Positions 1 to 64,000 of a stretch of DNA of 64,000 nucleotides are shown piece by piece; the stretch's first letter is position 1; each line of letters opens with the position of its first letter. A program made the position numbers and the translations under genes. The DNA is from Bacteroides faecalis (GTDB taxonomy: Bacteria > Bacteroidota > Bacteroidia > Bacteroidales > Bacteroidaceae), in NCBI RefSeq assembly GCF_003865075.1, contig NZ_BHWB01000007.1, positions 62,001-126,000 of the forward strand. Reading direction: 5' to 3'. A model generated the notes under the pieces. It did no database searches and was not told the origin of the DNA. It saw nothing but the letters and a program-made list of their open reading frames with translations.

Positions 1-81
1 AGTGGAACGGAAAATGGTCAGGCAATGAAGTACTTACGGAGTGCAAAACGACGATTTAAAAGTAACGATGCGGCTCCTTAA
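1..81 (+). CDS. C-terminal end of an unidentified protein (partial)
   Basis: Frame 1 is open from the first base to a TAA at 79-81 and encodes 26 residues ending KRRFKSNDAAP. The basic composition fits a soluble or nucleic-acid-binding C-terminus, but the piece is too short to name. It converges with the fucosidase gene on the opposite strand. It could be a chance open frame, although the reading direction and the spacing to the next gene are natural for a real 3' end. Confidence 0.45.
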   Translation, partial: SGTENGQAMKYLRSAKRRFKSNDAAP

Positions 82-121
82 TTGTTACAACTCATTTTTA
101 CTTAGTGTGTAATGTGTTGAA

Positions 122-169
122 AATAAGATATTAATGATAAAAAGCTTAATGCTCTTTATTAATCTTATT
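122..169. terminator. Weak AT-rich hairpin between convergent genes
   Basis: The left arm (AATAAGAT, then ATTAATGATAAA) pairs imperfectly with TTTATTAATCTTATT across a short loop. It lies between a plus-strand gene end at 81 and the stop of the minus-strand fucosidase at 168-170, where a bidirectional terminator would be expected. The stem is AT-rich and imperfect, so the call is tentative. Confidence 0.3.
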
Positions 170-2666
170 AAATTCTGAACAACCCTTTTATTTCATCATA
201 TTTAAGTTGATAACTGCGTCCTTTGGTTGTTTTCCAGGACAGCGTTTTACCTGCATACTTTATTGTACAGTTCTCTCCGGCTTTTGATAGAATAGTAGCT
301 TCTTTCAATTTTCCATTTTCCCATACCATAGCTATCTCAAAATTACCTTTTGCACACAGACCGCTAATAGAACCATCTTTCCAGGCATCTGGTAAAGCAG
401 GTAAAAGCTGAATAAATCCTATATGGCTTTGCAGTAACATTTCAGTTATTCCCGCCGTTCCTCCAAAATTTCCATCAATTTGGAAAGGAGGGTGGGTATC
501 CCATAAATTATCCAATGTTCCGTTTTTTAGCAGGTTACCAAATAGAGTATAAGCATGGTTACCATCTTGTAAACGTGCCCATTGATTCAGTTTCCATCCC
601 ATACTCCAACCTGTAGCACCATCACCACGATGTACCAGAACTACTTTAGCAGCTTTTGCCAGTTCCGGAGTGGTAATTGGTGAAATAGTATGTCCCGGAT
701 GTAGTCCAAACAAATGATTTACATGACGATGGTCATCTTTCGGATCGTCGATATCCACCGACCATTCCATTAATTGCCCATAACGTCCGATTTTGTAAGG
801 TACCAGATTCGCAAGTATATGTTCCCACTGTTTACGTTCCTTTTTGTCTACTCCCAGCACTTTACTTGCTTCGATAGCATCCAATAAAATTTCACGTATC
901 ACAGCATGTACAAAGGTAGCTCCTTGATCAATGGGACCATGTTCAGGAGAAGTAGACGGAGCAGCCGTATAAGTACCATCGGGTTTGTGCCACAAGTAAT
1001 CGACAGCAAAATCCGCACTGCTTTTTATCAGTTCATATCCTGTCTCTTTCAGAAATTTCAGGTCCCTCGTATAGTCATAATATTCCCAGATATGAGTAGC
1101 CAGCCAGGGACCTGCCATCGGATTGAAGTTCCACGACATATTCTGACTTTCCAGTGGAGTGGTGAATCCAAAGATGTTGGCAGAGATAGAAGCTGTCCAT
1201 CCTCTTGCTCCGAAATATGCTTGTGCAGTTTTTTCACCCGGTTTCACTAGCGTACGGATGAAATCAACCAAAGGTAGCATACACTCATTTAGATTGGTGG
1301 AACAGGCAGGCCAGTAATTCATCTGTATATTGATATTATTATGATAATCCACAGACCAGGGACCGCCTACATTATTATGCCAGATTCCTTGTAGATTGGC
1401 AGGCATATTGCCTGGACGGGAACTGGAAATAAGCAAGTAACGTCCAAACTGATAATACAGTGCTTCCAAATAATAATCCGGCTGTCCCTGTCGATAGTTC
1501 TTTAAGCGCTGTTCGGTAGGTAAATTATTCGTTTTGACAGTAGGGTTCAGGCTAAGTTTCACCCGGTTGAATAATGCTGCATAATCATCATAGTGTTGCT
1601 TAAATAAAGTTGTGTATCCTTGATTTAAAGCATTGTCCATCCATTGGCGTGTTGTTTCGGCCGGATTGCCCCCTACATAAGTCTTCGGATCTTTAAAGTC
1701 CGGATTAAAATTAGCCTTGTAGTCAGTATCCGCTGTGATATAGAACACGACTTCATCCGCTCCTTTAGCAATCAACTTTCCATTCTTATTCGTCAATTCT
1801 CCGCCCTTAGCTTTTGCTTGAATACGTACTACGTATTTCATTCCATTATTATTTAAAGAAGCAGTATACACTAAACCGTTTTGACCGTCCATCTTCATTT
1901 CTCCTTTAGACACAGGATTAGGAGCATAACTGAATACTAAGTTCTGCATTCCCGGATGATCTGCGCTGAAACGCATTACCATTACGTTGGCTGGATAAGA
2001 GATAAAGTAACTGCGTAGATAAGCTACATTATCTTTTTTAAACTGCACTACTGCCATAGCAGAATCCAAAGATAAGATACGCTTATATCCGTTCATATTA
2101 AGAGTACTCAATCCTGTTTCTACATAAAATTCTCCCATGGTTGTAAAACTTCCAAAGCGATAAGGCTTTTCTCCATTAGGTTCGTAAGCTACTTCACTGT
2201 TGAAATTGAGTTGAGTAAGCCTCTCTGCTTTCTGTTGGTCTCCTTCTGTGAATGCTTTTCGTATTTCATCTAAAACATGAGCTGATTGTTTATTGATATT
2301 CCAGTAATAATCTGCTCCTTTCGATGTATTGGGACCTCCTCTCCAAAGTGTTTTTTCATTAAAAGTAATACGTTCCGCTTCAACGGACCCCAAGATATTC
2401 GCTCCGATACTGCCATTTCCGATGGGGAGTGATTTTGATTCCCAATTGGTGTCCTGGTTATAATTGGTACTCCCGGCCGCTTCCAGTTCATCTTGCGTTC
2501 TCGGTATGTCCGGTCTTCCATTATACCAAATGGCATATCCTTGCAAGGGGGTAGGAGCGTCAAACCAGATAGAAAGTCCCTTTGTGTAGTCGGTTTCTCC
2601 TGCCTGAAGTCCGGAGAAAGATAGACAAGCATTGATAAGAAGCAAGTAGAGTTTTTTCATTTTCAT
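168..2666 (-). CDS. GH95 family alpha-L-fucosidase, secreted
   Basis: Predicted glycoside hydrolase family 95 enzyme of about 832 residues, a full length for the family. GH95 enzymes remove alpha-1,2-linked L-fucose (a few act on L-galactose) from host glycans or plant polymers by inversion. An N-terminal signal peptide (MKMKKLYLLLINACLSFSG) sends it to the periplasm or cell surface. Visible signatures are the substrate-entry block NINIQMNYWPA, whose Asn residues match the water-activating pair of the Bifidobacterium enzyme; TSPEHG with the presumed acid Glu; and QIDGNFGGTAG near the C-terminus. The frame extends upstream only to a GTG at 2702, so ATG at 2666 or 2660 in front of the signal peptide is preferred. 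It is not next to SusC/SusD genes, so it is not in an obvious polysaccharide utilisation locus here. Fucosidase versus galactosidase specificity cannot be decided from sequence alone. Confidence 0.92.
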   Translation of the reverse strand: MKMKKLYLLLINACLSFSGLQAGETDYTKGLSIWFDAPTPLQGYAIWYNGRPDIPRTQDELEAAGSTNYNQDTNWESKSLPIGNGSIGANILGSVEAERITFNEKTLWRGGPNTSKGADYYWNINKQSAHVLDEIRKAFTEGDQQKAERLTQLNFNSEVAYEPNGEKPYRFGSFTTMGEFYVETGLSTLNMNGYKRILSLDSAMAVVQFKKDNVAYLRSYFISYPANVMVMRFSADHPGMQNLVFSYAPNPVSKGEMKMDGQNGLVYTASLNNNGMKYVVRIQAKAKGGELTNKNGKLIAKGADEVVFYITADTDYKANFNPDFKDPKTYVGGNPAETTRQWMDNALNQGYTTLFKQHYDDYAALFNRVKLSLNPTVKTNNLPTEQRLKNYRQGQPDYYLEALYYQFGRYLLISSSRPGNMPANLQGIWHNNVGGPWSVDYHNNINIQMNYWPACSTNLNECMLPLVDFIRTLVKPGEKTAQAYFGARGWTASISANIFGFTTPLESQNMSWNFNPMAGPWLATHIWEYYDYTRDLKFLKETGYELIKSSADFAVDYLWHKPDGTYTAAPSTSPEHGPIDQGATFVHAVIREILLDAIEASKVLGVDKKERKQWEHILANLVPYKIGRYGQLMEWSVDIDDPKDDHRHVNHLFGLHPGHTISPITTPELAKAAKVVLVHRGDGATGWSMGWKLNQWARLQDGNHAYTLFGNLLKNGTLDNLWDTHPPFQIDGNFGGTAGITEMLLQSHIGFIQLLPALPDAWKDGSISGLCAKGNFEIAMVWENGKLKEATILSKAGENCTIKYAGKTLSWKTTKGRSYQLKYDEIKGLFRI

Positions 2667-2701
2667 AGTATTAGAAGTATGCTTTATTTTATATAACTGC
2701 A

Positions 2702-2709
2702 CAAATTTA
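2702..2709 (-). promoter_or_regulatory. Possible -7 element of the GH95 gene
   Basis: On the minus strand this reads TAAATTTG, matching the Bacteroides -7 consensus TAnnTTTG, about 35 bp upstream of the preferred ATG. No clear TTTG is seen at the -33 spacing, so only half of a promoter is supported. Confidence 0.35.
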
Positions 2710-2926
2710 GCTAAATGCCTTGATTTTTATGCTAGTGATAATAGAAAAATCACTCGTAGTTCTCTCTTTTCGGTGTCCAAATCTCAATGGGCAGAACTCG
2801 AAATATATGTTATATCTTAATTTCAAACTAATAAATCAGTTGAATTGTATGTTGAGAATAAGTGTGTTATTGGCAGGTTACGTAGAGCAATATTCTCATT
2901 TATGCAATTCATGAATTATAAATAAT

Positions 2927-2973
2927 AATTCCGAGGTTTGTATTCGAACTGTTCGAACGCAAACCCCGGAATT
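2927..2973 (-). terminator. Long GC-containing hairpin terminator
   Basis: A near-perfect inverted repeat with arms of about 22 bp (AATTCCGAGGTTTG... paired with ...CAAACCCCGGAATT) closes on a 3-base loop, 28 bp downstream of the minus-strand stop at 3001. The following minus-strand sequence is AT-rich but lacks a pure T run. It most probably ends the transcript of the isomerase-like gene. Confidence 0.7.
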
Positions 2974-3000
2974 TGTGATTTATTGTATTATAGTCTTTTC

Positions 3001-3852
3001 TCAAACTATATCTGATACAGCTTTGAAATAACCGATTGATTCGGCTATACCCATAAATGGATCACTCATATCCTTTTCATATTCCAGACTGCACATTCCT
3101 GTATATTTTACTTTCCGCATCATCTTAATCAATGCAGGAAAATCTATTTTACCACGTCCGAGTTCAATGGCATGTCCGGCCTTTGTCGAACCCGTCACAT
3201 CTTTAATATGCATATCAAAGACGCGAGTATGATACTTCTTTAAGTCTGCAACCGGATCACAACCGTTACGCAAATCGTGGCCTATATCCAAACACATGCC
3301 AATACGCGGATCTAAGTCTTTTGTATGTTCCCAAACATCTGTAGCATCAGGATATATTTTAATATCGGGACCATGCAGATGGATAGCATAATTAAAATCA
3401 TATTCTTTAACCTTTTTATCGACATAAGGAAGTAATTCATAATTAGGTACTCCCACAATTGTTTTTACACCAACACGTTTGGCATATTCGAACCCACGAT
3501 CTATTTCTGCTTCACTTTTCATGTAGATAGGCCCTACAGCATATCCTGTAACCTTATGAGTCGCACATTTTTCGTGAAAAGCTTTAATTTGTTCATCGGT
3601 ACTATTGAATGGCAAATGGAAATCTTTGATGCATAGATAATGCACGTCCAGACGTTCCAAAGTCTTTAAGGTAGTATCCAAGTCAAATTTAGCAAACGTA
3701 AAACCTGCCATTCCTAAATGGAATGGATTAACAGACTTCGGAGCCTTTGATTTTGTCGGTTCCGGTAATTCTGCATGAGCCATGCCGCCTGTTCCCAAAA
3801 GGATAGCGCCGGCAAGGCTCTTCTTAAGAAATGTTCTTCTTGATTTCTCCAT
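3001..3852 (-). CDS. Sugar phosphate isomerase/epimerase-like TIM-barrel protein, Tat-type signal
   Basis: A 283-residue protein of the xylose isomerase-like TIM-barrel superfamily (AP endonuclease 2 fold). The N-terminus SRRTFLKK followed by a hydrophobic stretch and AHA is a typical twin-arginine export signal, so the protein is probably folded in the cytoplasm and exported. Metal-binding positions typical of the fold are visible in MCLDIGHD, MHIKD and SLEYE. Such secreted members act on sugars or cyclitols, but the substrate cannot be assigned. It is read in the same direction as the fucosidase but separated from it by a strong hairpin, so it is probably a separate transcript. Start is the ATG directly before the Tat motif. 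Confidence 0.82.
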   Translation of the reverse strand: MEKSRRTFLKKSLAGAILLGTGGMAHAELPEPTKSKAPKSVNPFHLGMAGFTFAKFDLDTTLKTLERLDVHYLCIKDFHLPFNSTDEQIKAFHEKCATHKVTGYAVGPIYMKSEAEIDRGFEYAKRVGVKTIVGVPNYELLPYVDKKVKEYDFNYAIHLHGPDIKIYPDATDVWEHTKDLDPRIGMCLDIGHDLRNGCDPVADLKKYHTRVFDMHIKDVTGSTKAGHAIELGRGKIDFPALIKMMRKVKYTGMCSLEYEKDMSDPFMGIAESIGYFKAVSDIV

Positions 3853-4306
3853 GATATTAGTAATATAAGTTGTCTTTTAAATGTGTCGAAATAAGTTGTT
3901 TTTAATGGTAGCAAATATAGTGTTTTTTCTTCGTGTGCGATAACGTTAAGCGTTAATTTATATTGGGACATTAAAAAACTACAATAAATAATTCCATAAT
4001 AATGGTCTGAAAAGCCTGGATAATTAAGGAAATTTCAGGGAATACAGTAATCATCCTTTTCTTCTCTTTCCGCGATTTTAAGCCACTTGTAACTCTTCGG
4101 TGATAATGAAAGGTATTGATAGATGTAATAAACGAAGTGAAGAAATGAGTCTATCTTAAATATATGCACAAAAGCACAATAAGGAATGAAGTATAAAGAG
4201 AGTTTAAGTCACCTCCTAATAATATTTTCTTTTGTCTAAAAAGATTAGCTCATGTCTATAGTATAGTTCTTTAAAACTACTGTAGATGGAAAGTCTATTT
4301 TCTCTT
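3853..4306. other. Intergenic region with a -7-like element
   Basis: 454 bp without a credible gene. At 3912-3919 the minus strand reads TATATTTG, a perfect Bacteroides -7 box about 60 bp upstream of the isomerase-like gene; no good -33 TTTG is seen. Nothing else recognisable was found between 3972 and 4306. Confidence 0.45.
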
Positions 4307-4936
4307 TCAAAATTGATAGGCGAGAAAAACAAGATAATCTCCATTGCAATGTATCGTAAATTCATTAGTTAGGGCCTCATTCAAAGTGCCTTGCCACCAA
4401 TTTGTGAAGTCGCTTAATGGATAAACTAAACCTTCTCCCTTTAAGTTTTTGGCACTGAAATTAAGAATAGAAACTTGCTGACCTGGTTGTGAGGTGAAAG
4501 TCTGTGTATGCTGTGCCGGAATAAACATGCCATAATCCGTGATTGTCCGGACCTCCAGATCACTTTTCATATAATCAATAAGCAGACTAATATTCCCAAG
4601 AGTATGGTCTTCTCGCTTTCCAGTAGCTCCTAGAATGGCAATCTTATGAAATCCTTTTTCTTTAAGAAAATAGACAGCTTTTGTCTGGTCATTTGTTTCT
4701 TGATCGGAGATATGATGTATGATAGAGGAAAAACGCTCTTTATTGGCAGGTGAAAGAGAATCACCATCTCCAATGATAATATCAGGAATATGTCCCTGAG
4801 CTATATATTCGTTGGCAGCACCATCGCAACAAATTACAAACTTAGCTTCCTTCAATATCTTTATGGGAAGGGGACTCGTTGGATATTCACCATTGGCAAG
4901 TACCACAGCTTCTGGTATAAATTGGTCATTTATCAT
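4307..4936 (-). CDS. Thiamine pyrophosphokinase
   Basis: Thiamine diphosphokinase transfers pyrophosphate from ATP to thiamine to make the cofactor TPP. Family signatures are present: VVLANGEYP at the N-terminus, FVICCDGAAN, PDIIIGDGDS, the DQETNDQTKA block and GATGKREDHTLGN. It is the last gene of a riboswitch-controlled operon with a PnuC-type transporter and a TonB receptor, which fits salvage of external thiamine. ATG at 4936 overlaps the preceding stop as ATGA (4933-4936), a typical coupled start giving 209 residues; an in-frame ATG at 4963 would add nine residues and overlap the transporter gene by 31 bp. Confidence 0.92.
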   Translation of the reverse strand: MINDQFIPEAVVLANGEYPTSPLPIKILKEAKFVICCDGAANEYIAQGHIPDIIIGDGDSLSPANKERFSSIIHHISDQETNDQTKAVYFLKEKGFHKIAILGATGKREDHTLGNISLLIDYMKSDLEVRTITDYGMFIPAQHTQTFTSQPGQQVSILNFSAKNLKGEGLVYPLSDFTNWWQGTLNEALTNEFTIHCNGDYLVFLAYQF

Positions 4937-5526
4937 TGCAGTTGTTTCATCAGTTTTTTCCATTTGAAGTAGCCAAAGATAGCAATAATGGAGTAAATTC
5001 CGTATAATGCAGAGGTGAAATAAAGATCTTTATAAATATAAAGTCCACAGCAAACGATATCAACAAGAATCCAGGCAAACCATTGCTCAATGTATTTACG
5101 TGCCAGCATCCACATCCCTACTATACTTAACGCAGTGGTGAAACTATCCAGCCATGGGACATTGCTATCCGTATATTTAATTAGTATCCAGGCAATGCCG
5201 AAAAAAGAAATAATGAAAGCCAATGTCAGTGGGAGATAATATTTCCATGGAGCGTGTACGATGGGTAATTCTGTGGATTTGTTAGCTGTTTCTGTTTTTT
5301 CTTTTCGGTGTCCCCACATCCAGAAAAACCAGCCATAAATAGCGGCAATCAAATAGTATATATTTATACCAAAATCGGCATAAAGTCCTGCTTTGTAGTA
5401 AATAAAGATATAAATAGCAGGCATGATAATACCTGCAATCCACAGATAGATACTTGCCCGGTATTCTAACCATAGGTAGACCAGGCCAACGATTGTTCCG
5501 AATATTTCGAGATAATTTAGTTCCAT
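4933..5526 (-). CDS. pnuC: PnuC-family vitamin transporter, probably for thiamine (PnuT type)
   Basis: A 197-residue inner-membrane protein with about seven hydrophobic segments and PnuC family features (LEYRASIYLWIAG, WLDSFTTALSIVGMWMLARKYIEQW, DIVCCGLYIYK). PnuC proteins import nicotinamide riboside by facilitated diffusion coupled to phosphorylation. In Bacteroidota, members in a TPP-riboswitch operon with thiamine pyrophosphokinase are thought to carry thiamine (PnuT). Its position directly between the TonB receptor and the kinase, with overlap to the kinase, supports that reading; the specificity is inferred from context. Automatic annotation would usually call it a nicotinamide mononucleotide transporter. 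Confidence 0.88.
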   Translation of the reverse strand: MELNYLEIFGTIVGLVYLWLEYRASIYLWIAGIIMPAIYIFIYYKAGLYADFGINIYYLIAAIYGWFFWMWGHRKEKTETANKSTELPIVHAPWKYYLPLTLAFIISFFGIAWILIKYTDSNVPWLDSFTTALSIVGMWMLARKYIEQWFAWILVDIVCCGLYIYKDLYFTSALYGIYSIIAIFGYFKWKKLMKQLQ

Positions 5527-5535
5527 ATAATATAA

Positions 5536-7773
5536 TTAAAAATGGAAGGAAAGATTTGCCATAACATTGGTTCCTGCTTGTGCAGCATAACCGGCAACAT
5601 CTATTCTATGATTCACATCATTCTCGTAAGAGCTGGAGGCCCAGCCGTTGTTCTCATATTCCTCATTGAAGAGATTATATATAGTAACTCCGAAAGTAAT
5701 GTCTTTTACTAATTTCTTTGGTTTGAATGTATAGGCAAGATTCAGGTTACTAACAAAGTATTTGTCCAATGTTAGTGCTTCCACTTCCGCATTCGTCATA
5801 TATTGTTTTCCCACAAATTGAGATTGTAATGCTGCTTCGAATCCTTTGAAATGGAACGAAAAACGATTGTTGAGCAAAAAATCGGGGGAAAATGCAATAC
5901 AGGTACTCTTATGTTGAGTACTAACAACATCCGATAAATACCCTTTCGTGTTGTATATAGGAATGGTTTCTATAAAATTCTTAATCCGATTCTTACTCCA
6001 TGTAGCATTGATATCCCATTGAAGCCATTCACATGGTTTGATACTTAGCATCAGCTCTAATCCCATTCGGTAACTGTTCGGAACGTTTTCTGTCAATGGT
6101 TCGCCTATCTCATTTAATGCTCCAGTCAGGACAAGTTGGTCGGTATAATCCATATAATAGAAGTTGGCTCCTCCAGTTAGCCAAGGATTTGAAAAACTAT
6201 ATCCTACTTCGTAATCAAGTAATTTTTCTGCTTTAGGATAAGAATCGGCATTACCTTCTGTATAGTTGTTTCGTGTTGGTTCTTTCTGTGCAACAGAAAA
6301 AGAGGCATAAGCACGATGATTGGGAGTAATATTCCAGTTTAATCCGACTTTTGGGTTAAAGAATTTGAATTTCTTATCTACTATTAACGACTGAGGAGTA
6401 TTTTTGTTCCAGTCGTATTTGTCGTTTGTTCCGTCAATCGTATAATCAATATAGCGATATTGTAAATCAGCATAAGCACTCAACCCGCTAATCAGATCAT
6501 AAGTGGCTTTCAGGTAAATATTTCCATCCGTTTTTTTCGATTTGTTTCTGTAGTATTCATGATTTGGAGAAAGTTCACTTATATAATTTTCTACCCAAGT
6601 TACCTTTCCGAAGTTGTTTCCCCGATATTGGCTGAACCCACCACCGAAAGAAGCAATCAGACGATTGGCTACATAGTTGAGAGAAAATACTCCGCCACCG
6701 AATTTATTATCCATTTTTTTCTGACGTACAAGGTCGCTTTCTTCTACTTCTTTCTCATTATATATAAAAGGTTTCAAACCATATTCCAGGTATGATCTGT
6801 CTTCTTTATACTCTTCATAATAACCATCTCCTTTAGTATAATGCAAGGCTACATTCAGATTCCATGCACTAGAGACGGTATGGTTGAAAAGTAGTTGGTA
6901 GTTTTTTTGTAGGTAGTTGTCCGTTTGATCGTCATAATAATGAACTGTTTTATCCTTATCTGTGTACTTTCCACAAGGATTATAATGTCTTCCGAATTCC
7001 TTCATCTCATCTTTAGTGGCATATCCCCAGGCATGATATGTTTTTTCTTTTCCGGCAAATGTGATCAACTTTATCGATGTGTTTCCGGCAAAATATCCTC
7101 CTTGCAGGTAATATGAATTGAGATTAACGGAGGCACGGTCAATGTATCCGTCCGTACCGATATTTGAGAGGCGTGCGTCGAAAGTCCAATGATTGTCTAG
7201 TAATCCTGTACCTATTTTTACAGTTTCTTTATGTGTATTGAACGAGCCATAAGAGCCGTTGAACTCTGCATACGGTTTCATGGAAGCACCTTCAGTTTGC
7301 ATATTCACACTGGCACCAAAAGCACCTGCGCCATTGGTGGATGTTCCTGCTCCACGTTGTACTTGTATGTCTTTTACGGAAGAAGAAAAGTCCGGCATGT
7401 TTACCCAGAATAAGTTATGGCTTTCGGCATCATTCATAGGTATTCCGTTTACAGTAATGTTGATGCGCGTACCGTCCGTACCACGAACACGAAGTGTAGT
7501 ATAACCAATACCTGCTCCGGCATCTGAGGTCGTTAAAGTAGAAGGTGCCATACTTAACAAGTAAGGAATATCTTGTCCGAAGTTTATTTTTTTTAGTTCG
7601 TCTTTACCGATATTGGTAAAAGCTACAGGAATTTTTGAGGTGGCACGTGTAGATACCACCTGCACTTCTTGCAGATTTATTACTTTCAGACTGTCTGAAG
7701 TCACACTCGTTTGTGCATGGACAGCGATGCCTGTGCCTAAGAAGGCAGTGGTCATCATAATCATTTTTTTCAT
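5536..7773 (-). CDS. TonB-dependent outer-membrane receptor for thiamine or thiamine derivatives
   Basis: A 745-residue TonB-dependent receptor. Residues 1-20 form a signal peptide ending AHAQ; residues 30-40 (INLQEVQVVSTRA) hold a TonB-box-like segment; the plug follows (LSMAPSTLTTSDAGAGIGYTTLRVRGTDG, DIQVQRGAGTSTNGAGAFGASVNMQT); the rest is beta barrel ending in an aromatic strand (MANLSFHF). It lacks the SusC carboxypeptidase-like extension. The TPP riboswitch in its leader and the downstream transporter and kinase identify it as the outer-membrane step of thiamine uptake, equivalent to the OMR1-type receptors predicted in Bacteroidetes thiamine regulons. The transported form (thiamine, phosphate ester or precursor) is not determined. 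Confidence 0.9.
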   Translation of the reverse strand: MKKMIMMTTAFLGTGIAVHAQTSVTSDSLKVINLQEVQVVSTRATSKIPVAFTNIGKDELKKINFGQDIPYLLSMAPSTLTTSDAGAGIGYTTLRVRGTDGTRINITVNGIPMNDAESHNLFWVNMPDFSSSVKDIQVQRGAGTSTNGAGAFGASVNMQTEGASMKPYAEFNGSYGSFNTHKETVKIGTGLLDNHWTFDARLSNIGTDGYIDRASVNLNSYYLQGGYFAGNTSIKLITFAGKEKTYHAWGYATKDEMKEFGRHYNPCGKYTDKDKTVHYYDDQTDNYLQKNYQLLFNHTVSSAWNLNVALHYTKGDGYYEEYKEDRSYLEYGLKPFIYNEKEVEESDLVRQKKMDNKFGGGVFSLNYVANRLIASFGGGFSQYRGNNFGKVTWVENYISELSPNHEYYRNKSKKTDGNIYLKATYDLISGLSAYADLQYRYIDYTIDGTNDKYDWNKNTPQSLIVDKKFKFFNPKVGLNWNITPNHRAYASFSVAQKEPTRNNYTEGNADSYPKAEKLLDYEVGYSFSNPWLTGGANFYYMDYTDQLVLTGALNEIGEPLTENVPNSYRMGLELMLSIKPCEWLQWDINATWSKNRIKNFIETIPIYNTKGYLSDVVSTQHKSTCIAFSPDFLLNNRFSFHFKGFEAALQSQFVGKQYMTNAEVEALTLDKYFVSNLNLAYTFKPKKLVKDITFGVTIYNLFNEEYENNGWASSSYENDVNHRIDVAGYAAQAGTNVMANLSFHF

Positions 7774-7790
7774 TGCGCTTATTTATTAAT

Positions 7791-7872
7791 TCTCTACGCC
7801 GGCATTACCCGGTTCAGATTCTATGGGTATGTTCTCAGCCCGTCATATTAAGGCACCCCCTCTTCGGTGAAT
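7791..7872 (-). promoter_or_regulatory. TPP riboswitch (THI element)
   Basis: Read on the minus strand the leader contains, in order, GGGGGTGCC, the pyrimidine-sensing CTGAGA block, ACCC, GAACCGGGTAATGCCGG and the closing CGTAGAGA. These are the conserved P2/P3 and P4/P5 pieces of the TPP aptamer. The element lies about 18 bp upstream of the receptor start codon, so control by masking of the ribosome site or by short-range termination is likely. Binding of TPP should switch off the three-gene thiamine uptake operon. Confidence 0.93.
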
Positions 7873-8000
7873 CGACTGCGAAATTACAGCTTTTGCAGGA
7901 GTAAAACAAAAATAACTTTTAAATTTGATACAAACAATGTAACTTTGTAATTTGTTGAAAGATGTAAATGAACAAGTATTTATTTTAATTTATGTAGGTT

Positions 8001-8903
8001 ATGTTATTATTTCAAGCAACTTTGGCGGCAGACTCTACACAGGTAGCTGCTGATGAATTAATGAAACAAGCGATTGCTGATGCAGACGGATTGGACAAAC
8101 TGTCGCTTATTACCCAACAACTGATTGACTTTGGAATACGTGCCGGTGAACGTATTTTAATTGCGGTCGTTGTTTTTATTGTAGGTCGTTTCCTTATCTC
8201 GTTGCTCAACAAATTTGTTGCGCGGTTGATGGAGAAGAGAAAAGTTGATATAAGTATCAAGACCTTCGTTAGAAGTCTGGTGAATATTCTGCTGACCATC
8301 TTATTGATTATTTCTGTTGTTGGTGCATTAGGAGTCGAAACCACTTCATTTGCAGCTTTGCTGGCGTCTGCCGGTGTCGCTGTCGGTATGGCTTTGTCTG
8401 GTAACTTACAGAACTTTGCCGGAGGATTGATTGTCTTATTGTTTAAACCTTATAAGGTTGGTGATCTGATTGAAAGTCAGAATGTAATCGGTACAGTGAG
8501 AGAGATTCAGATCTTCCATACTATTTTAACTACCGCAGATAATAAAGTAATTTATGTTCCGAATGGAGCTATGAGTAGCGGAGTAGTGACTAATTATAGT
8601 AATCAGACAACTCGTCGTGTAGAATGGATCGTAGGTATTGATTACGGTGAGGATTATGAAAAAGTGGAACGAATTGTAAGCGATATTCTAACAGCTGATA
8701 AACGTATCTTGGCTGATCCTGCTCCGTTTGTTGCTCTTCATGCACTGAGTGATAGCAGTGTGAATGTAGTAGCTCGCGTATGGGTAAAAAGCGAAGATTA
8801 TTGGGGAGTTTATTTTGATATCAACAAGACGATTTACGAGACTTTCAATGAGAAAGGTATCGATTTCCCATTCCCGCAACTTACGGTACATAAGGGTAAC
8901 TGA
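8001..8903 (+). CDS. MscS-family small-conductance mechanosensitive channel
   Basis: A 300-residue inner-membrane channel with three hydrophobic helices (about 50-70, 90-112 and 115-145), followed by a soluble C-terminal domain. The pore-lining TM3 shows the MscS pattern of small residues and glycines (AALLASAGVAVGMALSGNLQNFAGG), and the beta domain begins FKPYKVGDLIE. The length is close to E. coli MscS (286). It probably opens on membrane tension to release solutes on osmotic downshock. It is transcribed divergently from the thiamine operon and is followed by an inverted repeat. The ATG at 8001 is chosen because the first 45 residues form the usual periplasmic lead-in. Confidence 0.93.
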   Translation: MLLFQATLAADSTQVAADELMKQAIADADGLDKLSLITQQLIDFGIRAGERILIAVVVFIVGRFLISLLNKFVARLMEKRKVDISIKTFVRSLVNILLTILLIISVVGALGVETTSFAALLASAGVAVGMALSGNLQNFAGGLIVLLFKPYKVGDLIESQNVIGTVREIQIFHTILTTADNKVIYVPNGAMSSGVVTNYSNQTTRRVEWIVGIDYGEDYEKVERIVSDILTADKRILADPAPFVALHALSDSSVNVVARVWVKSEDYWGVYFDINKTIYETFNEKGIDFPFPQLTVHKGN

Positions 8904-8950
8904 TAAACTTTATTGAAGTTGGCAAACTTATAAAGTATAACAAAAAGCTT

Positions 8951-9041
8951 TCACCACAGATTACGCAAATATTCAAAGAATAGGAAATATAATAATCAAA
9001 TGTTTTGAATTTTATCTGTATGAATGTGTAATCTGTGGTGA
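8951..9041. repeat. Inverted-repeat intergenic element (MITE- or terminator-like)
   Basis: Arms TCACCACAGATTACGCA (8951-8967) and its inverted copy at 9025-9041 match in 16 of 17 positions, separated by an AT-rich 57-bp interior; a run of five T follows the right arm. It lies between the convergent MscS gene and a small minus-strand gene. The layout would suit either a dispersed palindromic repeat or a structured transcription end. Confidence 0.55.
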
Positions 9042-9087
9042 TTTTTGATATAAATGTTATGTCTGGTGTGATTCGTTATTCAAGCTT

Positions 9088-9327
9088 TTATTGTATGCCG
9101 AAATCTTCAACCAATTCATACTTGTCTTCTTTAATCCCTAGTAGGTGATTAATCTTCTTTCTCTTTTCCAGATCCGTAAAGTACTTTTCCACGACTTGAT
9201 AGAGATCAAAATTACTGGTTGATCCTGCGGCCATATCAAGTGATTCTACCATTTTTTCTACTGCCTGATGGATTTTTTCAGTTTCTATCAGATGTAGTTC
9301 GTTACTGTGTATTAAATATTTTTCCAT
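9088..9327 (-). CDS. Small conserved-looking protein of unknown function
   Basis: A 79-residue acidic, soluble protein, mainly predicted helical (IHQAVEKMVESLDMAAG, LYQVVEKYFTDLEKRKKINHLLGI), with no signal peptide or membrane segment. The ATG is at 9325-9327 with an AT-rich leader. I do not recognise a family. Codon use looks like that of its neighbours, and it has its own intergenic spaces, so it is probably real. Confidence 0.6.
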   Translation of the reverse strand: MEKYLIHSNELHLIETEKIHQAVEKMVESLDMAAGSTSNFDLYQVVEKYFTDLEKRKKINHLLGIKEDKYELVEDFGIQ

Positions 9328-9450
9328 AACTGCAATGTTTTAAGTTACATAGTTATAACGTTCCGTAAGGATGGAAAGTTCAGGGGAGAGGATTTACTTT
9401 TGGAACCTTCAAAACTGATATTGTTGATTATAAAAATATAACTATTATAA

Positions 9451-9852
9451 GATGATGTTGCTATTGTTTGGATTGACGCATATCCTGATTTGGATTTGTC
9501 ATACAATGAATATAAAGGTTATCATGCAATGGCTTCGAAAGCGTTGATAGTTTGTGATGAAGGGATGAAAGAACGTCAAAAGGAATTAGGCATTGTGGGG
9601 GTGTCATCAGCGGAAGTTGCCGATAATAGCTCAATAATATTGGAATGGTTGAAAAATACTGGTGTGTCTAAAGTCGTTATTCATTTTGATCTGGATGTAT
9701 TGGCCCCTGCTGAAATTATAGCGGGAGTGGGGGGACCAAATGGAACGAAAATGAAAGAAGTAGTGAGAGCTATTAACGAGATTGCTGAAACATACGATTT
9801 GGTTGGACTTACTATTGCAGAGCCAATGCCACGTATTGCCATTAAATTTTAG
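9451..9852 (+). pseudogene. 5'-truncated arginase/agmatinase-family gene remnant
   Basis: The frame encodes the C-terminal half of a ureohydrolase: VAIVWIDAYPDLD corresponds to the metal-binding WxDAHxD motif and VIHFDLDVLAP to the second DxD motif, followed by the family C-terminus. The residues before DDVAIVW are missing, with an in-frame stop at 9448-9450, no ATG, and only an internal TTG at 9490. The usual His in DAHxD is Tyr here. Intact family members are about 270-300 residues and need the lost N-terminal GGDHS region. The fragment cannot be an active manganese enzyme, so pseudogene is preferred over a short functional gene. Confidence 0.8.
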
Positions 9853-9965
9853 GAATATGTTAAATCGCTTACCTTTATTAAAATAATGAAAGTGATTGAA
9901 CAGATATAATGCTGAGAATGGTATAATTTACTTTTGATATGATAGGAAAGTGATAGATAATAAAC

Positions 9966-10063
9966 AATGTTATCAACAGGTTAATTAATTGTTTAATAGT
10001 GGTCTATGTATTTTTAGTTACTATTTATAAACAACTTGAAAATATTGATCTGTTGATAACATT
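9966..10063. repeat. Perfect 14-bp inverted repeat with TTATCAACA cores
   Basis: AATGTTATCAACAG at 9966-9979 is repeated exactly in inverted orientation at 10050-10063, enclosing 70 bp of AT-rich DNA. Each arm contains TTATCAACA, one base away from the DnaA-box consensus TTATCCACA. The region lies between the arginase remnant and a convergent lipoprotein gene. Its function is not known. Confidence 0.6.
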
Positions 10064-10109
10064 ACTAATATTTGTCTGAATTAGCTACTCTTCCGCTTAA
10101 TAAAGTTAT

Positions 10110-10946
10110 TTATTGCCTTTTTCCAACAACTTCCTGTATGATATATGCGTGTTCTAGAGCCGGATATTGAGTTATGTATTCTTTTGTTACATCTTTGATA
10201 TAGCAATAGGTTGGGGCAGGAGTAAAGTTGGCTCTTGCACTCCGTTGTCCAATGAGTGAGAAGAAATCTCGTGTAATATAGAAAACACTATTATCATCTT
10301 TGACTGTTACACGCCAATAATCACGAAGTTTGGTATTTCCTGCAATGGTGATAGCATTTTCTTCATCTAAAATAATATATTCTTTCTCAAAATCTGCTTC
10401 TTTTTGCTGATCATTCTGATAATATATCCGTATTATTCCTCCAACTTCAGCAGGTTCTTTATAGGTAAATATATATCCTTTTTCCGTATCAGACTGTTCC
10501 ATTTCCTTTTCTAGTTTGGTCTTATCGCCTACCGTTAAGTTATTTCCTTGAATGATATATATTCTTTGATAGACAGTATTATTCTCTTCCCTGTATTTTA
10601 CTGTAATAGTTAATATGTATACATTGTTAGATTTATCTTCAATTTTTATCGATGCAATTCCTAATCCAACAGGCTTGAAGGTTATTTTTTCACCATCAAA
10701 GTTGGCTTGGATAGCTTCTTTATTACTATTGGTCACTGTATAATTGCCGTCACCACCTTTAATATATAGAGCTGTAGTTTCTCCACTGAAGGGTGTTAAG
10801 GTTATAGAACAATCTTCGTTGTTGAAAATAATATGTGGATCTTCGTATGCAAGCGTGATAGGTGATTGATCATCATCGCTACAACCTGCAAAGTTGATAG
10901 TGCAGAGAAGTAACAGGAATATCCCGAATAAATGTTTAGTTCTCAT
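10110..10946 (-). CDS. Lipoprotein of unknown function
   Basis: A 278-residue protein with a lipoprotein signal (hydrophobic stretch, lipobox FAGC, then SDDD, the acidic tail typical of surface-exposed Bacteroides lipoproteins). Residues 30-120 look like a beta-sandwich of the bacterial Ig/BACON kind (GGDGNYTVTNSNKEAI, ITFKPVGLGIASIKIEDKSNNVYILTITV). The second half is unassigned, with alternating beta strands and few cysteines. It stands alone, with a -7-like TATATTTG on the minus strand at 11053-11060. Neighbouring genes are decayed, so no context helps. Confidence 0.75.
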   Translation of the reverse strand: MRTKHLFGIFLLLLCTINFAGCSDDDQSPITLAYEDPHIIFNNEDCSITLTPFSGETTALYIKGGDGNYTVTNSNKEAIQANFDGEKITFKPVGLGIASIKIEDKSNNVYILTITVKYREENNTVYQRIYIIQGNNLTVGDKTKLEKEMEQSDTEKGYIFTYKEPAEVGGIIRIYYQNDQQKEADFEKEYIILDEENAITIAGNTKLRDYWRVTVKDDNSVFYITRDFFSLIGQRSARANFTPAPTYCYIKDVTKEYITQYPALEHAYIIQEVVGKRQ

Positions 10947-11227
10947 GTTTTTAAGTTTTGGTTTATAGTCCTATTTAGTTTTTTCCCCCGATTATGGTTT
11001 GTTTAATGTTTTACTCGAAACGAATATAGATATATCATTCCTTGTATGTTGGCAAATATACGGAATTAGTATGAAAGGTGAAACGAATGCAGCTCTTTAT
11101 ATTTATATGAGATGGGAATTTGTTTGTCCTAACTTAACTTTATAAAGAAACGAGTATCTATATAATCATTTGCAATTGATTATTAGATGCCCGCTTTAGA
11201 AATATTATGTTGTTTTTTTGTTGGTTG

Positions 11228-11724
11228 TTATTTTATAAACCGATTGGTAAATTTAGATAAAGACATGATCCATACGATTAGATAGCATACGGCAAAGGTT
11301 ATACATGCCATACCGAGAATACGGATGATATAAGGAGCGTCGAAATATTGAAAAAGATCATAGGTGATAGATCAGAATGTGTAATGGCATAAAAAATGCC
11401 AAAAGATAGGCTTGCCATATGTGAAAGCTAGGTTAATGACGGTTAATTTCCTGTATGATTACAAAGAGAGGGAGAGTCATCATATATACATTCATACAAT
11501 CTCCAGATAAGCATAGTTTCCCGAAAAATAATTCTGAGTGAGTACATGACCACAGGAGGTGATGAGATATCTAATCATAAATATTGGGATTGTGATTAAC
11601 CAAGTTTTTTTCAACTCCAGTTTAATGGGTATTTTACCAGATAATAGGCGAGGAGCAGATAACCAATAAATCCGGAGAAATAATAAAATCTACCATAAAT
11701 ATTCCAGTCACAATTCCCTAAATC
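11228..11724 (-). pseudogene. Decayed acyltransferase-3 family gene (C-terminal part)
   Basis: Conceptual minus-strand translation across several frames gives pieces colinear with membrane acyltransferases such as the intact one at 44.4 kb: GNCDWNIYGRFYYFSGFIGYLLLAYYL, then LITIPIFM, NYFSGNYAYLEIV, NVYMMTLPLFV, MASLSFGIF, and the end piece MSLSKFTNRFIK with a stop at 11228-11230. The pieces lie in different frames and contain stops, so it is not expressed as one protein. The first piece is read in frame from the preceding aminotransferase remnant, placing the fusion junction near 11724. Confidence 0.75.
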
Positions 11725-12863
11725 TATTCTATCTTCCGGCATATTAGAATAATTTATTCTGAATGTGTTTTCTCTATTTCTATTAGGGAAAAAAGAACCA
11801 CATGGAACAAATGTAATCTTTCTTTCAAGGCATTTACTTAAAATCTCCCGTGCTGAAATTTCTTCGGGAAGTTCTATCCAAGTAAATAATCCACCTTCAG
11901 GACGGGTGAATTCTATATTGTCGGGGAAATAATGTTCCATACACTTAATAGTAATATCTCTACGCTTTTTGTACACTTTGACTATTTTCCTAATATGCTT
12001 ATCAATATCGTATCGTTTCAAATATTCGGCAATAGTCATTTGAGCTATTGTATTACATTGTAAATCCGTTCCCTGTTTAACTAGAACATACTTACGGATA
12101 ATATCTTTATCTCCGGTGATCCAGCCAATTTGGAAACCTGGACAGAATATTAAAAAACTGCCTGTACACAAAATATTACCTGCAGTATCAAAAGATTTAA
12201 TTGACGGCAAAGTTTCTCTTTCAAATCTGAATTCATTATATGGATTGTCTTCTACTACCGCAACATTATATTTTGCAGATAATTCAGTCAGTTTCTTAGG
12301 TCTTTCCAGATTCCATGTTTTCCCAGTCGGATTTTGGAAGGTGGGAATTACATAGATCAGTTTTACGTTTTCAGTACTATTTAGAACTTCTTCCAAAGCT
12401 TCCATATTCATACCATTCTCGTCAGTAGGAATTTCAATAAAACTACATCCATATGATTTAAATGCGCTGATTGCTGCAAGATATGTTGGGCTTTCGCACG
12501 GAACAATATCTCCATCGTCCAAAAACACCTTTCCAGACAGGTCTAATCCCTGTTGCGAACCGTGAGTAACCAAAATATTATCTTTATTAAATGTAGTGCC
12601 CAAACGTTCATTCATTCGATTGGCAATCCATTCTCTCAGAGGAGCATACCCTTCCGTAGTCTGTATTGAAGTGCTTTTGTTCCCGCTTCTTTTAAAACAA
12701 TCTGATTTATTTCATTAATTTCTTCAATAGGGAAAAGCTCAAGGGCCGGTAAACCATCTGCAAATGAAATTACATCTTCTTGTTCTGTGACCTTAAGTAT
12801 CTCTCTTATTTCTGAAGCTTTTATATAAGACATCCTTTTAGCGAACTTCAACTTCATATCCAT
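11725..12863 (-). pseudogene. Inactivated PLP-dependent aminotransferase (LysN/MocR-type class I/II), frameshifted and 3'-fused
   Basis: The N-terminal piece (12636-12863, 75 residues from MDMKLKFAKRMSYIK) and the main piece (from 12615 down) together cover almost a full aminotransferase of about 390 residues similar to 2-aminoadipate aminotransferases. Between them, a single missing base near 12658 breaks an expected QYSTTEGYAPLR segment. The PLP site reads GSFLIFCPGF where the family has a Ser-Lys before the IFCPG block, so the cofactor-binding lysine is absent (about 12148-12156). After NYSNMPEDRI the frame runs into acyltransferase-like sequence instead of its own last residues. A sequencing error could explain the frameshift but not the other two defects. 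Confidence 0.85.
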
Positions 12864-12987
12864 TCAATTTATTAACGATTGATAATGTTGCAAAGTAAAG
12901 CAAAAAAGTAAGATGGCGACAGATTTGTCAATGAAAAATCCATTAAAGGGTATTGTTTGTAATGAGGTGATATATGTCGAATGATTA

Positions 12988-13032
12988 TAAAAATCCCGTT
13001 CCGTCTATTAATTATGGCAGGCGGAACGGGAT
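12988..13032 (-). terminator. Rho-independent terminator
   Basis: Perfect 11-bp arms ATCCCGTTCCG / CGGAACGGGAT enclose an 18-bp loop and are followed on the minus strand by a T run. It lies 23 bp after the stop of the beta-propeller lipoprotein gene. Confidence 0.85.
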
Positions 13033-13054
13033 ATCTACAAATAAAAAAGAATTT

Positions 13055-14191
13055 TTATTTTTTCAACTTGCCTACAAACATTACATTGTTATCATCTTCG
13101 TTCAGAGAACCTAATAATTCTTTCAATACTTTTTTATCATTTTCCGTGCAACTGCTTTCCGATAAACGTTTTTCAATAGCATTCATTAAGTGGATAGGTT
13201 CGTACATTGCAAAGAAATAACCGTTTGTGAAACAAAGGGGAGCACCTATTCCTCCAAATTTGTCGTTTTTCAGTCGGATATAATGTGTATCTTGTGTCTT
13301 TTTATCTACCGCAATCGCACCTTTTCTTCCAAGATTTATAATATATTTTTGTGGAAGATCAAAATAGATTTTGAAGAAATCCTCTTTTTCAGGCAGATTA
13401 CTTAATGCAAATAGGGGCTTGGAAGCTCCGGCTTGCGCATCATATACATATAAAGTATCATTACCAGTAATCATATAAGTTAAGTCTGAGGTATTTCCAT
13501 ATGACCAGATTTCATTGTTAAAACCTGAGAAATTACCTTTTTTGTCCAATGGGTTGGTTATATCTCCCGCTTTTCCAAGATATGTAGTTACTTGGTCGTT
13601 GGCATCAATAACTGCTGAAAATATTCCTTCTTTATCAAAGCAAAGATTGACTAAAGAAATACCTCCATCACTATTTAATGCAATCTTAGGTTTGTTTAGG
13701 TCACTTTTAAGATCAATTGTTTTCTCAAAAGTACCGTCTATATTATACTTATACAACTTAGAACTGTTAGAGAAAGGTGCCAAGTAAATAGCTTTACCTG
13801 CTTCGTCAATTACTTCACTGTAGAGAGAGCCACTATACTCACCCGGGCCCTGTCCTATTTTTCCGATGTCATATAGATATTTACCTTCTCGGTCAAACAG
13901 TTTGTAGACTCCTCCATGCTGACGGATACCGATATAGTGATCGGTAATTGTTGGCCACCAGTATTTAAATAATGCGGATTCACTGTTGTCGAAATGAACA
14001 AGCTGACAGTCTTCTACCCATTCACTCAGAGGTACATCAATTGTGTCAGTCACTTTACTGTAATCACACAAGGTGAGTGTGTTTTCACTACTGTTATTAG
14101 CGGTAGCCGCATTGTTTTTATCCTTGGATGTACACGAGAATATACCTCCAGCCAATAAAAAACACAAACTTAATAGTTTTACCTTTTCCAT
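13055..14191 (-). CDS. 6-bladed beta-propeller lipoprotein
   Basis: A 378-residue lipoprotein (signal peptide, lipobox IFSC, then TSKDKNN) matching the Bacteroides 6-bladed beta-propeller family. The family blade motif is visible as LFDREGKYLYDIGKIGQGPGEYSG near residue 110, along with an N-terminal DVPLSEWVEDCQLVHFDN segment and repeated strand patterns. Such proteins are numerous in Bacteroides and often sit near transport or regulatory genes; their role is mostly unknown, possibly ligand sensing. It is monocistronic, with a good terminator. The start is the ATG before the signal peptide. Confidence 0.85.
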   Translation of the reverse strand: MEKVKLLSLCFLLAGGIFSCTSKDKNNAATANNSSENTLTLCDYSKVTDTIDVPLSEWVEDCQLVHFDNSESALFKYWWPTITDHYIGIRQHGGVYKLFDREGKYLYDIGKIGQGPGEYSGSLYSEVIDEAGKAIYLAPFSNSSKLYKYNIDGTFEKTIDLKSDLNKPKIALNSDGGISLVNLCFDKEGIFSAVIDANDQVTTYLGKAGDITNPLDKKGNFSGFNNEIWSYGNTSDLTYMITGNDTLYVYDAQAGASKPLFALSNLPEKEDFFKIYFDLPQKYIINLGRKGAIAVDKKTQDTHYIRLKNDKFGGIGAPLCFTNGYFFAMYEPIHLMNAIEKRLSESSCTENDKKVLKELLGSLNEDDNNVMFVGKLKK

Positions 14192-14579
14192 AATGTATTT
14201 TATTTAAAGTTACAAATTCGTTGGTTCTTACAGACTACCGCTATTTGCTGAAATACAAACTAACAAAAAAGATTTGCATTTCCAACTATTTTACTATTAA
14301 TTTTAATCTAAAGTGTCTTTCTATCAATTTGTTATATTTAATTGTTGTCTATGTAAAATGTATTGATTTGTTACCTTTTTGTAATTGAAAGAAGAAATCA
14401 TATTGAAGTAACTTCCACTAATGTTACTTACCTATTTACTTTAATAAATATTGTAGTTTGCAAGACGAGATTGTGAAAATTATCATGTACATTTGCAGTA
14501 TTCGGATGTTTTTAATGAAGCGTGATTTATAAAAGGCTTTCGGGAAAATAGATGTAAATACGGAATTTTAGAACTTGGA
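14192..14579. other. Divergent intergenic region
   Basis: 388 bp separating the divergent lipoprotein and MmcQ/YjbR genes. TACATTTG at 14488-14495 on the plus strand matches the Bacteroides -7 box about 85 bp upstream of the MmcQ gene, without a clear -33 partner. A short inverted repeat AGTAAC/GTTACT lies near 14407-14427. No ORF or RNA gene was seen. Confidence 0.4.
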
Positions 14580-14957
14580 ATGATGAATATAGAAGAATTT
14601 AGAGATTATTGCCAGTCTTTTAAAGGGGTACAGGAAAAGATGCCTTTTTCGGATGTTTCGGATAAATACAGTCGTGATGTTCTTTGTTTTTATATCGGGA
14701 GTAAATGGTTTTGTTTTGTAAATATTGAAATATTCGATTTTTGTTGTTTGAAATGTGCACCGAATAGAAATTTAGAACTTCAAGCTTCCTATATGGGTAT
14801 AAAACCGGGATGGCATATGAATAAGCATCACTGGATAAGTGTTTACTTTAATCAAGATGTTCCGGATCGCACAATTAAAGGACTTGTACAACAGTCTTAC
14901 GATATTGTCTATAAATCTCTTTCTAAAAAGGAAAAAGAATTAATACAGGGTATATAA
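14580..14957 (+). CDS. MmcQ/YjbR family protein
   Basis: A 125-residue protein of the MmcQ/YjbR (CyaY-like fold) family, with the N-terminal EEFRDYCQSFKGVQEKMPF, the central KWFCFVNIEIFDFCCLKCAPNRN and the family C-terminal HWISVYFNQDVPD...VQQSYDIVYKSL. Members are small soluble proteins with a proposed double-wing DNA-binding mode; their cellular role is unclear. It is a full-length single gene. An ATG three bases further on would be an equally good start. Confidence 0.88.
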   Translation: MMNIEEFRDYCQSFKGVQEKMPFSDVSDKYSRDVLCFYIGSKWFCFVNIEIFDFCCLKCAPNRNLELQASYMGIKPGWHMNKHHWISVYFNQDVPDRTIKGLVQQSYDIVYKSLSKKEKELIQGI

Positions 14958-14989
14958 GATTATATTTGTAGTTATGATAGAAATTTAGA

Positions 14990-15437
14990 GTGCAGTTTAC
15001 AGGGCTGTCTATACAAAGACGGTAACCGACATTTTGGGGATAAAGAATATAGTCTTCCGCATGTTTTTTGCTCTCAGTCTTTATAATCACTTAAATGTTC
15101 TTTATGTTGACTCTGAAGCTGTTTGCCATCCATACAATAATGTTTAGTTATGCTTTGGCAGCTAACGGCATGATTGTCTAAGTAATTCTTTTAAAAAAGC
15201 TTCGAACTCTGCTGTGATGTGAGTGCCGGAGGCTACTAAAGTCCAATCACGAATATAGGTCTGTGTTGTAGGAGCTTCCCAACGTCGACTTTGATACGCA
15301 AATAAACCGCTTTTCCACGTATAAGGAAATTTTGTATTTCAATCTCGGGAAAGAAGCTTTTGGAATAAAGTGAAGGTGGAAATACTCATCAGGGATAACG
15401 ACTTTTTCTTCCAAATAAAGGATAAGCTATCTTGAGA
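14990..15437 (-). pseudogene. ISAon1-family (ISL3-like) insertion-sequence remnant
   Basis: Minus-strand frames contain broken pieces of the two-ORF ISAon1 transposase. The first ORF ends at 15162 and reads LYLEEKVVIPDEYF, IRGKAVYLRIK, RRWEAPTTQTYIRDWTLVASG and ITAEFEAFLKELLRQSCR, spread over at least three frames. The start of the second ORF follows (GKQLQSQHKEHLSDYKD) and then decays. A short continuation probably lies at 18030-18060, on the far side of the IS66 element, so this older IS was split by the later insertion. It is not mobile on its own. Confidence 0.7.
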
Positions 15438-15445
15438 AATATTAT
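15438..15445 (+). repeat. IS66 target-site duplication, left copy
   Basis: AATATTAT immediately before the left terminal repeat is identical to 18022-18029. Eight bp is the duplication length typical of IS66-family insertion. Confidence 0.9.
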
Positions 15446-15487
15446 GTAAGCATCCGATAAAGTACACATTGTATTTTCATAAAATAG

Positions 15488-15534
15488 AAAACTCGATATC
15501 AACTTTAGTCAAAAGCTAATATCGAGTTTTTTTT
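15488..15534. terminator. Hairpin at the end of the IS66 operon
   Basis: Perfect 12-bp arms AAAACTCGATAT / ATATCGAGTTTT, with T runs on both strands. It lies just beyond the tnpC stop, ends the transposase transcript, and would also block readthrough into the element from outside. Confidence 0.75.
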
Positions 15535-15552
15535 ATTCTTCAACATAAATAT

Positions 15553-17166
15553 TTAAACTCCAATTGGATTCGTGTTGGATTTCTCTAACTTCCAAACATC
15601 CGGAAGAAGTTCACGAACATTTTTCCCGGAGTCCTTTTCCAGATAGTATGGAAGTTTGGCTATGACATCATTCAGCCATTCCCTTGGGTTAATTTCCTGT
15701 GCTTTACAGGTAGCTAATAGTGAGCATATGATTGCTGTATTTTCAGCAGCCTCGTGGTTACCACAAAAGAGGAAGTTCTTTCTGGACAAAGTAAGTGGTC
15801 TAATCGCATTTTCCGCCAGATTATTATCGATTTTCAGATTTCCATCTTTCAGGTAATTCTTCATTCTTGGCCAAAGAGGATAAGTATAGGTAATAGCTTG
15901 TCCCATGCGACTTCTTGGTGGTACTTTGCCATAAGTCTGTTCCACCCATTTTTCAAAGGAGTCAAGTATGGGAGTTGCCAAACGCTGGCGGAGTGCACAT
16001 CGTCCCTGCGCATCGAGTTTCCGGGCATCTGCTATCTGCTCAATATGATATAGTTCCTGTATTTGTTTAAGAGCATATTCAGCAAGTGATCTATTTTCAT
16101 CCAGTGCCAGCTCCATATGTCTTCTGATATGGGCCAGACAGGCAATAAGGCACACGTCCTTAGTGCCATCAAACGCATTGTAGGCACTGTATCCGTCACT
16201 TTGAAGATATCCTTTGAAGTCCTTTAATAAATTTCTGATTGTCTGTCCGGATCGGGAACCGTCATCATAATGGAAGATGACCTGTTTTTCCATAACTGCC
16301 CTGACCATCCATAAATACTCCTTATCGGTTTTTCCCTTTCCTTTGTTGATGACCCGTACTGTGGTTTCGTCGACCTGAACATATCCGCTGCCCGTTACGA
16401 GCTTTACTAATTCCGAATAAAGAGGACTTAATAACTCACATACCGGCTTAAACCACCCGCTTAAAGTACTTTCCGGCAGTCGTACACCCAAATGTCTGTA
16501 TTCCTTTACCTGACGATAAAAGGGAACATGATATTCATATTTCTGCAGAAGTATTTCGGCTAGCAAGGAAGGTCCTGCCAGACATTTGTATATAGGGGAA
16601 GGTGGAAGCGGTGCTATTATGACACCGCTTTCACCCTCTTTGGGAAGACTTAAATTATTTTTGAGTCCGTATTTGGGACGTACTGTCTCTTTGACATATA
16701 GCTTTCCCGGTTCAAATTCAAGCGTACGTGTGCGCTCTTCACCTATACGACGATATCGATTCAGATCCACATTATCAGGTTCGACAATGACTTCCACAAC
16801 GGGCAGCCCCTCTAACAGTTCCCGATTACGGCGGGATTCTTTTTTCTTTCCGTCCGGTTTACATGTCCTAGTGCCTACGCCAGTCTCCACAAGATCCGTT
16901 TCCTCTTGCCTGGGATTAGCCAAGGTATCAAACAAGGCAAGCTGGTTGGGATCCAAGGATGCCAGCTTTTCACTCTTTCTGCCGAAAAGCTGTCTGTTTA
17001 ACCAGGCTACTTGCGACAGGAGTTCCTGTACTTTTTGCTGCAGTTCTCCCGTCTGTTCCATAAGTTTCTGATTTGATTCTACAAGGGTACGATTTGTCTC
17101 CAGAAGCCCTTTTATTTGCTCCTGTTGATTCTTGATTATTAGTTCCATCGTATCTGTATGAATCAT
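15553..17166 (-). CDS. tnpC: IS66 family transposase TnpC
   Basis: The 537-residue DDE transposase of IS66. Residues 5-60 form a leucine-rich coiled coil (KNQQEQIKGLLETNRTLVESN...), followed by the RQLFGRKSEKL segment typical of the family. The catalytic triad is visible as Asp in YVQVDETTVRV, Asp in YLQSDGYSAYN and Glu in NNLAENAIRPL. The C-terminal IS66 domain (LLATCKAQEINPREWLNDVIAKLPYY) is intact. It is the third gene of the transposase operon, 75 bp after tnpB. Confidence 0.96.
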   Translation of the reverse strand: MIHTDTMELIIKNQQEQIKGLLETNRTLVESNQKLMEQTGELQQKVQELLSQVAWLNRQLFGRKSEKLASLDPNQLALFDTLANPRQEETDLVETGVGTRTCKPDGKKKESRRNRELLEGLPVVEVIVEPDNVDLNRYRRIGEERTRTLEFEPGKLYVKETVRPKYGLKNNLSLPKEGESGVIIAPLPPSPIYKCLAGPSLLAEILLQKYEYHVPFYRQVKEYRHLGVRLPESTLSGWFKPVCELLSPLYSELVKLVTGSGYVQVDETTVRVINKGKGKTDKEYLWMVRAVMEKQVIFHYDDGSRSGQTIRNLLKDFKGYLQSDGYSAYNAFDGTKDVCLIACLAHIRRHMELALDENRSLAEYALKQIQELYHIEQIADARKLDAQGRCALRQRLATPILDSFEKWVEQTYGKVPPRSRMGQAITYTYPLWPRMKNYLKDGNLKIDNNLAENAIRPLTLSRKNFLFCGNHEAAENTAIICSLLATCKAQEINPREWLNDVIAKLPYYLEKDSGKNVRELLPDVWKLEKSNTNPIGV

Positions 17167-17241
17167 TCTTTTTAGTATCTTATTATAATGTAAAGATACT
17201 GAAAATCGTACAGCTATACAAGTTTAGGAAGCTCTTTTTAA

Positions 17242-17610
17242 TCAATAAAATCCTTCTTTTCGACCGGCTTTAAGACGTTTGAGTCTATCACTCGGATTAT
17301 CGGTTATGCCTTCCACCATCAGTACTAAATCACGCCATTCCATGGGATAGGAACGGCTTTCACTATCATAGGAAGGAAGTCTGAAGGTACCTTCCTCAAG
17401 GCGTTTTATGTATAAAACCATACCTCCGTCTTCGGCATGCAGAAGTTTCATGGTTGTTCTGCTTCGGTTGACAAAGATAAACACATCGCCAAGTCGAACG
17501 TCATATCCCATTTTATCATGAACAAGCCCACAAAGGGAATTTATTCCTTTGCGCATATCTGTCTTCCCGGGACACAGGAAGTAGCGCATCGTATCATTCA
17601 GGCAGAACAT
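17242..17610 (-). CDS. tnpB: IS66 family accessory protein TnpB
   Basis: A 122-residue IS66 Orf2 protein, recognisable from YFLCPGKTDMRKGINSLCGLV, GDVFIFVNRSRTTMKLLHAEDGGMVLYIKRLEEG and the C-terminal RLKRLKAGRK. It is required with TnpC for IS66 transposition, but its biochemical role is not settled. Its start lies inside tnpA (17-bp overlap), which indicates translational coupling. This is the IS66 protein, not the TnpB nuclease related to Cas12. Confidence 0.95.
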   Translation of the reverse strand: MFCLNDTMRYFLCPGKTDMRKGINSLCGLVHDKMGYDVRLGDVFIFVNRSRTTMKLLHAEDGGMVLYIKRLEEGTFRLPSYDSESRSYPMEWRDLVLMVEGITDNPSDRLKRLKAGRKEGFY

Positions 17611-17950
17611 GGCTACATAATTTACTGATCAGGCCATAAATAATCTCCGGATTACTTAGGATGTTGAGGTGGATCTTTATGTCGGATGGAAGTTCTATGG
17701 TTACATGCCTGTCACCACATGATGAAGTGGGAATGGCAGGAGTATGATTAATATTAAGAGGGATAAACGAATCACCTGTAGGTTCGGTGTGTTTGGTATA
17801 TGGGTGACTCAATCCATATTTCTTCTTCCAATAATGAAAACAGGAAGCAGGATACGATTCATTATCACAGAAATCCTTTATGGTTAGTCCGCTGGACTGT
17901 TGGCGCTGATATAGCGCTAAAAACTCTTCTTTACTCATTGATCGTTTCAT
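17594..17950 (-). CDS. tnpA: IS66 family TnpA (HTH accessory protein)
   Basis: A 118-residue protein with an N-terminal helix-turn-helix of the IS66 Orf1 type (SKEEFLALYQRQQSSGLTIKDFCDNESYPASCFHYWKKKYG). The C-terminal part ends with ITIELPSDIKIHLN-like strands (VTIELPSDIKIHL). It is the first gene of the operon, starting 44 bp inside the right terminal repeat, and overlaps tnpB. Confidence 0.93.
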   Translation of the reverse strand: MKRSMSKEEFLALYQRQQSSGLTIKDFCDNESYPASCFHYWKKKYGLSHPYTKHTEPTGDSFIPLNINHTPAIPTSSCGDRHVTIELPSDIKIHLNILSNPEIIYGLISKLCSHVLPE

Positions 17951-18021
17951 AACTACGTTTTTGAACGCAAAGTAATAGAAGAGTTTTTAGGTCTACAATG
18001 TGTACTTTATCGGATGCTTAC

Positions 18022-18029
18022 AATATTAT
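18022..18029 (+). repeat. IS66 target-site duplication, right copy
   Basis: AATATTAT directly follows the right terminal repeat and matches 15438-15445 exactly. Confidence 0.9.
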
Positions 18030-18060
18030 GGACAAGTGTAAAAATGTAGTGTTTTAAACG

Positions 18061-18092
18061 AAAAAAGCAGCTATCTGAATTAGACAACTGCT
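18061..18092 (-). terminator. Original chromosomal terminator of the tRNA-Lys gene, now displaced
   Basis: On the minus strand, AAGCAG...CTGCTT arms are followed by a run of T. It directly follows the partial tRNA copy at 18097-18116, which is where the tRNA-Lys transcript would have ended before the element separated the two by 12.7 kb. Confidence 0.6.
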
Positions 18093-18096
18093 TGAT

Positions 18097-18116
18097 TTTT
18101 CAGTGATCCGCCTGGG
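18097..18116 (-). repeat. Attachment-site direct repeat, tRNA-distal end
   Basis: TTTTCAGTGATCCGCCTGGG here is identical to 30818-30837, where its 13 tRNA bases are the 3' end of the tRNA-Lys gene. A 20-bp identity to the end of a tRNA gene beside an integrase is the standard mark of tRNA-targeted integration. Confidence 0.85.
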
Positions 18117-18292
18117 ATTCTCCTGTGGAAGTTACCATGCTGATATTTAAAACTTTATATTTTTAGCTTCAAGCATATCCCATGAATTATCCCACTAATT
18201 TACTATATGCTTTTGCGGTAGTTTGCTCATGGAGAATATTAGAAACAAAGATAAACCTTTTCTTCTGATTTACAAAATCTATAATTCTAAAC

Positions 18293-21200
18293 TTAATCAT
18301 CTTCAATGAATTTTCTCTTTCTTTCCCAATCTGCATATCTTAATGCGTTTTCAATTTGAGAATTAAGATACTTTTTTATTGGTATTAGTTTTATTCCCAA
18401 ATCTGATTTTTCCACAATAGAAAGAATATTCCGCCAATCAGAAGCCTCTAAATCGCCGAGATTGACATCACCGCAAACAACTGTTCCGCCATTTCCTCGC
18501 CACCATATTTTAGAAAATAAATCAATTTCTTGTGTTAATGATATAAACAGCAATAACACATCTTCGAATAACTCTTTCATTGAGTGTCTTGCTATATCTA
18601 CAATAAGATTCATTTTTTTATAACTGTCATAATTCTCTTTGCAATAATTCAACAGGAAGTTTTTGGCACGTATACTTGCTTCTTGTGACAAATTCCAAAA
18701 AAAAGAATTGTAGAAATGCTCGCCAATTCCTAAATATACTTCTTTTTTATCGTGAAAATCAAAAATATTTTTCAGTATTGGCTCGATTTTAGTGGATTCC
18801 CAAATGACATTTAAATATCTGTCTTCATGCAAATAATGTTGATTTTCATTTTTTAAATACAAATTATCAAGATACTCTATAAGAAAATTTTCATCTCGTT
18901 GTATAATCTTAGAAAATCCTTTTCTAGTTAGATCAAAATGATTGTCTATTGAATCTTGTTGCAAGTAGAGTTTCTTTATTAAATCAATGTCATTTCCTAA
19001 TTCCTCAAAGTAGTCTTCTATAATATTGAATTGTACAAAAATTGTTTCGTTTTGTTTTTCGTTTTTATCAATGATTATTTGTAATAATTCTACAAATAAA
19101 TTTGGTTCAATACTTAAGTATCGCTTTAACCCTCCAAACCATATTGAAGCTTTATCCGGCAATCTTTTTATAGTGTCTTTAATTTGTTCAATATATTTCT
19201 CATTAATTAAATTATCTGCCAAGTTGTCATAAAAAGATAACTCCCAAGAATATCTATACTTAAAATCGTTTCCTTGTATAATGTTCCAAATATATTGAGA
19301 TTTTTCTTGTGTTGTTAGTTGATTCTTGAAGATAGTTCTTGGCACATAACCAGTCTGATTATCTGCATTTATCACTTCGGTCAAAAACTGACAACCTAAT
19401 TCGAAATTTCTCGAACAATTTTCATCAACAATTAAATCAAATGAATTATTATAGCCCCAATCATTTTTTGCAATGCTTTTTAAGTAAATAAAAGTGTTGT
19501 AAAATAATTCAATTTCTTTAATGTCATTGAAAATAAAAGATTTCCTAATCTCTTCTTCTTTCAATTTTTCATATTCTTGGTGATTTTCAAAATCATAGCT
19601 TTCCTTGTCTCTGAATCTATCCCAATCTAAAATAAGATACTTTTCATAAGTTGGGTTTGTGAATTTTTGAGATAAAGAAACAAATTCAGAATGTTCTATT
19701 CCGTTTCTTTTGCACCATCTAATCTGTTCTTGAACGTAATGACAATGTACAAATGAGTCAGGGATTAAATAATTTTCAATAATAGGTATTAAGAATTGAA
19801 TGTCATATTCCATTATCTCTTTTATAACATCAGGGCTAACATTTGCATAACTCTGTAATAATCCGAGAGATTCCTCAGGAAATACGCTAAAGTAGTCATT
19901 TACATTATTCCAAATATTCTTTCGAAATAACCTAATCCATTGGTTATTGGGAATGGGATACTGATAAAAAGATATTGCATAATGTCTTTCGCTTTTTGTT
20001 TGTTGGTATTTAAAAGCAAGAAATGTTTTTGACAATTCATAGAATGCTGTTGAATACAAAACATCCTTTTTTGCTAAACCTTCAATTAAAATTTGAAAAA
20101 GTATGTTTTGCCTTTCAAAACCAAAGCGTTCATCTGTCCAGTCAAAAGTTAATACTTCTCTTATTTTATGTATTAGTTCGGGCAGGTGTTCTGGTTTCTT
20201 TCTGATAAACTCAAAAGTCAATTCAATAGCATCTTTGAGCTTATTTTGAAATCGAAAAAAGTTACCAAGTAATTCAATAACAGAATTTTGACTATAAGCA
20301 AAATCGTTTGTTTCATATTTTACTTCATAATTAATGCCACGAGGTAAAGGCAGTTGGTTTATTTCATTGTAAACATACAACAATGTTTCTTCTTGCAGAT
20401 AAAACCAAAATGTTTCTAAAAATTCAAATGCTCTTTCTTCTTTATTTTCAATTGATTTTAAATAGTTTCGAAGAATAGGTTGAAGTTTTTGCATCACATT
20501 TTCAAAACCGAATGTATTGTTTGCAGGAATAACACAATCTTTAAACCGATTTTTATTTTCATTAAAATACTTCTTTAAAAGTGTTTCAAATGAAAGCAAA
20601 TTATCTTTTATAAATGCTTTATAGAAAAAGAAAATTGCTAGATTTTGTTCGGGAATTTTCACATAATCATATCGAATTTCCACTAGTTCCAATCTGTCTA
20701 ATTTTTCTATTGCATCAATGAATGATGAATAATCAATATGGAAATTTAGTAAAATTAGTTCAATTGTATTTTTGTCTTTATAAGGCACTGCATTGAAAAA
20801 AGCAATAATCCCCAAGCATTTGATATTAAACTGATTGGAGAACTCTCCATCATCATTTATAAATGTTGAGAAATATTTTTCAAATAAATCGGATACGTCT
20901 GCTAAAGCATAAATATTTTGCTCCTGTTTTGCAAGCAATGCTGTCATAATTGCAAGTCGAGGATTACCATCTGCGATACGAATAATTTCTTTATGAAACT
21001 GCCAATTTGAGATATTAAAAGGCTCTGCCTTAATAATATCAGTAATTTGTTCGTCTGAGAACTTTTTTAAAGTGTATTTGACAGGTGCAAATCCAAAACA
21101 ATAACTTTCAACAATTGGCAAAGCATAGTCTCTTGCAGTAATAACAATCTTCAAATTCCCCTGCCGTTGCGACTTGTAAAAACCGGTAATTTGATTAAAA

Positions 21201-22024
21201 GCATCTATTCTGTTAGCATCATCAACGAAAAGTATATAATCTTTCTTGTCATCAAAATGTTGATATAAATCACTTAACAATTCACAATTTTTATACGAAA
21301 GACAAAAAGCATTATAAGATAAGTTTTCCGCTAAAAAACTATTAATTGCTTCAATAGCTATTTTAGTTTTTCCAACTCCTGCAATACCAGTAATTATTAA
21401 AAAATCTTTTTGTTTGATTACTTGTTTAATGTTCTCCAATTCTTCCTCTCTGTGCAGAAACGTATTATTCAAAGGTGTTGCTATACCTTTAGATGCTTTA
21501 TTGTATTCATCAACAAAAGTTCTAATAGAAACAATTTGTCCTGTATCCAAAGGTAATCCTAGATACTTGTGAACTATATCTCTATGCTGTAAATGTAGTT
21601 CTAGTGATAGAGAATCAAGTGTATAAATTGTTAATGCAATTTTAGTCTTTCCCAGTAAATTTTTCAAAGATTGAATTTCATCTACATTTAAGTTGAAGTT
21701 TATACAAAGTATTATTTCTACAATCTGATTTATCGGAATTTTTGTTTTTGTAGTATCAAGACATTTTTCTATATCTTCTCGCAATTTTGATACACCTTTT
21801 GTAATATTGGTTGAGTATTCTACAAATACATATTTACCATTAGGCAACAACAAAAAAGTGTCAGGTGTTCCTTTTATTGTTTTTTGTTTTCCGCTCTGAC
21901 TTCCAACTCTCGAAAAAGCACGATAATTCTCGTTTTTAAGAATTAAAAAGCTATCGCATAATTCTTGAAAAACAGTTTCGTTTATACTTGCAAGGGCATT
22001 TTCTATGGTTTGTAATCTACTCAT
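18293..22024 (-). CDS. Large STAND NTPase with N-terminal PD-(D/E)xK-like domain, probable anti-phage defence protein
   Basis: A 1243-residue cytoplasmic protein. Residues 1-75 look like a restriction-nuclease fold: an N-terminal helix, then KGTPDTFLLLPNGKYVFVEYS, giving Asp55 and Glu69-x-Ser71 where PD-(D/E)xK enzymes have D...ExK. A linker leads to a P-loop NTPase: Walker A GIAGVGKT (213-220), Walker B YILFVDDAN (263-271), sensor-like VITARDY, and GNPRLAI matching the GxP motif of STAND proteins. The remaining 750 or so residues are helix-rich, repeat-like and aromatic, as in the target-sensing arms of Avs-type proteins. It sits at the distal end of a mobilizable element, a common place for defence cargo, with no partner gene. 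Role inferred; Lys in the nuclease motif is missing. Confidence 0.75.
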   Translation of the reverse strand: MSRLQTIENALASINETVFQELCDSFLILKNENYRAFSRVGSQSGKQKTIKGTPDTFLLLPNGKYVFVEYSTNITKGVSKLREDIEKCLDTTKTKIPINQIVEIILCINFNLNVDEIQSLKNLLGKTKIALTIYTLDSLSLELHLQHRDIVHKYLGLPLDTGQIVSIRTFVDEYNKASKGIATPLNNTFLHREEELENIKQVIKQKDFLIITGIAGVGKTKIAIEAINSFLAENLSYNAFCLSYKNCELLSDLYQHFDDKKDYILFVDDANRIDAFNQITGFYKSQRQGNLKIVITARDYALPIVESYCFGFAPVKYTLKKFSDEQITDIIKAEPFNISNWQFHKEIIRIADGNPRLAIMTALLAKQEQNIYALADVSDLFEKYFSTFINDDGEFSNQFNIKCLGIIAFFNAVPYKDKNTIELILLNFHIDYSSFIDAIEKLDRLELVEIRYDYVKIPEQNLAIFFFYKAFIKDNLLSFETLLKKYFNENKNRFKDCVIPANNTFGFENVMQKLQPILRNYLKSIENKEERAFEFLETFWFYLQEETLLYVYNEINQLPLPRGINYEVKYETNDFAYSQNSVIELLGNFFRFQNKLKDAIELTFEFIRKKPEHLPELIHKIREVLTFDWTDERFGFERQNILFQILIEGLAKKDVLYSTAFYELSKTFLAFKYQQTKSERHYAISFYQYPIPNNQWIRLFRKNIWNNVNDYFSVFPEESLGLLQSYANVSPDVIKEIMEYDIQFLIPIIENYLIPDSFVHCHYVQEQIRWCKRNGIEHSEFVSLSQKFTNPTYEKYLILDWDRFRDKESYDFENHQEYEKLKEEEIRKSFIFNDIKEIELFYNTFIYLKSIAKNDWGYNNSFDLIVDENCSRNFELGCQFLTEVINADNQTGYVPRTIFKNQLTTQEKSQYIWNIIQGNDFKYRYSWELSFYDNLADNLINEKYIEQIKDTIKRLPDKASIWFGGLKRYLSIEPNLFVELLQIIIDKNEKQNETIFVQFNIIEDYFEELGNDIDLIKKLYLQQDSIDNHFDLTRKGFSKIIQRDENFLIEYLDNLYLKNENQHYLHEDRYLNVIWESTKIEPILKNIFDFHDKKEVYLGIGEHFYNSFFWNLSQEASIRAKNFLLNYCKENYDSYKKMNLIVDIARHSMKELFEDVLLLFISLTQEIDLFSKIWWRGNGGTVVCGDVNLGDLEASDWRNILSIVEKSDLGIKLIPIKKYLNSQIENALRYADWERKRKFIEDD

Positions 22025-22358
22025 TTGTTATCATTTTAACTTTACATTATTATTACATTGCATTAGGAAAACTGACTTAATGCAGAAAAAGGAAAATTTT
22101 GTCCTAAAGTGATTCCCTTCTTGCTTGTAAAATTAGTAAATATTTGAAAAACAGCCATAATTACATCTAAAATATTTTTTAATAGTCTAGCAAAACTGCT
22201 GATGAACACTAATTATAGATTTACTTTCTTTTACTTCGTTCTGTAACCTCATGGTATTAGGCGTTTTTTCCATGAGTTTTCGCCCTCTAAACGGACAAGG
22301 AAGCATGAGTGGGGAATAACTGACATAGGTACAAGAAATAACTTCGGTAACAACAGGG
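22025..22358. other. Intergenic region between STAND gene and mobilization genes
   Basis: 334 bp. It must hold the promoter of the STAND gene, but no clear TTTG/TAnnTTTG pair was found. A minus-strand frame of about 65 codons overlaps the relaxase stop (translation includes YSPLMLPCPFRGRK) but has no start codon, so it is not called as a gene. Confidence 0.4.
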
Positions 22359-23273
22359 CTATCGCCTGAATCCTCGCTTAGACTTCTTCTTTTTTCTTTT
22401 CATCGGGATTTGTTGTTCTTCATTGCTGTTGTTTGGCTGAGGAGTGGGCAAGCCCAACAAAGAAGATAATACTAAATCTGGTACATTAATATTAATCTGC
22501 ATATTATCAGCCTGTTGTAGCGTTTGTATATCCGGCTGTATCGCTGTCCCAACATTTTGCTGATTAATTGGTTGTATCTCCGTATTTGCAATCTGTCCTT
22601 GCTGCATTTTAAGTTGCTCGGCAATGCTGCCGTTCTTCATCGTGTTGTTATACTCAAAAGATTCGGTTAACTGTCTTTCGTAGCCGAACAGTTTATCAAA
22701 TCTCTGTTCCACTTGTTTAATTAGATTCACCCGATCAAAACCTCCTTTGATTATCCCGTTCTTGCTATTTTTATGATTGGTAAGCGGTGATAGCTTCTTT
22801 TTATTGGTTTGGTCTTTCCTGCTCATAATCAAATGACAGTGCATATTCAATTCATTATCTGAACGATTGCGATCAAAATGAATTTTGCCATAGAACTTTA
22901 TATTCGATGCAGATAGTTCTTTGTTGAAGTTCTTGGCATATTCAGGAATAAACACTTCACGGATATATCGCTTCATTGCTTCGGCTTGTTCCTGTTCCGT
23001 ATTACCCATCGCTCGGAGTTCTTTTTCCGATGGACTGACATGAATAGCATAAAACTTAGCATCCGTTTTTAGGAGTTGCCCGATATTACTATCTATATCT
23101 TTTATAACCATTGATTTATAGATGTTATCATCTGTCAGATTGAAAAAGCCTTCTGTATAGATACCCTTTTCCATTCGTTCTAAATCCTCATGTTCTAAAT
23201 AATTGGCTAACAGCCGGCTACTGCCTGCATTATTATATGTACCCTTCGATGGTGGGGCAAAGTCTATGTGCAT
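22359..23273 (-). CDS. Relaxase-like mobilization protein (DUF5712 type)
   Basis: A 304-residue protein paired with a BfmA/BtgA protein. The N-terminal half has the relaxase-type histidine motif: IHFDR (His132) and NMHCHLI (His145, His147), with an upstream FYAIHVSPSEKE segment, consistent with a Bacteroides MobB/BtgB-like nickase that cuts oriT. The last 60 residues are Pro/Asn/Gln-rich and end in a strongly basic tail (KRKKKKSKRGFRR), likely for DNA binding. It begins 4 bp after the upstream gene, so the two are one operon. The nicking tyrosine cannot be fixed by eye; Tyr74, Tyr103, Tyr112 and Tyr128 are candidates. Confidence 0.82.
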   Translation of the reverse strand: MHIDFAPPSKGTYNNAGSSRLLANYLEHEDLERMEKGIYTEGFFNLTDDNIYKSMVIKDIDSNIGQLLKTDAKFYAIHVSPSEKELRAMGNTEQEQAEAMKRYIREVFIPEYAKNFNKELSASNIKFYGKIHFDRNRSDNELNMHCHLIMSRKDQTNKKKLSPLTNHKNSKNGIIKGGFDRVNLIKQVEQRFDKLFGYERQLTESFEYNNTMKNGSIAEQLKMQQGQIANTEIQPINQQNVGTAIQPDIQTLQQADNMQININVPDLVLSSLLGLPTPQPNNSNEEQQIPMKRKKKKSKRGFRR

Positions 23274-23277
23274 AATC

Positions 23278-23862
23278 CTAGGTATTTATCAGATTGTTGA
23301 TTGCTGCTTTTAGGTTATCTTTTCTTTTACTATCCATCACCCCACAAGCAGAAAGTTCTGAATAGAGTTGTATTAAGTGAAACAACTTTTTATAATCCCG
23401 CTGGTGTATTTGGTAAAGTGCGTTAATTTGTTTGGACTGACTGTTTATCACATCGGCATGATTGCAGAACTGTTCACTCAATTTTTTGAGTACGGCTGTT
23501 TGCCTTTCCTGACTAGCTTCCAGTTGAGAGAGAATAAGAGTTTCCAAAGTTTTGCCGATAGTATCGAAACGCAAAGCGATAGAATTTGTAGTCCGTATCA
23601 TGGGATTTAGCTGTTCTTCTTCATAGTGGCGGATGAAGCGGATAATGTCGTCCTGTCGTTTGTTTATTTTCGCCAGTTCTGATTTTACGGATTCGGGTGC
23701 TTCGGATGGGTTGATATGCGCCTTATCTATATACCCGAACGCCAACTTTACAACTTCACTCTTTTTCAGTGAACAGCGTTTGCATATCTTCTCTACCAAA
23801 GCTGCCGTTTCCTTGTCTATGGAAATGGTAGTGAATATCGTTTTTCGACTGCTGTTTGGCAT
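23278..23862 (-). CDS. BfmA/BtgA family mobilization protein
   Basis: A 194-residue protein with an N-terminal ribbon-helix-helix-like segment (IFTTISIDKETAALVEKICKRCSLKKSEVVKLAFGYI), typical of relaxosome accessory DNA-binding proteins, followed by a long helical, coiled-coil-prone region (residues 60-160). The family is known from Bacteroides transfer factors, where the protein binds oriT and helps the relaxase. It is the first gene of the mobilization operon, immediately downstream of the hairpin-rich presumptive oriT. Confidence 0.85.
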   Translation of the reverse strand: MPNSSRKTIFTTISIDKETAALVEKICKRCSLKKSEVVKLAFGYIDKAHINPSEAPESVKSELAKINKRQDDIIRFIRHYEEEQLNPMIRTTNSIALRFDTIGKTLETLILSQLEASQERQTAVLKKLSEQFCNHADVINSQSKQINALYQIHQRDYKKLFHLIQLYSELSACGVMDSKRKDNLKAAINNLINT

Positions 23863-23949
23863 GATAATTACTTTTTTATAGAAATTTGAATAGATAAATA
23901 CCTGATAATAAGCATTTCAAAGAAAATACTTATTACAGGTGTCATTACA

Positions 23950-24086
23950 GCGTGTTCTTGTAACACGCTAAAGCCAAAGGCTTTGCCCCGCAGGGCAAGA
24001 GGGAAGAACAGGACTTGTCCGGTTCCCTCTTGCTCGATTTAGCGAAACGGGCTGAACCGATAGGTGAGGCAGTTTGTGCTAAATCG
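23950..24086. other. Presumptive origin of transfer (oriT)
   Basis: This intergenic stretch is packed with inverted repeats: GCGTGTT/AACACGC (23950-23968), AAAGCC/GGCTTT (23970-23984), GCCC/GGGC (23985-23996), a perfect 10-bp CAAGAGGGAA/TTCCCTCTTG (23996-24032) with an inner GGACTTGTCC, and CGATTTAGC/GCTAAATCG (24035-24086). It is more GC-rich than its surroundings and lies directly upstream of the mobilization operon. These are the usual properties of a relaxase recognition and nick region. The nic site is not located. Confidence 0.65.
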
Positions 24087-24146
24087 GGGTGGTGGCACAG
24101 AGGAATAGCCTGAACACAGGCTTCTTTCCTTTGCTACTTTTTGCTA

Positions 24147-24479
24147 TCAGGGCTGGTTTGCTAACTGATTGGCTTTTTCAAACTGTTTGTAGGTTTGAGA
24201 ATCAGCATATTCACGGACAAAAGCCCGAATATCGCTGGCTCTATAATATGTTTTCCGTCCAATGGTAAAGTAGGGAAGTACACCTTTTGCCCGATAGCGT
24301 TGTAGGGTTCTGAAAGATGCTTTCAACAGAAAGGCTAAATCTTGATTATCCAACAGCCTTTCGTTTTCATCAAATACAGTATCGGTATTGATAAGAGATT
24401 TCAAGTCTTGTCCGATTTCGGTGAGTTTCTTGGATAGCTTCTCCATCCACTTCTCGAAGTTTTCGTTGTCTATATACAT
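24147..24479 (-). CDS. MerR-like helix-turn-helix protein (excisionase type)
   Basis: A 110-residue protein with a helical N-terminal half and a C-terminal winged HTH typical of Bacteroides element excisionases: LLDNQDLAFLLKASFRTLQRYRAKGVLPYFTIGRKTYYRASDIRAFV. Such proteins bind att sites or promoters to control excision and mobilization. It is transcribed toward the presumptive oriT and mobilization operon. Confidence 0.85.
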   Translation of the reverse strand: MYIDNENFEKWMEKLSKKLTEIGQDLKSLINTDTVFDENERLLDNQDLAFLLKASFRTLQRYRAKGVLPYFTIGRKTYYRASDIRAFVREYADSQTYKQFEKANQLANQP

Positions 24480-24608
24480 TTTGCTTCAATTTTAAGTTCA
24501 ACATTATTATTTTCAATCGATTGATGAAGCAAAGTTCGGTAAACGGATGAAATTAAATTAGGGGAGTAGATATACTACACCCCCAATAATTGTTCATAAG
24601 TGGCTGAT

Positions 24609-25229
24609 TTATAGATATCCTTTCTTTTTACTTTCTTCGGAAATAGCTTTCCGAAGTATATCCAAAAACTCGGTGCGTTTATTGGCTTTTCGAGAAATTA
24701 CATTTTCATGCTTTTTGTGAATGTCCCCTAGTTTAATATTGAATAGATATTCAAAGGCTCGTCCGATTTCTGTCAGTGGTGATTCTGTTCCGTTGTGAGT
24801 AACCACTCTTTTAGATAGAAACAATCCGCTAACCATCTCCATAACTTCAATGAGATTAGTTTTATCAGTTAGGTAAAGCGGTGATTGCCATGCGGCTTCT
24901 ATCCTAATAAAGTATTTTGGAAACTCCATTTGTTTATGGATTAGCTCTAACTCTTTTTGAACGAAAGACAAGACTTTATCACAATAGATAAGTTTCAATA
25001 CATCTTGTTTCGTTCCATACGAAACCTCTAAAGATTTAACCGTCTCAATCTCTATATGAATCAAATTGAGGGTACGAATACGTTTCATATTATCTGTCTC
25101 TGAATCTAAATAGAAGATTAACCTTTCCACAAACTCTCTATATGCCTCTTTGATTTGCGGTTCAGGATCACTTTCTGTATTAGAAACTGACAAGAGCTTG
25201 AATAGCTTTGTTTCCAGAATATCCCACAT
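24609..25229 (-). CDS. RteC-type regulator, divergent
   Basis: A 206-residue soluble protein resembling the C-terminal domain of RteC, the protein that activates excision of CTnDOT: KFFIRIEAAW-like PKYFIRIEAAWQSPLYLTDKTNLIEVMEMVSGL, then LTEIGRAFEYLFNIKLGDIHKKHENVISRKANKRTEFLDILRKAI. The N-terminal half is only loosely similar. It starts 20 bp after the MATE gene and shares its transcript, which is unusual and suggests that excision control and exporter expression are linked. Confidence 0.78.
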   Translation of the reverse strand: MWDILETKLFKLLSVSNTESDPEPQIKEAYREFVERLIFYLDSETDNMKRIRTLNLIHIEIETVKSLEVSYGTKQDVLKLIYCDKVLSFVQKELELIHKQMEFPKYFIRIEAAWQSPLYLTDKTNLIEVMEMVSGLFLSKRVVTHNGTESPLTEIGRAFEYLFNIKLGDIHKKHENVISRKANKRTEFLDILRKAISEESKKKGYL

Positions 25230-25248
25230 AGATAAATCGTTGTTAGGA

Positions 25249-26568
25249 TTAAATATTCTTATTGAACCACCTGCCTTTTTTCATATAAACATAAGACATC
25301 AGTAATAACACTAACACATATATTTGCTCGGAAGTCCAATATGCTGCAAGCGGAATATTCGGAAATTGGGACAAAGCAAATAGATATGACAGGTAGATAA
25401 TAATATTAATCATCTGGAATACAAAAACTACTTTCGTATTGCCTGTGCCTATTACTGTATTGCAATATGTATAAGCTGGCACAGAGATGATAAACGTAGA
25501 AAGCATTACACAGAATGGGTAAAATGCTTTCTGAACAACTATCTCATCATTAGTGAACAGCCCTAAAAGAGTTCCTGACAAAGCAAAAGATAACAGAATC
25601 AATGGAATACCCATTCCATAAGTTAGTAATATGATACGACGGGAAAGTGGCATAACTTCTGGAATTTTATTTGCTCCAATAAGGTTACTAACCAATGAAA
25701 TAGCAGTAGTCGCAAATGAATTGACAATCACGAAAAAGAGCATTGAGATACTTCTTACTACGTTTGCTGCTGCAAGTTCGCATTCACCTAAATGTTCAAT
25801 TGCTACAAAGAATAAAAACCAAGGGGCAATGCAAAAAAATGAACGTACCATCGTCCAAACAGAAATATTTAAGAGGTGGAGCGATAATCCTAAATCAAAA
25901 CTTGCACGCAATCTATACCGTTTCTTATCTATACGCTTCCACATATATAGAATCAAAAACAATAATCCGACAAGCTCCGCAAGTGATGATCCCATAGCAG
26001 CCCCACTAATACCCAATTTCGGAAAACCTGCATTCCCGAATATTAGCAAGTAGTTAAATATAATATTGCAGATTACCATAACAATAGAGTTAGCTGTAAG
26101 TATTTTGGTATTGGTTGTTCCAACGAAGAAAGCCCGAATTGCCAATAAAGGAAATGCGAACAAATAACTGTAATCACGCCATCCCATGTACTTCATGGTG
26201 GCTTGATAGACACTATCAGACGAAATTGTCATGCGAAGTAATACAGGAGAAAACAGTTTGGATAATATGAAAACGATAATGGCAAAAACAGATAAGAAAA
26301 TCAATCCCTGATAAAATACTCTGCCAACATCCATATATCGCCCTTCACCGTTTCGCCTTGCGATAACAACTTGTGCTCCAAGACTGAATCCAAAGCCGAG
26401 CATATAAATGGCAGTGTAATACATTGTAGCCAGTGCCGATGCTCCTAAATCTATCTGACTGACATGACCAAGAAAAATGGAATCTGTGAAATTAATCAAT
26501 TGTTCCATGAGTAGGCTCACCATGATAGGCAAGTTGATGAGCCATATTTGTTTATATGTATAATTCAT
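25249..26568 (-). CDS. MATE family efflux transporter
   Basis: A 439-residue inner-membrane exporter with twelve hydrophobic segments arranged as two six-helix halves. MATE features include the N-terminal QIWLINLPIMVSLLMEQLINFTDSIFLGHVS and the GFSLGAQVVIARRNGEGR loop. Family members expel cationic drugs, dyes or metabolites using Na+ or H+. It is cargo of the mobilizable element and heads an operon with the RteC-type gene. The substrate cannot be read from sequence; resistance to a toxic compound is a reasonable guess. Confidence 0.92.
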   Translation of the reverse strand: MNYTYKQIWLINLPIMVSLLMEQLINFTDSIFLGHVSQIDLGASALATMYYTAIYMLGFGFSLGAQVVIARRNGEGRYMDVGRVFYQGLIFLSVFAIIVFILSKLFSPVLLRMTISSDSVYQATMKYMGWRDYSYLFAFPLLAIRAFFVGTTNTKILTANSIVMVICNIIFNYLLIFGNAGFPKLGISGAAMGSSLAELVGLLFLILYMWKRIDKKRYRLRASFDLGLSLHLLNISVWTMVRSFFCIAPWFLFFVAIEHLGECELAAANVVRSISMLFFVIVNSFATTAISLVSNLIGANKIPEVMPLSRRIILLTYGMGIPLILLSFALSGTLLGLFTNDEIVVQKAFYPFCVMLSTFIISVPAYTYCNTVIGTGNTKVVFVFQMINIIIYLSYLFALSQFPNIPLAAYWTSEQIYVLVLLLMSYVYMKKGRWFNKNI

Positions 26569-26866
26569 TATTCAACTTAATATAACATGACCGTTAAGCA
26601 CTACTTTTGCAGTGCCATAAATCATAATCAGAAACGTAATTGAGAAAACTCTGTGTTTTGAATAGGGTATAAAAATATAGGTCGAAGACTTATTAGTTCT
26701 CCGACCGCCCTGAAGCATTTAAGCTATATACAGAGTTGCCATTTCATAAGTTGAACAATATATTAACTTGTTGAATACATACAAAGGTATACATTTTCAG
26801 GGAAATAGAACTATGTAATTGGTTTTTTATTACCTGATATATGCTTCTGTTGCAATAATGGCTCTC
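26569..26866. other. Intergenic region upstream of the MATE gene
   Basis: 298 bp, AT-rich, containing the promoter region of the MATE-RteC operon and the 3' end of the cupin transcript. No clear consensus promoter or strong hairpin was recognised. Confidence 0.35.
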
Positions 26867-27274
26867 TTATTCATTTTTATGTGGTAGCAGTGTTATTAAA
26901 TCTTCATCGCCTTCCAATAGATAATAAGCTATAAATATTAGAGGACTTGAATCTGATATATTGTCGAAATGTAAAATGGGTTGGTTCTTTGGTTCGTAAA
27001 AAGCCTCACCTGCTTTTATCAGATATGAACGTTGCCCTTCCACTTGAAATAATAGAGTTCCTGAAACGACATAACCCACGACTGAGCAGTGATGAAGATG
27101 ATAATCCGCTTTCCCATTTTGAGGAATCATAATCTTTTTAATTTCTACTTTTGATAAACTTTGTTTATCATGTAAATGAACTGTTAGAAGATCAGTTTTT
27201 GTTACTGTATTCTTTTTCATACAAATGCAGCTACTTAGTGATAAAAATAAGGTGAATATCAATACTTTATTCAT
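26867..27274 (-). CDS. Small cupin-domain lipoprotein
   Basis: About 135 residues from the ATG before MNKVLIFTLFLSLSSC, which is a lipoprotein signal with lipobox LSSC. An upstream in-frame start at 27295 would add seven residues ahead of the signal and is less likely. The body is a single cupin barrel with metal-ligand-like histidines (DYHLHHCSVVGYVVSGTLLF) and the second motif AGEAFYEPKNQPILHFDN. It lies 46 bp (26 bp from the longer frame) after the Crp-like gene and is probably co-transcribed. A periplasmic ligand-binding role is possible but unproven. Confidence 0.8.
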   Translation of the reverse strand: MNKVLIFTLFLSLSSCICMKKNTVTKTDLLTVHLHDKQSLSKVEIKKIMIPQNGKADYHLHHCSVVGYVVSGTLLFQVEGQRSYLIKAGEAFYEPKNQPILHFDNISDSSPLIFIAYYLLEGDEDLITLLPHKNE

Positions 27275-27320
27275 GATTTCTTTGTTTTGCTGCAAAATTA
27301 GGATGAAAGAGATAGTTATT

Positions 27321-27875
27321 TCATTGACCTATGTTAAGAGATTTAAGCCTACTCAAAGATTCAGGCTTAATACCAAGATAAGATGCAATATGATATTGTG
27401 ATACATGTTGCTCTATATGCGGAAATGTTTGTAAAAGCAATTTGTATCTATCTAATGCACTATCCATTAGTAGTGATGACTCTTTACGACACTTTCTGAT
27501 AAATAGTGTGTCTGCAATATACTTTCCTAGTTTATACCATTCATAAGATTCTTGTAATAAGAGTTCATAATTAGATTTGGATAAACTAAGCATAAGAGAA
27601 TCCTCTAATGCCTGTATGCTTCCTATGCTCGGTTCTTTTGTTAGGAAACTTCTATAGGATGTTGTAAAAGAACCATCTGTGTAAAAATCACTTATATATT
27701 CTTCACCGTCTTTTTCTATATAAGAGCGAAGTGTTCCCTTTTCAACGAAGCCAATAAAAGTGCATACTTTACCCTGTTGCAAAAGGAAATCTTTCTTTTT
27801 TAACGATATTCTTTCTGTTATGTCTATTAATCTCTCATAAGAGCTATTTGGTAACCCAACCTTTTCTATTATCAA
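27321..27875 (-). CDS. Crp/Fnr family transcriptional regulator
   Basis: A 184-residue protein with an N-terminal cyclic-nucleotide-binding-like barrel (LLQQGKVCTFIGFVEKGTLRSYIEKDGEEYISDFYTDGSF) and a C-terminal HTH (SQYHIASYLGIKPESLSRLKS). This is the compact Bacteroidota form often found next to transporters and small-molecule enzymes. The conserved cAMP-contact Arg-Ser pair is not obvious, so the ligand is unknown. It probably controls itself, the cupin and possibly the neighbouring MATE gene; a perfect palindrome lies 38 bp upstream. Confidence 0.87.
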   Translation of the reverse strand: MIIEKVGLPNSSYERLIDITERISLKKKDFLLQQGKVCTFIGFVEKGTLRSYIEKDGEEYISDFYTDGSFTTSYRSFLTKEPSIGSIQALEDSLMLSLSKSNYELLLQESYEWYKLGKYIADTLFIRKCRKESSLLMDSALDRYKLLLQTFPHIEQHVSQYHIASYLGIKPESLSRLKSLNIGQ

Positions 27876-27912
27876 TTCCTTTATATCTATGATTTTTTTT
27901 TGAACAACAAAA

Positions 27913-27950
27913 ATAGGTATAATATTGCACTGGTGGAATATTATACCTAT
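27913..27950. promoter_or_regulatory. Perfect 14-bp palindrome upstream of the Crp-like gene
   Basis: ATAGGTATAATATT at 27913-27926 is repeated inverted at 27937-27950 around a 10-base loop. It lies between the divergent Crp-like and HTH genes. It may be the Crp-like protein's operator; a run of T on the minus strand after the hairpin also allows an attenuator or terminator. Confidence 0.55.
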
Positions 27951-28106
27951 TTAAATCATATTCAGGAAGTTCTATAGTATGCAATATGCCTAATCATGCC
28001 TTGTGGGGACACTTCCAGACAGTTTTGAAAACGGCTCTTGATTCTTCTTTCATTTGCTGGTGAAAATAGAATCAACACGTTTTATAAACCATTAAAAATT
28101 AAATGT

Positions 28107-28421
28107 ATGGAAGTAGTAACCATCGAAAAAAGAACATTCTCGTATGTCTGCGAACGGTTCACCGAGTTTGCCAAACGAATAGACAGTTTGTGCAGCACTC
28201 ATACACAGAAAGTAGAAAAATGGCTTGATAGTCAGGATGTGTGCCTGTTGTTAGGCTTTAGTAAACGAACGCTGCAATATTACCGAAGTAGTGGACGACT
28301 GGCTTATTCTCAAATCGGGAGCAAGATTTATTATAAGTCTTCTGATATTGAAAGAATTATTGTAGAGAGTGAAACACAAAATCAATCACCCAAACAAATC
28401 ATGCCTTATGAAAAGAACTAA
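28107..28421 (+). CDS. MerR-like helix-turn-helix protein
   Basis: A 104-residue protein from the ATG at 28107; the frame runs further upstream but without a convincing start. The C-terminal half is the element-type HTH: WLDSQDVCLLLGFSKRTLQYYRSSGRLAYSQIGSKIYYKSSDIERII. It overlaps the following DUF3876 gene by 14 bp. It is probably an excisionase or regulator of the element's transfer functions. Confidence 0.85.
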   Translation: MEVVTIEKRTFSYVCERFTEFAKRIDSLCSTHTQKVEKWLDSQDVCLLLGFSKRTLQYYRSSGRLAYSQIGSKIYYKSSDIERIIVESETQNQSPKQIMPYEKN

Positions 28422-28701
28422 AGAAGATTATCCGACCTTTAACCTATTTTCCGTTGTTGGCACATGGGAAAGCGTCAATCTGAATCCTACGGTTATCATC
28501 TACCGGAACGACAAAGATTATCTTCTCTCTATTATCTATGTATCAGAAACCACCAAACAGGCTTCACCCGCCACTTATGAAATACAGAAAGAAGGTAGTC
28601 TATATTTTATTGATCCTGCTCCTAAACGGATCTACATAGATTATGATCCAGTAAAAGATGTACTTAACCTTTCATCATTGGGTGACTATCTGCGTAATTA
28701 A
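28408..28701 (+). CDS. DUF3876 domain protein
   Basis: A 97-residue protein with the DUF3876 core (FNLFSVVGTWESVNLNPTVIIYRNDKDYLLSIIY). The family is found almost only in Bacteroidota mobile elements, between HTH genes as here. The start at 28408 overlaps the preceding gene, giving translational coupling; the frame extends to 28369 but the added residues are not conserved-looking. Function unknown. Confidence 0.82.
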   Translation: MKRTKEDYPTFNLFSVVGTWESVNLNPTVIIYRNDKDYLLSIIYVSETTKQASPATYEIQKEGSLYFIDPAPKRIYIDYDPVKDVLNLSSLGDYLRN

Positions 28702-28782
28702 TCTATAAACCAGCTAATCATCTAACTGATTAGCCATCCAGCAATTTTGAAATCAATATTTCAATAAAACAATCTTTCAATC

Positions 28783-29076
28783 ATGGAATTAATAAATAAA
28801 GATACACCCCAAGTCAAAGAATTTATTTCTTCGCTCGATTCAATGCTGAACGGTATTGAATCAATTGTTAAACACTATAAGCCCCACCTGAACGGAGAAC
28901 GTTTTCTTTCCAATCATGAGGTTTCTAAAAAGCTCAATGTCAGTTTGCGAACTCTACAAGAATGGCGAGATACGGGATTAATCCCCTTCATCCAGATAAA
29001 AGGTAAAATCATATATCGTCAAAGTGATATTGACAAACTACTGCAAAAGCACTACTTTGAAAGCTGGAAAGAATAA
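28783..29076 (+). CDS. MerR-like helix-turn-helix protein
   Basis: A 97-residue protein with a helical N-terminus and HTH (FLSNHEVSKKLNVSLRTLQEWRDTGLIPFIQIKGKIIYRQSDIDKLL). It is the third such protein in the element and the last gene of the plus-strand trio. It lies on the integrase side, which is where an excisionase acting on att sites would be expected. Confidence 0.85.
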   Translation: MELINKDTPQVKEFISSLDSMLNGIESIVKHYKPHLNGERFLSNHEVSKKLNVSLRTLQEWRDTGLIPFIQIKGKIIYRQSDIDKLLQKHYFESWKE

Positions 29077-29298
29077 CCTGCTACCCTCAAAAACATTGTT
29101 TTTCGGAATTTAATTTGAATCATTGACTTTTCCAGTGAAGTATTTAGTCTGTGCAAGTCTTTAGATAAAAAATACGCTCGAAATGCAATGAGAGGAAGAT
29201 TTTTATCTAAACCGAAGGCTTGGACTTGAACAGGCTAAATATGGAACTTACCTTTGTCGATGCTTCATATTGAGTTCTGGAAAACTTACTTCAAAAGA

Positions 29299-29340
29299 AA
29301 AGGATTGAGAAAATGAAATTCATTCTTCCCAATCCTTTTT
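29299..29340. terminator. Bidirectional terminator between convergent genes
   Basis: Arms AAAGGATTG/CAATCCTTT with a T run on the plus strand and A-rich flank on the other. It lies between the plus-strand HTH gene and the minus-strand integrase stop. Confidence 0.7.
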
Positions 29341-29361
29341 CAGTATTGGCTACTACCTTTA

Positions 29362-30582
29362 TTATATAGCCAACTCTGACAAGCAGCTATTTACTTTCTG
29401 CATATCCTTTAGAATATTCTGATCCAGTACCCGTGCATAGTGTTTCGTTACGTTGGTATCGGCATGACCTAACATCTTGGCTACATTTTCCATACTCACG
29501 CCATTCGCTAGGCATATAGAGGTGGCATAGGAGTGCCGGGCTGAATGTGTGCACAGATTTTTCTGCAATCCGCATACATCTGCAATTTCTTTGAGATAGC
29601 TATTCATGCGCTGATTACATAATACAGGTAATAGTTTTCCGGTACACTCTGCCACATTTTTATACTTTTCAAGTATAGAAGCTGCCACAGGTAACACAGG
29701 AATATTGCACATGATTTTTGTCTTTTGGCGGTTCTTCCTTATCCAAAGTTCCCCTTTGTTGTCTCTTACTAAGTGTTCAGGAGATAAATCTTTTACATCG
29801 CTGAATGCCAAGCCAGTAAAAATGCAAAAAACAAAAATATCCCGTACTTGCTCTACTCGCTTAATCGTGAACTCTTTAGAGAGAATGATTTTGATTTCGT
29901 CCATTGTCAGGAATTCAGGATCGGTTTCTTCCAACTTGAAGCGGTAGTAAGCGAATGGATCTTTCTTAATCCAATCGTTTTCCAAAGCAATGCGGATAAT
30001 CTTCTTCAAGTTCTTCAATCGGGTGATAGCCGAATTCTGCGCACAACCTTTTTCAATCTTCAAAAAAGCATCGAACTTAGAAATGAAGTTAGCTTCCAAG
30101 TTGTTTAGGGCAATATCCGATAATTGATATTCTTTCTTGATAAATTCCTCCAAATATCGGGTAGTCGTTTCATACCGTTGAACAGTTTTACTAACAAAGT
30201 CTCTGCCGATCAGCTTACGACTTTGTTCGTTATGCTCTCTGAATACCTGCAATAGCGTTTTGTTTTCTTCATCCACGCCATAAAACAACTTTCTTACCAG
30301 ATCGACATTGATAACCTTGTCGGAAGTTTCCAGTTCCCTATAAATTTGGTGTATGCGTGAACGTGTGATTTCTAAGTAGTGGTTCAGTTCCACCGACATA
30401 CGGTCTTTACCTTTTGAATTTTCTTTTGCTTGATTCCATAAGTTTACAGGGCAGCTTCTTTTGATAGAAATATCTACCATACAGCCGTTTACGGTAATTC
30501 TCATGCACACAGGTGCTTCTCCGTTCTTTAATAATTTGCCTTTCTTGATGAAGAACAATACAGAAAATGATTTACGAGCCAT
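29362..30582 (-). CDS. Tyrosine recombinase (integrase) of the mobilizable element
   Basis: A 406-residue integrase with N-terminal arm-binding and SAM-like core-binding domains, and a C-terminal catalytic domain. Catalytic residues seen are Lys in the RKNRQKTK strand, HSARH (HxxR), LGHAD (His) and the nucleophile in TKHYARV. The first Arg of the family is replaced: the box reads FTGLAFSDV where most recombinases have GLR. Several Bacteroides element integrases share this change. It lies 242 bp from the 20-bp repeat in the tRNA gene, and so catalyses integration at tRNA-Lys. Confidence 0.93.
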   Translation of the reverse strand: MARKSFSVLFFIKKGKLLKNGEAPVCMRITVNGCMVDISIKRSCPVNLWNQAKENSKGKDRMSVELNHYLEITRSRIHQIYRELETSDKVINVDLVRKLFYGVDEENKTLLQVFREHNEQSRKLIGRDFVSKTVQRYETTTRYLEEFIKKEYQLSDIALNNLEANFISKFDAFLKIEKGCAQNSAITRLKNLKKIIRIALENDWIKKDPFAYYRFKLEETDPEFLTMDEIKIILSKEFTIKRVEQVRDIFVFCIFTGLAFSDVKDLSPEHLVRDNKGELWIRKNRQKTKIMCNIPVLPVAASILEKYKNVAECTGKLLPVLCNQRMNSYLKEIADVCGLQKNLCTHSARHSYATSICLANGVSMENVAKMLGHADTNVTKHYARVLDQNILKDMQKVNSCLSELAI

Positions 30583-30760
30583 TTTTACATCGTTTTTAGA
30601 GTTACAAAACTATGTATTCTCTTCCAAAGTAGTACTATGCAAAACACTATGAATCAGTGAGAAAGATGCAAATTTGTGGGACTTTTTTGAACTAAATTTT
30701 AGTCCCACGATTTATCCACCAATAATATGCTTGAAACGGCTATTTTCTGCCACCTGCTAG

Positions 30761-30800
30761 AAAAAAGAAATCCCCGATAATGTTTGATTATCAGGGATTT
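30761..30800 (-). terminator. Element-borne terminator downstream of tRNA-Lys
   Basis: Arms AAATCCCTGATAAT/ATTATCGGGGATTT (minus strand; one mismatch) around a 5-base loop, then CTTTTTT. It stands between the tRNA and the integrase gene, so it ends the tRNA transcript and insulates the integrase. Confidence 0.85.
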
Positions 30801-30817
30801 GCTTGATTTTTCTTTTG

Positions 30818-30837
30818 TTTTCAGTGATCCGCCTGGG
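30818..30837 (-). repeat. Attachment-site direct repeat, tRNA-proximal end
   Basis: Identical over 20 bp to 18097-18116. It covers the last 13 bases of tRNA-Lys and seven bases beyond, so integration leaves the tRNA complete. Confidence 0.85.
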
Positions 30838-30897
30838 GCTCGAACCCAGGACCCCAACATTAAAAGTGTTGTGCTCTACCTGCTGAGCTAGCGAATC
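30825..30897 (-). tRNA. tRNA-Lys (anticodon TTT)
   Basis: A 73-base cloverleaf. The acceptor stem GATTCGC pairs with GCGGATC (one G-T pair), the D arm is GCTC...GAGC, the anticodon stem CAACA/TGTTG encloses CTTTTAA (anticodon TTT), and the T arm is CTGGG-TTCGAGC-CCCAG. CCA is not encoded. Its 3' end is the integration site of the adjacent element. Confidence 0.96.
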
Positions 30898-30991
30898 AAT
30901 CCTTATTTGCTAATCAGTTATTTCCTGATTGCGGGTGCAAAGGTAGTGACTTTTATTTAATCTGCAAGTGTTTTGTAGAAAAAAGTGCTAA

Positions 30992-32125
30992 TTATTTTTC
31001 TTCTTTATTGCTTGTTTCTTGATTATCAGTAACTTCTACCTCGTCATATTTTATTTGTTCTTTGTTGATAATAAAGCGTTGATAGTAGGAAAGCATTAAA
31101 GTTGTAAGTGGTAAAGCGATGATCATACCTAGCATTCCCATTAATGATCCCCAAATAGAGAGTGACAAAAGGATAATTGCAGGATTTAACCCTGTAATTT
31201 TTCCCATGATCTTAGGAACAAGGAGAGTATCTTGTATGGCTTGAACGATGACAAAGACTGCTAATGCACATGCTATGATAATCCAGAAATTCTGTCCCGT
31301 ATCGGCAGCTTTGAGGATAGCCAATATAATTGTAGGGAAAAAACCTATTATTTGCAGGTAAGGAACCATGTTTAGAGCACCGATGAAAAGTCCCAGGGCG
31401 ATGGCCATTGGGAAATCGATAATTAGAAAACCAATACTGAAAAGGATTCCAACACAGAATGCTACAAAAGCCTGGCCCCGAAAATACTTGTTCATGCCGT
31501 TCTGTACATCGTAAACCAAATTAGAGGCAAACTTACGATATTTGTTGGGGAGCAGGTGCAACCATCCTTCGGCTATAACTTCATAATCCAATAATATGAA
31601 AATAACATATAATAGTATGATGAAAGAAGCGAAAATGCTGAAAATAATATTGAGGGACTCTGCCACTAAAGCCCACATCTTAGGAACCGTATCTTTGATA
31701 GCTGCAAGAATGTTCTCTTCACTCAATAGACGGTTTAATGCTTGTAAGTCAATGTTTTCATGGATAAATTCAGAAAGCGTCTTGGGGACATTATTTCCTG
31801 CTCCATTAGTGAGGTAAGTAACTAAAAGATCATTCATCCTACCCATTTCTGTGATCATTGGTGGTACTAACAGATAGAATAAAGCAACTCCGACAACTGT
31901 AATCAAAAACAGAGCACAGAAAATGGATAAAATCCGGCTCTTTAAACGTAATTTGTATTGGAAGAATTTTACTAAAGGATAAATCATGTAGGCGATTAAC
32001 CAAGCAATAAAGAAAGGTAATAGCACTCCGCTTAAACGCTGTACCAACATTAATATTCCTATTGCTAAAGCCAATCCGATGGAACCACGTATAAAACTGT
32101 CAAATGTAATTTTCTTCCTTTCCAT
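30992..32125 (-). CDS. AI-2E family transporter (PerM-like)
   Basis: A 377-residue inner-membrane protein of the AI-2E/PerM family. It has paired hydrophobic helices at the N-terminus (IGLALAIGILMLVQRLSGVLLPFFIAWLIAYMIYPLV), a central soluble segment, and the conserved C-terminal block (ALNMVPYLQIIGFFPTIILAI, ILLSLSIWGSLMGMLGMIIALPLTTLM). Functions proposed for the family include autoinducer export and Na+/H+ antiport. It lies 18 bp after thymidine kinase and is probably co-transcribed. Confidence 0.92.
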   Translation of the reverse strand: MERKKITFDSFIRGSIGLALAIGILMLVQRLSGVLLPFFIAWLIAYMIYPLVKFFQYKLRLKSRILSIFCALFLITVVGVALFYLLVPPMITEMGRMNDLLVTYLTNGAGNNVPKTLSEFIHENIDLQALNRLLSEENILAAIKDTVPKMWALVAESLNIIFSIFASFIILLYVIFILLDYEVIAEGWLHLLPNKYRKFASNLVYDVQNGMNKYFRGQAFVAFCVGILFSIGFLIIDFPMAIALGLFIGALNMVPYLQIIGFFPTIILAILKAADTGQNFWIIIACALAVFVIVQAIQDTLLVPKIMGKITGLNPAIILLSLSIWGSLMGMLGMIIALPLTTLMLSYYQRFIINKEQIKYDEVEVTDNQETSNKEEK

Positions 32126-32142
32126 ATCTGTTTTTATTGAAA

Positions 32143-32739
32143 CTATACTTGTTTATCTTTCTCTAATGCCTGAAGATAGCATTCTCTGCATAAAGGTTCA
32201 TATTCTGCGGTCTCACCTAAAAGAAATTGTTTGTCATTTTTCACTGTACGGTGAGAAAAGGAGGCTAGCTGACCACATTTTACACAGATTGCATGTACTT
32301 TAGAAACCTCATCGGCAATAGCGCATAATTGGGGCATCGGACCGAATGGATTTCCTTTAAAGTCCATATCCAATCCTGCGATGATTACACGAATACCGTT
32401 GTTGGCAAGTTGATTACATACATCAATTAGCCCATTATCAAAGAATTGTGCTTCGTCAATGCCGACAACATCTATTTCGGAAGTGAACAATAGAATACTA
32501 GCCGATGAGTCGATGGGAGTAGATGCAATAGAATGACTGTCGTGAGAAACAACTTCTTCTTCAGAGTAGCGTGTGTCAATGGCCGGTTTAAATATCTCTA
32601 CACGTTGCCGGGCAAATTGCGCTCTCTTCATTCTTCGAATCAGCTCTTCCGTTTTCCCTGAAAACATAGAACCGCAAATTACTTCTATTCTACCTCTTCT
32701 TCTAGTTTCTAGTATGTGATCTTCTGAAAATAAAACCAT
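32143..32739 (-). CDS. tdk: Thymidine kinase
   Basis: Type II (TK1-like) thymidine kinase of 198 residues, which phosphorylates thymidine for salvage. Visible features are the P-loop [12 protein letters not shown], the DxAQF lid/base motif ([10 protein letters not shown]), the Zn-binding cysteine pairs ICVKCGQ and PLCRECY, and the substrate loop AEYEP. The frame extends to 32805, but the family start MVLFSEDH lies at 32739, so the upstream 22 residues are excluded. Confidence 0.96.
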
Positions 32740-33042
32740 GTGATTTTGTGTTATCTTTATTAAATGAATATGTGTACAAAGGTAATATAACCTTGGAAAT
32801 TTCATTGTTAATGGAGAATTTTTTATTTTTCATATCCCTTTATTAATCTGGTGGTAAGAAATAAGATTCGTATATCTACTGTAAAATATCTCTGATATTT
32901 TACTGGAAAATCTCCATATATATGTTTAAGTGAAGCTTTTAAAGCAGAATCTCTTATATATAAGAACTGTTAAATTATTCTTTATTTTAAGTTATTGCGC
33001 AATTTATTTCTAAATTCGCATAATAAATAACGATAAAGGGAC

Positions 33043-34023
33043 ATGAAACAGAAACTATTGGCAGATATAGAGTTGGATGTTCAGGAGTTGAAATGCCTTA
33101 TGAAGTCATTTTCTCAGGAACCAAACTTGACTTTAAAAGAACTGTTGAAGCGTAATATCTTGCAGATGCAAGGGCGCTTGGAACAACTGCTACAAGAATT
33201 AGATTCTGACCGGGAAATTCCCTTGACTTCTATAGCTACCGAAAAGACTGAAAAAAGTTTTATTCCTGTTATAGAGAATTCCGATGTTAAAGAAGAAGTC
33301 TCTATCATAAAGAATGCTTTGGTTGAAGAACCTCTTGTTGTTAAAGAAAAAGTGGAGGAAATTACAACAACTTTGACAGAAGAAGTTATAGTAACAGAGA
33401 CGAGAAACGAAGAACTTCCTGCTGTGAAGGAATTTTTTGTTGTTGAAAGACCCCAGATAAAAGAACAGCCGCAAATGCAAGTGACAGGGACTGGACAATC
33501 TCAAATAACAGATCGATCTCAAACAGCAGAACAATCATATGTGGAAGAGCAACCTCAAATAGCTAAAGAACTTCCAAAAACAGAAGAACCTCATAAATTA
33601 GAAGAAAAGAATATAGAAACAGAACCTCTGATTGAGGAAGAACTGTCTGTGCAAGAAGCTCCTGTTACAGAGAGTGTTCTTATCTGCGAAAAAGCAGAAG
33701 AAAGAGCACAAATTATCGTGGAAGAACAAAGTAACATACCCATTCTGAAAGATGAAGTTAAAACTTCGGTTTTGGGAGAAAGCATAAAAATATCGAAAGG
33801 TTTACGTTCTTCCATAAGTCTGAATGACTCTTTCCGCTTTTCGCGTGAACTGTTTGACGGAGACAGTAGCTTGATGAATCGTGTCATTGAACAAATATCG
33901 GTAATGAGTTCTTATAAAGCAGCCATGGCTTTTCTTTCTTCGAAGGTCAATATCAATGAAGAAAATGAAGCTCACAATGACTTTCTGGAGCTATTAAAGA
34001 AATATTTTAATCAATCAGCATAA
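33043..34023 (+). CDS. Acidic low-complexity Bacteroidota protein of unknown function
   Basis: A 326-residue cytoplasmic protein in three parts: a helical N-terminal domain (1-60, IELDVQELKCLMKSF...RLEQLLQEL); a long Glu/Gln/Thr/Pro-rich disordered middle (65-235) with loose repeats such as EQPQ and EEQ; and a conserved-looking C-terminal domain (245-326) containing LRSSISLNDSFRFSRELFDGD, followed by a helical end. The C-terminal sequence is familiar from Bacteroidota proteins next to rsmI, but no function is known. rsmI starts 5 bp downstream, so the two form an operon. Confidence 0.78.
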   Translation: MKQKLLADIELDVQELKCLMKSFSQEPNLTLKELLKRNILQMQGRLEQLLQELDSDREIPLTSIATEKTEKSFIPVIENSDVKEEVSIIKNALVEEPLVVKEKVEEITTTLTEEVIVTETRNEELPAVKEFFVVERPQIKEQPQMQVTGTGQSQITDRSQTAEQSYVEEQPQIAKELPKTEEPHKLEEKNIETEPLIEEELSVQEAPVTESVLICEKAEERAQIIVEEQSNIPILKDEVKTSVLGESIKISKGLRSSISLNDSFRFSRELFDGDSSLMNRVIEQISVMSSYKAAMAFLSSKVNINEENEAHNDFLELLKKYFNQSA

Positions 34024-34028
34024 GATAT

Positions 34029-34703
34029 ATGGGAAAGTTATACGTAGTGCCTACACCGGTAGGAAATTTGGAAGATATGACTTTTCGCGCTATTAAAGTG
34101 TTGAAAGAGGCCGATCTGATATTAGCGGAAGACACACGTACTTCCGGAATTTTGTTGAAACACTTTGAAATAAAGAATGCAATGCAATCTCATCATAAGT
34201 TTAATGAACATAAAACGGTGGAGAGCGTTGTTAATAGAATAAAGGGCGGTGAAACAGTTGCACTGATTTCGGATGCCGGTACGCCGGGTATTTCGGACCC
34301 CGGATTTCTGGTTGTTCGTGAATGTGTTCGTAACGGTATCGAAGTACAATGTCTTCCGGGAGCAACCGCTTTTGTTCCGGCGTTGGTAGCTTCGGGCTTG
34401 CCGAATGAAAAGTTCTGTTTCGAGGGTTTTCTTCCTCAGAAGAAAGGACGACAGACACGATTGAAAGCATTGGTTGAAGAACATCGGACGATGGTATTCT
34501 ATGAATCCCCTCATCGGTTGTTGAAAACACTGACTCAGTTTGTAGAGTATTTCGGTGCGGAACGTCAGGCAACTGTATCGCGTGAAATATCCAAAATCCA
34601 TGAAGAAACAGTGCGTGGAAGTTTGGCTGAATTGGTGGAGCACTTTACCGCTACCGAACCACGTGGCGAGATTGTGATAGTACTTGCAGGAATAGACATT
34701 TAA
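34029..34703 (+). CDS. rsmI: 16S rRNA (cytidine-1402-2'-O)-methyltransferase RsmI
   Basis: A 224-residue tetrapyrrole-methylase-fold enzyme that 2'-O-methylates C1402 of 16S rRNA. Signatures are LYVVPTPVGNLEDMTFRAIKVL, LAEDTRTSG, ALISDAGTPGISDPG, CLPGATAFVPAL and FYESPHRLLKTL, all in the expected order. It lacks the extra C-terminal domain of the E. coli enzyme, as is usual in Bacteroidota. Confidence 0.96.
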   Translation: MGKLYVVPTPVGNLEDMTFRAIKVLKEADLILAEDTRTSGILLKHFEIKNAMQSHHKFNEHKTVESVVNRIKGGETVALISDAGTPGISDPGFLVVRECVRNGIEVQCLPGATAFVPALVASGLPNEKFCFEGFLPQKKGRQTRLKALVEEHRTMVFYESPHRLLKTLTQFVEYFGAERQATVSREISKIHEETVRGSLAELVEHFTATEPRGEIVIVLAGIDI

Positions 34704-34737
34704 AATAACTTCATTTAAAAACGTAAAATGTAAACGT

Positions 34738-35595
34738 ATGAAAAAGTTAGCAATTTTATTTGTATGCGCAGCCATATTGGCTTCGTGTGATGGCTTAAAG
34801 GGGGGAAGTAAAGACCTGAAAGCTGAAAATGACTCTCTATTGATGGAATTAACACAGCGCAATGCTGAATTGGATGATATGATGGGAACTTTCAATGAAA
34901 TCCAGGAAGGCTTCCGTAAGATCAATGCAGCTGAAAGTCGTGTAGATTTGCAGCGCGGTACTGTTACTGAAAATGCAATTAGTGCTAAACAACAGATTGC
35001 TTCTGATATCGAATTTATCACTAAGCAGATGGATGAAAACAGAAATCAGATTGAAAAATTACAAGCACAGTTGAAAAGCAGCAAATCTAACTCTGCTCAG
35101 TTGAAAAAAGCAGTAGAAGCTTTAACAGCAGAATTGAATGCTAAACAACAACGCATTGAAGAACTTCAAACTGAATTAGCTTCCAAGAATATCCGTATTC
35201 AGGAATTGGATGCAGCAGTTAGTGATTTAGCTGCTACTAAAGAAACTCTGACAGCAGAAAATGAGGCAAAAGCTAAGACCGTTGCTGAACAGGAAAAGAG
35301 TCTGAACGCTGCATGGTTTGTGTTTGGTACCAAATCCGAATTGAAAGCCCAGAAGATTCTGGAAAGCGGAGATGTACTAAAGAGTGCAGACTTCAATAAA
35401 GACTACTTTACTCAGATCGACATTCGTACAACCAAAGAAATCAAACTGTATTCTAAACGTGCTGAGTTATTGACTACTCATCCTGCAGGTTCTTACGAAC
35501 TTGTTAAGGACGATAAAGGTCAGCTGACTTTGAAGATTACCAATCCTACTGATTTCTGGAGCGTATCAAAATACTTGGTTATCCTGGTGAAATAA
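34738..35595 (+). CDS. Coiled-coil lipoprotein of unknown function
   Basis: A 285-residue lipoprotein with lipobox LASC at residues 14-17, then a long coiled coil (about 28-190) rich in Glu, Lys, Gln and Leu heptads, and a compact C-terminal domain (195-285) beginning AAWFVFGTKSELKAQKIL. The arrangement suggests a spacer that holds the C-terminal domain away from the membrane, perhaps near peptidoglycan. It is followed by a strong terminator. The 34-bp gap to rsmI allows co-transcription. Confidence 0.82.
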   Translation: MKKLAILFVCAAILASCDGLKGGSKDLKAENDSLLMELTQRNAELDDMMGTFNEIQEGFRKINAAESRVDLQRGTVTENAISAKQQIASDIEFITKQMDENRNQIEKLQAQLKSSKSNSAQLKKAVEALTAELNAKQQRIEELQTELASKNIRIQELDAAVSDLAATKETLTAENEAKAKTVAEQEKSLNAAWFVFGTKSELKAQKILESGDVLKSADFNKDYFTQIDIRTTKEIKLYSKRAELLTTHPAGSYELVKDDKGQLTLKITNPTDFWSVSKYLVILVK

Positions 35596-35616
35596 GATAG
35601 ATAACCCTTATTTAAT

Positions 35617-35668
35617 AGCCAATGTGCTGATACCTAGATGTCTGAGTAATTAGCACATTGGCTTTTTT
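35617..35668 (+). terminator. Rho-independent terminator
   Basis: Perfect 12-bp arms AGCCAATGTGCT/AGCACATTGGCT followed by a T run, 22 bp after the lipoprotein stop. Confidence 0.9.
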
Positions 35669-35695
35669 ATTTTCTATATCGATATAAAACTACTA

Positions 35696-36388
35696 ATGAA
35701 CTATAAGAATTTATTTTTTGATCTTGATGATACAATCTGGGCCTTCTCTCAGAACGCTCGTGAAACATTTGAAGAAGTGTACCATAACTATTCGTTGGAT
35801 CGTTACTTTGATTCATTCGACCATTACTATATGCTTTATCAGCAACGGAACACCGAACTTTGGGTTGAATACGGTGATGGAAAGATAACGAAAGACGAGC
35901 TGAACCATCAGCGCTTTTTGTTTCCTCTCCAATCGGTTGGAGTGAATGATGAGGTTTTAGCCGAACAATTCTCAAAAGACTTTTTTGCAATTATTCCTAC
36001 CAAGAGCGGTTTGATGCCTTATGCACATGAAGTATTGGAGTATTTATCTCCTCGTTATAATATGTATATCCTCTCTAATGGTTTTCGTGAACTGCAATCA
36101 CATAAAATGCGTTCGGCAGGAGTCGGTCATTATTTTAAAAAGGTGATTCTATCGGAAGATATAGGTGTGTTGAAGCCCAAGCCGGAAATCTTCAATTTTG
36201 CTTTATCAGCTACTCAATCCGATTTGTGTACTTCACTAATGATAGGGGATAGTTGGGAAGCCGATATAACTGGTGCATACGGAGTTGGAATGTCTCAGGT
36301 TTATTATAATGTGGCAGAGCGGAATTCTTTCCCATTCTATCCTACTTATCAGATTCATTCTTTGAAAGATTTAATGGATTTATTATAG
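35696..36388 (+). CDS. YjjG-type noncanonical pyrimidine nucleotidase (HAD superfamily)
   Basis: A 230-residue HAD phosphatase with motif I LFFDLDDTIW, motif II LSNGF, motif III Lys in LKPKPEIF, and motif IV MIGDSWEADI. The cap domain is the helical type of the YjjG family, which dephosphorylates damaged or noncanonical pyrimidine monophosphates to keep them out of nucleic acids. The exact substrate is not provable by eye. Confidence 0.9.
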   Translation: MNYKNLFFDLDDTIWAFSQNARETFEEVYHNYSLDRYFDSFDHYYMLYQQRNTELWVEYGDGKITKDELNHQRFLFPLQSVGVNDEVLAEQFSKDFFAIIPTKSGLMPYAHEVLEYLSPRYNMYILSNGFRELQSHKMRSAGVGHYFKKVILSEDIGVLKPKPEIFNFALSATQSDLCTSLMIGDSWEADITGAYGVGMSQVYYNVAERNSFPFYPTYQIHSLKDLMDLL

Positions 36389-36450
36389 TTTTAATGGATT
36401 AAGTCGTATTTTTGCTGCGTTTAATAAATGCATAAAAATGCGATAAAGTT

Positions 36451-37110
36451 ATGGATAGTACGCTTCTTCCGTTCTCTTTGCTCTGTTTTACTTCGTTTTT
36501 CACGTTGACTAATCCTCTGGGAACCATGCCTGTATTTCTCACCATGACACATGGAATGACAGATCAAGAACGTCGGGCAATTGTACGTCGGGCGACTATT
36601 GTGTCGTTTATAACAATTATGGTATTTGTTTTTGCAGGGCAGTTCCTCTTTAAATTCTTTGGTATATCAACCAATGGTTTTCGTATCGCCGGAGGCGTTA
36701 TTATCTTTAAAATAGGTTTTGACATGCTGCAAGCCCGTTATACACCGATGAAACTGAAGGACGAAGAAATCAAAACTTACGCTGACGATATCTCCATTAC
36801 CCCTTTAGGGATACCAATGCTGTGTGGACCGGGTGCGATAGCCAATGCAATCGTATTGATGCAAGACGCGAATTCTTTTGAAATGAAAGGTGTTCTAATT
36901 GGAATAATTGCTTTGATTTATCTCATTACTTATTTCATTCTTCGCGCTTCTACACGTTTGGTGAAAGTGTTGGGAGAAACCGGCAATAATGTAATGATGC
37001 GTTTGATGGGATTGATCCTGATGGTAATTGCGGTAGAATGTTTTGTGAGCGGAGCAAAGCCAATATTAACGGATATTGTGAAAGAGGGGATGTCAGGAAT
37101 GATTCACTAA
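36451..37110 (+). CDS. MarC family integral membrane protein
   Basis: A 219-residue protein with six hydrophobic segments and the MarC pattern: FFTLTNPLGTMPVFLTMT at the N-terminus, GGVIIFKIGFDML in the middle, and TPLGIPMLCGPGAIANAIVLM. The family was once linked to antibiotic resistance, but its role is unknown. It is a single gene. Confidence 0.92.
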   Translation: MDSTLLPFSLLCFTSFFTLTNPLGTMPVFLTMTHGMTDQERRAIVRRATIVSFITIMVFVFAGQFLFKFFGISTNGFRIAGGVIIFKIGFDMLQARYTPMKLKDEEIKTYADDISITPLGIPMLCGPGAIANAIVLMQDANSFEMKGVLIGIIALIYLITYFILRASTRLVKVLGETGNNVMMRLMGLILMVIAVECFVSGAKPILTDIVKEGMSGMIH

Positions 37111-37200
37111 CGTTTTTGCAGATAGTAAGGCTTATTCTTTTTTATTAATTATACATAGCTACATCTAATTTGTTCATAATGTTAATTTAAAATTAAAAGT

Positions 37201-38379
37201 ATGGGAAAGATTAGCTATAGTCTTGTATATAACCGGAAAAAGAAACTGAACAAGAAGGGTAATGCACTTGTACAAGTGGAAGCTTATCTGAATAGACGGA
37301 AGATTTATTTCTCAACCAGAGTTTATCTCCGGCCTGAACAATGGGACACTAAACGGAGAATGGTGAAAGATCATCCTAATGAAGAAGCTTTGAATCGTAT
37401 GCTTTATGGAGTTGTAGCTACCCTCGAACAAAAAGAACTGGAACTTTGGCAACAGGGAAAAACAATTTCGCTGGAATTACTAAAGGATACGGTAATCAGA
37501 CCAACAACAGACAGGCGAATTTCATTTCTGACGTTTGTCAAAGAAGAAATAAAAAACTCCTTATTAAAAGAATGTACCAAACAGAACCATCTTTCTACTC
37601 TTCATCTGTTGCAGGAATTTAAAAAAGAGATTCTCTTTGCTGATTTAACCTTTGAATTCGTTTCTTCATTTGATACTTTTCTCCAATCGAAAGGATATCA
37701 TATTAATACAATAGCCAAACATATGAAACATGTGAAACGCTACGTGAATGTGGCTATCAATAAAGAATACATGGATATCCGGAAATATGCTTTCAGAAAA
37801 TATAAAATAAAAAATGTGGAAGGAAAGCATACACATTTATCTCCGGAAGAACTTCGTAAAATAGAAGACCTGGAGCTGGAAGGACGGTTTGCAAAGTTAC
37901 AGCATTCCAAAGACGCTTTCTTATTCTGCTGTTATGCCGGATTGCGATATTCCGACTTTGTGAATCTGACAGCTGCTAATATTGTAGAACTTTATCAGGA
38001 GACTTGGTTGATTTATAAATCCGTTAAAACCAAGATTGAAGTACGTCTTCCGTTATATCTGTTATTTGGCGGGAAAGGACTTCTGGTTTTAGAACGTTAC
38101 AAGGATACCCTCAATGACTTTTTCCGGTTGGAAGATAATTCAAATGTGAATAAAGAATTGAATGCGTTGGCTAAACTGGCAGGAGTAGATAAGCATATTT
38201 CTTTTCACACCGCCCGTCATACCAATGCCACTTTGCTTATTTATAACGGAATAAATATAACAACTGTACAGAAATTACTCGGACATAAAAGTGTGAAAAC
38301 GACTCAGATTTACACGAATATAATGGATATTACCATTGTGCGTGATTTGGAGCGGACCACTCTTTCGGGAGGCGAGTGA
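37201..38379 (+). CDS. Orphan tyrosine recombinase
   Basis: A 392-residue recombinase. The N-terminal arm-binding domain (YNRKKKLNKKGNALVQVEAYLNRRK) is followed by a SAM-like core-binding domain, then a complete catalytic domain: Arg in AGLRYSD, Lys in YKSVKTK, HTARH, LGHKS, and Tyr in TTQIYTN. Unlike the element integrase it keeps the first Arg. No tRNA, att-like repeat or mobile genes lie next to it; it sits between marC and hflX. It could be a remnant of a lost element, or an invertase acting elsewhere. Confidence 0.9.
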   Translation: MGKISYSLVYNRKKKLNKKGNALVQVEAYLNRRKIYFSTRVYLRPEQWDTKRRMVKDHPNEEALNRMLYGVVATLEQKELELWQQGKTISLELLKDTVIRPTTDRRISFLTFVKEEIKNSLLKECTKQNHLSTLHLLQEFKKEILFADLTFEFVSSFDTFLQSKGYHINTIAKHMKHVKRYVNVAINKEYMDIRKYAFRKYKIKNVEGKHTHLSPEELRKIEDLELEGRFAKLQHSKDAFLFCCYAGLRYSDFVNLTAANIVELYQETWLIYKSVKTKIEVRLPLYLLFGGKGLLVLERYKDTLNDFFRLEDNSNVNKELNALAKLAGVDKHISFHTARHTNATLLIYNGINITTVQKLLGHKSVKTTQIYTNIMDITIVRDLERTTLSGGE

Positions 38380-38444
38380 TATGAAAAACAAGATCGGAGT
38401 AATATGAAAATAGGAGGAATACAACAATGTCCTCTTTTTTTTGC

Positions 38445-38452
38445 TATATTTG
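38445..38452 (+). promoter_or_regulatory. -7 promoter element of hflX
   Basis: TATATTTG, a perfect Bacteroides -7 box, 30 bp before the preferred hflX start. It lies inside the longer open frame, which argues against a start at 38404. No exact TTTG is seen at -33. Confidence 0.55.
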
Positions 38453-38481
38453 CCGCCATATTTTTATATAGAACAGAAGAA

Positions 38482-39741
38482 ATGAAAGAATTTGTAATCT
38501 CCGAAGCTCAGGTTGAAACAGCTGTACTGGTGGGAATCATCACTCAAACGCAGGATGAACGTAAGACCACTGAGTATCTGGACGAACTGGCTTTCCTTGC
38601 CGAGACGGCTGGGGCGGAAGTAGTGAAACGATTTACGCAGAAGTTGCCGACCGCTAATTCGGTGACCTATGTTGGAACAGGTAAACTGAATGAGATAAAA
38701 GAATATATTCAGAATGAAGCCGAAGAAGAACGTGAAGTGGGAATGGTGATCTTTGATGATGAGCTTTCCGCTAAACAGATTCGTAATATTGAGGCTGAAC
38801 TGAAAGTAAAGATACTCGACCGTACCTCTCTGATTCTTGATATATTTGCAATGCGTGCGCAGACGGCTAATGCTAAAACGCAGGTAGAGCTTGCCCAATA
38901 CAAATATATGTTGCCCCGTTTGCAACGATTGTGGACGCACTTGGAACGCCAGGGAGGTGGTTCCGGAGGCGGAAGTGGTAAAGGTGGTTCTGTAGGTCTT
39001 CGCGGACCGGGTGAAACACAGCTCGAGATGGACCGCCGTATCATCTTAAACCGTATGTCATTGTTGAAAGAACGTCTGGCTGAGATAGATAAGCAGAAAT
39101 CAACTCAACGGAAAAATCGGGGACGAATGATTCGTGTTGCCTTGGTAGGTTATACCAATGTAGGAAAATCGACCATCATGAATTTGTTGTCAAAAAGTGA
39201 GGTGTTTGCAGAGAATAAACTGTTTGCAACACTGGACACGACTGTCCGTAAAGTCATCATTGATAACCTGCCGTTCTTATTGTCCGATACAGTCGGATTT
39301 ATTCGTAAATTGCCGACGGATCTGGTAGATTCTTTTAAATCGACACTTGATGAAGTGCGCGAGGCTGACTTGTTGCTACATGTTGTCGATATTTCTCATC
39401 CGGGATTTGAAGAACAGATAGAAGTGGTGAATAAAACACTAGCCGATATCGGTGGTTCCGGAAAACCTATGATTCTTATATTTAATAAAATAGACGCCTA
39501 TACCTACGTGGAGAAAGCGTCGGACGACCTTACCCCCAGAACAAAGGAAAACTTAACACTCGAAGAACTGATGAAGACGTGGATGGCTAAGATGGAGGAT
39601 AATTGCCTCTTTATTTCCGCCCGCGAGCGAATCAATATAGACGAACTGAAAAGTGTTGTATATCAACGAGTGAAAGAATTGCACGTTCAGAAATACCCCT
39701 ATAACGATTTTCTTTATCAGATCTACGAAGAGGAAGAGTAA
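38482..39741 (+). CDS. hflX: GTPase HflX
   Basis: A ribosome-associated GTPase of 419 residues that splits stalled or stressed ribosomes. The N-terminal HflX domain is followed by the glycine-rich linker GGGSGGGSGKGGSVGLRGPGE, then the G domain: G1 GYTNVGKST, G3 DTVGF, G4 NKID and G5 SARE. The open frame reaches 38404, but the start at 38482 (MKEFVISEAQ) matches the family and lies after a promoter -7 box. Confidence 0.95.
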   Translation: MKEFVISEAQVETAVLVGIITQTQDERKTTEYLDELAFLAETAGAEVVKRFTQKLPTANSVTYVGTGKLNEIKEYIQNEAEEEREVGMVIFDDELSAKQIRNIEAELKVKILDRTSLILDIFAMRAQTANAKTQVELAQYKYMLPRLQRLWTHLERQGGGSGGGSGKGGSVGLRGPGETQLEMDRRIILNRMSLLKERLAEIDKQKSTQRKNRGRMIRVALVGYTNVGKSTIMNLLSKSEVFAENKLFATLDTTVRKVIIDNLPFLLSDTVGFIRKLPTDLVDSFKSTLDEVREADLLLHVVDISHPGFEEQIEVVNKTLADIGGSGKPMILIFNKIDAYTYVEKASDDLTPRTKENLTLEELMKTWMAKMEDNCLFISARERINIDELKSVVYQRVKELHVQKYPYNDFLYQIYEEEE

Positions 39742-39797
39742 TTAATCTAATGTACCGCTTTGCAAATTGGGGAAGGCGGTACATAATTTATATCTAT

Positions 39798-41789
39798 ATG
39801 AAAGATTATCGTAGACTGACTGAAGACGAGGTGCTTCAGCTGAAGAGCCAGTCGTGTCTGGCTGATGATTGGGGGAATGTGCTGGTTGCCGAAGGTTTTA
39901 ATAGTGAATACGTTCATCACACTCGATTCTCGGGCGAAGTGAAGCTAGGCGTGTTCGACGCCGAATTTACCTTGCCGGGCGGAATCAAAAAACACTCGGG
40001 TTTACGGCATGTTACTTTGCATAATGTAGTAGTAGGGGATAACTGCTGCATTGAGAACATCCAAAACTACATTGCAAACTATGAGATTGGGAATGATACT
40101 TTTATTGAAAATGTAGATATCATTCTGGTAGACGGGTTGAGCACTTTTGGTAATGGGGTAGAAGTTGCCGTCCTCAATGAAACCGGTGGTCGGGAAGTGT
40201 TGATAAACGATAAGTTGTCAGCTCATCAGGCGTATATAATGGCTTTGTATCGCCATCGCCCGGAACTGATCAATCGAATGAAATCGATAACGGATTATTA
40301 TTCCAACAAGCACGCTGCTACTGTGGGAAGTATAGGAGATCATGTAATGATTCTTAATACAGGCTCCATTAAAAACGTTCGTATCGGTGATTATTCGCAT
40401 ATTTGCGGAACCTGTCGTCTGACCAATGGAAGTATCAACAGTAATGTGACAGCTCCTGTACGGATCGGTCATGGAGTGATTTGTGATGACTTTATCATTT
40501 CTTCCGGTTCCCATGTGGATGATGGATCAATGCTGACCCGCTGTTTTGTTGGGCAGTCTTGTAAGTTAGGACATAATTATTCTGCTTCCGAATCTTTGTT
40601 TTTCAGCAATTGTCAGGGGGAGAATGGTGAAGCATGTGCCATCTTTGCAGGTCCTTTTACGGTGACGCATCATAAGTCTACCTTGCTGATTGCCGGAATG
40701 TTTTCGTTTATGAATGCAGGTTCGGGTTCTAATCAGAGTAATCATATGTATAAGTTGGGACCTATCCATCAGGGAACGATGGAAAGAGGTGCTAAGACAA
40801 CTTCTGATTCATACATTTTGTGGCCGGCACGTGTCGGAGCTTTTTCTTTGGTGATGGGACGTCATGTGAATCATGCGGATACTTCAAATCTTCCTTTCTC
40901 TTACCTGATTGAGCAACGGAATACTACTTATCTGGTTCCGGGAGTGAACCTGCGAAGTGTCGGAACCATTCGTGACGCCCAGAAGTGGCCGAAGCGTGAT
41001 AAACGAAAAGATCCGAATCGTCTGGATTATATAAATTATAATCTTTTGAGTCCGTATACTATTCAGAAGATGTTCAAAGGGCGTTCTATTTTAAAGGATC
41101 TTAGACGGGTATCCGGTGAAACGTCTGAAACATATTCTTTCCAGAGTGCAAAAATAAAGAACTCTTCTCTGAATAATGGGATACGTTTCTATGAGATCGC
41201 CATTCATAAATTCCTGGGTAACTCTATTATTAAACGTCTGGAAGGTATCAACTTCCAGAGTAACCAGGAAATACGCCAGAGGTTGAAGCCGGATACCGAA
41301 ATAGGTAAGGGTGAATGGGTGGATATTTCCGGATTGATAGCTCCTAAAAGTGAGATCGACAGACTGTTGGACGGTATTGAGAGTGGATCGATTAATCGTT
41401 TAAAGTCAATAAATGCTTGTTTCTCTGAAATGCATGAGAACTATTATACATATGAGTGGAGTTGGGCATATGATAAGATTCAGGAATTTTATGGGCTGAA
41501 TCCGGAAACTATTACTGCCCAAGACGTGATTCGTATTGTGAAATCTTGGAAAGAAGCAGTAGTCGGTCTGGATAAGATGGTGTATGAAGACGCCAAGAAA
41601 GAATTCTCTCTTTCTTCCATGACCGGATTCGGTGCTGACGGTTCGCATGATGAAATGAAACAGGATTTTGAACAAGTTCGCGGGGATTTCGAAAGTAATA
41701 CGTTTGTGACGGCAGTACTGAAACATATTGAAGATAAAACTGCCTTGGGAGATGAACTTATCAAAAGGATTGAGCATATTGAAGAGTAA
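39798..41789 (+). CDS. DUF4954 family protein with left-handed beta-helix repeats
   Basis: About 663 residues from MKDYRRLTEDEV; an upstream ATG at 39750 would add 16 poorly conserved residues. Residues 60-330 show hexapeptide-like repeats (VVVGDNCCIENI, VRIGDYSHICG, VRIGHGVICDDF, CFVGQSCKLGHN), as in nucleotidyltransferase-linked acyltransferases and sugar-binding beta helices. The C-terminal half is helical. This is a Bacteroidota-restricted family of unknown function. The repeats suggest an acyl- or nucleotidyl-transferase-like scaffold, but no catalytic site can be named. Confidence 0.85.
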   Translation: MKDYRRLTEDEVLQLKSQSCLADDWGNVLVAEGFNSEYVHHTRFSGEVKLGVFDAEFTLPGGIKKHSGLRHVTLHNVVVGDNCCIENIQNYIANYEIGNDTFIENVDIILVDGLSTFGNGVEVAVLNETGGREVLINDKLSAHQAYIMALYRHRPELINRMKSITDYYSNKHAATVGSIGDHVMILNTGSIKNVRIGDYSHICGTCRLTNGSINSNVTAPVRIGHGVICDDFIISSGSHVDDGSMLTRCFVGQSCKLGHNYSASESLFFSNCQGENGEACAIFAGPFTVTHHKSTLLIAGMFSFMNAGSGSNQSNHMYKLGPIHQGTMERGAKTTSDSYILWPARVGAFSLVMGRHVNHADTSNLPFSYLIEQRNTTYLVPGVNLRSVGTIRDAQKWPKRDKRKDPNRLDYINYNLLSPYTIQKMFKGRSILKDLRRVSGETSETYSFQSAKIKNSSLNNGIRFYEIAIHKFLGNSIIKRLEGINFQSNQEIRQRLKPDTEIGKGEWVDISGLIAPKSEIDRLLDGIESGSINRLKSINACFSEMHENYYTYEWSWAYDKIQEFYGLNPETITAQDVIRIVKSWKEAVVGLDKMVYEDAKKEFSLSSMTGFGADGSHDEMKQDFEQVRGDFESNTFVTAVLKHIEDKTALGDELIKRIEHIEE

Positions 41790-41840
41790 CTCTTAGATTC
41801 TTTGAAGAAACATATTCATTGAATAATGTATATTCATATT

Positions 41841-41877
41841 GGGCTGAAAGTCTATGTGTAAATTAGGCTTTCAGCCC
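41841..41877 (+). terminator. Rho-independent terminator after the DUF4954 gene
   Basis: GGGCTGAAAG/CTTTCAGCCC arms extend inward to about 14 bp with one G-T pair; a short T-rich stretch follows. It is 51 bp after the stop. Confidence 0.75.
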
Positions 41878-42163
41878 ATGTTTTATCAATCGGATTTCCA
41901 TCGGGATTATATATTGAATGATTTTTAATCATCCGGTTTTTATACTACATAGAGTTTTAAAAGTGATTTTTATCTGCAACTTGCACCAAATCGTATGTAT
42001 TTATTTGATATATAGAATTTTAATGGTGTGCAAGATACTGTGACAGATCGGTTGCAGATAAAGTATCTGCAACAGTCGTTTTTCCTTTGTCTGTATACTG
42101 GTAATCTGTTGTATATCAGTTGTTAATATCCAGTTTGATAACTGTTGATCCTCTGCATGATAG

Positions 42164-42198
42164 CTATTAATAGTCTATATTTCGACTATTAATAGTCT
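42164..42198 (+). repeat. Duplicated 13-bp palindromic motif
   Basis: CTATTAATAGTCT occurs at 42164-42176 and again at 42186-42198. Its first ten bases, CTATTAATAG, are a perfect palindrome. The 22-bp offset between the two copies equals the period of the array about 175 bp downstream. Confidence 0.65.
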
Positions 42199-42372
42199 GT
42201 TTCGGGACTAAATATGATCTAGCTTAATCACATCCCCTGTATGGGATTATATTTCTCAATCACTTATTTGGCAACTAACTCTTTTTTATTTCAGAATATT
42301 GAACCTATCAAAGTAGTCACTTTGTCCTTTCAAACCAACTATTTCAACCGCTTGAATCAACTGTTTAAAGCG

Positions 42373-42504
42373 CCTAAACACTTTGTTCGGAGCCTCTAAA
42401 CAAAGTGTTTTGTTATTTGAAACACTTTGTTTCAGTACTTGGAACACCTTGTTTCAAGTAATAGAACAGTTTGTTTCAACTAACTGAAACAAACTAGAAC
42501 ACCA
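42373..42504 (+). repeat. Array of six degenerate 22-bp units
   Basis: Units start at 42373, 42395, 42417, 42439, 42461 and 42483, each exactly 22 bp. Units three to five share the inverted core GAAAC-N5-GTTTC with changes (GAAACactttGTTTC, GGAACaccttGTTTC, AGAACagtttGTTTC). The second unit carries the core in opposite sense (AAACAAAGTGTTTT). The last ends about 120 bp before the fumarase start. The 22-bp period is two turns of B-DNA, so the cores face one side of the helix. Confidence 0.7.
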
Positions 42505-42624
42505 GGGCTCTCCGTTATTCATTCTTAATTCTTCATTTTTCCTTCTACATTCTTCATTCATATTTATTACCTTTTTATTACCTTTGCCTCACTAACTAAT
42601 ATTACGTAATAAAATAAGAAACTT

Positions 42625-44271
42625 ATGGCAACACCTCCGTTTAAGTATCAGCCCATGTTTGAAAAGGGGAAAGATACAACTGAGTATTATCTGCTTACAA
42701 AAGACTATGTATCAGTAAGCGAGTTTGAAGGCAATCCTATCCTGAAAGTTGAGAAAGAAGGTTTGACTGCGATGGCTAATGCGGCTTTTCGTGATGTGTC
42801 ATTTATGCTTCGTCGTTCGCATAACGAACAAGTTGCTAAGATTCTTAGTGATCCGGAAGCTAGTGAAAACGATAAATATGTGGCACTGACTTTTCTGCGT
42901 AATGCAGAAGTGGCTGCTAAAGGAGTATTACCTTTTTGTCAGGATACGGGTACGGCAATTATTCATGGTGAAAAAGGACAGCAGGTATGGACAGGTTTCT
43001 GCGATGAAGAAGCTCTTTCATTAGGTGTTTATAAAACTTATACGGAAGAAAATCTTCGTTATTCGCAAAACGCGCCTCTTAATATGTATGATGAGGTAAA
43101 TACAAAATGTAACCTTCCTGCACAAATTGATATCGAAGCTACTGAGGGCATGGAATATGAATTCCTTTGTGTAACGAAGGGCGGTGGCTCTGCAAATAAA
43201 ACTTATCTGTATCAGGAGACAAAAGCAATTTTGAATCCGAACACATTGGTGCCTTTTTTGGTAGAGAAGATGAAGACATTGGGTACTGCGGCTTGTCCTC
43301 CTTACCACATCGCTTTTGTTATTGGTGGGACTTCGGCTGAAAAGAACTTGCTGACTGTAAAATTGGCTTCTACTCATTTCTATGATAACTTGCCGACTAC
43401 AGGAAATGAATTCGGTCGCGCTTTCCGTGATGTTGAATTGGAAAAACAGGTGTTGGAAGAAGCTCATAAGATTGGTTTAGGTGCGCAATTCGGTGGTAAA
43501 TATCTTGCTCACGATGTTCGCATCATCCGTTTACCTCGTCATGGTGCTTCTTGTCCGGTAGGTTTAGGCGTATCTTGCTCTGCTGACCGTAATATTAAGT
43601 GTAAGATTAATAAAGAAGGTATCTGGATCGAAAAACTTGACTCCAATCCGGGTAGTCTGATACCTGCGGAACTGCGTCAGGCCGGCGAAGGTGATGCTGT
43701 GAAGATCGATTTGAATCGTCCGATGCCGGAGATTCTGAAAGAACTTACTAAATATCCGGTAGCTACCCGTCTGTCATTGAATGGAACTATTATCGTAGGT
43801 CGTGACATTGCCCATGCTAAACTGAAAGAACGTTTGGATCGTGGCGAAGATTTGCCTCAATATATCAAAGATCATCCTATCTACTACGCAGGTCCGGCAA
43901 AAACTCCGGAAGGTATGGCTTGTGGTTCAATGGGACCGACTACAGCCGGACGTATGGACTCATATGTTGATTTGTTCCAGAGTCATGGCGGTAGCTTGAT
44001 TATGCTTGCAAAGGGTAATCGCAGCCAACAAGTGACGGACGCTTGTAAAAATCATGGTGGTTTCTACTTAGGTTCTATCGGTGGCCCGGCTGCTATTCTG
44101 GCTCAAAACAATATCAAGAGCATAGAATGTGTGGAATATCCTGAATTGGGTATGGAAGCTATCTGGAAAATTGAGGTGGAAAATTTCCCGGCATTTATCT
44201 TGGTTGATGACAAGGGTAATGACTTCTTCAAACAAATTAAACCTCGTTGTACTTTAAGCGGTAGTAAGTAA
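42625..44271 (+). CDS. Class I fumarate hydratase (Fe-S)
   Basis: A 548-residue single-chain class I fumarase, which hydrates fumarate to malate and works in the fumarate-respiring branch of Bacteroides metabolism in the reductive direction. The N-terminal catalytic and C-terminal beta domains are fused as in FumA/FumB. The 4Fe-4S ligand cysteines lie in LPFCQDTGT, in GVSCSADRN and probably elsewhere in the N-terminal domain. Also visible are [13 protein letters not shown] and the C-terminal [25 protein letters not shown] block. Oxygen sensitivity is expected. A repeat array lies in its upstream region. Confidence 0.96.
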
Positions 44272-44298
44272 TTACTGTAACTTAATTAAAGAATTTAA

Positions 44299-44336
44299 GG
44301 GATACTTGTCATTGTTCGTATAGGTATCCCTTTTTT
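44299..44336 (+). terminator. Rho-independent terminator after fumarase
   Basis: GGGATAC/GTATCCC arms followed by six T, 28 bp after the stop. Confidence 0.85.
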
Positions 44337-44367
44337 ACTAACTTTCTTTTCTAATACTTGTAATCTG

Positions 44368-45528
44368 ATGAACCAATCCACGATGAAACTACCTAATCAG
44401 AACAATCAGCATATCGTTTGGCTGGATGTAGTACGTCTAATTGCAATGTTTACAGTAGTCTGTTGTCATTGCACCGATCCTTTTAACTTTTATCCCGGTA
44501 CCGCTCCCAATATTGGAGAAATAAAATTCTGGGGAGCAATTTATGGTGCGGCATTGCGTCCGTGTGTACCTCTATTTGTGATGATTACAGGAGCGTTATT
44601 GCTGCCTGTTAGAGGAGATGCATCTACTTTTTATAAGAAACGTATTCCTCGTGTGTTTTTTCCGTTTCTGATCTGGTCCGTACTCTATAATCTTTTCCCT
44701 TGGATAACGGGGCTGTTAGGATTGAGTCCTCGGATTATTCTTGATTTCTTTCCCTATGCAGGTGAGGATGTGATGCGTCAGTCTTTCTCTGTCGCTATGA
44801 AATATATAGCGTCGATTCCGTTTAACTTCTCTATTCTGGCAGTACATATGTGGTATATTTATCTGCTGATCGGACTTTATCTTTATCTGCCTGTTTTCTC
44901 CGCATGGGTTGAAAAAGCTTCGGAACGTGCTAAACTAATATTTCTGGTGGCTTGGGGAGTGACGTTACTTCTTCCTTATTATTATCAATTTGTTTCCGGA
45001 TATCTGTGGGGTACCTGTTCATGGAACTCATTTGGTATGCTTTATGCTTTTGCCGGATTTAATGGATATTTATTGCTGGGACATTATTTGCGTAATATTG
45101 AATGGAGTATGCGTAAAACACTGCTTATCGGTATTCCGATGTTTGCGGTTGGTTACTGTGTGACTTTTTTGGGTTTCCGCCATATGACAGCTTTGCCGGA
45201 GTTTACAGATGAAATGCTTGAACTATTCTTTACTTACTGCTCTATCAACGTAGTAATGATGACCATACCCGTCTTTATGCTGGCAAAAAAGGCCAAAGTA
45301 CGTTCGGAAAAGGTGAGAAAAGCCTTGGCAAATCTTACTGTTTGTGGTTTCGGAGTTTATATGATTCACTATTTCTTTACCGGACCTTCGGTAGAATTAG
45401 TGAGAGCCATTCATGTACCAATTCCTTTGCAGATACCTGTAGCTGCCGTAGTTGCTTTTATCGTTTCGTGGATGTTGGTGCGACTCATTTATCGTACAGG
45501 AAGGATTGCTAAATACATCGTGGGATAA
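44368..45528 (+). CDS. Acyltransferase family 3 membrane protein
   Basis: A 386-residue inner-membrane acyltransferase (OafA/WecH superfamily) with about ten hydrophobic helices. The N-terminal segment IVWLDVVRLIAMFTVVCCHCTDP carries the conserved His near the end of the first helix; later pieces include FAGFNGYLLLGHYL and the final IHYFFTGPSVELV. Such enzymes O-acetylate surface polysaccharides or other glycans. Start could be 44368 or the ATG at 44383. It is the intact counterpart of the decayed gene at 11.2-11.7 kb. Confidence 0.9.
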   Translation: MNQSTMKLPNQNNQHIVWLDVVRLIAMFTVVCCHCTDPFNFYPGTAPNIGEIKFWGAIYGAALRPCVPLFVMITGALLLPVRGDASTFYKKRIPRVFFPFLIWSVLYNLFPWITGLLGLSPRIILDFFPYAGEDVMRQSFSVAMKYIASIPFNFSILAVHMWYIYLLIGLYLYLPVFSAWVEKASERAKLIFLVAWGVTLLLPYYYQFVSGYLWGTCSWNSFGMLYAFAGFNGYLLLGHYLRNIEWSMRKTLLIGIPMFAVGYCVTFLGFRHMTALPEFTDEMLELFFTYCSINVVMMTIPVFMLAKKAKVRSEKVRKALANLTVCGFGVYMIHYFFTGPSVELVRAIHVPIPLQIPVAAVVAFIVSWMLVRLIYRTGRIAKYIVG

Positions 45529-45538
45529 CCTTCGGTCT

Positions 45539-45573
45539 GTGCTCAAAAATGAATGGCTTATTGAGCACTTTTT
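45539..45573 (+). terminator. Rho-independent terminator
   Basis: GTGCTCAA/TTGAGCAC arms and a run of five T, 11 bp after the acyltransferase stop. Confidence 0.85.
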
Positions 45574-45640
45574 CCTGTGATATCATTATAATAGTGTGAA
45601 ATGAAAGTATAATCCAAACGATTTAACTATAAAAAGAAAA

Positions 45641-45671
45641 TTTGTGGTTTACGTATCTTTTCGTATATTTG
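45641..45671 (+). promoter_or_regulatory. Consensus Bacteroides promoter
   Basis: TTTG at 45641-45644, 19 bp spacing, then TATATTTG at 45664-45671: an exact match to the Bacteroides housekeeping promoter. It lies 25 bp upstream of the secreted-protein gene. Confidence 0.85.
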
Positions 45672-45696
45672 CGGAAATAATCTAGAATCAATTAAT

Positions 45697-46857
45697 ATGA
45701 AACGCTTTTTTATTTTTGCAGTAGCGGCTTTACTAGCTGTTTCGAATACACTTTTCGTCTCAGCACAAAGCAAGATTACAGAGTTACAAAACTTACCTAC
45801 CACTATCAAATCAGGACCCTATAAGGCCGGTCACATACAAGGTATCGCGGTAGATGCCGAGAGAAAATATATCTATCTTTCGTATACCACTATGCTTATT
45901 AAGGCGGACCTTAACGGAAACGTAGTAGGATCGGTGAAAGGTCTTTTGGGACATCTTGGTTGTTTGGATTTTAATGCGAAAGATGGTCGTGTATATGGTT
46001 CACTGGAATATAAAGATGATGGCATTGGCAAGGGCATCTTGAAGATGGAGAAGAGTGCCCGTAAATTGGACAATGCCTTCTATATAGCTATCTTTGATGT
46101 GAAACGTATCACGCATATGGATATGGACGCCGAAAAGGATGGTATTATGACTACGGTTTATCTACCTACTGTATTAGACGACTATCTGGCTAAAGTTACT
46201 ACGAATGAGGGTGAGAAACAACATCGCTTTGGTTGTAGTGGCATAGATGGTGTGAGCTTCGGACCTCGCTTTGGAAAGAAGGATGGCAAGGAGTACCTCA
46301 CAGTAGCTTATGGTATTTATGGTGAAGTAGACCGTTCTGACAACGACTATCAAGTATTGTTGCAATATGATACGAGTAAGTGGCACAAATATGAGGCGCC
46401 ACTTTCACAGGAAAATATGCATACTAATGGTCCTGCTCAACCTGACAGAGAGTATTTTGTCATGACAGGTAATACCACTTATGGCGTGCAAAACTTGGAG
46501 TACGACCCTCATACTAGTAACTGGTTTATGTGTGTATACAGTGGTAAGAAGAAGCATTTTCCAAACTATTCTCTTTACGCTATAGATGGTGCGGAACGTC
46601 CAGTGAAGCAGCCTCTCAAAGGTATACCTTATCTCAAGAAAGGTTTTGTTGTACCTCTCAAAGCAGAAGGATTGAAGGATGAATCAACAGGTATCCGAGG
46701 CTGGAACTTTACTATCGGATCGACGGGAATCTGCTCATTGGGAGAAGGTTACTTCTACATTTCTCAGAATTATCGTTCTGCAGAAGGACAGGGGAGTAAT
46801 ATACGCCTCTACCGTTATACAGGTGAGGCGCAAAATCCGTTTGAATTGGTAAAATAG
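45697..46857 (+). CDS. Secreted protein of unknown function, beta-propeller-like
   Basis: A 386-residue protein with a cleavable signal peptide (residues 1-24, ending VSAQS). The body has recurring strand patterns of a propeller: GHIQGIAVDAERKYIYLSYTTMLIKADLNGNVVGSV, LGCLDFNAKDGRVYGSLEY, VQNLEYDPHTSNWFMCVYSGKK, and a C-terminal ICSLGEGYFYISQNY. No catalytic motif is recognised. It has its own consensus promoter and converges with the RND efflux operon. Confidence 0.78.
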   Translation: MKRFFIFAVAALLAVSNTLFVSAQSKITELQNLPTTIKSGPYKAGHIQGIAVDAERKYIYLSYTTMLIKADLNGNVVGSVKGLLGHLGCLDFNAKDGRVYGSLEYKDDGIGKGILKMEKSARKLDNAFYIAIFDVKRITHMDMDAEKDGIMTTVYLPTVLDDYLAKVTTNEGEKQHRFGCSGIDGVSFGPRFGKKDGKEYLTVAYGIYGEVDRSDNDYQVLLQYDTSKWHKYEAPLSQENMHTNGPAQPDREYFVMTGNTTYGVQNLEYDPHTSNWFMCVYSGKKKHFPNYSLYAIDGAERPVKQPLKGIPYLKKGFVVPLKAEGLKDESTGIRGWNFTIGSTGICSLGEGYFYISQNYRSAEGQGSNIRLYRYTGEAQNPFELVK

Positions 46858-46863
46858 TAAAAC

Positions 46864-48219
46864 TTAATTTCCTGATTCAAGATAGTGCATAACCTTACCA
46901 CTGATCTGCAATAATGAAATCTCGCAAAGTTTAGTGTTGTATTCAGCCGTAAGGATGCGTTCCTCTGCATCCAGTAAGCTCTTTTGTGCTTCACGAACTT
47001 CGAAACCGGAAATGTCTCCTTGTATATAACGTTCCATAGCAATCTCATGATTGTCTTTAGCGGTTATAACATTTTGTCGTTCCAGGTTTAATAATTGAAG
47101 ATTATTGCGATAGGCTTGCCATAGGTTGCTAAGATCCGAGCGAAGTGCCAGTTCAAGTTCCTGGCGCTCCAGACGGCTGTTCTTAATGGCAAGACTTGCA
47201 TTCCGTTTTTCACGACGTCGATTACCGTCAAATATATTGAAGCCGATAGTGACTCCTGCATTAAAGCCTAAATCACCTCTTCTGGTATTTGCATTGATGT
47301 CATATTTATTGAAAGTATATCCATATCCGGTATTTAATTTAAGATATGGATAATTGCGTGAATTTATCTTTTTATAATCTAATTGAGAGAGAGTCGTATT
47401 TTGATCAGCTCTCAGTAAAGAGGCATTAATAGTCAATGTCGATTTCCATAATTCTTCGAATTGCAGACTGCTGTCTATATTGATCGTGGAATCTTTGATT
47501 ACAATAAACTGATCTACATTCTTATTAGCCATTAACTCATTTAATTGGATACAGGAAGAACGAAGTAACTCCTGTTGCTTTATATATTGTGCGCTGTCTG
47601 CATTAAAGTCCACCTTTGCCTGTTGATAATCCAAACCGGAAAACTTGCCGACAAGATGACTTATTTCTGCAATACGCAGGCGCTCTTTAGATAGTGACAT
47701 GGCATATCGGAAATTTTCCAGACGAATCTTCTGTTGGATAAAATTGTAATATTCGGATGTCAGAGTAGCTATAAAATCTTCGATGGCAATCCGAGTGTTG
47801 GTTTCACCTTGGCGTTCCAATATTTTTAATTGTTGATAGGTGGTACTGATGTTGAATCCGTCAAAGATAGTCCAATTCAGGTTAAGTCCTACATTAACAG
47901 TCTGATCGTACACACCGTTGTTGCTGGTAATCTCTCCGGTTGCTCGTGATTTCGTTTCAATATTATCCAGATTACCTTTATATCCGGCTGAAAAGTCCAG
48001 TGTCGGCAAGTATCCGGCATTTCCTAATGTTGCATTATTCTTGCTGATTTGTTCTTCATTGTGGATAATACTCAGCGAATAATTATTTTGTAATCCCTCT
48101 TCCAAGCAGTCTTTTAATGTGCGAACCTGTGACTGAGCCTTTGCATAAGAAGCCGGCATAAAGACACAGGCTGTAATGATATATATAATGCGTTTCATGC
48201 AAATTACTTTTAGATTCAT
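46864..48219 (-). CDS. TolC family outer-membrane efflux protein
   Basis: A 451-residue outer-membrane channel with the duplicated helical/strand layout of TolC: N-terminal LKDCLEEGLQNNYSLSIIHNEEQISKNN and the internal LGFNAGVTIGFNIFDGNRRREKRNA. The start overlaps the pump stop as ATGA (48216-48219); the alternative ATG at 48198 lies directly before the signal peptide (MKRIIYIITACVF). It is the third gene of the adaptor-pump-channel operon. Confidence 0.92.
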   Translation of the reverse strand: MNLKVICMKRIIYIITACVFMPASYAKAQSQVRTLKDCLEEGLQNNYSLSIIHNEEQISKNNATLGNAGYLPTLDFSAGYKGNLDNIETKSRATGEITSNNGVYDQTVNVGLNLNWTIFDGFNISTTYQQLKILERQGETNTRIAIEDFIATLTSEYYNFIQQKIRLENFRYAMSLSKERLRIAEISHLVGKFSGLDYQQAKVDFNADSAQYIKQQELLRSSCIQLNELMANKNVDQFIVIKDSTINIDSSLQFEELWKSTLTINASLLRADQNTTLSQLDYKKINSRNYPYLKLNTGYGYTFNKYDINANTRRGDLGFNAGVTIGFNIFDGNRRREKRNASLAIKNSRLERQELELALRSDLSNLWQAYRNNLQLLNLERQNVITAKDNHEIAMERYIQGDISGFEVREAQKSLLDAEERILTAEYNTKLCEISLLQISGKVMHYLESGN

Positions 48220-51200
48220 TCTTTTAATGTTTTTATTCGGTTAGTTGAAATGTAACTATAAATAGCAGGAACAATATACATCGTAAGCACGGTAGAAACC
48301 ACCATACCACCAACTACTGCAGTACCCATGGCAATACGCTGATTACAACCTTCACCAGTGGCAAATGCCAATGGAATTAGTCCCAATACTGTAGAAGTAC
48401 TTGTCATCAAAATCGGACGAAGACGTTGTAAGGCTGCGTCTTTAATAGCTGATATCTTGTCAATTCCGGTTTCCTGCTTTTGATTGGCAAATTCTACAAT
48501 TAAGATACCGTTCTTTGCTACCAGACCAATTAACATGATAATGCCGATCTGGCTGAAAATATTCATCGTGATTCCACTAAAGTGCATAAATACTAAAGCC
48601 CCGGCAATAGCCAAAGGTACTGTCAGCATGATTACCAATGGGTCTTTGAAACTTTCAAATTGAGCAGCCAGAATCAAATAAATCAGCAGGATAGCCAAAA
48701 TGAAAGCAAACATAAGGCTGGAAGAACTTTCACGATACTCTTTGGAGTCACCGGCCAGTGCTGTACGGAAAGAATCATCCAACGTCTCTTTCGCAATCTT
48801 ATCCATCTCTTCCAATCCCTGGCCAATGGTCTTTCCATCAGCAAGTCCGGCGGATATAGTGGCAGATACAAAACGATTGTAGCGGTATAACTTCGGCGGA
48901 GCGATACCATTGACTAACTCTATCAAGTTATCTAATTGTATCATTTCTCCATTATTGCTTCGGATATAAATCGCTTTCAAATCGGACGGCTTATTACGTT
49001 GCTGACGATTAATTTCGCCAAGAATCTCATATTGCTTTCCGTTCATGTAGAAATATCCCATTCGCTGACCACTCAAACCGTATTGTAATGTTTGCGCTAT
49101 ATTTTTAGTACTTACACCCATAACGCTCGCTTTATCACGGTTTATCTGAATACGTGCTTCCGGTTTACTGAACTTCAAGTCCACATCCGCCATCTGAAAG
49201 ATCGGATTCTCATATACCTTAGCCATAAATTTAGGCAGAACTTCCTCCAATTTCTCCAGATTTGTTGCTTGTAGCACATATTGAACAGGCATGCTTCCTC
49301 GTCTTCCCCCAAAAGAAGACTGCTGTTGCACGAACGAACGTGCCATTGTTTTACTTTGTACGGCTTTAGATATCTTCTCGGCAACTTCCATCTGGGTATA
49401 GTTACGGTCTTGCATATCTTTCAAGGTAATGCGGACATTTCCACTACCACTCGATACCCGGGCTGTAATCGCTTCTGCATCCGGCAGAATAGAATCCACA
49501 AGTTGGTTGATATCTTCCGTATAATCGCGGATATATTCATAAGTGATACCTTCAGCACCACGTGTATTGATTGTGATTTGTGACCGGTCTTCTAATGGTG
49601 CCATTTCTGCTGGAATTGTGTTCCATAAATATCCAATTACACAAATCGTGATGAGGGTGAAAGGAATAGCAATCCAGCGTTTGCTTAGGAAAGCTGCCAG
49701 TGAGCGACTATACGCATTGTTCATCCCATTAAAGAATGGTTCGGTCTTACGATAAAACCAATTCTTCTGATCTCTTTTTACGAGTAGTTTGGTTGCCAGC
49801 ATTGGAGTAAAAGTCAATGCAGCAAATGATGAGATGATTACCGAACCGGAGATTACAATACTAAATTCTCGGAATAATCGTCCGGTAGTACCTTCCATGA
49901 AAACAATTGGGAAAAACACAGCTACTAACGTAATAGTAGTTGAAATGACGGCAAAGAAGATTTCCTTAGCTCCCTCGATACCTGCCTCTTTCGGACTCAT
50001 CCCACGTTCAATACGTATGTAAATATTTTCCGTCATGACGATTGCATCGTCTACCACAAGTCCTACAGAGAGTACAATGGCTAGCATGGAAAGTACATTG
50101 ATGGAGAATCCAGCCAAATACATTACAAAGAATGCACCGATCAGTGATACTGGAATCACAATACAAGGTACCAATGTTACACGCCAGTCGCGTAAAAAAA
50201 GGAAAATAATGATAATAACTAATATGAATGCCTCATATACCGTTGACTTAACCTCATTGATAGAGGCACGAATAAATTGAGTATTATCGAACCCATAATT
50301 GTAATGTACATCCTCCGGCAAATCTTTCTTCATCTGCTCCATACGCTGATAGACAGCATCGGCAATTTCGATATGGTTAGCACCAGGTTGTGGAATTACT
50401 ACAACTCCCACCATCGGTACTCCATTCATTTTCATGTAGCTTTTGATATCTGCCGGACCTAGTTCCGCCCGCCCTATATCACTGAAACGGACAATCTGAT
50501 TGTTAGATTCCTTAATGATCAAATTATTGAACTCTTCTGCTGTGTGCATCAGTCCTAATGTACGAATCGTCAATTCTGTAGTGTTTCCCTCGATACTACC
50601 GGAAGGAAGTTCTACGTTTTCATTATCTACCGCATTTTTTATGTCAATAGGTGTAATGCCATAGCCTGCCATTTTTGTTGGATCCAGCCAAAGACGCATT
50701 GAATAACGTTTCTCCCCCCAAATAGACACACTACTTACATCAGAAATGGTTTGTAATTGTTCTTTTACAGTCAAATCAGCAATTTCACTTAACTCAAGTA
50801 GTGAACGTTTATCGCTTTGAAGTGCTACCATTAAGATAGGCATGGCATCTGCATCAGCTTTTGAAACTGTAGGCGGGTCACAGTCACGAGGAAGATAACG
50901 TTGGGCACGAGACACTTTGTCGCGAACATCATTCGCTGCTGTTTCAAGATCTACCGATAATTCAAACTCCACTGTAATGCGGGATTGTCCTTGCTGACTG
51001 ACACTGGATAGAGAACGAATTCCCGGAATACCGTTAATGTTTTGTTCCAATGGTTCGGTAATTTGATTTTCGATTACATCAGCATTAGCACCGGGATAGG
51101 AACAACTGACTGAAATAATTGGATTATCTACCGATGGATATTCACGAACACCCAAGTAGTTGTATCCGATGAATCCAAAAAGAAGAATAATGATAGTGAG

Positions 51201-51248
51201 TACCGTGGCTAATACCGGACGGCGTATACTTAATTCAGATATATTCAT
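48216..51248 (-). CDS. RND efflux pump (AcrB/HAE1 type)
   Basis: A 1010-residue inner-membrane proton-driven pump. The N-terminus LSIRRPVLATVLTIIILLFGFIGYNYLGVREYP is classic RND. The TM4 proton-relay segment appears as LVVDDAIVMTENI with the two Asp residues, and the second half ends with the family pattern GLVAKNGILIVEFANQ and GMVVSTVLTMYIVPAIYS. It forms a tripartite complex with the upstream adaptor and downstream TolC protein. The substrate is unknown. Confidence 0.95.
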   Translation of the reverse strand: MNISELSIRRPVLATVLTIIILLFGFIGYNYLGVREYPSVDNPIISVSCSYPGANADVIENQITEPLEQNINGIPGIRSLSSVSQQGQSRITVEFELSVDLETAANDVRDKVSRAQRYLPRDCDPPTVSKADADAMPILMVALQSDKRSLLELSEIADLTVKEQLQTISDVSSVSIWGEKRYSMRLWLDPTKMAGYGITPIDIKNAVDNENVELPSGSIEGNTTELTIRTLGLMHTAEEFNNLIIKESNNQIVRFSDIGRAELGPADIKSYMKMNGVPMVGVVVIPQPGANHIEIADAVYQRMEQMKKDLPEDVHYNYGFDNTQFIRASINEVKSTVYEAFILVIIIIFLFLRDWRVTLVPCIVIPVSLIGAFFVMYLAGFSINVLSMLAIVLSVGLVVDDAIVMTENIYIRIERGMSPKEAGIEGAKEIFFAVISTTITLVAVFFPIVFMEGTTGRLFREFSIVISGSVIISSFAALTFTPMLATKLLVKRDQKNWFYRKTEPFFNGMNNAYSRSLAAFLSKRWIAIPFTLITICVIGYLWNTIPAEMAPLEDRSQITINTRGAEGITYEYIRDYTEDINQLVDSILPDAEAITARVSSGSGNVRITLKDMQDRNYTQMEVAEKISKAVQSKTMARSFVQQQSSFGGRRGSMPVQYVLQATNLEKLEEVLPKFMAKVYENPIFQMADVDLKFSKPEARIQINRDKASVMGVSTKNIAQTLQYGLSGQRMGYFYMNGKQYEILGEINRQQRNKPSDLKAIYIRSNNGEMIQLDNLIELVNGIAPPKLYRYNRFVSATISAGLADGKTIGQGLEEMDKIAKETLDDSFRTALAGDSKEYRESSSSLMFAFILAILLIYLILAAQFESFKDPLVIMLTVPLAIAGALVFMHFSGITMNIFSQIGIIMLIGLVAKNGILIVEFANQKQETGIDKISAIKDAALQRLRPILMTSTSTVLGLIPLAFATGEGCNQRIAMGTAVVGGMVVSTVLTMYIVPAIYSYISTNRIKTLKE

Positions 51249-51260
51249 ACTGGGAAGATT

Positions 51261-52346
51261 TTAGTCAATGTTATCCAAAGTGACGGGCAAGCCCAGACGA
51301 AGTTGCAAGATTCCAGAAGTAATGATGGTGTCTCCAACTTGTAATCCCCGGATGATTTGTACTTCGGATTCATTACGGATTCCTGTCGTTACTTCCACTG
51401 GTTCAACTTTGCCGGATTTATATAAGAACACTTTATCCTTACCCATTTCCGGTTGGATGGCTTCTGTCGGGATAGCAATGGCATTAGGTATTTCTTCTTT
51501 TTTTAATAAGATGTTAGCATAACGACCGGGAAGTAATGCGCGATTAGTGTTCGGATAAAGTGCACGTGCGGTAAACTGATGCAGATCAGGATCAATGGCA
51601 GATTCCACAGCATAAACTTGTGCATTGAATGCATCGAGCTTTCCTTCAACTTTAAAACTAAGATTGGTGCCTTTTTTAATTTGCGTAGCGTAACGTTCCG
51701 GTACGGAAAATTCAACTTTTAGTGGAGCTATTTTAGTTAGCTTAGCAACCACTGTGGTTGGCGAAGCGTATGATCCGACACTGATTTGTCGAAGACCAAT
51801 TATTCCGTCGAAAGGGGCATGCAGTTCTGTTAATGCAATGTTTGCTTTCACTATTTCTATATCTGCATTGAGGGTGGCTAAGTCTGTTTTTACTTGTTCA
51901 TAAGCCTCTTTACTGACAGCATCCCGCTTTAATAAGGCATCTTGGCGAAACACACGATCTTCTGCCAATTTTAATTGAGCAAGTAATCTTTGTAATTGTG
52001 CTTGCAATGGACGATCATTAACTTTAGCAAGAAGCTGTCCTTTTTTTACTGCAGTTCCTTCTTCAAAGTTTATTTCAATTACTTTTCCAGATGTTTCAAA
52101 AGATAAATCTACCTCTTCGTCAGGCTTGAGTAAACCAATAGTTGGAAATCCGTCAGTTAATAGTTGTGGTTTTATGACCTTAGCATTAACATTCAGAATT
52201 TTCTTTCCATTCTTTTTGTTATTGTTCAGTACTTTGTCGGCAGCAGCCAGTTCGTCGTTTGTTTTCGGTAATTGGGAGTAAATTCCTCCACCGATGATTC
52301 CGGCACTTACTAAGATAATGATGCCCCATTTTGTCTTTTTATTCAT
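51261..52346 (-). CDS. RND efflux periplasmic adaptor (membrane fusion protein)
   Basis: A 361-residue adaptor: one N-terminal membrane anchor (WGIIILVSAGIIGGGIYSQL), a biotinyl-lipoyl half (VDLSFETSGKVIEINFEEGTAVKKGQLLAKVND), an alpha-hairpin (90-150), the second lipoyl half (LHAPFDGIIGLRQISVGSYA), a beta barrel and a C-terminal membrane-proximal domain. First gene of the operon; the pump starts 12 bp later. Confidence 0.94.
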   Translation of the reverse strand: MNKKTKWGIIILVSAGIIGGGIYSQLPKTNDELAAADKVLNNNKKNGKKILNVNAKVIKPQLLTDGFPTIGLLKPDEEVDLSFETSGKVIEINFEEGTAVKKGQLLAKVNDRPLQAQLQRLLAQLKLAEDRVFRQDALLKRDAVSKEAYEQVKTDLATLNADIEIVKANIALTELHAPFDGIIGLRQISVGSYASPTTVVAKLTKIAPLKVEFSVPERYATQIKKGTNLSFKVEGKLDAFNAQVYAVESAIDPDLHQFTARALYPNTNRALLPGRYANILLKKEEIPNAIAIPTEAIQPEMGKDKVFLYKSGKVEPVEVTTGIRNESEVQIIRGLQVGDTIITSGILQLRLGLPVTLDNID

Positions 52347-52897
52347 GGTTTAGTATCGTAATAGATATGTTTTTATTCTTTTCAATTAGACAAGAACAGG
52401 TACCAAAGGTTTAATGGGGAAGGAAGATATAATTTAGTTAAGTAATTTAAGAAAAAGACGAAATATGTTTAAAGGATAGCATCTCTCTTTTTGTTCATTA
52501 TGAGTTTACCTTTTTTATTAAATTTACTAAAAAAGACAAATTCAAACTTAAGAATTAATAAAAGTTAAAGCTTTAGATGCGGCTTTTTGACTTTTAGAAA
52601 TTAAATATTTGGAGAATTAGGCTTATTTGATGTGTATTCTGGTAAATATTGCCTGTTTATTAAATATATTGCTGACTATATGTTACTTATTAAGTTTCTG
52701 AAAAAAAAGTGCATATAAAACTAAAACCTGAAAAATTTGCGTATAATTATAAAGGTTTATAATTTCGCAGAGTTTTTAGGAATTTATAAACGAGAACGAC
52801 ACAAAGTTAAAATACACATTCTTTATTTATAATAGCCTAATATATTCAATTTTGAGTTTAATGTATTTATAAGATATTTAACTTATCAACAAGTGTT
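52347..52897. other. Divergent intergenic region with a candidate promoter
   Basis: 551 bp of AT-rich DNA between the efflux operon and the ABC cluster. TTTG at 52736-52739 and TAATTTCG at 52760-52767 (20-bp spacing, one mismatch to the -7 consensus) could drive the ABC-Sus cluster with a leader of roughly 125 bases. No ORF, and no convincing promoter for the efflux operon, was seen. Confidence 0.5.
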
Positions 52898-53836
52898 ATG
52901 AATGAATCTATTGTGAGGGTAGAGCATCTTTCACATCGTTACAGTGTGCAATGGGCTATTCGGGACATTAATCTTGAAATCAAGAAAAAAGGTGTTTTCG
53001 GTCTGTTGGGCTCCAATGGTGCGGGGAAGTCGACTACTATGAACATCATGTGTGGAGTATTGAATCAGACAGAGGGTGAAGTCTTTATAAACGGCGTCAG
53101 CTTGAGAGAAAATCCGGTAGAAGCTAAGAAATACATCGGTTTCCTTCCTCAAAAACCGCCTTTGTATTCTGATTTTACGGTAGACGAATATTTGGTTTAT
53201 TGTGCGCAACTTCGCCGAATGGAACCAAAAAGTATCAGAACCGCTGTAGACTTTGCGAAAGAAAAGTGTGGTATCATGCACTTTAGTAAACGTCTTATTA
53301 GTAATTTGTCTGGAGGATATCAACAGCGTGTAGGTATAGCTCAGGCAATTGTACACAATCCGTTGTTTGTCGTATTGGATGAGCCGACTAACGGACTTGA
53401 TCCGAATCAGATTGTAGAAATTCGCAATTTGATTAAGGAAATTGCCGTTGATCGTGCCGTCATGTTGTCCACTCATATTCTTTCTGAAGTACAAGCTTCA
53501 TGTGATGAGATTAAAATGATTGAACATGGAAATGTTGTGTTTTCAGGTACGATTCGTGATTTCAACAACTATATGGCTCCCAGTACTTTTGTTGCTATTC
53601 TTGAGAATCCTCCTTTGGCAGATGAATTAGAGAAAATCGAAGGTATTCTCAAAGTAGAGAAACTGACAACAACTCGTTTCCGTTTCCATTTTGACGGAAA
53701 CGATCATTCCATGACCAAACGCATCACAGAAATGGCTGTGGAAAAAGGATGGCGTCCCAGTGAAATAATCCTAGAACGGGATTCTTTGGATACAGTTTTT
53801 GCACAATTGTCTGGAAAAGGAATCAAAATTGATTAA
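52898..53836 (+). CDS. GldA-like ABC transporter ATPase, copy 1
   Basis: A 312-residue ATPase with Walker A GSNGAGKST, Q-loop FLPQKPP, signature LSGGYQQRVGIAQ, Walker B LFVVLDEPTNGLDP, and switch His in LSTHI. The C-terminal extension (from about 220) resembles the GldA/NosF group. It is followed 21 bp later by its cognate permease. It is a close paralogue of the ATPase at 56.2 kb, with long identical stretches. Confidence 0.93.
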   Translation: MNESIVRVEHLSHRYSVQWAIRDINLEIKKKGVFGLLGSNGAGKSTTMNIMCGVLNQTEGEVFINGVSLRENPVEAKKYIGFLPQKPPLYSDFTVDEYLVYCAQLRRMEPKSIRTAVDFAKEKCGIMHFSKRLISNLSGGYQQRVGIAQAIVHNPLFVVLDEPTNGLDPNQIVEIRNLIKEIAVDRAVMLSTHILSEVQASCDEIKMIEHGNVVFSGTIRDFNNYMAPSTFVAILENPPLADELEKIEGILKVEKLTTTRFRFHFDGNDHSMTKRITEMAVEKGWRPSEIILERDSLDTVFAQLSGKGIKID

Positions 53837-53857
53837 TCATATAATTCAAACATTTAC

Positions 53858-56152
53858 ATGAAAACTACATATCGAGTAGCTATTGCCGAATTACGTTCGT
53901 TGTTTTGTTCTCCGGTGGCATGGCTCATTTTAGTTATTTTTGCTGTACAGGTAGGTGTGGCATTTGGAAATGCCTTTGACCGTCAGGTATTGGGGCAAGC
54001 ATTGGGAAGCGGACTTTGGGATGTGACGGCAAACCTCTTTACCGGTTGGTTAGGTATTTTCCCCGGATTCCTGCGTAATCTTTATTTGTATATTCCTTTA
54101 TTGACTATGGGATTGATGAGTCGCGAATATAGCAGTGGTTCTATCAAACTGCTTTTCTCCTCTCCGGTCACGGATAGTCAAATTATATTTGGAAAGTATG
54201 TATCTGTACTTATTTATAACTTGGTGCTGATCCTTCCATTATTTCTGATCGCTCTTTTTTGTAGTATCTTTATTAAAGAAGCTGATCTCGGATTGCTGTT
54301 TACAGGTATTTTAGGAATTTACTTATTGATTTGTGCCTATGGTGCAATTGGCTTGTTTATGTCCAGTATCACTTCTTATCAGGTAGTTGCAGCAATGGGT
54401 ACACTGGCTGTATTGGCTGCATTGAATTATATTGGAGATGTAGGACAGAACTATGCTTTTGTACGTGATATAACCTATTGGCTTTCTATTTCCGGACGTG
54501 CTGACCAATTTATTAACGGAATGATTTGTAGTGAAGATCTGCTTTATTTCTTCCTGATTATAGCGTTGTTCTTGACTCTTTCCATCTTAAAACTCCGTGC
54601 TGGACGTAGTAAAGTATCTCCCGCTAAAACTTGGGGAACCTACAGTGCTGTAGTTGTGGTTGCTTTGTTGATTGGTTATGTTTCGACTTTGCCTTCAATG
54701 AAGTTATATTATGATGCTACCGCTACCGAACGCAATACATTAACGCAAGTGAGCCGAGACATTATGAAACAAATGGATGGGAAGCTGAAAATTACCAGCT
54801 ATGTCAATTTGTTGGATGATAATTATGCTATTGGTTTACCGAGTCAATTGAAATATGATCGTGAAAGGTTTGAACGGTATATTCGTTTCAAACCGGATTT
54901 GGAGATGGATTACGTTTATTACTATGATGAAGCTAATTCACAATTGGATTTCCGTTTGGAAGGTTGTAATACGATTGAAGAGAGAGCAGAAAAAATGTCA
55001 AATATCCTCGATTTGGATCTTAAGATGTTCCTTACGCCAGACGAGATTAAAGAGAGAATCGATTTATCTGCAGAAGGTAACCGTTTCATACGTGTAGTGG
55101 AACGTGGTAATGGTCAGAAAAGTATCTTACGTTTATTTGATGATAACGAAAAACATCCGTCAGAAACAGAAATCTCTGCTGCTTTTAAACGTTTTGTCGT
55201 GAAATCACCGAAGGTTGTTTTCCTTGAAGGTCACGATATGCGTGATATCTATAAAGTGGGGGATCGTGATTATAATCGTGTTGCGAAACGTCAGACTTTC
55301 CGTCATTCATTACTTACGCAAGGTTTCGATGTTGAAACTTTGAATTTGGCAGAAAAAGAAATGCCGGAAGATGTGGATATCGTTGTGATTAGTGATGTGA
55401 AGACTCCATTCGATGAGGTTGAACAAGAACGCCTGCGTAAGTATGTAGATCGAGGAGGTAATCTTTTTATTTTAGGAGATGCCCGTCGGCAGGAAGTAAT
55501 GAATCCACTTTTAGAGCAGTTTGGAGTGACTTGTATGCCTGGAACATTGGTTGAAATCAAAGAAAATGATTCACCGTCCTTAATTATTGGTCAGATTACT
55601 AAAGATGCGGCTGAACATTTTAAACCCTATGCTCGTCCTTATGAATTTGGTTATACAGTGACAATGCCGGATGCAGTCGGTTTGTCTTTCGATCCTTCCA
55701 AAGGTTTTAGTGCCATTCCGGTTATTGTAACCGATTCATTGTCTTGGAATGAATTGCAAACAACTGATTTCTTGGATGGTACTCCTGAATATAATCCGGA
55801 AACAGGTGAAAAGCAGGGAGTGATACCTACTGTGCTTGCTTTGAGTCGTAAGCTAGGAGATAAAGAACAGCGTATTGTTGTTTCGGGGGATGCAGACTGT
55901 ATAAGTGATGGTGAAATGAGTAAAAGTCGTAATGGATATTCATCTACTAATTTTACAATTGTAACCGGAACTTTCAGATGGCTTTCTTATGATGAATATC
56001 CACTGGATACGGAACGTCCTCGTCCGTTGGATGATGAGGTGTATGTCGGTCGTGATGCACGTAAGTTGGTAAGATACGGGTGGTATGGTGTAATGCCAAT
56101 TATATTGGCTGCCATCGGCATTACTATTTTGGTCCGCAGAAAGAGAAGATAA
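53858..56152 (+). CDS. Fused ABC-2 permease and GldG-like protein, copy 1
   Basis: A 764-residue protein that fuses what are separate GldF and GldG proteins in gliding bacteria. Residues 1-255 are an ABC-2 permease with about six helices and the conserved MSREYSSGSIKLLFSSPVTDSQI segment. After a further helix near 265-285 comes a large extracytoplasmic GldG/ABC-auxiliary domain (to about 735), containing IVVISDVKTPFDEVEQERLRKYVDRGGNLFI, and a C-terminal helix with a basic tail (RRKRR). It works with the ATPases beside it. The substrate is unknown. Gut Bacteroides do not glide, so gliding is not implied. Confidence 0.9.
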   Translation: MKTTYRVAIAELRSLFCSPVAWLILVIFAVQVGVAFGNAFDRQVLGQALGSGLWDVTANLFTGWLGIFPGFLRNLYLYIPLLTMGLMSREYSSGSIKLLFSSPVTDSQIIFGKYVSVLIYNLVLILPLFLIALFCSIFIKEADLGLLFTGILGIYLLICAYGAIGLFMSSITSYQVVAAMGTLAVLAALNYIGDVGQNYAFVRDITYWLSISGRADQFINGMICSEDLLYFFLIIALFLTLSILKLRAGRSKVSPAKTWGTYSAVVVVALLIGYVSTLPSMKLYYDATATERNTLTQVSRDIMKQMDGKLKITSYVNLLDDNYAIGLPSQLKYDRERFERYIRFKPDLEMDYVYYYDEANSQLDFRLEGCNTIEERAEKMSNILDLDLKMFLTPDEIKERIDLSAEGNRFIRVVERGNGQKSILRLFDDNEKHPSETEISAAFKRFVVKSPKVVFLEGHDMRDIYKVGDRDYNRVAKRQTFRHSLLTQGFDVETLNLAEKEMPEDVDIVVISDVKTPFDEVEQERLRKYVDRGGNLFILGDARRQEVMNPLLEQFGVTCMPGTLVEIKENDSPSLIIGQITKDAAEHFKPYARPYEFGYTVTMPDAVGLSFDPSKGFSAIPVIVTDSLSWNELQTTDFLDGTPEYNPETGEKQGVIPTVLALSRKLGDKEQRIVVSGDADCISDGEMSKSRNGYSSTNFTIVTGTFRWLSYDEYPLDTERPRPLDDEVYVGRDARKLVRYGWYGVMPIILAAIGITILVRRKRR

Positions 56153-56185
56153 TAGAATGTGTATCCTATAAAATACGAATGTATC

Positions 56186-57109
56186 ATGGAAGAAGTAATT
56201 GTTAAAGTAGAACATTTGTCTCATCGTTACAGTGTTGACTGGGCGATTCGCGATATAAATTTTGAAGTAAAAAGTAAGGGAGTTTTTGGACTGTTGGGTT
56301 CCAATGGTGCCGGGAAGTCTACTACGATGAATATCATATGCGGTGTTTTGAACCAGACAGAAGGAAATGTTTGGATCAATAACATCAGTTTGCGTGAGAA
56401 TCCTGTAGAAGCGAAAAAGTTCATAGGGTTCTTGCCACAGCGTCCTCCTTTGTATTCTGATATGACTGTCGAGGAATATTTGACTTATTGTGCCAACTTG
56501 CATTTGATGCAACCGGAGGAGATCGGAAAAGCAGTAGAGCGCGCCATGGATCGTTGTGGTGTAACTCATTTCCGTTCCCGTTTGCTGCGTAACCTGTCAG
56601 GTGGTTATCAACAGCGTATTGGTATTGCACAAGCTATTGTTCACCGTCCTAAGTTTGTGGTATTGGATGAACCTACTAATGGTTTGGACCCGAACCAGAT
56701 TGTCGAAATCCGTAATCTGATTAAAGAACTCGCTACTGACCATGCCGTAATGCTTTCTACGCATATCCTTCCTGAAGTTCAGGCAACTTGTGATGAAATT
56801 CGCATGATTGAACAAGGCAAGGTAGTTTTCTCAGGGACCATCGATGACTTTGATAACTATGTAGCTCCAACTTCTTTTGTAGCAACGTTGCGCAAAGCTC
56901 CTGCTGTGGATGATTTGAACAAATTAGAGGGAATTACCGCTGTAGATGATTTGGGCGATTGTCATTATCGTTTCCATTTTGTAGACCCAAAGGATATTAC
57001 TGAGAAAATGATTGCTACTAGTGTCGCCAAAGGTTGGCAGTTAGAAGAGATTCAGTTAGAACGTCTTTCATTGGATGAGATTTTTGCTCGTCTTTCGGGA
57101 AAGAGGTAA
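56186..57109 (+). CDS. GldA-like ABC transporter ATPase, copy 2
   Basis: A 307-residue paralogue of the first ATPase with the same Walker A (GSNGAGKST), signature (LSGGYQQRIGIAQ), Walker B (FVVLDEPTNGLDP) and His switch. The frame reaches 56159, but MEEVIVKVEHLSHRYS at 56186 aligns with the start of copy 1, so that ATG is used. Both copies keep all catalytic residues, so neither has become a degenerate partner. Confidence 0.93.
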   Translation: MEEVIVKVEHLSHRYSVDWAIRDINFEVKSKGVFGLLGSNGAGKSTTMNIICGVLNQTEGNVWINNISLRENPVEAKKFIGFLPQRPPLYSDMTVEEYLTYCANLHLMQPEEIGKAVERAMDRCGVTHFRSRLLRNLSGGYQQRIGIAQAIVHRPKFVVLDEPTNGLDPNQIVEIRNLIKELATDHAVMLSTHILPEVQATCDEIRMIEQGKVVFSGTIDDFDNYVAPTSFVATLRKAPAVDDLNKLEGITAVDDLGDCHYRFHFVDPKDITEKMIATSVAKGWQLEEIQLERLSLDEIFARLSGKR

Positions 57110-57136
57110 TCATAAACTTTGAAAATAGAAATAAGT

Positions 57137-59458
57137 ATGAAAACTATATGGAAAATAGCAAAGGCTGAACTGAATACACTCTTTTGTTCACCTATTGCAT
57201 GGTTAATCCTTATCATATTCGCATTTCAGGCCGGACTTACCTTTTCCGATCTGATTAGTGATCAATTACGTTATCTGGCATTAAATTATCGTCCTTATAA
57301 CTTAACATCGAGCTTGTTGGCGGGGTATAGAGGTGTCTATTCTGATATGCAGAATAACTTATATCTTTATATACCATTGCTTACTATGGGACTTATGAGC
57401 AAGGAATATAGTAGTGGCTCTATCAAACTATTATATTCTTCACCTATTACGAATGTACAGATTATCATAGGTAAATATATATCTATGTTGGTTTATGCTT
57501 TGATTTTGGTGGCTATCTTATTTGCTTATTTTATTTATACAGCTTGTATTGTAGAGAACTTTGATTATCCGTTTGCATTAACTGCAGTTTTGGGTATTTT
57601 TTTGTTGGTATGTGCTTATGCTGCTATTGGTTTGTTCATGTCTACTCTGACTGCTTATCAGGTAGTGGCAGCAGTGGGTACTTTGACTGTTCTTGCTATC
57701 TTGAACTTCATGAACTCAGTTGGACAGGATATCGATTTTGTTCGTGATTTGACCTATTGGTTAGCTTTGTCAGGACGTTCAGCTAAATTTTTGAGTGGAA
57801 TGATTTGTAGTGAAGATGTATTCTATTTCATAATTGTTGTTCTCTTTTTCCTTTCTCTCTCTATCTTGAGACTGAAATTTGAGCGTACTAGCACAAGTAA
57901 GATCAGTAAGACACTTCAGTATACAGGTGCGGTTTGTGTTACACTGTTACTCGGCTATGCCACTTCACGTCCTCAATTGATGGGTTATTATGATGCCACT
58001 GCTACCAAAGCAAATACATTGACCCCTCCCAGTCAGGAAGTAGTAAGCAAACTGGATGGGGGACTTACCCTGACTACGTTTGTCAATCTGCTGGATGACA
58101 ACTTTAGTCGTGGTATGCCTAGCAGTAGAAACTGGGAAATGCGTAAGTTTGAAGACTACATTCGTTTCAAACCGGAGATGAAGATGAAGTATGTCTACTA
58201 TTACGATCATGTGGATAATCCCCGACTTTATGCCCGGTATCCGGGATTGACGGATAAGGAAATCGCACAACGTTTATGTGATACTTACGATTTCGACTTC
58301 GATATGTTTCTTTCTCCGGAAGAAATTAAAGAACTGGCCCAATCCAAAGGTATTAATCTGGAAGAGGAAGGTAATCGTTTCGTTTATTTGTTCGAACGTG
58401 AAAACGGACAGAAAGCTTTCTTACGTCTCTATGATGATACCCAGCGTGATCCTCAGGAATCTCAGATTTCTTCTGCTTTAAAAACAATGGTTGTGAAAGC
58501 TCCTATGGTTGCTTTTGTAACCGGACATGGAGAACGTGATATCTATAAAGGTGGAGAACGAGATTACAGTGCTTTTGCCAAGAACCTGACTTTCCGTTAT
58601 TCTTTGATTAATCAGGGATTTAGAATTAGTACGCTCGACTTAAAAGCAGATACGGCTACTGTTGATATAGCAGAAGATATTGATGTACTTGTTATTGCAG
58701 ATGTACGTGAAGCTTATACTCCGGAAGAGGTAGCGAAGGTGCAACGCTTTTTGGCTCGTGGCGGTGATTTGATTATCGCTTGTGAACCTCGCCGTCAGTC
58801 ATTAATGAATCCGTTAGTAGAGAAAGTAGGTATTACCTTTATGCCGGGAACGGTAGTAGAAGAGACCCAAGGATATGCAGCCAACCAGTTGTTTCTTGAC
58901 CCAACGGCAGCTGCTATGAAAGCCAATTCTGGATTCTATCGTATGTCGAGATATGGTTCTAAGCTTTCGATGCCGGGTGCGGTAGAATATCAGGTTAGTG
59001 ATAGTTGCGGATTCCAATCTACTGTGTTATTTGCTACTACTTCAAAAGCATGGAATGAATTACAAACAACAGATTTTGTAGACGATATCCCATCCCTTAA
59101 TCCGGAAACTAGTGAGAGAATGGATTCTATTCCTTTGGTAACACGTTTGGTTCGTCAGGTGGGGGACAAACAACAACGCATTTATGTCTGTGGAGATGCA
59201 GACTGCATGGCCAATAGTGAATTGACTACTAACAGAGATAATATGCCTACTTCCAATTTTACGTTGATCAGCGAAGTCTTCCGCGAATTGTCGAATGATG
59301 AATTCCCTGTCAATGACAGCCGCCCGCATCCGGCTGACGATAAGATGTACATCGGGCAAGGAGCTTTGATCTGGGTACAGATTGTCTTTATGGGACTCAT
59401 ACCTGTTGGTTTGTTGGCTGGTTACGTCATTACTTGGTGGCGCCGTCGTAAGAAGTAA
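57137..59458 (+). CDS. Fused ABC-2 permease and GldG-like protein, copy 2
   Basis: A 773-residue paralogue of the protein at 53.9 kb, with the same order: permease helices (GLMSKEYSSGSIKLLYSSPITNVQI), an extracytoplasmic GldG-like domain (VLVIADVREAYTPEEVAKVQRFLARGGDLII) and a terminal helix with basic tail WWRRRKK. The ATG at 57137 aligns with copy 1; a TTG at 57119 only extends the frame. It probably pairs with copy 1 to make a heteromeric transporter. Confidence 0.9.
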   Translation: MKTIWKIAKAELNTLFCSPIAWLILIIFAFQAGLTFSDLISDQLRYLALNYRPYNLTSSLLAGYRGVYSDMQNNLYLYIPLLTMGLMSKEYSSGSIKLLYSSPITNVQIIIGKYISMLVYALILVAILFAYFIYTACIVENFDYPFALTAVLGIFLLVCAYAAIGLFMSTLTAYQVVAAVGTLTVLAILNFMNSVGQDIDFVRDLTYWLALSGRSAKFLSGMICSEDVFYFIIVVLFFLSLSILRLKFERTSTSKISKTLQYTGAVCVTLLLGYATSRPQLMGYYDATATKANTLTPPSQEVVSKLDGGLTLTTFVNLLDDNFSRGMPSSRNWEMRKFEDYIRFKPEMKMKYVYYYDHVDNPRLYARYPGLTDKEIAQRLCDTYDFDFDMFLSPEEIKELAQSKGINLEEEGNRFVYLFERENGQKAFLRLYDDTQRDPQESQISSALKTMVVKAPMVAFVTGHGERDIYKGGERDYSAFAKNLTFRYSLINQGFRISTLDLKADTATVDIAEDIDVLVIADVREAYTPEEVAKVQRFLARGGDLIIACEPRRQSLMNPLVEKVGITFMPGTVVEETQGYAANQLFLDPTAAAMKANSGFYRMSRYGSKLSMPGAVEYQVSDSCGFQSTVLFATTSKAWNELQTTDFVDDIPSLNPETSERMDSIPLVTRLVRQVGDKQQRIYVCGDADCMANSELTTNRDNMPTSNFTLISEVFRELSNDEFPVNDSRPHPADDKMYIGQGALIWVQIVFMGLIPVGLLAGYVITWWRRRKK

Positions 59459-59506
59459 TTAGAATATAAGATTTGTTGGATAACTGTTTTTAATTAAACA
59501 TTTTTT

Positions 59507-62500
59507 ATGAGAGATAAGCGAAGTTTTGTAATTGGTTGTTGTTTAGCAGCCTCCTTGTTGGTGTGTACTTCTCCTTTGAGTGCACAGACAACAACGGTTA
59601 CTGTTAAGGTGGAACATGAAAGTAACCGTATCATAAAGGGTAAGGTTACTGATCTAGAAGGGCACTCTTTGCCAGGAGTGAATGTGGTTGTAAAAGGATT
59701 TAAAGGTGGTGCTGTCTGTGACATTGATGGTAATTTTAAGATCAGTGCTCCACAAAAGGATGTTACTCTGACGTTCTCATATATTGGTATGAAACCTCAA
59801 GAAGTAAAAGTGAAAGCTGGTCAAAAGAAAGATCTTCAAATTCGTATGGAAGAAGATGCGAATGAGCTCAATGAAGTGGTTATTACCGGTATGGCTGATA
59901 TACGTAAAGAAAGTTTTACGGGTAATACCATAACGATAAAAAAAGACGAACTTCTTAAAGTGAATAAGACAAATGTTATTGCGGCTCTTCAAGCTTTTGA
60001 TCCTTCTTTTCGTATTGCGGAGAATGTAACTTGGGGATCTGACCCGAATGCATTACCTGAAGTGTATGTACGTGGTAAGTCTGCTTTTGGTCAAAAGGAA
60101 CTGGATATGAATGTTACGGATAAATCTTCATTGAAGAATAATCCGAACCTTCCGACATTTATTATGGATGGATTCGAGATTAGTGTAACGAAGCTTTATG
60201 ACTTTGACCCTTCTCGTATTGAAAGTGTGACCATTCTACGTGATGCGGCGGCTACCGCGATGTACGGTTCACGTGCAGCTAATGGTGTTGTAGTTATCAA
60301 AACAGTAGCGCCTAAACCTGGAAAGTTGAATGTTTCTTATAGTTTAACAGGACAGATTGAAGCACCTGACCTGAGTGATTATGATTTGATGAATGCAGCT
60401 GAACATTTGGAAGCGGAAAGATTGTCTGGGCAATATGATATGAAAGCTGGCATGAATTTAAGTGACTGGTCACGTTTACAAAGAGAATACGCTCGTAAGC
60501 TGTATAATGTAAAAAATGGAGTCGATACTTACTGGTTGGATAAACCTTTGCGTACATCTTTCAACACAGTACATAGTTTATATATAGATGGGGGTACGGA
60601 GCAAGTTCGCTTTGGTGTTGAGGTGAATATAAATAAGAATGATGGTGTTATGAAAGGTTCTCATCGTAATGTGTGGGGAACAGGTGCCTATATTGATTAT
60701 CGGATCGGTAGATTGCAGGTACGTAATCATACAACGTATAATGTTACCAATTCTATGGAATCTCCTTATGGCTCTTTCTCTGATTATACTAGTCAATTGC
60801 CTTATAATATCTATGAGGATGAGAATGGCAAACCGTTACAAATGCTGGAACAATGGCATGGTAGTGTAATACCATATAACCCGTTGTATGAAATTACCTT
60901 GAAGAATCGGAATGAATCTTCTTATGAGGAATTGATCAATAATTTGAGTATCCAATGGAATATCATTGATTATTTGCAGTTTAAGAGTACATTAGGGCTT
61001 ACAAGACAATTCAATTCGAGTGAGAATTTTCTAGATCCTAATTCGAAAAGAAATTCAAATCCTTTGAGTTCTATAAATTTGTCATCGGGTGAATTGACTA
61101 CCGGCAGTGGAAACCTGTTCACTTGGGATTGGCAGGCATCTTTGATTTATAATCGTTTTATCAAAGAACACAATATTAACGTGGCGTTGAACTGGAATAT
61201 GATAGAAGATCGTTCTACTAACACTTCTGCTTTTTATAGAGGCTTTCCTTCAGGGTCTTTGAACTCTCCCAATTATGCACAGGAAATTGTCAATAAACCG
61301 ACAGTGAGTGAGTCTCACTCACGTTTGATGGGTGTAACGGGACTTGTGAATTACAGTTTCCAGGATATTTATTTGTTCGATACGAGTTTGCGTATGGATG
61401 GTTCATCTAAATTTGGAACGAATAGCCGATATGCTCCTTTTTGGAGTTTAGGAGGTGGTTTGAACTTGCACAATTATCCAATTCTGAAGAATTTAGGGTT
61501 TGTTGATTTGTTGAAAATACGTGCTAGCTATGGTCAGTTGGGTAAAGTAAGCTTTAGCTCTTATGAATCACGGACTACTTATAATATTCTTACTGATGAA
61601 TGGTATAAAACCGGTTATGGTGCTGTGTTAGCTGCATTGGGAAATAGAGATTTGACTTGGGAGACTACCAATACTTTGGATATTGGTGGAGAACTTCGTC
61701 TTTTTAACGGGCTGATTTATATTCGTGGTTCCTATTATAACAAGCGTACTGTCGATTTGATAAATGATGTAACGATTCCTAGTCATACTGGTTTTACAAC
61801 CTACAAAAACAATGTAGGCGAGATTGAAAATAAAGGTTTTGAGTTGGATGTACGTTCCGAGCTTCTTAATACAAAAGATTGGTTTGTGTCTGTTTATGCA
61901 AATTTGGCACATAACAAAAATACTATCTTAAAAGTTTCTGAGAGTTTGAAAGCTTATAACGACCGGGTAGATAATTTCTTGAATAATTTAAGTCAGCGTC
62001 AAGCTCGTAATGCTACGGGATCCAAGAGCTATAAGAAGTATGTAGAGGGTGGTTCGGAAAGTTCTATTTGGGCCATGCGTTCTTTGGGTATTAACCCAGC
62101 GAATGGTGAGGAACTTTTCCTGACTCCTGATGGGAAAATAACGAATACTTGGAATTCTGCCGACCAAGTTGTGGTAGGTAGTACAGAGCCTGCAGCTCAA
62201 GGTAGTTTCGGTGTTAATGCCCGTTGGAAGAACTTTAGTTTATATGCCACCTTTATGTATGAATGGGGAGGACAACGGTATAATCAGACCTTGGCTGACC
62301 GAGTAGAAAATGTGAATATTTATGAGGTGAATGCAGATAGACGTGTCTTTACCGAACGTTGGCAAAAACCGGGTGATAATGCACAATTTAAGAAACTGGA
62401 AACTGGTGATAATATCCATACAACACAAGCTACTTCACGTTTCGTACAGGATTATAATTGGCTTTCTTTAAACTCATTAAATTTGGGGTATGATTTTGAT

Positions 62501-62650
62501 CAAAAATTGATTGCTCCGTTGAGCCTTACTATGTTGCGTTTTGAGATTGGTGCAAATGACTTGTTTCGCATCTCTTCTGTGAAACAGGAACGTGGATTAA
62601 GTTATCCTTATTCCCGGACTTTTAATTTCTCTATTAAGGCAAGTTTTTAA
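59507..62650 (+). CDS. SusC/RagA family TonB-linked outer-membrane protein
   Basis: A 1047-residue SusC-type transporter. Signal peptide 1-27; carboxypeptidase-regulatory-like domain about 40-115 (IIKGKVTDLEGHSLPGVNVVVKGF); TonB box region ELNEVVITG; plug 125-290 with RIESVTILRDAAATAMYGSRAANGVVVI; then a 22-strand barrel ending in FNFSIKASF. It is 48 bp after the ABC cluster with no terminator between, so probably the same transcript. The nutrient is unknown; unlike glycan loci, no glycosidase is seen nearby in the window. Confidence 0.94.
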   Translation: MRDKRSFVIGCCLAASLLVCTSPLSAQTTTVTVKVEHESNRIIKGKVTDLEGHSLPGVNVVVKGFKGGAVCDIDGNFKISAPQKDVTLTFSYIGMKPQEVKVKAGQKKDLQIRMEEDANELNEVVITGMADIRKESFTGNTITIKKDELLKVNKTNVIAALQAFDPSFRIAENVTWGSDPNALPEVYVRGKSAFGQKELDMNVTDKSSLKNNPNLPTFIMDGFEISVTKLYDFDPSRIESVTILRDAAATAMYGSRAANGVVVIKTVAPKPGKLNVSYSLTGQIEAPDLSDYDLMNAAEHLEAERLSGQYDMKAGMNLSDWSRLQREYARKLYNVKNGVDTYWLDKPLRTSFNTVHSLYIDGGTEQVRFGVEVNINKNDGVMKGSHRNVWGTGAYIDYRIGRLQVRNHTTYNVTNSMESPYGSFSDYTSQLPYNIYEDENGKPLQMLEQWHGSVIPYNPLYEITLKNRNESSYEELINNLSIQWNIIDYLQFKSTLGLTRQFNSSENFLDPNSKRNSNPLSSINLSSGELTTGSGNLFTWDWQASLIYNRFIKEHNINVALNWNMIEDRSTNTSAFYRGFPSGSLNSPNYAQEIVNKPTVSESHSRLMGVTGLVNYSFQDIYLFDTSLRMDGSSKFGTNSRYAPFWSLGGGLNLHNYPILKNLGFVDLLKIRASYGQLGKVSFSSYESRTTYNILTDEWYKTGYGAVLAALGNRDLTWETTNTLDIGGELRLFNGLIYIRGSYYNKRTVDLINDVTIPSHTGFTTYKNNVGEIENKGFELDVRSELLNTKDWFVSVYANLAHNKNTILKVSESLKAYNDRVDNFLNNLSQRQARNATGSKSYKKYVEGGSESSIWAMRSLGINPANGEELFLTPDGKITNTWNSADQVVVGSTEPAAQGSFGVNARWKNFSLYATFMYEWGGQRYNQTLADRVENVNIYEVNADRRVFTERWQKPGDNAQFKKLETGDNIHTTQATSRFVQDYNWLSLNSLNLGYDFDQKLIAPLSLTMLRFEIGANDLFRISSVKQERGLSYPYSRTFNFSIKASF

Positions 62651-62668
62651 TCATCTAGATTTATTCGT

Positions 62669-64000
62669 ATGAAAATATATAAATATTTAATAGGACTGAT
62701 CTCGCTTTCTATGTTGTCTGCTTGTAGTGATTGGTTGGATATACAACCCCAAGACACCACTGAGGATGATCAACTTTTTGAGACTGGTGAAGGTTTCCGA
62801 AATGCCTTGAATGGTGTCTACAGACAAATGGCCGGTTCGAGTATGTATGGAAAAGAACTCACGTGGGGGGCTTTGGATGCGATGGCAAAGTATTATACTC
62901 CATCGACTGGAACTAATGAGTATTATTTTTCAAGGTATGAGTATACAGGTACCAATGCTTATCCTGTGGTTCAAAATTTTTGGTCGACAGCTTATAACTG
63001 TATTGCTAATTGTAACAATCTCATTCAGCGGACTCAAAAAGAACCGGTGACTACTTTCATGAAAGGTGCTGACGAGAAGAATGTGATTTTGGGAGAAGCT
63101 TTGGCTCTTCGTGCGATTTTACATTTTGATATAATGCGCTTGTTTGCATCGGCACAAATGAATGATCCGATGAAGCAAATTCCTTTTGTAGATGTGTATC
63201 CATGTACTTTTAAAGAGTATGGGACGAATGAAGAAGTGTCGGATCTGATTATAAAAGATCTGAAACAGGCGAAAGAATTGTTGGCGAAGTTTGATGTTCC
63301 GCGGATTTCATGGATGATGTCGGAGGTGCGCTGGAAGAATGATTATCAAAGATTAATATCTTCAGCAGAAGAAGTACCGGAAGATTTGTTCTTTGCTTAT
63401 CGTAGTTATCGTTTGAATTATTATGCCATTTGTGGTATGTTGGCACGGGTTTATTTGTATAAAGGAATGTATGAAGAGGCTTTTCGTGAAACAGAGATTG
63501 TTGTGAATGCTGTAGCGGAAAAGTATCAGGAATATATCTTCAATTTTACCAATAGTCGTGATATGGCTGCTGGAAACAGTAAGTTGTATGACGAAATAAT
63601 TTTTGCTCTTTCCAATCAGAGACTGGAAGAAGACTATCGCACTTATCGTTCCGGTAATGAGAAATTGTATCTCTCAAATTGGTCACCACTTAGTGGATGG
63701 TTTGCAGGAGATGCCAATGATATTCGTTATAAGTTGCTTGTTGAGGAAGGATGGGATTATTATAGTAGTAAATATTTACCAGCTGAAGGTACACTTAAAA
63801 AGTATGCGATGGATATTATTCCTATGCTTCGATTGGGCGAAATGTATTATATTCGGGCAGAGTATTATAATCACTTGAGTTTGGCAGATAATCTGGAACC
63901 GGATGCAAAAGAGGCATTACAGAAACAGGCTTTAGAGGAGTTTGCCAAAGTGAGACGTGGACATGGTTGTAATCAAGAGTATGTTAGTACTTCAGGTGGT
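62669..64000 (+). CDS. SusD/RagB family nutrient-binding lipoprotein (partial, cut by window end)
   Basis: The frame is open from ATG at 62669 to the last base (444 codons). Lipobox SACSDWLDIQPQ, then the SusD N-terminal helices (FRNALNGVYRQMAGSSMYGKELTWGALDAMAKYY), TPR-like ALALRAILHFDIMRLFA, and the C-terminal LRLGEMYYIRAEYYN block. It caps the SusC protein as a lid for substrate capture. It is 18 bp after the SusC stop. The longer intact protein would end shortly beyond the window. Confidence 0.93.
   Translation, partial: MKIYKYLIGLISLSMLSACSDWLDIQPQDTTEDDQLFETGEGFRNALNGVYRQMAGSSMYGKELTWGALDAMAKYYTPSTGTNEYYFSRYEYTGTNAYPVVQNFWSTAYNCIANCNNLIQRTQKEPVTTFMKGADEKNVILGEALALRAILHFDIMRLFASAQMNDPMKQIPFVDVYPCTFKEYGTNEEVSDLIIKDLKQAKELLAKFDVPRISWMMSEVRWKNDYQRLISSAEEVPEDLFFAYRSYRLNYYAICGMLARVYLYKGMYEEAFRETEIVVNAVAEKYQEYIFNFTNSRDMAAGNSKLYDEIIFALSNQRLEEDYRTYRSGNEKLYLSNWSPLSGWFAGDANDIRYKLLVEEGWDYYSSKYLPAEGTLKKYAMDIIPMLRLGEMYYIRAEYYNHLSLADNLEPDAKEALQKQALEEFAKVRRGHGCNQEYVSTSGG

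Follow-up and report, generated by a model that had tools for sequence, protein, structure and literature searches.

A mobilizable element at a tRNA-Lys gene

The window, by which we mean the whole stretch of 64,000 nucleotides of Bacteroides faecalis DNA analysed here, contains a 12.7-kb element (18117–30837) inserted at a gene for tRNA-Lys. A 20-nt repeat marks its ends, with attL (18097–18116) an exact copy of attR (30818–30837), and the latter covers the last 14 bases of tRNA-Lys(ttt) (30824–30897, minus strand, from tRNA prediction), the integration site. In another genome (G030) the site is empty, the counterpart of window positions 18041–18116 (82% identical) directly joining that of 30818–34255 (93%). 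Inwards from attR lie a XerC/D-like tyrosine recombinase found by profile search, under equivalog cut-offs (29362–30582, minus strand), and an HTH_17 protein that sister copies identify as conserved backbone (28038–28421, plus strand). These are followed on the minus strand by a second cargo region encoding MATE efflux, cupin and cNMP-binding proteins (25249–27875), an RteC-like regulator (24609–25229) and a further HTH_17 protein (24147–24479), all assigned with Pfam, a BfmA/BtgA-type mobilization protein with the BfmA profile above cut-off (23278–23862), and a MobB-like relaxase (22359–23273), for which DUF5712 is above cut-off and NCBIfam MobB_relaxase, at 151 bits, is below its cut-off of 200. 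The last cargo is a STAND gene, with 176 bases between its stop codon and the att repeat. With att repeats, recombinase, empty site and mobilization genes all present, this is an integrative mobilizable element. Near-identical backbones with different cargo occur in other genomes, and the sequences suggest excision and transfer of the element.

BfmA was found at E ≤ 1e-40 in 23 of 158 genomes of the genus, and we compared 17 copies of the element with BfmA identity of at least 88%, that of the window included (G924, at a contig start, and G073, partial, were left out). This places an exchangeable cargo slot between the relaxase and the att end, where a conserved segment (18090–18270 in the window) closes it in 15 of the 17 copies; the segment was not found in the other two (L112 and L113). 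The 16 other copies hold mostly different genes in the slot: AbiEi, MTase_II, HerA and PtuA in L075, HsdR of a type I restriction-modification (RM) system in L112, an N6_N4 methylase in both L114 and L116, a C5 methylase in L115, and QatC in a second element copy of the window's own genome (L118), whose 593-aa QatA candidate gave no PDB sequence match. An identified defence or RM gene is present in these six of 16 slots, three of them holding a DNA methylase alone, which could be orphan. NA37 genes occur in the slots of L074, where they had no PADLOC match, of L122 and of L111, which also contains a Cap4-like match slightly under cut-off; the slot of L124 encodes a protein of 1300 aa that has a relative in PDB 9n00, an AAA family ATPase, and six slots (L113, L117, L119, L120, L121 and L123) are unassigned.

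The first-pass annotation had placed the STAND gene at the far end of a mobile element and taken this position to support a defence role. Both points are upheld, in that the gene does lie at the end of the element and that end is a cargo slot with defence or RM genes in sister copies; as the count of six in 16 has no matched control slot beside it, the link between slot and defence is one of association only. With its BfmA, MobB-like, RteC and tyrosine recombinase genes and its tRNA site, the element resembles the BfmA/BtgA-type mobilizable elements of Bacteroidota, and an 80% identical BfmA stretch lies on a Bacteroides fragilis plasmid. It is unlike them in its single slot, from relaxase to att end, that takes many and often defence-like cargoes. 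A literature search by title and start of abstract, with few subscription papers, returned nothing on the STAND protein family or on the tRNA-Lys element family. The latter is a source of candidates, namely six unassigned slots, three bearing NA37 genes and one with a large ATPase, which correspond to the sites of Qat, Septu/HerA or restriction genes in sister copies.

A STAND core between a nuclease-like N-terminus and a helical arm

The STAND gene (18293–22024) lies on the minus strand, a point on which the earlier description was silent, and reads open over 1243 codons from its ATG; the plus strand across the same interval is full of stops. Its GC content in 2-kb windows is 28–29%, against 33–43% in the rest of the 64-kb window, which fits foreign cargo. 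The Bacteroidota -7/-33 promoter pair is absent from the 336 bases upstream, as is the -7 element alone. The encoded Avs-like protein of 1243 aa contains a Walker A motif (GIAGVGKT, residues 213–220), a Walker B motif (YILFVDDAN, 263–271; Walker A to Walker B at 21212–21388, minus strand) and G353-N354-P355. Pfam nSTAND3 matches residues 194–302 (E 5.9e-9, 36.2 bits against a cut-off of 27.2), and K219, D268 and D269 of the Walker motifs are invariant in all 14 family members in which the region is present. The proposal of a single gene for a 1243-residue protein with an intact STAND core is therefore borne out.

AlphaFold2 models were made from three sequences out of the 13 in alignment A3 and are of low confidence, with a mean pLDDT of 49.5 for residues 1–480 and 57.9 for the remaining arm. 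For residues 1–480, Foldseek returned the Avs4 chain 8dgf_B as the sole PDB match at E ≤ 0.001 (7.6e-5; TM 0.20, rmsd 22.6), followed by a plant NLR resistosome at 0.026. Foldseek's list was re-examined with VIA-align, which cautions that Z < 8 may merely mean a common arrangement. In the low-confidence model, residues 379–478 (20591–20890, minus strand) resemble winged helices, the NLR RPP1 included, with Z scores of 7–9 (about 7 for the matches that define the domain). The arm, residues 481–1243 (18296–20584, minus strand), is a putative sensor delimited by the model, the fold search and conservation by region. Its ~760 residues, nearly all helical in the low-confidence model, agree with the helical arm of about 750 residues first described, and its fold matches are generic HEAT/karyopherin solenoids, none at E ≤ 0.001.

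Residues 1–165 (21530–22024, minus strand) form a putative PD-(D/E)xK-like domain, as judged from invariant residues and from fold matches of the low-confidence model. In an alignment of 15 members (G272 is frameshifted and read in two frames, G589 is an N-terminus only, and G351 and the G884 fragment were left out), F19, G41, G52, P54, D55, E69, K80, D84 and C88 are invariant, and D55 (21860–21862), E69 (21818–21820), K80 (21785–21787), D84 and C88 rank among the best-conserved sites of the whole protein; K48 and T72 are retained in 14 of the 15. The P54-D55 and E69-Y70-S71 segments are thus as the first-pass annotation gave them. Residue 71 is Ser in four members and Thr in 11, so the absence of E-x-K, seen in all 15, is a family trait rather than a sign of decay. 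In the secondary structure of the model, again at low confidence, D55 lies just ahead of strand 56–59, E69 in strand 65–70 and K80 in helix 77–89. The motif lysine had been described as missing, which is right for position 71, but the conservation pattern indicates that a lysine has probably not been lost, the invariant Lys80 of the following helix being the likely catalytic residue in its place.

What this domain does is where the evidence divides. The top VIA-align match of the low-confidence model is the RPB5-like chain E from the RNA polymerase of ASFV (Z 9.9, 118 residues aligned, rmsd 3.0), and further RPB5-type chains align across about residues 8–146 at Z 7.2–7.6. Residues 7–155 of Avs4 align with residues 6–138 of the same low-confidence model at Z 7.2 (116 aligned, rmsd 4.3). 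Structure prediction had been suggested as a check on the nuclease proposal and gave a split answer: the Avs4 alignment speaks for it, whereas the model is weak and the best N-terminal matches, being RPB5-type polymerase subunits and no nucleases, count against it. The jaw of RPB5 itself has a restriction-endonuclease-like fold (SCOP). No nuclease family of Pfam was above cut-off in the window protein or in 13 N-termini. L_protein_N matched five of the 13 below threshold (best 3.1e-4, 21.2 bits against a cut-off of 27), and in a search of 11 genomes this profile hit other places in six, never the STAND gene, with matches in two of 14 control genomes; given these control matches and the sub-threshold scores, a link to L_protein_N is an idea only.

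These observations could also describe an anti-phage STAND sensor whose N-terminal PD-(D/E)xK/RPB5 fold does not cut but serves to bring in a partner or to bind nucleic acid. The RPB5-type matches, the lack of an E-x-K lysine throughout the family and the lack of a nuclease family above cut-off all lean that way, but we consider it unlikely: the invariance of D55, E69 and K80 in 15 of 15 members is more readily explained by catalysis than by binding, the surroundings of the relatives showed no conserved partner gene, and a helix-borne catalytic lysine is known from viral PD-(D/E)xK endonucleases, the available text of PMC4909276 describing Hantaan and influenza enzymes that draw their lysine from a helix and a La Crosse enzyme that draws it from a strand. 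A variant PD-(D/E)xK effector on an Avs-like receptor is the most likely reading.

Placement among Avs systems

The first-pass annotation had seen in the protein the plan of Avs sensors, in a divergent or new subtype. The order of the parts fits this plan, with a putative effector, STAND core and repeat arm in one chain: an nSTAND3 core, a nuclease-like N-terminus whose effector fold comes from a weak model and aligns weakly with Avs4, and an arm predicted to be helical. Divergence is supported. When the window protein and the 13 A3 members were compared with PADLOC-DB 2.0.0 at E ≤ 1, eight families matched, none of them AVAST, and we therefore name the protein Avs-like, outside the filed Avs types. 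Among the families that did match, mad8 was found in 12 of the 13 members (best 1.1e-5; window 0.0035) and covers residues 184–268 of the window protein, which we take to be the shared P-loop, and PD-Lambda-4_A (window E 0.019; two of 13 members, best 1.8e-4) was set aside as too weak and local. PDB sequence searches with the protein, an N-terminal profile and a whole-protein profile yielded P-loop or chance matches only.

According to the available text of PMC12931631, Avs1–4 carry nuclease effectors and the Avs5 NTPase is of the nSTAND3 type with a C-terminal helical repeat region. The window protein shares with Avs4 (AVAST type IV; PDB 8dgf, phage portal bound) a predicted nuclease-STAND-repeat arm plan and a weak, model-based fold match, but differs from it in showing no sequence or profile match, in length (1243 aa here against a 1534-residue Avs4 chain) and in a lysine that has apparently moved to a helix. 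With Avs5 (AVAST type V) it shares nSTAND3 and a C-terminal helical region, whereas the Sir2 effector of Avs5 has no Pfam counterpart in it at E ≤ 1.

Relatives and their genomic company

Relatives of the same length were found at 85, 61, 56, 50, 49 and 42% identity, and more distant ones at 22–29%. The closest is from Capnocytophaga (L005), the 61% relative (G094) belongs to the same genus as the window genome, the 56% relative (L040) lies on a 13-kb phage contig of IMG/VR with a terminase gene, and G232 and G263 are about 50% identical. Thirteen Leptospira plasmid records match at 41.5–42% identity over 99–100% of the query. In two of the 13 plasmid records, the matching region carries annotations of IS1501-like transposases. 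The available text of PMC11201134 records AVAST_IV in one strain among 402 L. interrogans genomes, whose strains do not map onto these plasmid records. The higher identity to the Capnocytophaga protein (85%) than to proteins of two genomes of the window's own genus (61% and 24%) points to horizontal transfer.

The family is sparse, being present in four of 198 genomes (one with the P-loop only) and two of 80 genera, and an N-terminal profile found it in six genomes, the window's own among them, out of 395 in the class. In another search, 29 of 395 genomes matched; eight were kept as family (G000, G232, G263, G243 and G254 as full-length copies, G272 as a copy split over two frames, G589 as an N-terminus and G351 as a C-terminal piece) and 21, with matches confined to residues 107–309, were dropped. 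G193 and a Haloarcula match (15% coverage) were likewise dropped. A phage collection, an E. coli genome DNA search and further viral-contig scans gave nothing besides L040. Between the window gene and its Capnocytophaga relative, dN/dS is about 0.07–0.16 in each of five regions; on this sequence comparison, the STAND gene is a conserved gene under purifying selection.

Defence neighbours, suggested as a check, were found for some relatives and not for others, so that neither outcome named as refuting, a model lacking a nuclease fold or homologues in consistently housekeeping surroundings, was obtained outright. L045 has PtuA (2.7e-117) and PtuB (5.9e-44) of Septu and SoFic (2.2e-51) nearby, L009 a type IIG RM gene and an SNF2/PLD helicase, and L047, an N-terminus-only copy, adjoins AbiD and an Eco57I-type methylase; a YhcG-type nuclease gene lies upstream of L008. 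L042 is in a mobile context, with genes for a phage integrase and an Mrr-like protein. On the other side, no defence neighbours were found for L005, which lies among metabolic genes, or, by eye, for L078, also among metabolic genes, and L079; L044 has only a HipA pair and no defence gene nearby, and the one neighbour of L046 that was scanned had no match (L043 was outside the scan).

A protein engaged in conflict with other mobile DNA, such as plasmids or rival elements, or a module that maintains its carrier, would suit carriers that are themselves mobile (element, plasmids and phage contig) and the HipA pair near L044. We hold this to be quite improbable, since an arm of Avs type, together with Septu, Qat, AbiEi and RM genes as neighbours or fellow cargo, speaks for the sensing of invaders. 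A regulatory or metabolic gene with no defence role, as the surroundings of L005 and L078 might suggest, is very hard to reconcile with the patchy spread and the transfer described above.

A candidate anti-phage receptor

Our preferred interpretation, in which we have reasonable confidence, is that the window gene encodes a single-gene Avs-like anti-phage receptor with a PD-(D/E)xK-like effector, carried in the cargo slot of the element. By analogy with characterised systems, the arm (481–1243) would bind a phage protein, ATP binding by the nSTAND3 core would lead several copies to assemble, as in the STAND family, and assembly would switch on the N-terminal domain. There, Asp55 and Glu69 would hold metal and Lys80 of the following helix would stand in for the motif lysine; the activated domain would then cut nucleic acid and halt infection, perhaps killing the cell. 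The gene itself would travel in the cargo slot of the tRNA-Lys element; its position, the ends of the element and the exchange of cargo are observed. The protein adds to the Avs-like receptors a family missed by the PADLOC profiles used, and offers D55, E69, K80 and K219 as residues open to testing.

The order PD ... E with a lysine from the next helix is also that of the influenza and Hantaan cap-snatching endonucleases of the PD-D/ExK type, as the available text of PMC4909276 has it, although the likeness to L_protein_N is sub-threshold and the relation may be convergent. A more far-reaching version, which is speculative and distinctly unlikely as a whole, would make the proteins of Bacteroidota and Leptospira a new Avs-type family with a helix-lysine effector of the cap-snatching type, maybe cutting RNA in place of DNA, carried by an element family with a dedicated plug-in slot for defence.

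As a receptor of the Avs-like kind, the protein would be expected to have a fast-diverging arm, with which the sequence comparisons agree, and natural variants with diverging arms could be used to map the sensed target. In every full-length relative compared, conservation is lowest in the arm, identity falling between N-terminus and distal arm from 65% to 39% in G232 and from 37% to 14% in G059.

Cargo of sister elements

The genome that contains the window has a second member of this element family (L118, G000:C2), which carries a Qat-type set at positions 2058-6601. In that set QatC was identified by a PDB match and a TatD-like gene was recognised by eye; a PDB search with the KAP-like gene of this set returned no match. 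Genes for the nucleoid-associated protein NA37 recur in the cargo slots of other sister copies (L074, L122 and L111), and at two of these three sites they lie on either side of a third gene. A PADLOC scan of the L074 slot gave no match for the NA37 genes, and the NA37 slots are candidates for an unnamed defence set. Genes without an assigned identity in six further slots (L113, L117, L119, L120, L121 and L123) are candidates for new defence systems. Another sister copy, L124 (G924), contains the att-end segment twice, the second about 5 kb past the first and with a methylase-like gene between them, and is possibly a tandem or composite element.

Loci with relatives of the STAND protein

Large genes adjoin two of the STAND relatives. 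At L045, a 1418-aa gene (4299-8555) lies next to both the relative and Septu, and matched neither Pfam at E 1e-4 nor PADLOC at E 1e-5. On a Leptospira plasmid (L006), a 1264-aa gene annotated as hypothetical (15881-19675) directly follows the relative and had no Pfam match at E 1e-4. The N-terminal domain of the STAND protein also occurs as a stand-alone 125-aa copy (L016 1486-1863, G589), surrounded by AbiD and methylase genes, which may be either a remnant or a separate small protein.

An insertion sequence beside the att repeat

A complete IS66-family element occupies window positions 15446-18021, outside the mobilizable element and 75 bases from its att repeat. Its terminal repeats are perfect over 29 nt, or over 28 nt when one base is trimmed off, and the target site is duplicated exactly as the 8-bp sequence AATATTAT.
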